NCBI GenBank assembly: GCA_028283245.1
Contig: JAPYNU010000088.1
Span: forward strand, 1 to 36,208
Direction: 5' to 3'
Source of the DNA: Candidatus Aldehydirespirator catecholifindens
Lineage (GTDB): Bacteria; Actinomycetota; Acidimicrobiia; Acidimicrobiales; Aldehydirespiratoraceae
Length of the DNA stretch: 36,208 bases
Part shown: positions 1-36,208 of the stretch, piece after piece
How the letters are laid out: each line of letters opens with the position of its first letter
How positions within the stretch are numbered: the stretch's first letter is position 1
Made by a program: the position numbers and the translations under genes
Notes under the pieces: generated by a model
Told to the model about the DNA's origin: nothing
Seen by the model: only the letters and a program-made list of their open reading frames with translations
The model's database searches: none

Positions 1-10
1 CTTCTCTCTA

Positions 11-1390
11 GTGCCCATGCTGCGATCTTCCGTGCCACAACCTGCGCTGCTGCGCTGCCGATTGTGGGCGGCCCTTGCTGCGTTGCTGTTCGCGGCATCT
101 GTCGCTGTGCCAGCAGCTGCACAGACCGACGAGGAGATCATCGAGCAGAGCCGCCAGACCGTGCGCAATGTCGAAGCTGAACGCAAAGCCCTGCAAGACG
201 CTGCAGCCGCGGCTACCGAGAACCTTGACGCAGCTACCGCCGATGCCGAAGACCTTGTTGATGCCCTGAACCGGGCTCAAGATGCTGTGGACGCCCAGCA
301 GGCAGCACTCGACGAAGCCAGACGAGCGGTAACCGACGCCGAAACGATAGTTGCGGAAGCCGAGGCTCAGATCGCGGCGGTGCAAGCCGAACTGACCGCC
401 ACTCAAGAAGGCCTGCGCAAAGCGGTAATCGAATCGTATGTTTCGTTCCAAGCCCCCAGCGGAAGCTTCAGCGTCCTTGGAGCTGATCCCTGGCAGAACG
501 CTCGCGAGGAGGCTCTCGCAGGTTTCGCCACTGGCAGCCGCATTGACGATATTGACGAAGTGCGACGCTTGGGCGAAGAGCTTGAACGTTGGCGGCTGCA
601 AGTGGTTGATGCAGCCGAGGAAGCCGAAGCTCAGCGTCAGGCTACGGCTCTGATCCTGGCTGACTTGCGAACAGCCGTCGACCGCGAAGCCGGTTTGTCA
701 CTAGCCGCCGAGGAGCGTGTTGAGAGACGGCTTTACGAAGTTCAGACAATCCGCCAATTTGACGCTGCTTTGGCTTCTGAGATTGAGTCCGCTGAACGTG
801 AGATCGCTGCTGCTCTTCAGCGTCAACGCGCCGAGGAAGAAGCCCGACGCAGAGCCGAGGAGGAACGCCGTCGAGCCGAGGAGGAACGCCGTCGAGCCGA
901 AGAAGCTCGACTCAGAGCCGAGGAGGAAGCACGTCGCCTCGCTGCGGGGGACTCCTCGTCAAGAGAGCTTGCGGACTCCGTGGATCCGAGCGATTCGGAT
1001 CTGCCGCTTGTGTGGGTGTCGGGCTTTCAGGTGCATCAGCAAATCGCGGATGGTGTCGCAGGTCTGGTGGCGGCTATGGAGGCTGAAGGCTTCGACATGG
1101 GCGGTTGGGGATACCGCACAGCTCAGCAGCAGATCAACCTCCGCAGATCGCATTGCGGTGCCTCCGAATGGGATATTTGGAGCAAGCCTTCAAGCAGCTG
1201 CAGGCCACCGACCGCTCGCCCAGGGCGCAGCAACCACGAACGAGGTCTGGCTATCGACTTCACCAGCAATGGCCGTCTCATTACCAGCCGCAACAGCGCA
1301 GCGTTCCAAGCTCTGAGGCGTTTGGCACCCGGTTTCGGACTGGTAAACCTGCCTAGCGAACCCTGGCACTGGTCAGTGGATGGCCGCTGA
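11..1390 (+). CDS. Secreted coiled-coil protein with C-terminal M15 (VanY-type) D-Ala-D-Ala carboxypeptidase domain
   Basis: Predicted exported peptidoglycan hydrolase of 459 aa. Residues 1-38 form a signal peptide with an Arg-containing n-region, an Ala/Leu core and an AAA|QT cleavage-like site. Residues about 40-320 are a long Ala/Glu/Arg-rich coiled coil, ending in heptad-like RRRAEEE repeats encoded by a 21-bp DNA tandem repeat (854-895). The C-terminal ~120 residues match the M15B peptidase fold: SNHERGLAID supplies zinc ligands His409 and Asp416, and EPWHWS near the end supplies His453. The layout (signal, coiled coil, hydrolase) resembles actinobacterial cell-wall remodelling enzymes whose coiled coil regulates activity; that role is inferred. 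The start could be GTG at 11 or ATG at 17; the window begins too close upstream to decide. Confidence 0.88.
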   Translation: MPMLRSSVPQPALLRCRLWAALAALLFAASVAVPAAAQTDEEIIEQSRQTVRNVEAERKALQDAAAAATENLDAATADAEDLVDALNRAQDAVDAQQAALDEARRAVTDAETIVAEAEAQIAAVQAELTATQEGLRKAVIESYVSFQAPSGSFSVLGADPWQNAREEALAGFATGSRIDDIDEVRRLGEELERWRLQVVDAAEEAEAQRQATALILADLRTAVDREAGLSLAAEERVERRLYEVQTIRQFDAALASEIESAEREIAAALQRQRAEEEARRRAEEERRRAEEERRRAEEARLRAEEEARRLAAGDSSSRELADSVDPSDSDLPLVWVSGFQVHQQIADGVAGLVAAMEAEGFDMGGWGYRTAQQQINLRRSHCGASEWDIWSKPSSSCRPPTARPGRSNHERGLAIDFTSNGRLITSRNSAAFQALRRLAPGFGLVNLPSEPWHWSVDGR

Positions 1391-1415
1391 ACCTAATCAT
1401 GCGCTGAACCTAATC
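1386..1415. repeat. 13-bp direct repeat copying the stop region of the M15 gene
   Basis: GCTGAACCTAATC occurs at 1386-1398 and again at 1403-1415, a period of 17 bp. The first copy contains the TGA stop codon of the M15 peptidase gene. It belongs to the window-wide pattern of short intergenic duplications. Confidence 0.8.
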
Positions 1416-1425
1416 TGCATGGTCG

Positions 1426-2229
1426 CTATTTGGTGTGAGTCCAGTTGGGATGGCGCTTTTCGGTGAACGCTTTGGGCCATTCGGCACCATCACCGTCAGC
1501 GGCTTTGGCTGCCATCACGTCAACAGCCAGTTTGTATGCCTCACTGACAGGCAGATCCATCTGGGCATACAGCGTCTGCTTGCCGATGCCTTTGGCGTAG
1601 CGGCTGCCGCGGGTGGCTCGGCTCAGCAACTCCATAGTGACCTCGTCAAGCTGCTCGGGTGATGCCACACGGTTCACGAGCCCCCAGTCGAGCGCGGTGG
1701 CGGCATCAATCGTGTCGCCGGTGAGTGCCAGTTCCATGGCTCGCTTGCGCCCGATGGGCCGAGCCAAAGCCACCATCGGGGTGTGACAGAACAGTCCGCC
1801 TTTGCCGCCTGGTGTGGCGAATCCGGCTGCGGTGCTGGCCACGATCAGGTCTGCGCTGGCAGCTAGCTGAGCGCCAGCCGCAGTGGCCAAAGCATGAACT
1901 TTCGCTACCACAACCTGAGGTATCTCAGACATGGCAAGCATGGCTGCGGTGCATTGTGAAAAAAGCTCCTGAAGCTCGGCGTGTGTCATTCGAGCCATTT
2001 CGGCGAGATCATGACCCGAGGAGAACACCGGGCCGTTAGCGGCCACTACTACCCCAGCGACTTCGCTGTCGGCACCGGCTGAACGCAAAGCGTGCTCAAG
2101 TTCGGCGAGCACCTCCAACGACAGGCAGTTGCGCCGCTCAGGCCGGTTGAACGTGATCGTCACGATTTGGCCTTCATTACGGCTGTGGGGATGCGAACCG
2201 CGCTCAAAAATCAGGTTTCGGTATTCCAT
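1426..2229 (-). CDS. Enoyl-CoA hydratase/isomerase family protein (ECHDC3-like)
   Basis: Crotonase-fold protein of 267 aa. The oxyanion-hole segments are visible: FSSGHDLAEM (about 69-78) and AATAAGAQLAASADL (about 114-128). Both acid-base glutamates of classical enoyl-CoA hydratase are absent: the GGCEL-type Glu is Gln121 and the QPE-type Glu is Gly141 (FATPGG). The same changes, and the FCHTP segment, are typical of ECHDC3-like members as I remember them. The CoA-ester substrate and reaction are therefore unknown. An AAAGGA ribosome-binding site lies 9 bases before the ATG at 2229. It is on the same strand as leuA, 93 bp downstream of it, and may be co-transcribed. Confidence 0.85.
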   Translation of the reverse strand: MEYRNLIFERGSHPHSRNEGQIVTITFNRPERRNCLSLEVLAELEHALRSAGADSEVAGVVVAANGPVFSSGHDLAEMARMTHAELQELFSQCTAAMLAMSEIPQVVVAKVHALATAAGAQLAASADLIVASTAAGFATPGGKGGLFCHTPMVALARPIGRKRAMELALTGDTIDAATALDWGLVNRVASPEQLDEVTMELLSRATRGSRYAKGIGKQTLYAQMDLPVSEAYKLAVDVMAAKAADGDGAEWPKAFTEKRHPNWTHTK

Positions 2230-2275
2230 TGGCTGAGTTCCTTTTGGAGTGAATGTCTAGCCGATGCCACATCGC

Positions 2276-2332
2276 CAGTCTTGGTTTAGCTGTTCAGTAT
2301 TGTTTTGCTGTGCAGTCTTGGTTTAGCTGTTC
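2276..2332. repeat. 20-bp direct repeat spanning the leuA stop codon
   Basis: An identical 20-bp sequence beginning CAGTCTTGG occurs at 2276-2295 and 2313-2332, 37 bp apart. The second copy covers the leuA stop codon (TAA on the minus strand, 2323-2325). The other copy lies in the gap between leuA and the crotonase gene. Confidence 0.85.
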
Positions 2333-4068
2333 GGGAGTATCCCGTTGGCGTGCATGCGATTGACAGTGCTAACCACCGCACGCAACGACGCCGACACAAT
2401 CGACTCATGCAATCCAACACCCCAAGTGGTGTTGCGATCTCCAGTGTCAACCTCTACGTAAGCCGCTGCGGTGGCGTCGCTGCCAGCGCCGATGGCGTGC
2501 TCGTAATAGTCGTGGATTTTGCCAGCGAAGAGTCCCTCGGATTGAAGCGCCGTCACGAAAGCGTCGATCGGCCCATTGCCCGCACCCGAAATGGTGCGCT
2601 CCTCACCGCCGATTAGCAGTCTCGCCTGCAAGTCGGTGCGTGAAGTTTCGATGGTGTCGGTGGTGGCGCGATGACCTATCAACTCCACCCAGGGCCGCTC
2701 TAGTTCTACATACGACGACACAAAGCGGCGATGTATCTCATAAGAGGTGATTTCGGTGCCGGTGTCTTCTGCCACGGTCTGTATTTGCCTAGAGAAGTCC
2801 ACTTGCAGACCGCGGGGCACATCAAGGCCGTATTCGTGAAGCAGCACGTAAGCCACGCCGCCTTTGCCGGATTGGCTGTTGACCCTGACTACTGCCTCAT
2901 AGCTGCGACCCAGATGACGCGGATCAACCGGCAGATAGGGCACATCCCAGATGTCGTAGTTGCCGATTAGCGCCTCTCCTGGTGCTACGTCGTAGAGAGT
3001 AGCCATGCCTTTTTTGATGGCGTCTTGATGACTGCCCGAAAAGGCTGTGTAGACAAGATCGCCCACATAGGGATGCCGTTCGGGGACTGCCATACGGTTG
3101 GCGTATTCAAAAACTCGGCGTGCTTCTTCAATGTCGCTGATATCTAGTTCGGGGTCTACCCCTTGGGTGAACAGGTTCAATGCCAACGTGATCACGTCCA
3201 CGTTGCCGGTGCGTTCGCCGTTGCCAAACAGGGTGCCTTCTACCCGGTCGGCACCGGCCATCACGCCGAACTCGGCTGCGGCCACGGCAGTGCCGCGATC
3301 ATTGTGGGGATGCAGCGACAACACGACGGCTTCACGGTTGCGGATGTCTCGATGGAAACGTTCGATCATGTCGCCGTAGATATTCGCTGATGACATTTCT
3401 ACGGTGGCGGGAAGGTTCAGGATCAGCGGCCAGTCAGCGGTGGGGCCGATCACGTCCATTACCGCCTCGCATACCTCGACAGCGAAGTCGGGTTCGGTGC
3501 CGGTGTAGCTCTCTGGTGAGTATTCGAAGCGAATGCCTTCGGCGTTACCAGAGCTGCGGGCTCGCTGGAGGCCACGGATGCATTGCTCAGCACCGTTTAT
3601 AGCAATCTTGATGATGCCTGCGCGGTTGGTTTCGAACACCACCCGACGCTGGGTCACCGACGTGGAATTGTAGAGATGAACAATCGCTCGTGGTGCCGAC
3701 TCGATAGCTTCGAAAGTGCGTTCGATGAGTTCGTCTCGTGCCTGGGTTAGCACTTGGATGGTGATGTCGTCGGGAATCCGGTCTTCGGTGATGAGCTTGC
3801 GACAGAAATCGAAGTCGGGCTGTGAGGCGGCAGGGAAACCAACCTCGATCTCTTTGAAGCCCATCGTCACGAGATGATCGAACATGCGCTGTTTGCGGCC
3901 TATATCCATCGGATCGACGAGTGCCTGGTTACCGTCACGCAGATCAACCGAGCACCACAGCGGCGCTTTGGTGATGCGCTTGTCGGGCCAGGTGCGATCG
4001 GCGAGTTCTACCGCTGGGTAGGGCCGGTATTTGGTGAACGGCATGGTTTTGGGCTTGGCGGGAGGCAT
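2323..4068 (-). CDS. leuA: 2-isopropylmalate synthase (long, LeuA2-type)
   Basis: Condenses acetyl-CoA with 2-oxoisovalerate, the first committed step of leucine biosynthesis. From the ATG at 4068 the protein is 581 aa, normal for the long actinobacterial form. Visible features: CSVDLRDGNQAL near residue 40 with the catalytic Arg-Asp; LHPHNDRGTA with metal-binding His residues; GTLFGNGERTGNVD; and a C-terminal leucine-binding regulatory domain containing GAGSDATAAAYVEV. The frame stays open a further 40 codons upstream to an ATG at 4188, but those residues are Lys/Asn-rich and unlike the family, whose N-terminus begins near PFTKYRPYPAV, so I chose 4068. Expression is probably controlled by the leucine attenuator at 4230-4360. 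Confidence 0.95.
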   Translation of the reverse strand: MPPAKPKTMPFTKYRPYPAVELADRTWPDKRITKAPLWCSVDLRDGNQALVDPMDIGRKQRMFDHLVTMGFKEIEVGFPAASQPDFDFCRKLITEDRIPDDITIQVLTQARDELIERTFEAIESAPRAIVHLYNSTSVTQRRVVFETNRAGIIKIAINGAEQCIRGLQRARSSGNAEGIRFEYSPESYTGTEPDFAVEVCEAVMDVIGPTADWPLILNLPATVEMSSANIYGDMIERFHRDIRNREAVVLSLHPHNDRGTAVAAAEFGVMAGADRVEGTLFGNGERTGNVDVITLALNLFTQGVDPELDISDIEEARRVFEYANRMAVPERHPYVGDLVYTAFSGSHQDAIKKGMATLYDVAPGEALIGNYDIWDVPYLPVDPRHLGRSYEAVVRVNSQSGKGGVAYVLLHEYGLDVPRGLQVDFSRQIQTVAEDTGTEITSYEIHRRFVSSYVELERPWVELIGHRATTDTIETSRTDLQARLLIGGEERTISGAGNGPIDAFVTALQSEGLFAGKIHDYYEHAIGAGSDATAAAYVEVDTGDRNTTWGVGLHESIVSASLRAVVSTVNRMHANGILPNS

Positions 4069-4105
4069 CTTGCTTGTCTCTCTTTTGTCGGTTCCTAGTC
4101 GGTTC

Positions 4106-4135
4106 TTATGGTGTTCTTTTTTTATGGTGTTCTTT
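4106..4135. repeat. 14-bp tandem repeat in the leuA 5' leader
   Basis: TTATGGTGTTCTTT is present at 4106-4119 and 4122-4135 (period 16). A second short duplication, CGGTTC, lies just beside it. The repeats sit between the attenuator hairpins and the leuA start; no function is evident. Confidence 0.75.
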
Positions 4136-4229
4136 GTGTTGAGTCTGATGTTGTGGTCGTCTTGGGGGGCTCGTTTGTCAGTGATCAACCGCTGACGGAT
4201 CTAGAGCGATCTTGGCCCTAGAAAGCACA

Positions 4230-4288
4230 AATCCCCCCGGCTAGGAAGCACGAGGGGATTCGGCGAGCACCGATATGTGGTGCTCGCC
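4230..4288 (-). promoter_or_regulatory. Leucine attenuator hairpins upstream of leuA
   Basis: Reading the minus strand, a perfect 10-bp hairpin (GGCGAGCACC, 7-base loop, GGTGCTCGCC; 4288-4262) starts on the last base of the leader-peptide stop codon. One base later a second hairpin follows (AATCCCC, 17-base loop, GGGGATT; 4260-4230). The second is followed by ATTTGTGCTTTC, only a weak U tract. A CCTAG in the loop of hairpin 2 (4241-4245) can pair with CTAGG just downstream (4217-4221), a possible pseudoknot. GTGCTY occurs three times, so the 5' arm of hairpin 1 has alternative partners. The arrangement fits ribosome-mediated attenuation. Whether it acts on transcription or translation cannot be told from sequence. 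Confidence 0.7.
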
Positions 4289-4323
4289 TACACGAGAAGC
4301 AGTAGTTCGGCGATGCGGTCCAC
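4288..4323 (-). CDS. leuA leader peptide (11 codons, four consecutive Leu)
   Basis: A GTG at 4323 opens an 11-codon frame translating as M-D-R-I-A-E-L-L-L-L-V, then TAG. The four leucines are encoded by four different adjacent codons (CTA CTG CTT CTC). The stop codon overlaps the first base of a perfect 10-bp hairpin. A TTGGCT-N17-TATTGT promoter ends 8 bases before the GTG and there is no Shine-Dalgarno, so the message is probably leaderless. A stall at the Leu codons would leave hairpin 1 free; a ribosome reaching the stop would cover its 5' arm. Known leader peptides of amino-acid operons have just this layout. The frame also continues upstream to an ATG at 4482, but the promoter position favours the short version. 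Confidence 0.72.
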   Translation of the reverse strand: MDRIAELLLLV

Positions 4324-4331
4324 GAAGATCA

Positions 4332-4360
4332 ACAATAGCGCAGGCAAATGCGGTAGCCAA
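4332..4360 (-). promoter_or_regulatory. Predicted leuA leader promoter
   Basis: On the minus strand, TTGGCT (4360-4355) is followed after 17 bases by TATTGT (4337-4332). This matches the -35 consensus at 4 of 6 positions and the TANNNT actinobacterial -10 form. Transcription would start at or just before the leader-peptide GTG at 4323. Confidence 0.6.
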
Positions 4361-4491
4361 CTCTTTGTGACGGCGCGCCATGCTTGAGGGATAATCGGCA
4401 GCGTTGCGAGAGCCGTTGGCGAGTAGCCCCGAGGTCGTGTAGCCCCGGGGTCGTGTAGCCAACTCCTGTGAAAACGCGCCATGCTTGAGGG
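4353..4491. repeat. 37-bp imperfect direct repeat with inner 16-bp tandem repeat
   Basis: A 37-38-bp block running from GTAGCCAACTC to CATGCTTGAGGG occurs at 4353-4390 and 4455-4491, 102 bp apart. Between them GTAGCCCCGAGGTCGT is tandemly repeated at 4423-4438 and 4439-4454 with one mismatch and runs directly into the second large copy. Copy 1 contains the -35 hexamer of the leuA leader promoter on the minus strand. Copy 2 ends immediately before the GTG start of the PAC2 gene. Confidence 0.85.
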
Positions 4492-5361
4492 GTGAACAGC
4501 GAGTTAGATCATCTGACGTGGGAGACGGCACCTGAGGATCTGCGGTCACCGCTGCTGGTGACTGCGTATCACGGCTGGTTCGATGTGGGTGGCGCTGCAA
4601 CTGGCTCGCTCGAATGGCTGAGCGAACGCAGCGAATCGCAGCGGTTGGCTCACATCAACGGCGAAGAGTTCTTCAATTTTGCTGAGCAGCGTCCCACGGT
4701 GAGCATTCGTGACGGTCGTCGTGTGATCTCTTGGCCCTGCAACGACGTGTATGCGCTGCGTCCGGTTGACGGCGCACATGACCTGGTGCTGGTGGTGGGT
4801 ACCGAGCCGCAGTTGCGCTGGCAGACCTACGCCGAGGTAATCGTTGAGTTAGCGGCACGCAGCGAGACCGTGGCGCTGGTGACTGTGGGGGCGCATATTG
4901 CTGATGTGCCTCACACTCGCCCTTTTGAAGTAACCGGCTCCACTAGCGATCCCGGTCTGGCTGAGGCGTGGGGTTTGAGCAGGCCTTCATATGAGGGACC
5001 GACGGGGATAGTGGGTGTGCTGCATGAACGCTTTGAGCAGTTGCGTATCCCGGCTGTGTCGCTGCGGGTGGCGGTGCCGCATTATGTGCCGGGTTCGCCT
5101 AACCCGAAAGGGGCTCGGGCGCTGCTGGAACGCTTCGAGAGGGTTACTGGACTGACAACCGGCTGGGCCGAACTTGACGAAGCAGCTGACGACTGGGAGC
5201 AGCGAGTTAACGAGGCCATGAACTTCGACGACGACGTGGTGGCTTACGTGCGTCGCCTCGAAGCCCGAGCCGATGCCCGAGCCAAACGCAGCGTCCCCAG
5301 CGGCGACGACTTAGGCGCAGAGTTCGAGCGCTTCCTACGCAACCGAGAAACCCCCAACTGA
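4492..5361 (+). CDS. PAC2 family protein
   Basis: A 289-aa protein of the PAC2 (proteasome-assembly-chaperone-like) family common in actinobacteria. Recognisable stretches are PLLVTAYHGWFDVGGAATGSLEWL near the N-terminus, the DLVLVVGTEPQLRW strand, VALVTVGAHIADVPHTRP, and the YEGPTGIVGVLHE and VPHYVPGSPNPKGARALLERF segments. Bacterial members have no settled biochemical function. They are associated with the proteasome/Pup lineage by homology, and nothing here adds to that. The GTG start at 4492 follows GAGGG closely and lies at the end of a duplicated block, so the exact start is uncertain. It is transcribed away from leuA and converges on the restriction gene. Confidence 0.85.
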   Translation: MNSELDHLTWETAPEDLRSPLLVTAYHGWFDVGGAATGSLEWLSERSESQRLAHINGEEFFNFAEQRPTVSIRDGRRVISWPCNDVYALRPVDGAHDLVLVVGTEPQLRWQTYAEVIVELAARSETVALVTVGAHIADVPHTRPFEVTGSTSDPGLAEAWGLSRPSYEGPTGIVGVLHERFEQLRIPAVSLRVAVPHYVPGSPNPKGARALLERFERVTGLTTGWAELDEAADDWEQRVNEAMNFDDDVVAYVRRLEARADARAKRSVPSGDDLGAEFERFLRNRETPN

Positions 5362-5434
5362 CCTTCTTGGCCAATATCCCAACTCGGCACTAACGACAAC
5401 GACAATTGCGACCAAGGCTGAGCCTTCGCCGAAG

Positions 5435-8008
5435 TTAAGTCATCACTGAGGAGAACTGATCTTCGCGAAACACGATCCTGAACCTGCCCCTGGTGTGGCC
5501 GTTGTCAAGGCTGACCTCGCCGCATTCGTAGGTGCCGTCGCCGTTGAGCGCTGCCTCGAGAGTCGCAAACACTTTCGTCTTGTAGTCGGTGTCGGCGTTG
5601 CCGGATAAGTGCTCACCTTTGGTCTCTACCACCAGCAGCCTCGGCTTGCCGTCGCCGGTGCTTGACATAGCCACGAAATCGGGCCAGATACGGTCCTGGT
5701 TCCAGCCGCGCAAGTAATACTCACTCCGCTGACGGACAGCGACCCGGTGCCACCACCTGATCGCCTCGTGCTGATCGACATAGAAAGCGAAATTCTTCTC
5801 GAGATTCGTGTCGAACTGGCTTTCGAACACCGGCTCAAAGAGACTGTTCTGCACCGGCTTGAAACCGTGTTCCAGGGTGTGGTCATCGGCTGCGACCGGC
5901 AGAGTGAAATCTTCTCGCATCTTGTAGTTGGGTTCGCTCGCCTCCAAGTCGAAGCGGATGTCGCCCGCCCTGAGCTTGGCTGCGAAAATTAGCTCAGCCT
6001 GCTGCTCGATCTGGTCTGTGACGCTCTCGCGCAGATGCGTTACGAGATGGCGGCGCTGAGCGAAGATGTCTGTTTCGGTCATACCTGCTGCCTCTAGGGA
6101 TGCCGCATACCCCTGAACGATGCGTGCCGCAAGCCACGAGTTAGGCACGAGATCGCTGATTTGGCGTGTCATCCAAAGCAACATTGAGGAGGTTTCAACT
6201 ATGACAGCGGCTTGATCTTCGCCTTCAGCTAGCGGAGTGGCGACTCGCTCTAGCGCAACCGTTGTGCCTGCTCGGAGATCAACGCTTGCCGTCTGGTCAA
6301 CCACAGACCCAGTGTCTGAGCCTGCATAGTCGTCTGGAGCTGCGATTCGTTCCCAATTGATGGGTTCAAGCACATGCCGCTGATAATCCAACTCATGCCA
6401 TTCGTTGACATCGCCGTCATCTGAAAGTTCGGCACGGTGCAACACTTTGGGCAAAAATATGATCTCGTTACGAAAGCGCTCACGCCTGCGGATGGGCATA
6501 ATCTCGGTGTCGACAGCATCGCTTCCCTTCACATCTTGAGCCAAGCCGGTCAAGCCTTCGTTTTCTAGGCCGTTCTTGACGTGAACGACGGCTTCGTCGA
6601 CTGAGGTCTGCCAGCAGAAGACGTAGCTCTTGTCGAGATCATCAATCCCCGTGGCTCGAGCATGCGGCTGGCGCATCACCCGGCCCATGAGCTGCGTCAC
6701 AGCCCTAGCGCTGGAAGTGTTGTCAAGCATTGCAAGCACGTATGCAAACGGACAATCCCATCCTTCCATCAGCGCGGCTCTGGTGATGATCCAGCGGACC
6801 TGCGAAAATCCTGACATCAGATCTTCGCCAGCGATCTCGTCGTTATCCGCAGATTTGACCCGCACCGCTTCGGGCGATTCTCCCATCTGTTTGATCAGAA
6901 ACTCGCGGGCATCTTCGGCGTGGATGCGGTCGGTGCCTCGCTGCTCTTTGCCGGTGCGCTCGACTCGCACCACAGCTATTGGACGGATGTAGCGACCCTG
7001 CTGGGACTCGAACAACTTCGCTGCAGCCGTCAGATCCTCAAGAGTGTCATGTGCTCGGCTGAGCGTGTCGCGCCAGTCGCCAGTCACAGAGGTGACTTCC
7101 ACCGGGAGCTTGATCATCTGCTCTTTCTTGAGGTCCACGCCCGAGATATCGACTAGCAGGTTGCTGATATACGGGTTGGGTGTGGCCGAAAGTTCGATCA
7201 CGAGACGCGGGTTGAGCCGGTTGACAGCCTGCACGAACTCGTTCGCGTCCCTGCCGCCGTATGCCTTGTGAGCTTCGTCAAGCACCACCACGGGGCGTTG
7301 GATCTTCAACAAGTTGAGGAGGCTGTGCTTGAGTTCTCCGTCGTCTTCGTAGTCAAGGTCTGGGTTGGCCGCCTGCAAAGCTTCGAGAGCATTGAGGTCG
7401 TCATCGCTCGGGAACAAACTCGGGTAGCGGCCCGAGTTGCGGAACATCTTCAGAAACTCCCGGCCCTTCTGGCGGTTCGCTGCTGGATACATCAAAAGCA
7501 TCACGCAAAGGTGGCTTCTGAGGTCATCAAGACTGACCGAATCGTCTTTCTCGAACACCTTGACCCGCCCAGTTCCTGCCATCTCAAGGTGATCGCGGTA
7601 GGGATGGTCACGCGACTTGAACGCCTTGATGGTCTGAGCGTAGATGGCTCGTGAGGGCACGATCCAAAGCACCAGCCCTGTCTGCATCCGGGTGCGCTCA
7701 AGAGCCGCGACTCCTAGAAGAGTCTTGCCTCCGCCTGTCGGCACCTTGAGGCAGACGTGGGGTATGGGCCTTCCCGCCTCGTCGCTGCGTTCTACATAAT
7801 CTTGCGGTGTCGCTAGAAGGCCTCCATCATCCACTAAACGTTCCCACGCCTTACGCGGAAAGTTGAGATCGTCTCGTGAAGCCTCAATTCCAGCATCTTT
7901 CAGTGTCTCAGCCTTGTGCAGCGACTCGGACCGGGCTGCGTCAAGCGCGCTCAGCCAGCGGTCGAACTTCTCGACAGTGCGCTGCTGATATTCCTTGAGT
8001 TCAAGCAC
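5435..8008 (-). CDS. res: Type III restriction enzyme, Res (helicase-endonuclease) subunit
   Basis: An 857-aa SF2 translocase with a C-terminal nuclease. Visible motifs: Walker A PTGGGKT (90-96), DEAH (244-247), SATP motif III (274-277), motif VI QLMGRVMRQP (439-448). The C-terminal PD-(D/E)XK core is Asp777 in WPDF and Glu795-x-Lys797 in VVETKG. In type III systems Res acts with Mod, hydrolyses ATP after recognition of unmethylated sites, and cleaves at a distance. The gene starts with GTG only 3 bases after the mod stop codon, so the two are one transcriptional unit. All key residues are present, so it looks intact. Confidence 0.93.
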   Translation of the reverse strand: MLELKEYQQRTVEKFDRWLSALDAARSESLHKAETLKDAGIEASRDDLNFPRKAWERLVDDGGLLATPQDYVERSDEAGRPIPHVCLKVPTGGGKTLLGVAALERTRMQTGLVLWIVPSRAIYAQTIKAFKSRDHPYRDHLEMAGTGRVKVFEKDDSVSLDDLRSHLCVMLLMYPAANRQKGREFLKMFRNSGRYPSLFPSDDDLNALEALQAANPDLDYEDDGELKHSLLNLLKIQRPVVVLDEAHKAYGGRDANEFVQAVNRLNPRLVIELSATPNPYISNLLVDISGVDLKKEQMIKLPVEVTSVTGDWRDTLSRAHDTLEDLTAAAKLFESQQGRYIRPIAVVRVERTGKEQRGTDRIHAEDAREFLIKQMGESPEAVRVKSADNDEIAGEDLMSGFSQVRWIITRAALMEGWDCPFAYVLAMLDNTSSARAVTQLMGRVMRQPHARATGIDDLDKSYVFCWQTSVDEAVVHVKNGLENEGLTGLAQDVKGSDAVDTEIMPIRRRERFRNEIIFLPKVLHRAELSDDGDVNEWHELDYQRHVLEPINWERIAAPDDYAGSDTGSVVDQTASVDLRAGTTVALERVATPLAEGEDQAAVIVETSSMLLWMTRQISDLVPNSWLAARIVQGYAASLEAAGMTETDIFAQRRHLVTHLRESVTDQIEQQAELIFAAKLRAGDIRFDLEASEPNYKMREDFTLPVAADDHTLEHGFKPVQNSLFEPVFESQFDTNLEKNFAFYVDQHEAIRWWHRVAVRQRSEYYLRGWNQDRIWPDFVAMSSTGDGKPRLLVVETKGEHLSGNADTDYKTKVFATLEAALNGDGTYECGEVSLDNGHTRGRFRIVFREDQFSSVMT

Positions 8009-8011
8009 GGC

Positions 8012-9751
8012 TCACACCTGGTCTTCGCGTTGGATCGCCCAGGGAAGCTGACTGAAGCTGATGTTCATGTCGATTAGATCGTCCTGAGACATAAACTTTC
8101 CCGCTGCGAACACCACGGCCTGCGCTCCTGTCTTGTTGCAGGATTTGCTTATCGCGTCGGCTAGATATATGTCGAACATTGACTCTCTGCTCTTTAGCCA
8201 GTCCATATCAGGCTGATAAAACAAGTAGTAGTTACGGTTCCTTTTCTTATCGCGGTGGATCAACCCGTTGTCATCAAGCGGAACCGGCTCAGAGGAAGGT
8301 GTCGAGCGTCCAGTGGCTGTGTGTGTCAGCCAAGCCGCCAAAGCCTCGTAACTCGGCAGGTTCTCACCGTCAAGCATCGACCATGATGTGACCGGTTCTC
8401 CTAAAGTGCAGTAGGTAAACGACCCCCCGAGACCCTCACGGAGATCAGGGTCTTTGGCATCGGGTACCCCAGCGATCACCCGGCGCACTCGCTCAGCAGT
8501 GATCGAGTGTGCATAATCCTCGCACTCCACCAAGGTGAACTTCCGGTTACCGCCGTCCTGTTTGTTTAGCGCCAAGACCGCCTGACCCGTAGTTCCCGAC
8601 CCAGCGAAAGAGTCCAAGATCACATCTGTGCCTGAGGTCACAATCTCAAGCAGACGGCGGATGACTCTTTCGTCTTTGGGATAGTCAAACTTCTTTTCGG
8701 GCATGATGCGGACAAGGTCCTTATGTGCAGCTCGCCGGTCCTGGTAGAAGACGCTGGCCAATACCTGCGAATCAGTGTCTGCCAGGTAGCGCTTGAGGTT
8801 CGGGACGCTCGACTCATCGGGACCAAAGTGGACACGCCCCTCTTTGACGGCCTCCACCATCTTGGCCCTATCGGGAAATACCCAACCTCTCGCCGGAACC
8901 TTGACAGGTTTTTTGGTAACAGGATGAAGTATCTCGTAGTCCGGGCCGCCACCTCCCGGCCAAGAGATGTCGCCTGCGAAGTAAACACCGCGCTCATCAA
9001 CCCAGCGGTAGTGGCGGTGAGCGTAGGACTTGTGCTTCTTATCAAGAGACCCGAACCACTCCTGAAGTTCGTCTGAGGCGGCTGTCGAGTCGCCGTCATG
9101 ACGCTGCCAGGCGGACTGCGCCACCTTGTTGATCTCGTCAATGCCCTGCTTCAGCGCCCGCCAGCGAGCACCATTCAGACGCAACCTCTCACGATCCTTG
9201 GAGAAGCACATGACGTAGTCGTGACCCACCGACACGAAACGAGCATCGTTCTTGCCGGTCCCCTCCCAAACGAAGTTGGCAATAAAGTTCTCCTCGCCGA
9301 AGATCTCATCCATGAGCATCCGTAGATGGTGAAACTCGTTGTCGTCAATTGACACAAAGATCACTCCGTCCTCGGCTAGCAACTCCTTCAGCAATTGCAG
9401 GCGCGGCCAAATCATGCACAACCACTTGTCGTGGCGCAGCAAGTCCTCAGTGTCCACGAAGCCGTTCTCTTTGAGCCAGGTGCGCTGCAGCGGGGCGTTG
9501 ACGTTGTCGTTGTAGACCCAGCCCTCGTTACCGGTGTTGTAGGGCGGATCGATATAGATGCACTTCACCCGGTCGGCGTAGCGAGGCAGTAGCGCCTTGA
9601 GCGCGTCCAGGTTGTCTCCGTGGATGATCAGGTTGTCATCGTCAGGGCAGCCCCCGACCGACTTGTCTGCGTCGGGCACCAGCGGCCGGTGTGGCACAGC
9701 GAAATGGTGAGCGTAAATATGCCTCTTGCCCCTGAAATCAAGTGTTGGCAT
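8012..9751 (-). CDS. mod: Type III DNA N6-adenine methyltransferase, Mod subunit
   Basis: A 579-aa beta-class methyltransferase. The catalytic DPPY motif is at 68-71 (IYIDPPYNTGNEGW) and the SAM-binding FAGSG motif at 382-386 (ILDSFAGSGTTGQAVL). The catalytic motif therefore precedes the SAM-binding motif, as in type III Mod proteins. The ~300 residues between them should include the target-recognition region. The RBS GGGAG lies about 5 bases before the ATG at 9751. It protects host DNA and supplies specificity for the adjoining Res; the recognition sequence cannot be read from the protein. I saw no simple-sequence tract in the gene that would suggest phase variation. It is divergent from the GHKL-helicase gene across a 122-bp gap. 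Confidence 0.93.
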   Translation of the reverse strand: MPTLDFRGKRHIYAHHFAVPHRPLVPDADKSVGGCPDDDNLIIHGDNLDALKALLPRYADRVKCIYIDPPYNTGNEGWVYNDNVNAPLQRTWLKENGFVDTEDLLRHDKWLCMIWPRLQLLKELLAEDGVIFVSIDDNEFHHLRMLMDEIFGEENFIANFVWEGTGKNDARFVSVGHDYVMCFSKDRERLRLNGARWRALKQGIDEINKVAQSAWQRHDGDSTAASDELQEWFGSLDKKHKSYAHRHYRWVDERGVYFAGDISWPGGGGPDYEILHPVTKKPVKVPARGWVFPDRAKMVEAVKEGRVHFGPDESSVPNLKRYLADTDSQVLASVFYQDRRAAHKDLVRIMPEKKFDYPKDERVIRRLLEIVTSGTDVILDSFAGSGTTGQAVLALNKQDGGNRKFTLVECEDYAHSITAERVRRVIAGVPDAKDPDLREGLGGSFTYCTLGEPVTSWSMLDGENLPSYEALAAWLTHTATGRSTPSSEPVPLDDNGLIHRDKKRNRNYYLFYQPDMDWLKSRESMFDIYLADAISKSCNKTGAQAVVFAAGKFMSQDDLIDMNISFSQLPWAIQREDQV

Positions 9752-9873
9752 CGAAACTCCCTATCAAACTTCCTTTCCTCGCAACGTAGCAGTCCCATGT
9801 GACAAGATGAGGATGCCCGTCTCGTTCGGTCAACCCGCAGGCTGGTACTGGCAGAAGGTAGGTTCAATACTTC

Positions 9874-12800
9874 ATGTCGTTGCTCGCAGATTGGGCTGGC
9901 CCGCACGAAAAACTGTGCCGATTCATCGCTGAGGAGTCGCAGAAAACGCTCGACGCCTATAGCAAACAGCCGTACCTTGTCAGCGAGCACGCCAACATCG
10001 AACAGGACACAGCTCAGGGCGGATACCAGCACCGTCAACTCTTTGAGTTGGTGCAGAACAGCGCCGACGCTCTCGCTCCCGTCTCCGCAACCGGCGAAGA
10101 GGCGGGCGGCTCGGTTTCAGCAAGAACTGGACAGATAGAAATTTGGCTTACCGACGGCTGCCTCTACTGCGCCGACGACGGTACTCCCATTGACGAAGAT
10201 GGTGTGAAGGCACTCATGTTCTCGCACATGTCGCCCAAGCGCAACACCAGCCAGATTGGCACCTTCGGCGTGGGGTTCAAGTCGTTGCTCGGAGTCAGCG
10301 ACGCGCCGGAGTTCCTAAGCCGCGCGGGCTCGTTCCGCTTTGACAGCAAGCGCGCGCGTGAGCAGATTGAGCAGATCGTCCCAGACGCGAAGTCGTATCC
10401 GGTGTTAAGGATCGCCGATCCGATAGATCCCGCAGAATCCCTCAGCGACGATGTCGGGCAGGATTTGCTTCGCTGGGCATCAAACATTGTGCGGCTACCG
10501 CTCAAGCCGGTTGCCTATAAGGACTTGCACGAGCAGATGAGCCAGTTCCCGGCTGAGTTCCTGCTGTTCGTGAAACACGTCGGCAAGCTCAAGCTCACCG
10601 ACGGCTCACGCGTGCTTGATCGCACCCTAAAGCTTTCGACAACAAGCGGTGTCTGGCACCTGAGCGACAACGGCACCAAGAGCATGTGGAAAGTCTTTGA
10701 GCGCCGTGATCGCTTGTCGGCTGAGGCTTCCGCCGACCGCCGCCGAGATGAAGAGCAGAGCAATGTGCCCATCTGGTGGGCTGCGCCACTGGAGCGGCTG
10801 GACAAGCCGGGCACATTCTGGACCTACTTCCCCACTGAGACGCAGAGCCTCGTGGCCGGAATCCTGAACGCACCCTGGAAGACCAACGTAGACCGCCAGA
10901 ATCTCCTCACCGGGACATACAACGACGAACTGATCCACGCCGCTGCCGAACTGATCGCGCAAAAGCTGCCTGAGTTGGCAACATCGGAGGATCCGGCCCG
11001 GCACCTTGATGCGCTGCCTCGTCGCCGCGAGTCTGGTGATTCTCATCATGCAGAGTTGCTTCGAGAGCGCTTGTTCGAAGTGATTCAAGAGCGCAAGATT
11101 CTCCCCGATCAAGACGGCAAGCTCAGGCGATCCGATGAGATTCGCTACGCACCCGACCTGAGCAGTCACAGCCAAGCGGCAGAAGCTCGCGATCTATGGT
11201 CATCCCACGCGGCCTGTCCGAAGAACTGGCTCCACCACTCAGCATTTACGAAAAACCGAATGGCGAAAGTCAACGCACTCTTTGATGCCGATCCTAATGG
11301 AAGGCAAAAAGTTGCACCAAGAGCATCTGTCAGCGAATGGCTAGAGGCTCTAGTTGCGGCATCTCGCAATCAAGATCCAGTGCAAGCATCCAAAGCTGCC
11401 CTTTCAGTCGCATCTGTGCTAGACAGATCGCAGCTGAGACCCCAACGCTTCGGCAGCATTGTGCTGACAGCGAGCGGTGCTTGGTGCTACCCCGATCCAG
11501 AGAGCCTTTTCCTGCCATACGAGTCAACAGAAGTCGGTAGCACTATTGACCCCCGGCGCTGCGTGCATGTAGATCTAGTGAAGTACCGCGAAACGCGTGA
11601 TGCCCTCAAGAAACTAGGACTTCAGCAACCAACAGCCGAGAGCGGGTTCAAAGCTATCGCTAAGCATGTACTGCAATCTAGCGATGCCTCAATTAAGGAT
11701 GAAGACCTCCGGAAGTTCTGGATCACGTCTCGTGCCCTCGACCCAGCCGTTGCCTTGTACACGATTAACAGAATCACGAAAAACTGGTGTAGTAAGGTTC
11801 GTGTTCTTACAAAGTCAGGAACTTGGGCGGCAACGCATTCTGTGCTGCTAGCGGGTGAGATCGTGCCCGGTGACGGCAGCCGCGACGATGCCGCCACTGT
11901 TGACATGGACTTCCATAGACCTGATGAAAAGCTGTTTGGCGATCTGGGCATCGTTGGGAAACCCACAGGCAAACGCAACCCGTTGGTAGAACCGTCTTGC
12001 TCAGGTTACAAAAAAGAATGCGAACAGATTTACCGACAAAGTGGTCTCACACGACAGCCACAACAAAATTACCTCGAATTTATGTCATGCCATGGACTTG
12101 GTCCGCTCGAAGTGATCACGGTGCTCAGCGACGAAGCCCGAGCCCTATACACCGATGCTCTGCTGTCACGCAACAAGTGCTATACGCCGCTGACTATGCG
12201 GCACAGAACCAATCAGGAGTCATATCCCAAAAAACCCTTTCCTTCTCTGGCTATCCACATGATTCGCAAGCACGGCCGAATCAAAACGGCTGATGGGATC
12301 GTTCCTTTTGCTGACGCTTTAGGCAAGAATCCTGCGAACAGCGATGCCCTGCTTTGCCTGTTGCGACACCCGAAAGCCGAACGCATCAAGGAAGTTTTCA
12401 ATCTTGCTAACCCTATGCCTGAGTTCTTCGGAATTCATGAACCGGTTCCATTAATTGACGTTTGGCCTGGCTTGCAGGACTACCTGAACAGCGACATTGC
12501 GTCTGTCCAGCTTGTGCGCTGTGAGCGCATCAGAGTGGGGCACGACAACCGAACGTGCCTTCTTCATGATGGTGAGGTTTACCTTACGTCAGAATCCAAC
12601 GCAGACGCGTTCGACGAACTGCAGCAGGTGCTCAGAGCACTTGATCGCCGTCTGAGCGATAGCTACATCAACGACATCGTCAACGGAACCACGCCTGCTG
12701 AGGTTGAAAAGTGCCGCGCGGGCGTGCGACAGCAATCCACCGATGCTGGTCGACTCCTCGCCGCCGTGGGCGCTAAAAGCCTGCGAGATGGTCTTCCGCC

Positions 12801-14334
12801 GTCTCTGCTTGACGCGCTTGAGCGCGACAGTCAGAACGGATTGCCCGAGACAGCGATTGCCGAAGCCGCTATCGCCACATACCACACCGATGCTCTCAGA
12901 CAGTTCCGGCATTCGCTCGAACACCTGAAGCCTCCCACCAAGTGGGCAGGGTCTGCTCGGGCCGTCAACTTTGTGCGATCCCTCGGATTCGCAGAAGAAT
13001 GGGCAGGAACGCGCAGCGAAAAGCGCCCACCTTTTGAGATCGTTGACGGGCCGTGGGAACTACCCGAACTGCATGACTACCAGCGGACAGTTGTTTCCAA
13101 TGTGCATCAACTGCTGAGAGCCGAGAGTTCAGCGGAGGTCGGCAGGCGAGGGATGATCAGCATGCCCACTGGGTCGGGTAAAACTCGTGTAGCGGTGCAG
13201 GCGATTGTCGAAGCCATCCGTGACGGCAGCCTTGATGGCGGTGTGCTGTGGATAGCGGATCGTGACGAACTCTGCGAACAGGCAGTCGAGGCATGGCGGC
13301 AAGTGTGGGCCAGCATCGGCAGCCGCGCCACGCAACTCCGCATCTCTCGCATGTGGAGCGGTCAGCGTCAGCCCCTACCCGTGCATGAGTTGCATGTGGT
13401 GGTGGCAACTCTCCAAACAGCCCATCGCAAGCTATCTGCACCCGATTACGACTTTCTGAAGGATTTTCGGCTGGTTATATTCGACGAAGCACACCGTTCG
13501 ATTGCTCCCAGTTCGACCCAAGTGTTCAGCGAACTCGGCTTGACCTTCCGAACAAGCAGTGACGAACCGTTTCTGCTGGGCCTGACAGCCACCCCTTACC
13601 GAGGCCATGACGAAGTCGAAACGAGCCGACTCGTCAATCGTTACGGCAACAACCGGCTTGATGCCGGAGCGTTCGGTAGCGACGAACCACAGCAAGTCAT
13701 TGAGGAACTACAGCACGCCAAGGTGCTCGCACGCGCCGACCATGCACTGATCGACGGTGCGAGGATCAAACTAACCGAAGACGAAATCAGCCAGATGCAA
13801 AAATTCACCTCTAAAGAGTCAGCCCCCGATACATCGCTAAATAGTCCTTGGCTTCCGCAAAGTGCTGAGGAAAGGATCGCTGGTGATGTCGAACGCACCA
13901 AGCGCATTATTGACGCGTTCGAAACCCATATTGAGTCGGACTGGCCTGTTCTCGTATTCGCTACATCGGTTGAGCACTCCATGACCCTCTCTGCGTTGCT
14001 GAATCGCAGGGGGATCACCGCCCGAGCAGTGAGCGGCGATACCGACCAGACGACAAGACGCAAAATGGTCAGTCAATTCCGCTCAGGCAGTATCCAAGCT
14101 TTAGTCAACTACGCCGTTCTCCGAGAAGGCTTCGACGCTCCACGAACCCGAGCCATAATCGTGGCTCGACCGGTCTACAGCCCGAACCTTTATTTTCAGA
14201 TGGTAGGCCGAGGACTGCGCGGACAGAAAAACGGCGGAAACGAGCGTTGCTTAATTCTCAACGTCGCTGACAACATAGAAAACTTCGGACGAGAACTCGC
14301 CTTCTCAGAACTGGACTGGCTCTGGGCCACCTAA
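9874..14334 (+). CDS. Large fusion of sacsin/Hsp90-type GHKL ATPase and SF2 helicase, probable defence protein
   Basis: A 1486-aa protein with two nucleotide-binding modules. The N-terminus has a Bergerat-fold ATPase like sacsin and Hsp90: N box ELVQNSADA (58-66), G1 DDGTP (101-105), G2 IGTFGVGFKS (128-137). The C-terminus is an SF2 helicase: HDYQ near 1070, PTGSGKT (1098-1104), DEAH (1204-1207), LTATP (1237-1241), and motif VI QMVGRGLRG (1442-1450). The ~700 residues between are unrecognised. I can see no nuclease motif. An in-frame TAG four codons upstream confines the start to ATG 9874. No good Shine-Dalgarno is present; TAGGTT lies 9 bases before the ATG. Its position next to mod-res suggests defence, possibly as a partner of the RM pair. 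I do not match it to a named system. Confidence 0.85.
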   Translation: MSLLADWAGPHEKLCRFIAEESQKTLDAYSKQPYLVSEHANIEQDTAQGGYQHRQLFELVQNSADALAPVSATGEEAGGSVSARTGQIEIWLTDGCLYCADDGTPIDEDGVKALMFSHMSPKRNTSQIGTFGVGFKSLLGVSDAPEFLSRAGSFRFDSKRAREQIEQIVPDAKSYPVLRIADPIDPAESLSDDVGQDLLRWASNIVRLPLKPVAYKDLHEQMSQFPAEFLLFVKHVGKLKLTDGSRVLDRTLKLSTTSGVWHLSDNGTKSMWKVFERRDRLSAEASADRRRDEEQSNVPIWWAAPLERLDKPGTFWTYFPTETQSLVAGILNAPWKTNVDRQNLLTGTYNDELIHAAAELIAQKLPELATSEDPARHLDALPRRRESGDSHHAELLRERLFEVIQERKILPDQDGKLRRSDEIRYAPDLSSHSQAAEARDLWSSHAACPKNWLHHSAFTKNRMAKVNALFDADPNGRQKVAPRASVSEWLEALVAASRNQDPVQASKAALSVASVLDRSQLRPQRFGSIVLTASGAWCYPDPESLFLPYESTEVGSTIDPRRCVHVDLVKYRETRDALKKLGLQQPTAESGFKAIAKHVLQSSDASIKDEDLRKFWITSRALDPAVALYTINRITKNWCSKVRVLTKSGTWAATHSVLLAGEIVPGDGSRDDAATVDMDFHRPDEKLFGDLGIVGKPTGKRNPLVEPSCSGYKKECEQIYRQSGLTRQPQQNYLEFMSCHGLGPLEVITVLSDEARALYTDALLSRNKCYTPLTMRHRTNQESYPKKPFPSLAIHMIRKHGRIKTADGIVPFADALGKNPANSDALLCLLRHPKAERIKEVFNLANPMPEFFGIHEPVPLIDVWPGLQDYLNSDIASVQLVRCERIRVGHDNRTCLLHDGEVYLTSESNADAFDELQQVLRALDRRLSDSYINDIVNGTTPAEVEKCRAGVRQQSTDAGRLLAAVGAKSLRDGLPPSLLDALERDSQNGLPETAIAEAAIATYHTDALRQFRHSLEHLKPPTKWAGSARAVNFVRSLGFAEEWAGTRSEKRPPFEIVDGPWELPELHDYQRTVVSNVHQLLRAESSAEVGRRGMISMPTGSGKTRVAVQAIVEAIRDGSLDGGVLWIADRDELCEQAVEAWRQVWASIGSRATQLRISRMWSGQRQPLPVHELHVVVATLQTAHRKLSAPDYDFLKDFRLVIFDEAHRSIAPSSTQVFSELGLTFRTSSDEPFLLGLTATPYRGHDEVETSRLVNRYGNNRLDAGAFGSDEPQQVIEELQHAKVLARADHALIDGARIKLTEDEISQMQKFTSKESAPDTSLNSPWLPQSAEERIAGDVERTKRIIDAFETHIESDWPVLVFATSVEHSMTLSALLNRRGITARAVSGDTDQTTRRKMVSQFRSGSIQALVNYAVLREGFDAPRTRAIIVARPVYSPNLYFQMVGRGLRGQKNGGNERCLILNVADNIENFGRELAFSELDWLWAT

Positions 14335-14488
14335 GAGCTGAGCTGGAAGGCGTAAGTTCGTTATTGTCTTTGCTGTCACCGCGACGCTCTTGCGCTGCAA
14401 GCTGCACCGAGAGTCAGCCTGAAACGCGAGCAGCAAGTCGGCCGCATACACCTGACGGCATCAGCTGGTGACAGTGAACACTTTGGTC

Positions 14489-14872
14489 TTAGGAGTTTTT
14501 TAAGCGTGCGTCAAGGCGCTTCAGAGCCGCAACAAGTTCGGATGCGTTTGCGATCCTCTCGCAAACTTCATCTTCGGACATCAACTCTTCATAGAAGTTC
14601 TTATGCAACATTTGAGCCGCACCAAGCCGCAACAGCAGCAGGTCGGTTTCCTGACTCTCACCGGCGCTGAGGATCAGCTTGCGAGCATTGTCGATCAACT
14701 TGCGATGCGATCCGAGCGGCCATCCCCGCTGCTTAGAGATTGAGTTGATGCAATGTGCTACTGCACCCCAAGCCTTCTCGCTCGCTTGGAGGAGATCACC
14801 CGCTGCAAGTTCGTCTCGTGAATGGCGCAAGAACTCCTGGCTAATCTCGGCATGGCGCTGCGAGGTGGTCAT
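14489..14872 (-). CDS. PaREP1 family (HEPN-like) protein
   Basis: A 127-aa all-helical protein. The stretch DLLQASEKAWGAVAHCINSISKQRGWPLGSH matches the PaREP1 family pattern, which as I recall belongs to the HEPN-like superfamily. The segment RGWPLGSH contains an Arg-x6-His spacing of the kind used by HEPN RNases, but it lies in an early loop and not the usual last helix, so RNase activity is only a possibility. Its ATG overlaps the stop codon of the upstream 175-aa gene by four bases (ATGA), so the two are translationally coupled. It converges on the GHKL-helicase gene with a 154-bp gap in which I see no clear terminator. Confidence 0.7.
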   Translation of the reverse strand: MTTSQRHAEISQEFLRHSRDELAAGDLLQASEKAWGAVAHCINSISKQRGWPLGSHRKLIDNARKLILSAGESQETDLLLLRLGAAQMLHKNFYEELMSEDEVCERIANASELVAALKRLDARLKNS

Positions 14873-15396
14873 GACTCCTGCCCGTAGGGACGAGGCTTGC
14901 TGTACTCAATAAGCGAGAACTGTCCTGTTACAGCGATGAAGCGAATGACGGTCTCAACTCCGTAGACATCGGTCAAATGCATCTTCTGCCCGACCTCAAA
15001 CGCCACGGGATTGGCTACCCGGCCATCAACAGCGATATTGTCGGCATACAAGTAGGTTCGTCCATCGTTGATTGGGTTGAGCCGACCCTCGATGCCAGGG
15101 ATGAAACCAGTGCTTCGGGTAAAGAGCACCCCGCTGTAGCCATCCAGCGAAGGCTCCATCACCAACTCCAGCGATGCAGCGTTGTCAGGCACCACAGTCT
15201 CATGAAAAGGCAGGTAGCCCTCGGCAGCCACTAGCACTCGCATCGGCTGATCGGTGCGGTAAAGGTCAATCCGGCAAACCCCGACCGAGTCCGACTCGCC
15301 GACACGATATGTTCCATTCGGATACTCCGCCAACAGCATGGCCCCTACGACCGGCACACCGGTGCAAGATCTCAATATGAAAGCGACTTCGCCCAT
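14869..15396 (-). CDS. Unrecognised beta-rich protein coupled to PaREP1 gene
   Basis: I do not recognise the family with certainty. From the ATG at 15396 it is 175 aa. Residues 1-90 (GEVAFILRSCTGVPVVGAMLL ... LPFHETVVPDNAASLELVMEP) look like a carboxypeptidase-regulatory/transthyretin-like beta-sandwich. Residues about 90-175 form a second beta-rich part (GRTYLYADNIAVDGRVANPVAFEVGQKMHL). I preferred 15396 because GGAG lies 6 bases upstream. An in-frame GTG at 15450 would add 18 residues containing CLSC. There is no signal peptide or membrane segment, so it should be cytoplasmic. Coupling by ATGA overlap to a HEPN-like gene suggests a partner or antitoxin role; this is inference. Confidence 0.65.
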   Translation of the reverse strand: MGEVAFILRSCTGVPVVGAMLLAEYPNGTYRVGESDSVGVCRIDLYRTDQPMRVLVAAEGYLPFHETVVPDNAASLELVMEPSLDGYSGVLFTRSTGFIPGIEGRLNPINDGRTYLYADNIAVDGRVANPVAFEVGQKMHLTDVYGVETVIRFIAVTGQFSLIEYSKPRPYGQES

Positions 15397-15462
15397 GCTG
15401 CACTCCACAATCTGGTGACAACTCAGACAATAGCTAACGTTTGCCCACACGCCATAACGCTA

Positions 15463-15468
15463 ATTATA
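15463..15468 (-). promoter_or_regulatory. Consensus -10 (TATAAT) for the beta-protein/PaREP1 unit
   Basis: A perfect TATAAT lies on the minus strand upstream of the two-gene unit. No matching -35 at 16-18 bases was found; TTGTCA is only 10 bases upstream. Seven bases after it an ATG (15456) opens a 10-codon frame ending before the real gene; I do not call that a gene. Confidence 0.5.
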
Positions 15469-15558
15469 TGCTGAACGGTGACAAAAGGAGTCGCGCCAAC
15501 AACCTCACGCAAACTGAGAACTGACAACTGGTCACTTGAGTAGTAGTCCTTGCAGTTA

Positions 15559-15594
15559 TTGGAAGTTCTGTGCATGGAGTGCTACGCTGGGTTT
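15559..15594 (+). promoter_or_regulatory. Predicted leaderless promoter of abiEi
   Basis: TTGGAA (15559-15564), an 18-base spacer, TACGCT (15583-15588), then exactly 6 bases to the ATG at 15595. Transcription would begin on the start codon itself. No Shine-Dalgarno precedes the ATG. Confidence 0.6.
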
Positions 15595-16332
15595 ATGGCT
15601 GCCAAAAGTGAATCTCGTTTATGGTTGGATGATCTCGCTCCTCGCTCGTTGTTTGAGCCCTGTGACGTACCGGGCTCACCGGCGACTGTGCAGTCAATGC
15701 TGTCAAGGATGGCTGCTAATCCGAATGTCAGCGGGATTGAGCGGGTGCATCATGGTCTGTATTTCAAACGGTCGGAGCCGCTGTGGCCGCTGGATTACAG
15801 TTCCCTTGATCAGGTGCGAGCTGCCTGTAAAGCGGCTGGGGTGGGTGCGGGCATGACAAAATTCACGGCTTTGAACAGACTGTTCTGGATCTGGCAGGTG
15901 CCGAATGCCGTGTATCTGATGACTGCTGCTGACACCTTGCCGTCGACCCCGCTGCTGCCGGGGGTGCGATGGGAGCAGATCCCAGATGCTAAGCATCGCC
16001 TAGAACTAAGCAGCGCAGAGTGCTCTCTGCTGGAGGCGGTGCGCTGGAATGTCTATGTGGAACGCAAATGGGATGACCTCCTACAGGAGATTATGACTGA
16101 ACCCCATGACCGATGCCGTTTCTGGCGAACTTTGAATGGGCTCGGGGACGGGCTACGTCCCGACGCGCTTCGAGAGGTTGCCTCGCTTGAAAAGCCAACC
16201 GATCTTGAGTTGACATACATAGAACACGGCGCGACCGATCTTGATCCCCCTGTGAAAGAACGGATTGAGAATGTAGCCACCGCGATTGAAGCCCGACAGA
16301 AAGCCGATCAGAAGGGCTGGGTGCTGATATGA
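15595..16332 (+). CDS. abiEi: AbiEi-type antitoxin / transcriptional regulator (type IV TA)
   Basis: A 245-aa protein from ATG 15595. The N-terminal part resembles a winged-helix antitoxin: PATVQSMLSRMAANPNVSGIERVHHGLYFKR ends in the Gly-Leu-Tyr-Phe wing typical of AbiEi. The remainder resembles the AbiEi C-terminal domain. In the family it represses its own promoter and neutralises AbiEii without stable binding. The stop overlaps the next start by four bases (ATGA). The frame extends to an ATG at 15550, but a TACGCT -10 box six bases before 15595 supports the shorter start. Family assignment rests on fold-like features and on the partner gene. Confidence 0.75.
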   Translation: MAAKSESRLWLDDLAPRSLFEPCDVPGSPATVQSMLSRMAANPNVSGIERVHHGLYFKRSEPLWPLDYSSLDQVRAACKAAGVGAGMTKFTALNRLFWIWQVPNAVYLMTAADTLPSTPLLPGVRWEQIPDAKHRLELSSAECSLLEAVRWNVYVERKWDDLLQEIMTEPHDRCRFWRTLNGLGDGLRPDALREVASLEKPTDLELTYIEHGATDLDPPVKERIENVATAIEARQKADQKGWVLI

Positions 16333-17435
16333 GTTCAGATGCATCAAAGAGGGCGCGCCAGCAGCCTCGTGGGATGCCTGGCAACTCAGGCCAGTTCCAT
16401 CCCAAGCAGAAACCTGATGTTCCCGATGCGAGCACTGGACGTGTGCGCTCGCCTAAGATTCGTCGGAGGCTCATAGATGATAGAACTGCCTTCAATGCTT
16501 TCGTTGAGAGCACTCACAGAACAACAGGGCTCGAGCCAGAGCAGATTATTCACGATTACTGGCTGATACGAGCTTTGAGCGGTATCGCTGAAGCGCTTCC
16601 CGATAACGGGATTTTCAGGGCTGGGCTTACCGATAAAGACAAAAAGAAGGGGCGCTCGGAAGAAACTCAGCCCGTCAAAGGGATTTGGGCGTTCGGGGGA
16701 GGCACCAGTCTGAGTTCGGCGTGGAAGATATCACCGCGATGGTCTGAAGATATTGATGCAGCCATTTTTCAGACCACGGATTCTTCTAAAGCGTCGTTTA
16801 ATACCATCCGCCGTCGAGTGACTGAGATGGTGGCTGATGTAGTTGGCGGGAAGGGGAAGACATCCGGCTCACCGACTATCGCCCACACGCAGTTCACTGT
16901 TTCAGAGGTGTTGGATTTCAAAGTAGATCATGTTCTTGAGACTCTCCCACCTGAGCAACTCGTGAGTTTGGGTTCGGTTACTGGATTGATCGCTCGCTAT
17001 TCAGACGATCCAGACGGGCTGTGTGAAGAGTTCCCTGAACTGGGTGGTTTCGAGCTGCCGGTCATAGAGCCTGCCTATATCGCCGTCAACAAACTAGACG
17101 CGTTGCATCGTCGGGCGGCTACAGAGAGATGGGCTGGATTGGGTGGACGCTTTCGTGATATGTACGACCTGTATCAAATCTCTCAACTTCAGCCTCACGC
17201 TGACCGATGCCGCGAAAACGTTTCGCAGTGGTGGCATCAAATGAACCGAGGCGGAGGCCCAGCGGTGGATCGCCCCGATGAAGGATACGGAACCAGCCCG
17301 ATCTTTGACTCCGGCTCATACGCACACAAAATGCTACGTAACGCCTACAACAACGGAATCGAGGGTATCGCTATCGGGCGTGCCCCTTCCTTTGAAGAAG
17401 CGTTCACAGCAGCCCAGACGCTGGATTTACCGTAG
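16329..17435 (+). CDS. abiEii: AbiEii/AbiGii-type nucleotidyltransferase toxin (type IV TA)
   Basis: A 368-aa nucleotidyltransferase. The catalytic signature is GGGTSLSSAW (123-132) followed by SEDID (139-143), giving the paired Asp141/Asp143 of the pol-beta-like fold. This is the standard AbiEii pattern. Members block growth on phage infection or loss of antitoxin by transferring nucleotides to RNA, for some homologues to tRNA ends. The downstream IAVNKLDALHRR and RDMYDLYQI stretches are also family-typical. The first ~40 residues carry an extra basic tail with RGMPGNSGQF, a short motif seen at the N-termini of assorted actinobacterial accessory proteins. It appears intact and forms an operon with abiEi. 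Confidence 0.88.
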   Translation: MSSDASKRARQQPRGMPGNSGQFHPKQKPDVPDASTGRVRSPKIRRRLIDDRTAFNAFVESTHRTTGLEPEQIIHDYWLIRALSGIAEALPDNGIFRAGLTDKDKKKGRSEETQPVKGIWAFGGGTSLSSAWKISPRWSEDIDAAIFQTTDSSKASFNTIRRRVTEMVADVVGGKGKTSGSPTIAHTQFTVSEVLDFKVDHVLETLPPEQLVSLGSVTGLIARYSDDPDGLCEEFPELGGFELPVIEPAYIAVNKLDALHRRAATERWAGLGGRFRDMYDLYQISQLQPHADRCRENVSQWWHQMNRGGGPAVDRPDEGYGTSPIFDSGSYAHKMLRNAYNNGIEGIAIGRAPSFEEAFTAAQTLDLP

Positions 17436-17466
17436 TCTCACCTGTCTGAGGTCTCGCAGCAGCCTT

Positions 17467-17489
17467 CGCAGGAGTTAGCGCAGGAGTTA
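17467..17489. repeat. 11-bp tandem repeat downstream of abiEii
   Basis: CGCAGGAGTTA occurs at 17467-17477 and 17479-17489 (period 12) in the gap between the abiEii stop and the nuclease promoter. Nothing else is evident in this 163-bp gap apart from the -10 box. Confidence 0.7.
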
Positions 17490-17586
17490 AAGAGTTCCTG
17501 ATAGCGCTACCACATCGCGGTAAGGGGCGCTCACTACATCAGCGCCACGGCTGAAGTAGCCCGATGAGAATGTCACAGGGCACCGC

Positions 17587-17598
17587 TAATATCCGAAC
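17587..17598 (+). promoter_or_regulatory. Predicted leaderless -10 box of the Mre11-like gene
   Basis: TAATAT (17587-17592) is followed by exactly six bases and the ATG at 17599. There is no Shine-Dalgarno. No convincing -35 is seen. Confidence 0.6.
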
Positions 17599-18735
17599 AT
17601 GGTCAAATTCCTCCACACCGCCGACTGGCAACTCGGCATGACTCGCCACTTCCTCAACGATGATGCCCAAGCGCGATTCGGTGCGGCACGGCTCGATTCC
17701 ATCATCGAGATCAGCCGGCTGGCTACAAAGGAGAACTGCGACTTTGTTGTGGTTTGCGGCGACGTGTTCGAGTCGAACCAGATAGGGCAACAGGTGCTGG
17801 GGCGAGCCCTAGACAACATGAAAGCTGCTGCAGAGGTCGATTTCTATCTGCTGCCCGGCAATCACGATCCGCTTGACCCTTCGTCGATATACCGATCGCC
17901 CAAATTCAAGAGCAACTGCCCCGAAAACGTTTCAGTGCTTGACTCCTCGGTGCCGGTAGAAGCCACTGCGGGTGTGGAATTGATCGCTGCTCCATGGCCG
18001 AACAAAAAGCCCCTGACGGACCTGGTGAGCGATGCTTGTGCAGACCTTGAGCGCACCAGCGCAGTGCGCATCGTCATCGGTCATGGTGCCGTTGACAATC
18101 TGTCGCCCGACAAGAGCAATCCAGCAATCATCTCTTTGGCTCGGCTAGAGGCCAAGATCAAAGAAGGAGCAATCCACTATGTGGCACTCGGTGACCGCCA
18201 CTCCACGACCGATGTCGGTGCTTCCGGTCGGGTCTGGTATTCGGGAGCACCCGAGCCCACGGACTACGTCGAGGACGATCCAGGCAATGTGCTCATCGTG
18301 ACCCTTGCTGGCAACGACTGCAATGTCAAGACGCAAAGAGTTGGCACATGGCGCTTCGAGCGCAACGAAAGAGAGTTGAGCAGCGACTCCGACATTGACG
18401 CTATAGAGGAGTGGCTGACGGGCTTGAGCGACAAGAGCCGCACCATCGTCAAGCTGGCATTGGTCGGCCAGATCTCCGTGGCTCAGCAGGCCCGACTAGA
18501 GAACTTGCTCAAAGACCATAAAGATCTGCTGGCTGCTTTGGAATCCTGGGAAAGACGCAGCGAGTTGGTGGTGATTCCCGACGACACTGACTTGGAGCAC
18601 TTCGGATTCTCAGGCTTCGCAGCAGAGGCTTTGTCCGATCTTGGCGAAAAGGCAGAGTCCAACAACGAGCAGGAGGCTGTCGCAGCCCGTGACGCATTAG
18701 CTCTGCTGCATCGACTAGTAGGAGCACCACAATGA
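17599..18735 (+). CDS. Mre11/SbcD-like metallophosphoesterase (DNA repair nuclease)
   Basis: A 378-aa calcineurin-like phosphoesterase. Motifs in order: HTADWQLG (6-13), CGDVFESNQ, LPGNHDP, IGHGAVD, and ALGDRHS. All Mre11 metal-site motifs are present, except that motif I reads Asp9-Trp-Gln11 where Mre11/SbcD has Asp-x-His. As I recall, this DWQ form marks a widespread bacterial subgroup. With the next gene it would form an Mre11-Rad50-type complex that processes DNA ends, in repair or against phage DNA. The C-terminal sequence LLHRLVGAPQ is copied in the following mini-ORF. The ATG start is fixed by a TAATAT box six bases upstream. Confidence 0.87.
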   Translation: MVKFLHTADWQLGMTRHFLNDDAQARFGAARLDSIIEISRLATKENCDFVVVCGDVFESNQIGQQVLGRALDNMKAAAEVDFYLLPGNHDPLDPSSIYRSPKFKSNCPENVSVLDSSVPVEATAGVELIAAPWPNKKPLTDLVSDACADLERTSAVRIVIGHGAVDNLSPDKSNPAIISLARLEAKIKEGAIHYVALGDRHSTTDVGASGRVWYSGAPEPTDYVEDDPGNVLIVTLAGNDCNVKTQRVGTWRFERNERELSSDSDIDAIEEWLTGLSDKSRTIVKLALVGQISVAQQARLENLLKDHKDLLAALESWERRSELVVIPDDTDLEHFGFSGFAAEALSDLGEKAESNNEQEAVAARDALALLHRLVGAPQ

Positions 18736-18813
18736 GACCTGCCCTAGTTATGCACGCCCAAACTGCGAAACAATCCAGGCTGCTACATCAACTAGTAGGA
18801 GCATCGCAATGAG
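18703..18813 (+). repeat. 34-bp direct duplication between nuclease and SMC genes
   Basis: The 34 bp at 18703-18736 (nuclease C-terminus, AGTAGGAGCA ribosome-binding site, ATGAG junction) recur at 18780-18813 with four mismatches, 77 bp apart. Both copies end in an ATGA stop/start overlap. The duplication inserted a mini-ORF between two genes that were probably once directly coupled. Confidence 0.9.
18732..18812 (+). CDS. 26-codon mini-ORF between Mre11-like and Rad50-like genes
   Basis: The ATG overlaps the nuclease stop (ATGA) and the TGA overlaps the SMC start (ATGA), giving an unbroken coupled chain. The peptide ends SRLLHQLVGASQ, which resembles the end of the nuclease (LLHRLVGAPQ). An AGGAG site 7 bases before the ATG is part of the duplicated segment. 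It most likely arose from the 77-bp duplication and serves at most to maintain translational coupling. A real protein product is doubtful. Confidence 0.4.
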   Translation: MRPALVMHAQTAKQSRLLHQLVGASQ

Positions 18814-21472
18814 GCTGCATCGGATCCGGCTGCGGAACTTTGGTGGCGTGGTCGATAGTGGCGAGGTTGAGTTCGCCACAACGGGTGTCACAGTCGTGGA
18901 AGGCCCCAACGAAGTGGGCAAGACATCAATGCCTGAAGCGCTTGATCTCATCATCAACATGCTTGACTCGTCCTCGGCTCAAAAGATCAAGTCGGTGCAG
19001 CCGGTAGGTCGCGATGTCGGCCCTGAGGTTGAGATTGAGATGTCGTCGGGCGCTTACCGCTTCGTCTATGCGAAGCGATGGTTACGCGAACGTTTCACCA
19101 CCCTTGAAGTCGTCGCTCCCAAGCGCGAGCAGTTATCTGGACGCCAGGCCCACGACCGGGTGCAGGAGATCCTCGACGAGACTTTGGACACAAACCTCTG
19201 GGCAGCTCTACGGATCGATCAAGGCAGGGAACTCTGGCTGCCAAGCTTCGCCGACACCTCTCTCGGACAGGCACTTGATCAAGCTGCCGAAGGCCCGGTC
19301 GCGTCCGAGCACGAAGACGATCTCTGGGATCGGATACAAGATGAGTACGACCGCTACTGGACCCCGAGAGGCAAGCCGAAGGCGGAGCGCAACCGTTTAG
19401 AGGAGCAGGTCGAAGAGGCCCAACAAGAGGTCGAACAACTAGAGCAAGAGTTGCAAGACATTGCCGACGATGCTGACCAAATGGATCGCTTGGTCACCGC
19501 CACACATCAACTGGAGAGCAGTAAACGCGACCGTGAACAGCAAGTTGATGTGTTGAGCGAACAGTGGGACAAAACCGAGCGCTTGCGAAGTCGTATCCAA
19601 GAATTGAAGAAGGCGAGTGAAGCCGCTGAAGCCAGACGCGACAAGGTCGCCAGCGAGCAGCAACACCGCCAAGACATGACCAAAGAGCACGCTGCCAGCG
19701 CCGAGAGACTGAAAACACTGCAAGCCGAAGCCGAACAGACTGAACCTGATCTAACCGCGGCCTCCAAACGCTCCGAAGAAGCCGATCACGCCGCCGATAA
19801 AGCCCGAGAAGCCTTATCAGATGCCGAGAAGAATCAACGCCGAGCCAACGAAGACCGCGACCATCACCGTCGACAAATTGAGACAGCGCAACTACAAGAG
19901 CGCTACGAGCGAATCGTCGAAGCAAAAAAGACGCTAAGCGATACCGCTGCCCGCCTTGAGATAGCCAAAGTCGACGACGACCTGCTCTCCAAGATCGAAC
20001 AGGCAGATCGTGAAGCAATACGAGCCGAGGCCGCCTTCACCACTGGTGCAGCCTCAGTAGAGCTAACAGCTAAGCGAGAACTGGCTTTGCAGCTTGACGA
20101 CGAAGAGATCACGCTTCTTGCTGGCGAGACGAAGAAGTCTGCAGTGGATGTCGAGACTTCATGGACTATTCCCGATGTTGCGGAGATTCGAGTTAAGTCG
20201 GGGCACGGGTCCAAGAATCTTGCGGCTAAGCGCAGAGACGCACACAACGAGCTGCAGCGCTTGTGCGAGATGGGGAGCGTGGCTGACATCGACGAGGCAC
20301 GCAAGATGGCACGAGAGCGCTCCGAGGCTAAACGCAGCCGAGATGAAGCCACCGAAGCCATCAAGCGAGACCTACGGGACCTCACCGAGGAAGAAATCCA
20401 AACCAAGATTGATGGTCTCAACAAGTGGATCGCGTCATACCAAGTTGAGCGTCCCGACGATGCGCCCCTCCCAGAAGACTTTGAGGCCGCCAAACAGATC
20501 GCCTCAGGAATAGACCGGGCCGTAGCCGAATGTCGCGACCACTTGGAAGCCTGCCAGAAGACTGCGAAACAAACCGACGACACTCTCTTGACGGAGCAGA
20601 TTAAGGCGGCTGAACTCAGCGGACAGATCAAGAACGCCGACAGCGAATACCAGAACGCTGAGCAACGGCTCGCTGAAGCCAGACAGCAACGAGCCGATGC
20701 CGACATGACTGAAGAACTAGCGAAGGCAACGCAGGCCGTCGAAACCGCCCAGGGGTCACTAGATGCTGCCGAGGCGGAACTGCTGGCAACGGATCCCGAC
20801 ACGCTGAAAGCCAAGCTTGATAACGCCCGCCAAGCTGTCAAACGGTCCGAGGCGGACCTACGCTCCAACCAAGATCGCCAGATCAAACTCAAAGAGCGCC
20901 TTGAACTTCAGGGAGAGGAGGGACTCCACACCCAACTTGACGAAAAACTAAGCGAACTGAGCCACCTTGAGCGAAAGCATGAAAGCGTTGAGGCACGAGC
21001 CCGGGCTGCTGAATTGCTCTACGACACCTTCGACCGGTTCCGTAGAGAAGCCCACCAACGCTATATGGCACCGTTCAAGGAGCGCATCGAGCAACTCGGG
21101 CGCATCGTCTTCAACTCAAGCTTTGAGGTGGCGCTTGATGAGGATCTGCAGGTTGCGGATCGCACGCTAGACGGTGACACGCTTGCAGTTGATCAGCTCA
21201 GCACTGGGGCACAAGAACAGATCGGCGTGCTCTGCCGGCTCGCCTGCGCGGCTATCGTCAGCCCAGATGGAGGCGGCGCACCTGTGATAATCGACGATGC
21301 TCTCGGGTGGAGCGACCCAGAGCGACTCCGCAGCATGGGCGCAGCTATCTCAACCAGCAGTGAACAATGCCAGGTGATCATCTTGACTTGCACCCCCGGC
21401 CGCTACGCCCACATCGGCAACGCCACCACCATCGGACTACCCGCAGTTGATCGGTTACGGGATGATCTTTGA
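18809..21472 (+). CDS. Rad50/SbcC/YhaN-like SMC ATPase
   Basis: An 887-aa ABC-type ATPase split by a long coiled coil. Walker A GPNEVGKTS is at 32-40. Residues about 190-740 are Glu/Lys/Gln/Ala-rich coiled coil. The signature LSTGAQEQ is at 797-804 and Walker B VIIDDALG near 826-833, with Asp in place of the usual Glu after the Walker B Asp. There is no CxxC zinc hook anywhere in the coiled coil, so it resembles YhaN-type proteins more than Rad50 or SbcC. It should pair with the Mre11-like nuclease encoded just upstream. AGGAG precedes the ATG by 7 bases. Its 3' end overlaps the converging hisG by 18 bp. Confidence 0.87.
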   Translation: MRLHRIRLRNFGGVVDSGEVEFATTGVTVVEGPNEVGKTSMPEALDLIINMLDSSSAQKIKSVQPVGRDVGPEVEIEMSSGAYRFVYAKRWLRERFTTLEVVAPKREQLSGRQAHDRVQEILDETLDTNLWAALRIDQGRELWLPSFADTSLGQALDQAAEGPVASEHEDDLWDRIQDEYDRYWTPRGKPKAERNRLEEQVEEAQQEVEQLEQELQDIADDADQMDRLVTATHQLESSKRDREQQVDVLSEQWDKTERLRSRIQELKKASEAAEARRDKVASEQQHRQDMTKEHAASAERLKTLQAEAEQTEPDLTAASKRSEEADHAADKAREALSDAEKNQRRANEDRDHHRRQIETAQLQERYERIVEAKKTLSDTAARLEIAKVDDDLLSKIEQADREAIRAEAAFTTGAASVELTAKRELALQLDDEEITLLAGETKKSAVDVETSWTIPDVAEIRVKSGHGSKNLAAKRRDAHNELQRLCEMGSVADIDEARKMARERSEAKRSRDEATEAIKRDLRDLTEEEIQTKIDGLNKWIASYQVERPDDAPLPEDFEAAKQIASGIDRAVAECRDHLEACQKTAKQTDDTLLTEQIKAAELSGQIKNADSEYQNAEQRLAEARQQRADADMTEELAKATQAVETAQGSLDAAEAELLATDPDTLKAKLDNARQAVKRSEADLRSNQDRQIKLKERLELQGEEGLHTQLDEKLSELSHLERKHESVEARARAAELLYDTFDRFRREAHQRYMAPFKERIEQLGRIVFNSSFEVALDEDLQVADRTLDGDTLAVDQLSTGAQEQIGVLCRLACAAIVSPDGGGAPVIIDDALGWSDPERLRSMGAAISTSSEQCQVIILTCTPGRYAHIGNATTIGLPAVDRLRDDL

Positions 21473-22330
21473 GATCGGCAGTTCTACTATCCCGGTGGCA
21501 CCCACATCTCTCAATGCGGGAATCAAAACGTTGATCTCGTTGCGAGGCACCACTGTTTCAACCGCGTAACCAGCCCCACGGAACAACTCATTGACGGTCG
21601 GCGCTTTCAACGCTGGCAGCAAAGCGATCACATCGTCAAGCGCTTCGACACCCACATTGAGCTTCACCAGAACCTTGCCACGAGCCTCAAGCACTCCCTG
21701 AAGCAGCGTGAAAATCTGGCCCATGGCATGACGCTTGTCTGCATCAGCCGCAGCAATCGGGTTAGCGATCAGTTCGGTGTAGGAAGTCAGCAGCGTGTCA
21801 ATGATCCGCAGCCCTGCAGCTCTCAACGCTCTGCCGGTCTCGGTGATCTCAACCACGGCATCTACGATGTCGGGCACTTTGGCTTCGGTGGCACCGTAGC
21901 TCAAAGCTATCTGGGCTTCGATACCCGCCGCCTCAAAGAAGCGCCTAGTCAGTTGCGGATACTCCGTTGAGACACGCACACCCTGAGGCAGATCCGCCAC
22001 GCTTTGGTAGGGCGAATCGTCGGCCACCGCCAGCACCACCCTAATCGGCAGCGAAGTTGCTTTTGAATAGTGCAACTCGCCCAGAGACACCACCTCGCTG
22101 CTAGTTTCCTCCACCCAGTCACGTCCGGTGATGCCAATGTCGAAAAGCCCGTCGGAGATGTAGGTAGGTATCTCCTGAGGCCGCAAGATCCGCACTTCGC
22201 TGATCCGCGGATCAGCAATCGAGGCCTTGTAGGCAACATCAGATGACCGTTGAACCGGCAGATCAGCGGCTTCGAACAGTTCGAGGGTTGACTTCTCGAG
22301 TGACCCTTTGGGCAGGACAAGCTTCAACAT
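21455..22330 (-). CDS. hisG: ATP phosphoribosyltransferase (long form)
   Basis: Catalyses the first step of histidine biosynthesis, ATP plus PRPP to phosphoribosyl-ATP. At 291 aa it is the long HisG form with a C-terminal regulatory domain that binds histidine. Typical segments are KLVLPKGSLEKSTLELFE at the N-terminus, ILRPQEIPTYISDGLFDIGITGRDW, and VDAVVEITETGRALRAAGLRIID in the PRPP-binding region. AGGA lies 7 bases before the ATG. No other his gene is in the window; hisE, often adjacent in actinobacteria, is not seen. It overlaps the SMC gene end tail to tail, which marks the right edge of the defence island. Confidence 0.95.
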   Translation of the reverse strand: MLKLVLPKGSLEKSTLELFEAADLPVQRSSDVAYKASIADPRISEVRILRPQEIPTYISDGLFDIGITGRDWVEETSSEVVSLGELHYSKATSLPIRVVLAVADDSPYQSVADLPQGVRVSTEYPQLTRRFFEAAGIEAQIALSYGATEAKVPDIVDAVVEITETGRALRAAGLRIIDTLLTSYTELIANPIAAADADKRHAMGQIFTLLQGVLEARGKVLVKLNVGVEALDDVIALLPALKAPTVNELFRGAGYAVETVVPRNEINVLIPALRDVGATGIVELPISKIIP

Positions 22331-22399
22331 ATTTTCGGTCCTAAGACGTGGAGTTGCGAGTGCTCGGGCTTGGTGCGGCTATCAGGCTACTAAGCGAGA

Positions 22400-22930
22400 T
22401 TATTCGTGAGGATGAGGGTCGTAATTGTCGACCAGCAGCCTCACAGCGTGACCGATCACATCTCTCACAGCATCGACTGACTCAACGCAACCCGATGTCG
22501 ATCCAGGAGTGTTGAGAATCAGCACTGCACCAAGCACTCCTGCTACTCCTCGCGATAGTCGGCCCAGTGGGTTGACTAGCCGCATTGCTTCGGACAGGCC
22601 GGGCGCTTCGCGTTCGATTACCTCTTTGGTGGCTTCTGGTGTGGCATCTCGGGGGCCAAAGCCGGTGCCGCCGGTGGTGACGATCAAGCCGTGGAAGCCG
22701 TCAGCGAGGCGGCGCAACTCTCGACTGACCGGCTTGATGCCGTCAGCTACCACTGACTGGTCAACCACCGTCCAACCATCAGCAGTCAAGAACTCAAGCA
22801 GCGCCGCGCCACTGCGATTCTCGCGAGTGCCAGCAACCACTCCGTCAGACACGGTCAGCACTTTGGCTGCGAGCCCACCACCGTGTTTGACTTTTTTGCT
22901 GACCCCACTGCCAGCACGCGCTTTATTCAC
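22400..22930 (-). CDS. MoaB/Mog-family molybdopterin biosynthesis protein
   Basis: A 176-aa MoCF-binding-domain protein. Characteristic segments are KVLTVSDGVVAGTRENRSG, GLIVTTGGTGFGPRDATPEATKEVIEREAPGLSEAMR and the LNTPGS turn. Homologues adenylylate molybdopterin or assist molybdenum insertion; MoaB-type members may have other roles. No other molybdenum cofactor genes are here, so the assignment within the family is open. The GTG start at 22930 is supported by TAGGGT six bases upstream. It is on the same strand as fmt, 43 bp downstream of it, but has its own apparent promoter. Confidence 0.87.
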   Translation of the reverse strand: MNKARAGSGVSKKVKHGGGLAAKVLTVSDGVVAGTRENRSGAALLEFLTADGWTVVDQSVVADGIKPVSRELRRLADGFHGLIVTTGGTGFGPRDATPEATKEVIEREAPGLSEAMRLVNPLGRLSRGVAGVLGAVLILNTPGSTSGCVESVDAVRDVIGHAVRLLVDNYDPHPHE

Positions 22931-22942
22931 AGCGCAACCCTA
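22931..22942 (-). promoter_or_regulatory. Predicted leaderless -10 box of the MoaB/Mog gene
   Basis: On the minus strand TAGGGT (22942-22937) stands exactly six bases before the GTG start at 22930. No ribosome-binding site is present and no strong -35 was found. Confidence 0.55.
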
Positions 22943-22973
22943 ACCCGATTCGCAGAGTCCGATGAACAACCCC

Positions 22974-23945
22974 TCAAGTAAAGCAATCACCCACAACCAA
23001 GCGGGCACCATTGGCCCAGTCTTGTGCCGAAGTCGCGGAGCGGCCCTCCGACTGCACTCGAAGCAGCCGCAGGATGCCGCAGCCGGTTTCGACCAGCACC
23101 TCGAAACGTCTCCCCTGCTGCTTGACTAGCGTGACGCTCCCGGCTCTGGCCACCGATTCAGTCAATTCCATTGAGTCTTCGCCCGAGCCATCACTACCTG
23201 CCTCGGCATTGCCTGTGCGCGCTAGTTGAGCAGCGAGCACGTTAAGTCGTCGACCTCTAAACGTTGTCCAAGCACCGCCGACACGCACCAACCTCATCAC
23301 ATGCTCCGCAGAGGCATTCCAGTCAATGCACATCTCTACAGAGCTGATCTTGTTGGCCCAGGTGACCTGACCAGACTGCGGCTCTGGGTCACCGAACCCG
23401 TCACGAAGCGCCTCAAGCAGCATCTCAATACCCAGATCACAGAGCCTGGCACGCAGATCCTCGGCCGTTTCGGTGGGGCCGATTGCTGTGAAACACTGAC
23501 GGTAGATCGCCCCAGAGTCCAGTTCGGGCGCTACCTCCATGAGACAGACACCGGTCTCGGTGTCGCCAGCGAGGATGGCGCGCTCTACTGGCGCTGCTCC
23601 CCGCCAGCGCGGCAGCAAAGAAAAGTGCAGGTTCACGCTGCGGCGCTGCTGCAGCACCGCCTCGGGGATCATCTCGCCGTAGGCGACAACAACTGCAACG
23701 TCAGCGGTCACGCCCAAAGCGTCTTGGATGTCGTGGCTGATCTCTAGGCCCAACTCAGCGGCTGCTTCTTGCACTGGCGAAGGAGTCGGTGCCTGACGCC
23801 GCCCACGACGTTTAGGCGGACGAGTCACTACCAGCACTACCTGATGACCCGCAGCACAGAGAGCTTCAAGCGGTTCTACGGCAACGCTCGGTGTTCCGAA
23901 ATAGATAACACGACGGCACCCGGCAGAAACGTCGGCTACATTCAA
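22974..23945 (-). CDS. fmt: Methionyl-tRNA formyltransferase
   Basis: Formylates initiator Met-tRNA using 10-formyltetrahydrofolate. The 323-aa length is normal. The signature is intact: NLHFSLLPRWRGAAPVERAILAGD carries the catalytic Asn and His and the SLLPxxRGAAP loop, and APELDSG carries the catalytic Asp. The C-terminal tRNA-binding domain is present but has a Gly/Glu/Ser-rich insert (EAGSDGSGEDSMEL). It overlaps def by four bases and is the last gene of the rpoZ-coaBC-metK-priA-def-fmt run. Confidence 0.95.
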   Translation of the reverse strand: MNVADVSAGCRRVIYFGTPSVAVEPLEALCAAGHQVVLVVTRPPKRRGRRQAPTPSPVQEAAAELGLEISHDIQDALGVTADVAVVVAYGEMIPEAVLQQRRSVNLHFSLLPRWRGAAPVERAILAGDTETGVCLMEVAPELDSGAIYRQCFTAIGPTETAEDLRARLCDLGIEMLLEALRDGFGDPEPQSGQVTWANKISSVEMCIDWNASAEHVMRLVRVGGAWTTFRGRRLNVLAAQLARTGNAEAGSDGSGEDSMELTESVARAGSVTLVKQQGRRFEVLVETGCGILRLLRVQSEGRSATSAQDWANGARLVVGDCFT

Positions 23946-24505
23946 AGAAGACTCAAGCCACCCGCAGCATCAATATTACCTGACACCGAACGCTGCGACG
24001 CAGGTTCACGGCCAGATTCGACACCCATCTCACGCAAGGTGCGCAACGCAGCCTTACGACGTTCGTTATCAAGTCGCTCGATCAGCAGCGTGCCATCTAA
24101 GTGATCTAGTTCATGCTGAAACAGCCGAGCCTCAAGCTCGTCGGCTTCCACCGAAACCTCGTTGCCGTCAAGGTCACGACCCACAACGTGAACCTGTTTA
24201 GGACGCACGATCTCCCATGACAAACCCGGCACGGAAAGGCATCCCTCGTCGAAGACCCACTCGCCGTCTGATTCGATGATCTCAGGATTAACAATGATGC
24301 GCGGCCCGTCACCGACATCCCACACAAAGAGGCGCTTCTGCACGCCGATCTGAGGTGCCGCCAACCCGACCCCTTGCGCGTCGTACATGGTCTCAAGCAT
24401 CCCATCGGCTATGCGCACCAAAGTGGCATCAACATTGGTGATGTCAGCGGCGCGGCGACGCAGAACCGGATCACCGATGATGCGAATGTCATATGGTGCC
24501 GACAC
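23942..24505 (-). CDS. def: Peptide deformylase
   Basis: Removes the N-formyl group from nascent proteins, the counterpart of Fmt. All three motifs are intact in 187 aa: GVGLAAPQIG (motif 1), EGCLSVPG with the metal-binding Cys (motif 2), and QHELDHLDG with two metal-binding His and the catalytic Glu (motif 3). The GTG start at 24505 is supported by TAGCCT six bases upstream, which points to a separate leaderless transcript for def-fmt. The 74-bp gap to priA fits this. It is translationally coupled to fmt by a 4-bp overlap. Confidence 0.96.
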   Translation of the reverse strand: MSAPYDIRIIGDPVLRRRAADITNVDATLVRIADGMLETMYDAQGVGLAAPQIGVQKRLFVWDVGDGPRIIVNPEIIESDGEWVFDEGCLSVPGLSWEIVRPKQVHVVGRDLDGNEVSVEADELEARLFQHELDHLDGTLLIERLDNERRKAALRTLREMGVESGREPASQRSVSGNIDAAGGLSLL

Positions 24506-24517
24506 TCTCTCAGGCTA
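24506..24517 (-). promoter_or_regulatory. Predicted leaderless -10 box of def
   Basis: On the minus strand TAGCCT (24517-24512) lies exactly six bases before the GTG of def at 24505. There is no Shine-Dalgarno. Confidence 0.58.
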
Positions 24518-24579
24518 CCGCTGCACAACACACAACAGCCGATCCCGCCGAGTCTAACCGCTCGGAGGTGACGCTGTTT

Positions 24580-26568
24580 TCAGACACGCAGAGGATCCAC
24601 TTCTACACGCAGCCGCTCAGCGGGACGGGGTGTGGCTGCCAGCAGATCAAGCAGGGGATCGTGGCTCGCCGCTCGCAGCAGGAAACTCCCTTCAAAGGGA
24701 CCCAGCACACTCACATTGGTATCACCCGGCAGTTCGCCTTGCCTGTGACGAAACGCTGTTACGAAAGCTTCAGCGCCAGCACCTGAGACTCTGGCTTGAG
24801 CCCCGAAAGGCGGCAAGCCCAGAGCCTGTCGTCGACATCGTTCAATATCGACACCCAGAGTCGGGTCGGCTTTCACAGCGGCCTGAATCACCGGATGCTG
24901 CGGCTGACGGGTCTGAATGACCAGCCGTCCACCGCTGCTGCGAGCCCCGGCAAGTCGAGCGCCTCGGGCCAGCAGCGCAAGCGCCTGCTCAGAGGCCCGC
25001 TGCCGAGTCGCCAACAGTTCCTGATCGAAGTCCAGATACACCACCAAACTCGCCGCTGTCATCCGCCAAAGCACTGACTCGGTACCGATCAATATTCGCT
25101 CAGTGCCTAGTTCAGCGGTTTCGGCACTGACTTCACCGACTGGTTCACCTGCTAACGCGGCCAGTTCTTCACGCGCCCGTTTCACACCGCTGCGCAGAAT
25201 TCGCAGCACGGTAGAACCGCATGACACACACACCACCGGTCGACGCTCGCTGCCATCGGCTGTGGTCAGTTCATCATCAATCAACCTCATCGGTGTGCGA
25301 CCGTCGCTGCTTCGAGCGATTTCACCACACGCTCGACACGCCAACAACCGTCCACGGCCTTTACGGTTAAGTATCACAGCTACCTGTCCATCAACAGAGA
25401 CCAGCAAGTCACGCAGACCCTCAGCAAAAAGCCCGCCTCGCACAGGATCTTCATTGCGACGGTCGAGCACTCTCACTTCGGGCCAGCCAGCGATCTCGGT
25501 TGAGCGTTCTGCGGTTACCAGATCACCAGCCTGCAAGGCTTCCAGTGTCGGCACCGGCGACATCAGCACCGCCGGAACTGCTGCGATGCGAGCTCGCTGA
25601 AGCGCCACGTCACGGGCATGCCATGTGGGTGCCTGTTCGCTTTGCAGATTCTCGGAGTGTTCATCAACCACAACGACTGCTGCCAGGCGCGGCATCGGCA
25701 ACCAGACCGCAGTGCGTGTGCCCACCACGGTCGCCCCTGCCGCGGCGACAGCCCAATCGTCGAAGCCTTGGGCGACTCTCACGCCTTGGCTCTGCAAGCC
25801 TGCTGTCAGTCGGCGCACCTCCCGCAGACCGGGAGCAATTATCAAGGCATCACCACGACGAGTAGCAGCTTGAGCGACCGCCAAAACGTCACCAGCAGGC
25901 GGATTCCGAAAGACAGTCACCGCATCTGGCTGACTGAACAGACCATCAAGATGTTGACGCTGATCCGCAGACCCCAAAATTGAGGAGCTTGAGGAGCGTT
26001 GAGCTGCAGTTGATGCCTTTAGCGGCCGCAGTGCTCGCACGACCCTCGGTGGCGAGGCGGTTCGTAGCAGCGACACTGTTGTGCCAGCCCAACGCCGAGC
26101 AGCCCATCTAGCCAGATCCAGCATGTCAGCAGGCGGCCCCATACCTGTGATTTGCAGCAACGGCTGGAGTTTGACTCCCGGCACCGGCTCCACGCCGATC
26201 TCAACGATCCAGGCTCGCAAACGCCTGCGTCCGAGGTTGATTCGCACGATCGAACCTACCTGCAGCCGTTGCGCGCGTCCGTCAGCGTGCCAGGCTTCGG
26301 GCACTACGTAGTCGAAAACCTTTTCAAGGCGCACCACATCGGGCAGCACCCGCACCACGGTCAAATGCGTGGCTGCGCTCGCAGGCTCAGCAGCAACCGA
26401 CAGCTGCTCGCCAAAACCCTCAGACTCGCCAGAACCCTCAGAAGCCTCAGACTCGCCAGCAGAATCCCCAGAACCCTCAGAATCCCCGAAAGAGAGTAGG
26501 CCTTGAACGCCGGGGTTCAGAGCCCCAGCGCCGACTTCAGGTCGTCCAGACGATTGGTGTTCTCCCAA
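24580..26568 (-). CDS. priA: PriA-like primosomal protein N' (probable replication restart, helicase-dead)
   Basis: A 662-aa PriA homologue of the actinobacterial kind. The N-terminal DNA-binding domain is clear ([42 protein letters not shown]). The Walker A is degenerate ([14 protein letters not shown] where GxxGSGKT is expected) and the DEAH box reads DEHSE, so it should not be an active helicase. The zinc region keeps only four cysteines (CRACG and CVSCG); standard PriA has eight. The first ~55 residues are a Ser/Gly/Glu repeat tract ([20 protein letters not shown]) and overlap the end of metK by 52 bp. The true start may be an internal GTG near the VVRVLPDVV segment. It sits in the conserved metK-priA-def-fmt order. 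Confidence 0.85.
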
Positions 26569-27698
26569 GTGAACAGATCGCCTTGTGGTTCGCGGCCGAA
26601 ATGGCCGTAGCTAGCGGTAGGCGTGTAGATCGGTTTCAACAAGCCCAAATCCGCCACGATGGCAGCTGGACGTAGATTGAACACCTCTCGCACTGCGGTG
26701 ACGATCCGTGAACGGTCCACGTTCTCGGTGTCGAAAGTGTCGACCATCATCGAAACTGGCTCGGCTTCACCGATGGCGTAAGCGACCTGCAGCTCACAGC
26801 GTGTGGCTGCACCTGAAGCGACAATGTGCTTGGCCACCCAGCGCGCTGCATACGAAGCCGAACGGTCAACCTTGGAGGGGTCCTTGCCGGAGAAGGCACC
26901 ACCACCATGGCGGGCCGCGCCACCGTAAGTGTCGACGATTAACTTGCGCCCGGTCAGTCCAGTATCGCCTGCGGGACCACCGGTCACGAACCTGCCGGTT
27001 GGGTTGATCATCACCTTGTAGTCGTCGTCTGCGAACTGCGGGCAATGCTCAGCTATGACCGGCTCAATGATCTGCTCGATTACGTCGGGGCGGATCATCC
27101 TGTCGCGGTCGATTCCTTTGCCATGCTGAGTCGAGATCAGCACGGTGTGCAGCTTCACCGGACTTCCGTTGTGATACTCCAATGTGACCTGAGATTTGCC
27201 GTCTGGCCGCAGATACGGAATGGTTTGCAGCCTGCGCACCTCGGCGTGGCGTTCGGCGAGACGGCTAGCGAGATGTATCGGCAACGGCATCAACATGCTG
27301 GTCTCGTCGCAGGCGTAGCCGAACATCATTCCCTGGTCGCCAGCACCCTGATCATCGAGCTGTTCTTCGCTGCGGTCCACTCCCATTGCGATGTCGGGCG
27401 ACTGCTCGCCTAAGGCCACCACCACACCGCAAGTGTCACCGTCGAATCCATAGGCAGGATTGTCGTAACCAGCGGCTCTGATAGTACGGCGCACTATGGC
27501 GGGGATCTCTACATAGGCATCGGTGCGTATCTCGCCTGCTACCACTGCCAGCCCGGTGGTTAGAAGCGTCTCGCATGCGACTCGACTGTGTTTGTCAGCA
27601 GCGAGCAGTGCGTCAAGGATCGCATCCGAGATCTGATCAGCGAGCTTGTCAGGATGTCCTTCAGTCACCGACTCCGAAGTGAACAGATGGCTGCTCAC
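26517..27698 (-). CDS. metK: S-adenosylmethionine synthetase
   Basis: Makes SAM from methionine and ATP. The 393-aa length is normal. Family signatures are intact: [23 protein letters not shown] at the N-terminus, [12 protein letters not shown] in the centre, and [26 protein letters not shown]. Its ATG overlaps the coaBC stop by four bases, so it is translationally coupled. This leaves no room for a SAM riboswitch directly upstream. Confidence 0.97.
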
Positions 27699-28930
27699 TG
27701 CGAACCTTCGACCATTGCGGTTTCAGGCGCGTCGGACACTGTCAGCAGCGTTTCGACTTCGTCAAGCAGGACGCAGGCTGTTTGTTGTTTGGTGGTCAAC
27801 GGCACATGACGATGCGTTCCGTCGGAGCTGTAGATGACCACCTCATTGGTGTCGTGGCCAAAGCCGACATGCTCCTTGGAGACATCGTTGGCCACGATCA
27901 TGCTCAGATTCTTGCTATGCAGCTTGGCAAGTGCGTTGGCTTGCAAGTCTTCGGTTTCAGCAGCAAACCCAACCAGCACCTGCCCGGGCGGTTTCGACGC
28001 ACCTAGCGATGCCAGAATGTCGCTAGTGGGTTCCAGTTCCAGCGTTGGCACACCCTGACCCTTCTTGAGTTTACCGCCAACAGGGTTCGCTGGCCGGAAG
28101 TCAGCGACCGCAGCAGACATTATCACGGCATCAGCGCCATGTGCTTCCAGTTCAACAACTGCGGCCATCTCAGCGGCTGTCTCAACAGGCACCACACGAA
28201 CACCGCTCACAACTGCTGAAGGCTCGGTTGTTACCAGCACCACTTCAGCGCCACGGGCCGCCGCTGCATCAGCGACAGCGGTGCCTTGCTTGCCTGAAGA
28301 ACGGTTACCCACGAAGCGCACCGCGTCTATCGGCTCACGAGTTCCTCCCGAGGTGACCAGCACCCGCCTACCAGCCATGCTCTGAGGCGTGAGTGCTGCC
28401 GACACAGCGGCCACGACTTCAGCCGGGTCGGCCATACGACCTGCGCCAATGTCGCCACCAGCTAGAGGGCCATCCACCGGCCCCACAATGGTCACTCCCC
28501 GTTCGATCAGCGTCGCGATGTTGTCCTGCACCGACGGCTGTTCCCACATTTCGGTATGCATGGCTGGTGCCACGATCACTGGTGCTGTGGATGCGAGAAG
28601 GGTAGCTGTAAGCGCGTCACCAGAGCGACCGGTTCGCAGATCTGCAATCAGCCGCGCTGTTGCCGGGGCAACCACTATCGCTGAGGCTCGCTGTCCAAGG
28701 CTCGTGTGAGGTATCGCCGTAGGAGAGTCGTCCCACAACGAAGTGACAGCAGGCTCAGAAGCCAGCGCCGTAAACGTGGCTTCGCCGATCATTTTTTGCG
28801 CCGATTCGGTGAGTACCGGCACCACATGGGCACCTTCGCCAACCAGCAGCCGACATACTTCGGCAGCTTTGTATGCGGCAATGCTGCCTGTTACCCCGAG
28901 CACGATGCAGCGATCACGTACCGGGCTCAT
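27695..28930 (-). CDS. coaBC: Bifunctional phosphopantothenoylcysteine decarboxylase/synthetase
   Basis: Carries out two steps of coenzyme A synthesis: ligation of cysteine to phosphopantothenate (CoaB) and FMN-dependent decarboxylation (CoaC). The N-terminal CoaC part shows [17 protein letters not shown], catalytic His in PHTSLGQRA, and PAMHTEMW, where His stands in the Asn position of the usual PAMNxxMW; I believe this change is common in actinobacteria. The C-terminal CoaB part shows [34 protein letters not shown] and the catalytic lysine region GGKLKKGQG. It overlaps rpoZ and metK by four bases each, so rpoZ-coaBC-metK is tightly coupled. Confidence 0.96.
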
Positions 28931-29325
28931 GACTTAGAGGCGTGCCTCGAGCTCTCTGGATCGCTGACATCTTGCAGGTGAGCACCATCAGGCTTGCCAA
29001 CGCCGTCAAGCTCTGAGTCTTTAGAGAACGAATATGCGCTCTCGCTGGTCTCATCTAGTTCGTCGGTTTCAGCGTCAGGGTCAACTTCGATCATTTCGAT
29101 CTTGCCAGCCGCGATCTCCTCTAGAGCAATCGACAAAGGTTTGGCTGCTGTCGAGATCACTTGGGGAGGCACGGCAGCGCCGATACCACCACCGAGTTGG
29201 CCAAGATAATTGGTGATCTCGCGGCTCCTCATTGCGGCTAATGAGACCAAGAGAAATTTGGATTCTGTGCGGCTGATGAGGCCCTCAATTGAGGGGTTCA
29301 TCATCGTGTCGTGACCATGGGCCAT
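28927..29325 (-). CDS. rpoZ: RNA polymerase omega subunit
   Basis: A small RNA polymerase assembly subunit. Residues 8-75 match the omega fold: MMNPSIEGLISRTESKFLLV, then AAMRSREITNYLGQ and PLSIALEEIAAGKI. The C-terminal ~50 residues are an acidic, Ser-rich tail (DPDAETDELDETSES) that is longer than usual. GGAG stands 6 bases before the ATG at 29325, which supports that start over the in-frame ATGs seven and eight codons later. It is first in the rpoZ-coaBC-metK set; gmk, often just upstream in actinobacteria, is replaced here by engB. Confidence 0.92.
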   Translation of the reverse strand: MAHGHDTMMNPSIEGLISRTESKFLLVSLAAMRSREITNYLGQLGGGIGAAVPPQVISTAAKPLSIALEEIAAGKIEMIEVDPDAETDELDETSESAYSFSKDSELDGVGKPDGAHLQDVSDPESSRHASKS

Positions 29326-29428
29326 GGAACGCTCCGTGAGGTCGCCCGATAAGTGCTCTCAAGCTACCAGCGATTGGCGTGCTGCAGACAGCGCACCAGC
29401 GTCAATTCCAGCCGGTAACCCCAGTGAG

Positions 29429-29449
29429 GGGTCAAGCCCGGGTCAAGCC
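29429..29449. repeat. 10-bp tandem repeat over the engB stop
   Basis: GGGTCAAGCC occurs at 29429-29438 and 29440-29449 (period 11). The second copy contains the engB stop codon (TGA on the minus strand, 29443-29445). Confidence 0.65.
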
Positions 29450-30036
29450 TCGAGCACCGCTTTCACCAGCGACCGCAGTTCGGGTATGCCGCTGCCTTTA
29501 GCTGAACTGGTCCATTCAACAGCACCACTTTCAGTACAGAGCTTGGAACTGAGTTCCACCCGTCGAGCGCCTTGACGCGAGGGGCGGACTTTGTCGATCT
29601 TGGTAGCCACATAAGTCACTGGAAGCCCCAAACTGTCGAGCCACGCAACAGTGTCAAGATCTAGGCGAGTAGGGCCGATCTCGCCGTCGATCAAGTGAAG
29701 CACCCCTCGCAGCGACGCACGGTGAGCGAGATAGTTCTCAGCCATGGCGCTCCAGCGGGCTTGCTCAGCTTTGGATGCTTTGGCGTAGCCGTATCCAGGC
29801 AGGTCTACCAGCCAGCGTCGTGATCCCTCGGTGCCGAGTTCATAGGTGTTGATCAGCCGTGTGGCGCCAGGGTTCTTGGATGTGCGGGCGAGTTGTTTGC
29901 GCTGAGCCAAGGCGTTGAGCAGCGAGGACTTGCCTACGTTGGATCGACCGACCAGCGCGATCTCAGCCTCGGTGTCGGGCATCTGTTGGGCTCGCGAATA
30001 CGAAGCCACGAAGCGCAGCGTCAGCGGTCCAGCCAT
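29443..30036 (-). CDS. engB: Ribosome biogenesis GTPase EngB (YihA/YsxC)
   Basis: A GTPase needed for large-subunit ribosome assembly. The 197-aa protein has G1 GRSNVGKSSLLNAL, the G2 threonine region GATRLINTYEL, G3 DLPGYGYAKA, G4 TKIDK and G5 near SSAKGSG, all family-typical. The ATG at 30036 lacks a Shine-Dalgarno but has TAGTCT exactly six bases upstream, so it is probably leaderless. It is divergent from the small membrane protein gene and 117 bp upstream of rpoZ on the same strand. Confidence 0.95.
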   Translation of the reverse strand: MAGPLTLRFVASYSRAQQMPDTEAEIALVGRSNVGKSSLLNALAQRKQLARTSKNPGATRLINTYELGTEGSRRWLVDLPGYGYAKASKAEQARWSAMAENYLAHRASLRGVLHLIDGEIGPTRLDLDTVAWLDSLGLPVTYVATKIDKVRPSRQGARRVELSSKLCTESGAVEWTSSAKGSGIPELRSLVKAVLEA

Positions 30037-30048
30037 CGCTTCAGACTA
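30037..30048 (-). promoter_or_regulatory. Predicted leaderless -10 box of engB
   Basis: On the minus strand TAGTCT (30048-30043) is exactly six bases before the ATG at 30036. Confidence 0.58.
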
Positions 30049-30093
30049 TGACGCACTATCTGTCTGACTGCTTCACGACTCACTGGCGGGTCC

Positions 30094-30128
30094 CGATCTG
30101 CTAACAGGTCCCGCGATCTGCTAACAGG
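30094..30128. repeat. 15-bp direct repeat between divergent promoters
   Basis: CGATCTGCTAACAGG occurs at 30094-30108 and 30114-30128 (period 20, about two helical turns). It lies between the engB and small-membrane-protein -10 boxes. It could be a shared operator or simply another intergenic duplication. Confidence 0.7.
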
Positions 30129-30141
30129 GATCGCAATGTCG

Positions 30142-30153
30142 TAGGCTCGCAGG
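30142..30153 (+). promoter_or_regulatory. Predicted leaderless -10 box of the small membrane protein gene
   Basis: TAGGCT (30142-30147) lies exactly six bases before the GTG at 30154. The same hexamer at the same distance precedes murA. Confidence 0.55.
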
Positions 30154-30339
30154 GTGAGCTTTGTGGTGCTGGCACATCAGGGTGGTTGGGACGAGGCTCT
30201 GCTAGTAGCCGGGCCGCTGCTCGTGTTCGCTGGTGTCGTGTGGAGCGCCAAACGGCGAGCCGTCAAGCAAGCCAGTTTGCAGCCGGAGTCGACTGACTCG
30301 GAGATGCCCGCAAGTGAAGACGGCCGCCAGACCAGCTAG
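30154..30339 (+). CDS. Small single-pass membrane protein, unknown function
   Basis: A 61-aa protein with one hydrophobic segment at about residues 16-30 (ALLVAGPLLVFAGVVW), followed by a basic stretch (SAKRRAVKQ) and an acidic tail. This predicts a single membrane helix with the C-terminus inside. I do not recognise a family. Support for a real gene is the TAGGCT box six bases before its GTG and its fit into an otherwise empty gap. It ends with a 4-bp tail-to-tail overlap with murA. Confidence 0.55.
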   Translation: MSFVVLAHQGGWDEALLVAGPLLVFAGVVWSAKRRAVKQASLQPESTDSEMPASEDGRQTS

Positions 30340-31631
30340 GTGCTGGCCTGCCCGGTTCGAACATCGGCACCTAGCGACTCTAGGTCACCGACTAGGTTCT
30401 CGTAGCCTCGCCTCACATGATGTGCGTCGGTAATGATCGTTGGTCCTTCAGCGCCAAGCCCGGCAACGGTCAGCGCTGCGCCAGCGCGGATGTCATGGGC
30501 TCGCACAGGTGCGCCCGACAGCCTTTCAACACCTCGAACCACCGCATGATGTGCATCGGTTCGGATATCGGCACCCATGCGGCGCAGTTCGTCCACATAG
30601 CGGAAACGGCCCGGGAAGAGGTTCTCGGTGACGATGCCCACACCAGATGCCGTGGCCAGCATCGCCACCAAGAACGGCTTGTAGTCGGTGGCAACCCCTG
30701 GATAAGGCAGCGTGGAGCAGTCAACAGAATCAAGTCGCCGCGGCGAGATCGCCCGTATGCCGTCGGCTTCGCCGGTGAGGATCATCCCCATCTCGGCCAG
30801 TTTGGCGCACAGCAGTTCCATATGGTCATAGCGAGCGCCTTCCACGAAAACCTCGCCAGAAGCCACTCCCAGCGCGGCCAGATACGTGGCCGCAACGATT
30901 CGATCGGGTATCACAGTGTGATCTGCTGCCTGCAACCATTGCGTGGTTCCCGCCCCTTCGATCATGAGAGTCGATGTGCCAGCGCCAGAGATGACAGCCC
31001 CCATGCTCTGCAAGAAGCAGCAAAGATCGAATATCTCAGGTTCGCGGGCAGCGTTGTCAATCACGGTGATGCCTTTGGCGGCCACCGCAGCCATCAGCAG
31101 GTTCTCGGTGGCCCCCACGCTGGGAAACTCAAGCACCACCCGACCACCCAGCAACTGCTCTGTAAATGCTTCGATGTTGCCATGCACAACCTCAACTTGA
31201 GCACCGAGTTCCGTAAGCCCTCGTACATGCATGTCCACCGGCCGCGGGCCGAAATCGTCGCCTCCCGGCAGAGCCACCGTGGCTTCACCACAACGCGCCA
31301 GCATTGGTCCCAACACCACAACCGATGCCCTGAAACGTTCAACAATGTTGTAGGGAGCTACCGGAGTAATCTCAGCTGGCACATCAATATGCAACTCTGC
31401 TGTGTGGTTTGTGTCCCATTGGACGCGGCAACCCACGGCACGCAAAAGCTCAGCCATCAGGTTCACATCAACGATGCGCGGCACGTTGCTGAGCCGATAG
31501 GAACCCTCTGCCAGCAGTGTGGCCGCCATCAGCTTGAGGACAGAGTTCTTAGCACCCGTGACACGCACCGTGCCTTCGAGAGGCGAACCAGAACTCACAA
31601 TGATCTGCTCAGGAGCGGGCTCGACTGCCAC
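30336..31631 (-). CDS. murA: UDP-N-acetylglucosamine 1-carboxyvinyltransferase, Asp-type active site
   Basis: Catalyses the first committed step of peptidoglycan synthesis, transfer of enolpyruvate to UDP-GlcNAc. The 431-aa length and GAKNSVLKLMAATLL N-terminus are typical. In the active-site loop, LPGGDDFGPRPVDMH has Asp125 where most bacteria have the cysteine that fosfomycin alkylates (Cys115 in E. coli). The codon is GAC at 31259-31257. Asp at this site is known from Mycobacterium and Chlamydia and gives intrinsic fosfomycin resistance. The GTG start has TAGGCT six bases upstream, so it is probably leaderless. Confidence 0.96.
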   Translation of the reverse strand: MAVEPAPEQIIVSSGSPLEGTVRVTGAKNSVLKLMAATLLAEGSYRLSNVPRIVDVNLMAELLRAVGCRVQWDTNHTAELHIDVPAEITPVAPYNIVERFRASVVVLGPMLARCGEATVALPGGDDFGPRPVDMHVRGLTELGAQVEVVHGNIEAFTEQLLGGRVVLEFPSVGATENLLMAAVAAKGITVIDNAAREPEIFDLCCFLQSMGAVISGAGTSTLMIEGAGTTQWLQAADHTVIPDRIVAATYLAALGVASGEVFVEGARYDHMELLCAKLAEMGMILTGEADGIRAISPRRLDSVDCSTLPYPGVATDYKPFLVAMLATASGVGIVTENLFPGRFRYVDELRRMGADIRTDAHHAVVRGVERLSGAPVRAHDIRAGAALTVAGLGAEGPTIITDAHHVRRGYENLVGDLESLGADVRTGQAST

Positions 31632-31643
31632 TGTTCAAGCCTA
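31632..31643 (-). promoter_or_regulatory. Predicted leaderless -10 box of murA
   Basis: On the minus strand TAGGCT (31643-31638) lies exactly six bases before the GTG of murA at 31631. Confidence 0.58.
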
Positions 31644-31684
31644 TTCGGTGCTGCTTCGCACGCTGTAGCAAACCTGAACCAAAA

Positions 31685-33517
31685 ATGCCTGGCATTTGTC
31701 GGGACACAGGCTTCTTGAGTGCCATGACTGTATTGCGCACGGTGATTCGAGGCAGCGAAGCCGCAACAGAACGCGAATATCAAAAAAGACAGATCCCCCG
31801 AAATGACATCGTCGCCGAAAAGATCGCCCCGCCCGCTAAGCAGTTAGCGCAACACTCTCGTGAACCAGTGAGCACAACCCGCTTTGAGGCTGTTGGCGGG
31901 CCTTTCAGTCATTACGAGCGATGCTTGTCGCTTGCGCGGTCAGAGTCACCGGCAGAGGCGGGCAACCAGCAACAGAACAACCAGCAGCAAGACAACCAGC
32001 AACAGAACAACCAGCAACAACAAGAATTTGAACTGCTCGAAACCATCACCTATCGGCTGGCGGTGCCAGCGTGGGCGTGGCTGTTCCATTGGCCGGTAAA
32101 GCGAGCGTTGCGGCACCGCAAACCCGTCTACGGCTACTGGTGGGCACCGCCTGACCGGATCAACCGGCGCGCTGCGACAGTGCTGGGGCTGCTGTGCAGC
32201 GTGCAGGTGCTAGACGGCTATCTCGGCACTGTCTTGTCGCAGACCCTCACATTCGCTGCTGATGAGTTCAACCGCGGCAACACCGCTCAGGGGATCGTGC
32301 TGGCGGTGGTGAGGATCGGTGTGCTGATTGCGCTCGCTGCTGTTTATCTGGCTGATCGCCACGGTCGCCGACGACTGTTGCTGGCTGCTGGCACTGCAAG
32401 CTGTTTGATCACCGCAGCAGGAGCTCTGTCACCTGGGCTCTGGTTTTTGGGTGCCACACAGTTGGCGGCCCGGGGGCTGTCTACCGCTCTAGGGATTCTG
32501 ATTGTGATCTATGCCGCTGAGGAGATGCCCGCACGTTCACGGTCGTGGGCTATGTCGGTGCTGGTGCTGTGCGCTGGTCTGGGCTCGGGTATGGCGGTAT
32601 GGGTGCTGCCAGTGGCTGATCTGCATGTCTCGGCGTGGCGGATCATCTACGTGGTGCCTCTTGTGGGTTTGGCTGTCATGGCTTGGGCTGGTCGGCATCT
32701 GCCCGAAAGTCGCCGCTTCACGGTCAGTAACTCCCCACCCAGCACGTTCACGGTCAGCGACTCGCCACCCAGCAACTCGCCGACCAGCAACTTCACGTTC
32801 AAGCGTTTCACGCGCAGTCTTTTTGGGTGCAGCGACACCGAGCGAAGTTCTGAGTCGAACAGCCCGACGGCAGCATCTCTGAGCGACAGCAGCAGCGCAG
32901 CGTGCCAAGCAGCCGAACGGCGGCGCAAGAGGTTGGTGCTGTTGGCAGTCTCAGCGTTCTTGATCGCTATGTTCGCAGCGCCCGCTTCAGGGTTGCGCAA
33001 CGATTTCCTCAAAGACGAACGCGACTTTTCGGCAGCGGCGATCTCGTTGTTCACTTTGGTCACCAACACACCCGTTGGCATTGGCATCTTCGCTGGCGGT
33101 TACCTGGCTGATCGTCGTGGACGTCGCCCGGTCGGTGCTTTCGGGCTGGTCGCTGGCGCAGTGCTGGCCGCTTGGGCTTTCTTCAGCAACGGTGCTGCCT
33201 TGTGGTTGCTGAGCCTGACAGCAGGAGTGCTGGGTGCTGTGGCGGTGCCTGCGCTGGCGGTGTATGGACCTGAACTTTTTGGCACCCACCGGCGGGGGCG
33301 ATCCAACGGTCTGATAGTCGCTGTCGGTGTGGCAGGCAGCGCTTTGGGGTTGCTTGTGGCGGGCTGGCTGTCGGATGTGCTCAACGGGCAACTGGCACCA
33401 GCGTTGGCGTTGCTTGCTGCGGGTCCCGTCGCTGTGGCTGTGCTGGTGATGTGGAAATATCCAGAGACGGCTGGCCGAGAACTCGAAGACCTAAACCCTG
33501 AAGATCTCAATAGCTGA
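31685..33517 (+). CDS. MFS transporter with low-complexity N-terminal and central regions
   Basis: A major facilitator of 610 aa, longer than the usual 400-500. The membrane part begins near residue 155. Motif A appears in both halves (YLADRHGRRRLLL and YLADRRGRRPVG), and the first half ends in LPESRRF, as in sugar/metabolite porters. About 12 helices can be counted. Two unusual hydrophilic parts stand out. The N-terminal ~130 residues include four NQQQN-type pentapeptides. A central loop of ~70 residues carries repeated TVSxSPPS units and is rich in Ser, Thr and Asn. The substrate is unknown. The true start is uncertain; ATG 31724 is an alternative to 31685. It is divergent from murA. Confidence 0.85.
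   Translation: MPGICRDTGFLSAMTVLRTVIRGSEAATEREYQKRQIPRNDIVAEKIAPPAKQLAQHSREPVSTTRFEAVGGPFSHYERCLSLARSESPAEAGNQQQNNQQQDNQQQNNQQQQEFELLETITYRLAVPAWAWLFHWPVKRALRHRKPVYGYWWAPPDRINRRAATVLGLLCSVQVLDGYLGTVLSQTLTFAADEFNRGNTAQGIVLAVVRIGVLIALAAVYLADRHGRRRLLLAAGTASCLITAAGALSPGLWFLGATQLAARGLSTALGILIVIYAAEEMPARSRSWAMSVLVLCAGLGSGMAVWVLPVADLHVSAWRIIYVVPLVGLAVMAWAGRHLPESRRFTVSNSPPSTFTVSDSPPSNSPTSNFTFKRFTRSLFGCSDTERSSESNSPTAASLSDSSSAACQAAERRRKRLVLLAVSAFLIAMFAAPASGLRNDFLKDERDFSAAAISLFTLVTNTPVGIGIFAGGYLADRRGRRPVGAFGLVAGAVLAAWAFFSNGAALWLLSLTAGVLGAVAVPALAVYGPELFGTHRRGRSNGLIVAVGVAGSALGLLVAGWLSDVLNGQLAPALALLAAGPVAVAVLVMWKYPETAGRELEDLNPEDLNS
31964..32023 (+). repeat. 15-bp x4 tandem repeat encoding NQQQN units
   Basis: Four tandem copies of a 15-bp unit like AACCAGCAACAGAAC encode NQQQN, NQQQD, NQQQN, NQQQQ just before the first transmembrane part of the MFS protein. 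Such repeats can change copy number without a frameshift. Confidence 0.9.
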
Positions 33518-33529
33518 GGTTTCGAGTTG

Positions 33530-33577
33530 TTGAGGGTTTGAGTAGTTGAGGGTTTGAGTAGTTGAGGGTTTGAGTTG
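33530..33577. repeat. 16-bp x3 tandem repeat between MFS gene and glyA
   Basis: TTGAGGGTTTGAGTAG occurs three times in a row (33530-33545, 33546-33561, and 33562-33577, the last with end variation). It fills most of the 76-bp gap between the converging MFS and glyA genes. No hairpin terminator was seen. Confidence 0.85.
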
Positions 33578-33593
33578 CTAAGAGTCCAGGGGT

Positions 33594-34850
33594 TCAGAGT
33601 TGTGGTTCGAGCCCCAGATAAGGCGGCTTGGTGGCGCAGAGTTGTTCAGCATCGGCTTTGACAGCGGCCACAGCGGTGTCGTCTGAACGATTGCGCAAAG
33701 CCCGCGAAATCAGTTCGGCGATGGTTTGCATGTCGTCTGTGTCCATGCCCTGGGTGGTGACTGCGGGAGTGCCGATACGCACACCAGAGGTCACGAACGG
33801 AGAGCGAGGATCATCAGGCACCGTGTTTTTGTTGAGGCTGATCCCGGCAGCATCCAAAACGGCTTGAGCTTCTTTGCCGGTCAGGTCGGGATCAAAAGTC
33901 TGCAAATCCAGCAGCAGCAAATGGTTATCGGTGCCGCCCGACACGAGCCGGAATCCGTGCTCTGCAAGAGCCGAGGCCAAAGCCCTTGCGTTTGACACGA
34001 TACGGGCCGCATAATCAGCGAACTCATCGGTGGCCGCCTCAGCGAACGCAGCTGCTTTGGCTGCTACAGCATTGTCAATCGGTCCGCCCTGCAAGCCTGG
34101 GAATATGGCCTTGTCGATCGCTTTGGCGTGTTCGGAGCGGCACAGGATGGCACCGCCACGGGGACCACGCAGGGTTTTATGAGTGGTGAAGGTCACCACA
34201 TCAGCAAAAGGCACAGGATTCGGGTGAGCCCCGCCAGCGATCAGCCCGGCTATATGCGCCGCATCAAACATCAGCAACGCTCCTGCCTCATCGGCGATCT
34301 CGCGTAGCGGTTCGGGCTGAATCAAGCGAGGGTATGCGGTGGCACCCGCAACGATCAGCTTGGGGCGATGCACCAAAGCGAGATCACGGAGCTGCTCCAG
34401 ATCGATTCGTTCGTCGCTGGGGGTGACTCCATAGGACACAAAGCGGTAGAGCAAGCCCGAGAAGTTGACCGGCGAACCATGGGTGAGATGACCTCCGTGG
34501 TCAAGGCTCATGCCCAGCACCGTGTCACCCGGCTCAAGCAGCGCCTGATAAACAGCCATGTTGGCGATAGCACCAGCGTGGGGTTGCACATTGGCGTGGT
34601 CGGCACCGAACAGAGCACATACTCGGTCGCGGGCTAGGTCCTCAATCTTATCGACCACCATGTTGCCGCCGTAGTAGCGGCGACCTGGATAACCCTCGCT
34701 GTATTTGTTGGTGAAAACCGATCCAGTGGCGGCCATCACCGCAGGGCTAGCGAAGTTCTCTGAGGCGATCAACTGAATGGTGGTGTTTTGGCGGTGTATC
34801 TCTTGACGGATCAGGTCAAATACGGCCTCATCGGCGGCGGGCCAAGGCAT
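33594..34850 (-). CDS. glyA: Serine hydroxymethyltransferase
   Basis: A PLP enzyme interconverting serine and glycine with one-carbon transfer to tetrahydrofolate. The 418-aa length is normal. Signatures: [35 protein letters not shown], and the PLP lysine in [20 protein letters not shown] lies 6 bases before the ATG at 34850. It follows tsaC and rpiB on the same strand with a 100-bp gap. Confidence 0.97.
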
Positions 34851-34861
34851 TTAGTTCCTCG

Positions 34862-34903
34862 TTTCTGTGGGAGAGCTCGTCTTTTCTGTGGGAGAGTTCG
34901 TCT
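34862..34903. repeat. 21-bp tandem repeat upstream of glyA
   Basis: A 21-bp unit beginning TTTCTGTGGGAGAG occurs at 34862-34882 and 34883-34903 with one mismatch, just upstream of the glyA ribosome-binding site. It could influence leader structure; nothing more is evident. Confidence 0.85.
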
Positions 34904-34950
34904 TGCAGGGAAGATACTTCACAATAACCGGGATAAAACAAGCAAAGTGG

Positions 34951-35394
34951 TCAGCTAGCGCTGTTGAGAGCATTGAGTTTGGCTACACGAGCTTCGTGGC
35001 GACCGCCTTCGAATGCTGCATCAAGCCAAGCGTCAAGCGCCTCATGTGCTACTTCGTCGCCAACTAGGCGCTCGCCGATGCACAGCACGTTTGCGTCGTT
35101 GTGAGCGCGAGCCAAACGAGCCGAGGTTACGTCATGGGCCACCGCTGCGCGTATCCCAGGAACTTTGTTGGCGGCCATAGCGATGCCGTTGCCACTACCA
35201 CAGACACACACACCTCGCTCGGCTTTACCCGAAGCCACGGCTTGGCCGACCGCAGCACCGAAGTCGGGATAGTCGACTCGCTCAGTGGAGTGCGTTCCGC
35301 AGTCGTCTACTTGATGGCCGCTGCGGCGCAGATGTTCCGCTAGGGACTGTTTGAGTTTGTAGCCAGCATGATCTGACCCAACAGCGATCCGCAC
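34951..35394 (-). CDS. rpiB: Ribose-5-phosphate isomerase B
   Basis: Interconverts ribose 5-phosphate and ribulose 5-phosphate. The 147-aa LacAB/RpiB protein begins MRIAVGSDHAGYKLK. It carries the active-site segment CVCGSGNGIAMAANKVPGIRAA, with a Cys in the E. coli-type catalytic position; the mycobacterial enzymes, as I recall, use a Glu downstream instead. ARAHNDANVLCIG follows. It starts 4 bases after the tsaC stop, so the pair is an operon. Confidence 0.95.
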   Translation of the reverse strand: MRIAVGSDHAGYKLKQSLAEHLRRSGHQVDDCGTHSTERVDYPDFGAAVGQAVASGKAERGVCVCGSGNGIAMAANKVPGIRAAVAHDVTSARLARAHNDANVLCIGERLVGDEVAHEALDAWLDAAFEGGRHEARVAKLNALNSAS

Positions 35395-35398
35395 AAGA

Positions 35399-36052
35399 TC
35401 ATCCTAAAGCGCCGTCGCTGCCTGTTTCACTCAATGCTTGGCGGATCTCTTTGAGACTTACCGGACCTTCACGAAGTATTTGTGGGTGGGGGCCGGTCAC
35501 ATCAACCACCGTTGATGAGGCGATGCCGCGCGGGCCGCCGTCAATCACAAGCTTCAGGCACCGCAGCAACTCTGCTACACCTTGAGCGGTTGTCGGGGTG
35601 GGGCCGCCATGCAAGTTGGCGCTGGTCACAGCCAAAGGCCGAGGCACAGCGATGGCCTGCATGATCTGATCGTCGGGTAGACGCACTCCGATTGTTGAAC
35701 CCTTGCCGAGATGCTCAGGCGCAGACGGTTGACGGGATGACACGATGGTCAGCGGGCCGGGCCAGAAACGCTCAGCCAACTGCTGGGCCGATCTGTTGAG
35801 CTTTACTAGCCGTGCCGCGTCGGCTAGATCGGCGACGATGACTGCGATGCTGCGCTCTGCGGGTCGTTGCTTCAGCTCAAACAGTTTTTCGACGGCTGCC
35901 TCGTCGGCTGCATCGGCAGCCAGTCCATAGACGGTGTCTGTAGGCACTCCAACCGGCTGACCTGACGCAAGCACGTTGAGAGCCGCCTCCACTGCTGTGG
36001 CGCGCGCGACGGGATCGGTAGCGTTCATCACTGTCGGCAGCATGTCTGTCAT
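35399..36052 (-). CDS. tsaC: Threonylcarbamoyl-AMP synthase (YrdC/Sua5 family)
   Basis: Makes threonylcarbamoyl-AMP for the t6A modification of tRNAs reading ANN codons. The 217-aa protein has the YrdC core: GQPVGVPTDTVYGLAADA, KQRPAERSIAVIV, FWPGPLTIV, IGVRLPDD, and PLAVTSANLHGG. It lacks the long Sua5 C-terminal domain. The start may be ATG 36052 or one of two in-frame ATGs 3 and 8 codons later; no clear Shine-Dalgarno decides. It leads the tsaC-rpiB-glyA run. Confidence 0.93.
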   Translation of the reverse strand: MTDMLPTVMNATDPVARATAVEAALNVLASGQPVGVPTDTVYGLAADAADEAAVEKLFELKQRPAERSIAVIVADLADAARLVKLNRSAQQLAERFWPGPLTIVSSRQPSAPEHLGKGSTIGVRLPDDQIMQAIAVPRPLAVTSANLHGGPTPTTAQGVAELLRCLKLVIDGGPRGIASSTVVDVTGPHPQILREGPVSLKEIRQALSETGSDGALG

Positions 36053-36096
36053 CCGGTCACAACCGTCCTAGCACGACCTTGTCAACTGTTCGCGCT

Positions 36097-36208
36097 CTAC
36101 GACCCTAAGCCAGAAGACTCCTGTGCATCTTGAGCATCGTCGGCGTTATCTCCATTATCTGTATCAGCAAGAGCATCATCGGTGCCCGGCGGCACAGCAT
36201 CTTCACCG
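36097..36208 (-). CDS. C-terminal end of an acidic-tailed protein (partial)
   Basis: An open frame enters from the right edge and ends at TAG (36099-36097). The last ~37 residues are rich in Asp, Ala, Asn and Gly (ALADTDNGDNADDAQDAQES...). It is probably the low-complexity tail of the gene upstream of tsaC. In many actinobacteria prfA and prmC precede tsaC, but this tail does not look like PrmC, so I do not name it. Chance open frame is possible at this length. Confidence 0.4.
   Translation of the reverse strand, partial: GEDAVPPGTDDALADTDNGDNADDAQDAQESSGLGS

Follow-up and report, generated by a model that had tools for sequence, protein, structure and literature searches.

The leader of leuA in the window (the whole stretch of 36,208 nucleotides analysed from contig JAPYNU010000088.1 of Candidatus Aldehydirespirator catecholifindens) probably attenuates transcription in response to leucine through a ribosome-mediated mechanism, and its leader peptide is probably leaderless. 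As the same layout, with codons matched to the regulated gene, precedes branched-chain genes across the class, the element is a real switch of a known kind in an unusual form. It would provide leucine and other branched-chain amino-acid genes of uncultured actinobacteria, in a class that has received little study, with a defined and widely conserved regulator, and would explain leuA attenuation where the published LEU element is described without a terminator. It also poses a clean test, namely whether a terminator can be switched off by a hairpin that does no more than abut it; besides, the fixed geometry of stop codon and two hairpins (P1 and P2), combined with interchangeable codons, would ease genome annotation and the building of amino-acid sensors.

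On the minus strand, the sequence reads in the order TTGGCT, 17 nt, TATTGT, 8 nt, GTG, a leader of 11 codons, TAG, P1, P2 and leuA (Table 1). The leader codons, GTG GAC CGC ATC GCC GAA CTA CTG CTT CTC GTG TAG (4323-4288), run from the start GTG at 4323-4321, 8 nt after TATTGT, to the stop TAG at 4290-4288, the G of which (4288) is the first base of P1. The arms of P1, GGCGAGCACC (4288-4279) and GGTGCTCGCC (4271-4262, both on the minus strand), are paired at 10/10 positions, and the predicted fold leaves a linker of 0 nt between P1 and P2. The fold of the 104-nt leader and hairpin stretch has an energy of -48.3 kcal/mol (z = -4.2), a stability reached by 0/200 shuffled sequences. The tail after P2, UUUGUGCUUUCU, forms a weak, interrupted U-tract in the window, which is stronger in most relatives; a spacer of about 160 nt separates it from the ATG of leuA (4068-4066, minus strand), whose product scores 777.9 bits against TIGR00970 (cut-off 697.4). 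Direct reading thus confirms what the original prediction had described as promoter hexamers, a GTG 8 bases on and a peptide MDRIAELLLLV using CTA CTG CTT CTC; likewise, sequence and fold bear out its stop codon sharing the last base with a perfect 10-bp hairpin, followed by a second hairpin and then by leuA.

Table 1. Features of the leuA leader and of the neighbouring defence-like genes (positions in the window).
Feature	Position	Strand	Basis
-35-like hexamer TTGGCT	4355..4360	-	sequence; 4/6 consensus matches
-10-like hexamer TATTGT	4332..4337	-	sequence; 17 nt 3' of -35; 4/6 consensus matches
Leader ORF GTG...TAG, MDRIAELLLLV	4288..4323	-	sequence; orthologous leaders in 30/30 aligned loci
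Four regulatory Leu codons CTA CTG CTT CTC	4294..4305	-	3-5 Leu codons just 5' of the stop in 30/30 aligned loci
Hairpin P1, 10 bp, 7-nt loop	4262..4288	-	10/10 pairs with two-sided changes in 100 sequences
Hairpin P2, putative intrinsic-terminator stem	4229..4261	-	predicted fold; core-pair covariation; terminator-like pattern
U-rich, interrupted tail of P2, overlapping the P2 base	4220..4231	-	sequence
leuA, 2-isopropylmalate synthase, regulated gene	2323..4068	-	NCBIfam TIGR00970 and NF002991
Type III restriction-modification genes	5435-8008, 8012-9751		
TmtA/helicase-like protein	9874-14334		
AbiEi/AbiEii-like pair	15550-17435		from reading the sequence
Exonuclease/SbcC-like genes	17599-21472		from reading the sequence

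A DNA search of 61 genomes, including that of the window, gave a match in 33, from which 30 loci, the window's among them, were extracted. All 30 aligned loci, which come from the genus, family and order of the window, contain 3-5 Leu codons, a stop codon abutting P1, P1 itself and P2. A covariance model (R1), built from 24 of the extracted leuA-upstream loci, finds matches in 206/395 genomes of the class, while under strict filters there is no match in 189/395; outside the class it matches 6 of about 360 genomes in a sample of the phylum. The E-values of R1 and of the second model described below (R2), both custom-built, are rough. Where matches to the P1 sequence carry a name, nearly all are MAGs labelled Acidimicrobiia, Acidimicrobiales or Acidimicrobiaceae, from which we infer that the class searched with R1 is Acidimicrobiia.

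The base pairs of both hairpins covary strongly. In an alignment of 100 R1 matches, 96.9% of the cells pair and 22/22 pairs in P1 and P2 have two-sided changes; this holds for 10/10 pairs of P1 (98.1% of cells paired) and for 10/10 core pairs of P2 (97.8% paired), and the covariation score of the two hairpins is 0.397, compared with 0.069-0.108 after sliding the partners, all of which leans towards structure because the alignment was fitted to it. In an all-pairs analysis of a second alignment, also model-fitted, the pairs of P1 and P2 rank highest. Within the 10 nt after P2, most elements have at least 5 U (mostly 5-8 U in relatives). As the stem covaries and the tail is U-rich in most elements (weak in the window), P2 is predicted to be an intrinsic terminator of the leader. 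The geometry is fixed as well: among 74 foldable leucine-type elements, the predicted folds have no linker between P1 and P2 in 55 and a single nucleotide in 14 (0-1 nt in 69/74), and the linker is 0-3 nt in 17 branched-chain-type elements. The final base of the stop codon doubles as the opening base of P1 in 51/74 leucine-type and 11/17 branched-chain-type elements. CTT accounts for 37.6% of the leader Leu codons, compared with 6.4% in the downstream coding sequence (99 loci), i.e., an approximately six-fold enrichment. The alignment of relatives for hairpin covariation, by which the original prediction of a leucine attenuator was to be judged, therefore supports it, the Leu codons, P1 and P2 all being conserved. 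One genome (G139) contains the leucine element twice, with L067 and L068 preceding leuA genes of two distinct families, and in another locus (L031) it stands before leuA of the TIGR00973 type, not of the TIGR00970 type.

The layout is not confined to leuA. Model R2, which omits the Leu codons and whose input consisted chiefly of leuA and leuS elements together with two ilvB elements, finds the succession of stop codon, P1 and P2 also before leuS, ilvB, leuB and cimA (relatives L177-L193 and L238-L257); the identities of the downstream genes were checked by NCBIfam for ten representatives. Leaders of leuA (both TIGR00970- and TIGR00973-like families) and leuS end with LLL(L) and at most one more codon. 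Those of ilvB end with SLVLILM, ITLVLID, TVVVVLV or VLVLIT, those of leuB, with Ile/Val instead of Leu runs, end with SVVVIR, SQIVVIP or LIVIIS, and those of cimA, with Ile codons, end with EIIIN or WIIT. The type of codon thus varies with the gene (Leu before leuA and leuS, Ile/Val/Leu before ilvB and leuB, Ile before cimA), and no other evidence argues as strongly as this match between codons and pathway that the element would sense translation of its leader. At a cut-off of 1e-4, R2 matches 71/396 genomes of the phylum, and many of these lie outside the class; hence the layout in general extends beyond the class, while its leucine form before leuA is concentrated there. Twenty R2 loci, nineteen of them outside the class, were inspected, and a convincing branched-chain leader was present in most and absent from some. 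The weak matches L189, L194, L195 (a tRNA) and L196 were judged to be due to chance, and L245, L246, L254 and L255 lack a convincing leader. In one relative (L088:722-790, plus strand), a P1-P2 pair precedes an aminotransferase-like gene and has no run of branched-chain codons.

The start of the leader lies probably at or near the mRNA +1, i.e., the peptide would be leaderless. A TANNNT motif is located 5-9 nt (mostly 7-8 nt) before an in-frame leader start in 46/99 loci, compared with 7.6 +/- 2.6 expected from shuffled upstream sequences, and a Shine-Dalgarno-like motif occurs in only 3/46 of the loci that have TANNNT at this spacing. Both the conserved distance between -10 and start and the scarcity of Shine-Dalgarno-like sites fit a leaderless peptide, and lend support to the earlier suggestion of a start codon at or near +1. 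Support for the leuA promoter of the window is comparative, as it comes from the spacing kept in 46/99 loci: a generic promoter scan of the window (cut-off 9/12) does not report TTGGCT/TATTGT because each hexamer matches only 4/6 positions of the consensus.

A mechanism can be proposed on this basis. Provided that the GTG lies at or beside the 5' end of the mRNA, as is probable, the ribosome would load at that end and so trail RNA polymerase closely. With leucine plentiful, it would reach the stop codon, its footprint would mask the 5' arm of P1, and P1 could not form; P2 would then close fully and terminate transcription upstream of leuA. With leucyl-tRNA scarce, the ribosome would stall on the first Leu codons and allow P1 to form. 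As the two hairpins abut, a formed P1 at the base of P2 might keep P2 from completing its last pairs at the polymerase, resulting in read-through into leuA, which is the right direction for a leucine-biosynthetic gene. Ribosome protection has been reported to reach about 10 nt beyond the A site, the closing of the final 2-3 bp to be essential for terminator function, and terminators near stop codons to be repressed by ribosomes (PMC4824070).

Folding of the window's leader, with the nucleotides under the ribosome masked up to about 10 nt past the A site, predicts the occupancy of P1 at each ribosome position. With the ribosome at Leu1 or Leu2, P1 forms in the model (pair probability 0.91-1.0); at Leu3 and Leu4 its lower part would be lost (the lower half at Leu4), and at Val or the stop codon P1 would be gone. 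P1 and P2 are able to coexist in the predicted fold of the naked RNA, so that folding by itself does not predict antagonism between them; we infer that intact P1 antagonises P2, by adjacency instead of alternative pairing. Tandem hairpins elsewhere count against such an effect, as they are reported to be compatible with termination or to promote it (PMC8355165). More tentatively still, the elements may represent a modular attenuator of Actinomycetota. In it, a probably leaderless leader would end with a stop codon locked to the foot of P1, a sensor hairpin, and P1 in turn would abut the terminator P2; P1 would antiterminate by adjacency, without competing pairs, and a swap of the codon run would retarget the element to leuA, leuS, ilvB, leuB or cimA.

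A different coupling of P1 and P2 would be expected under classical attenuation of the trp type, with a mutually exclusive antiterminator that uses strands of P2, as has been suggested for Mycobacterium tuberculosis ilvB1; in its favour, the classes of gene and the logic of the codons are the same in Actinobacteria (PMC13236596). In the window, melting of P1 indeed gives P2 three more pairs, taken from 3' bases of P1; however, P2 gains pairs on masking of P1 in only about half of 99 loci, and this extension of P2 into P1, true in the window, was rejected as a general mechanism. Strong all-pairs covariation is likewise confined to the inside of P1 and P2 (100 sequences). In duplex tests of all segment pairs, none beyond P1 and P2 is better than shuffled sequences except the codon run with the 3' arm of P2, a pairing that was attributed to composition as the loci's own pairs do not surpass swapped ones. 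Masked folding, segment duplex tests and all-pairs covariation thus detected P1 and P2 only, and no conserved mutually exclusive antiterminator, which makes the trp-type reading unlikely. For the same reason, the term attenuator requires another coupling between P1 and P2, such as the adjacency proposed above.

P1 might instead act as a pause hairpin of the his/trp type that synchronises polymerase and ribosome, in which case timing, not P1 itself, would decide termination at P2. An unpaired pyrimidine (T in 62 and C in 23 of 100) followed by G (88/100) is located in the 5' arm of P2, 11-12 nt after P1, and the complete pyrimidine-G pattern is present in 81/100 leucine-type elements (at about 4250 in the window). 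A distance of 11-12 nt is the hairpin-pause spacing of E. coli leaders. The pattern is, however, not kept in elements of the ilvB, leuB and cimA types (by inspection), and pausing by itself leaves leucine-dependent read-through unexplained, so that it is improbable as the full explanation. It is possible for P1 to have a pausing role alongside antagonism by adjacency, since the two are compatible and not exclusive.

Among published elements, the closest is the LEU element of actinobacterial leuA (Seliverstov et al. 2005, PMC1262725), a pseudoknot whose base stem pairs the Leu codons with the Shine-Dalgarno box of leuA, with no obvious terminator. There, the leader codons would control translation, possibly with a protein. 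The gene, the leader ORF with a Leu run and the phylum Actinobacteria agree with the window (PMC1262725), and the full-leader fold of the window even pairs GCUUCUC with GAGA..AAGC adjoining leuA. Nevertheless, the duplex between Leu run and Shine-Dalgarno box is not above shuffled sequences (30 loci, mean z +0.5), and the window differs from the published form (PMC1262725) in that its base stem is unsupported and two adjoining hairpins are present, the second of which is terminator-like. Control of this type is therefore very unlikely in the window. As to a LEU-type pseudoknot, the all-pairs analysis covered the part from the stop codon to the tail of P2 and gave no crossing covariation there. 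Hardly credible at all is a set of conserved hairpins without leucine regulation (e.g., a fixed partial terminator), for which the weak U-tract of the window would speak: the codons follow the regulated gene across leuA, leuS, ilvB, leuB and cimA, rare codons are enriched, and the register of the stop codon is fixed.

The trp, his and leu attenuators of E. coli contain regulatory codons, and the position of the ribosome on them is read as termination or read-through. The proposed leuA attenuator differs from this type by a leader of only 11 codons, which is probably leaderless, and by having no detected conserved 2:3 antiterminator. Under the adjacency mechanism, read-through would be favoured when the leader is not translated; this departs from the E. 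coli trp leader and counts against the mechanism. The ilvB leaders of Corynebacterium and M. tuberculosis come nearest in concept: ilvB-II (PMC10272879) and ilvB1 (PMC13236596) combine, as in the window, a leader peptide of branched-chain codons with a terminator hairpin. In ilvB-II, too, there are two hairpins (P1 and P2), and U follows the second; the ilvB-II uORF spans most of P1 (PMC10272879), whereas that of the window ends at the start of P1. In M. tuberculosis ilvB1, antiterminator and terminator are described as mutually exclusive (PMC13236596), whereas P1 and P2 have no shared conserved pairing here. LeuL1 of Streptomyces lividans, upstream of leuA, is a short leaderless peptide, as is probable for that of the window, with four consecutive Leu codons (MRFGLLLLSCRGEGL; PMC8079986); unlike the window with its predicted terminator, it was reported without a Rho-independent terminator, and its stop codon does not directly follow the Leu run (PMC8079986). 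Rfam gave 0 matches in the window at the gathering score, and with E up to 10 the best sub-threshold matches are unrelated. A literature search for attenuation in Acidimicrobiia, or for a leuA element beyond that of 2005, found nothing closer, subscription journals being mostly outside its range.

A 34-bp direct repeat (79%) at 4366-4399 and 4467-4500 lies close to the -35 region of leuA, and three tandem 16-mers occupy 4413-4460; the repeats are located between leuA and a divergent PAC2-like gene. Further away, a defence-like island (5435-9751 and 9874-21472; Table 1) is situated between leuA and hisG.
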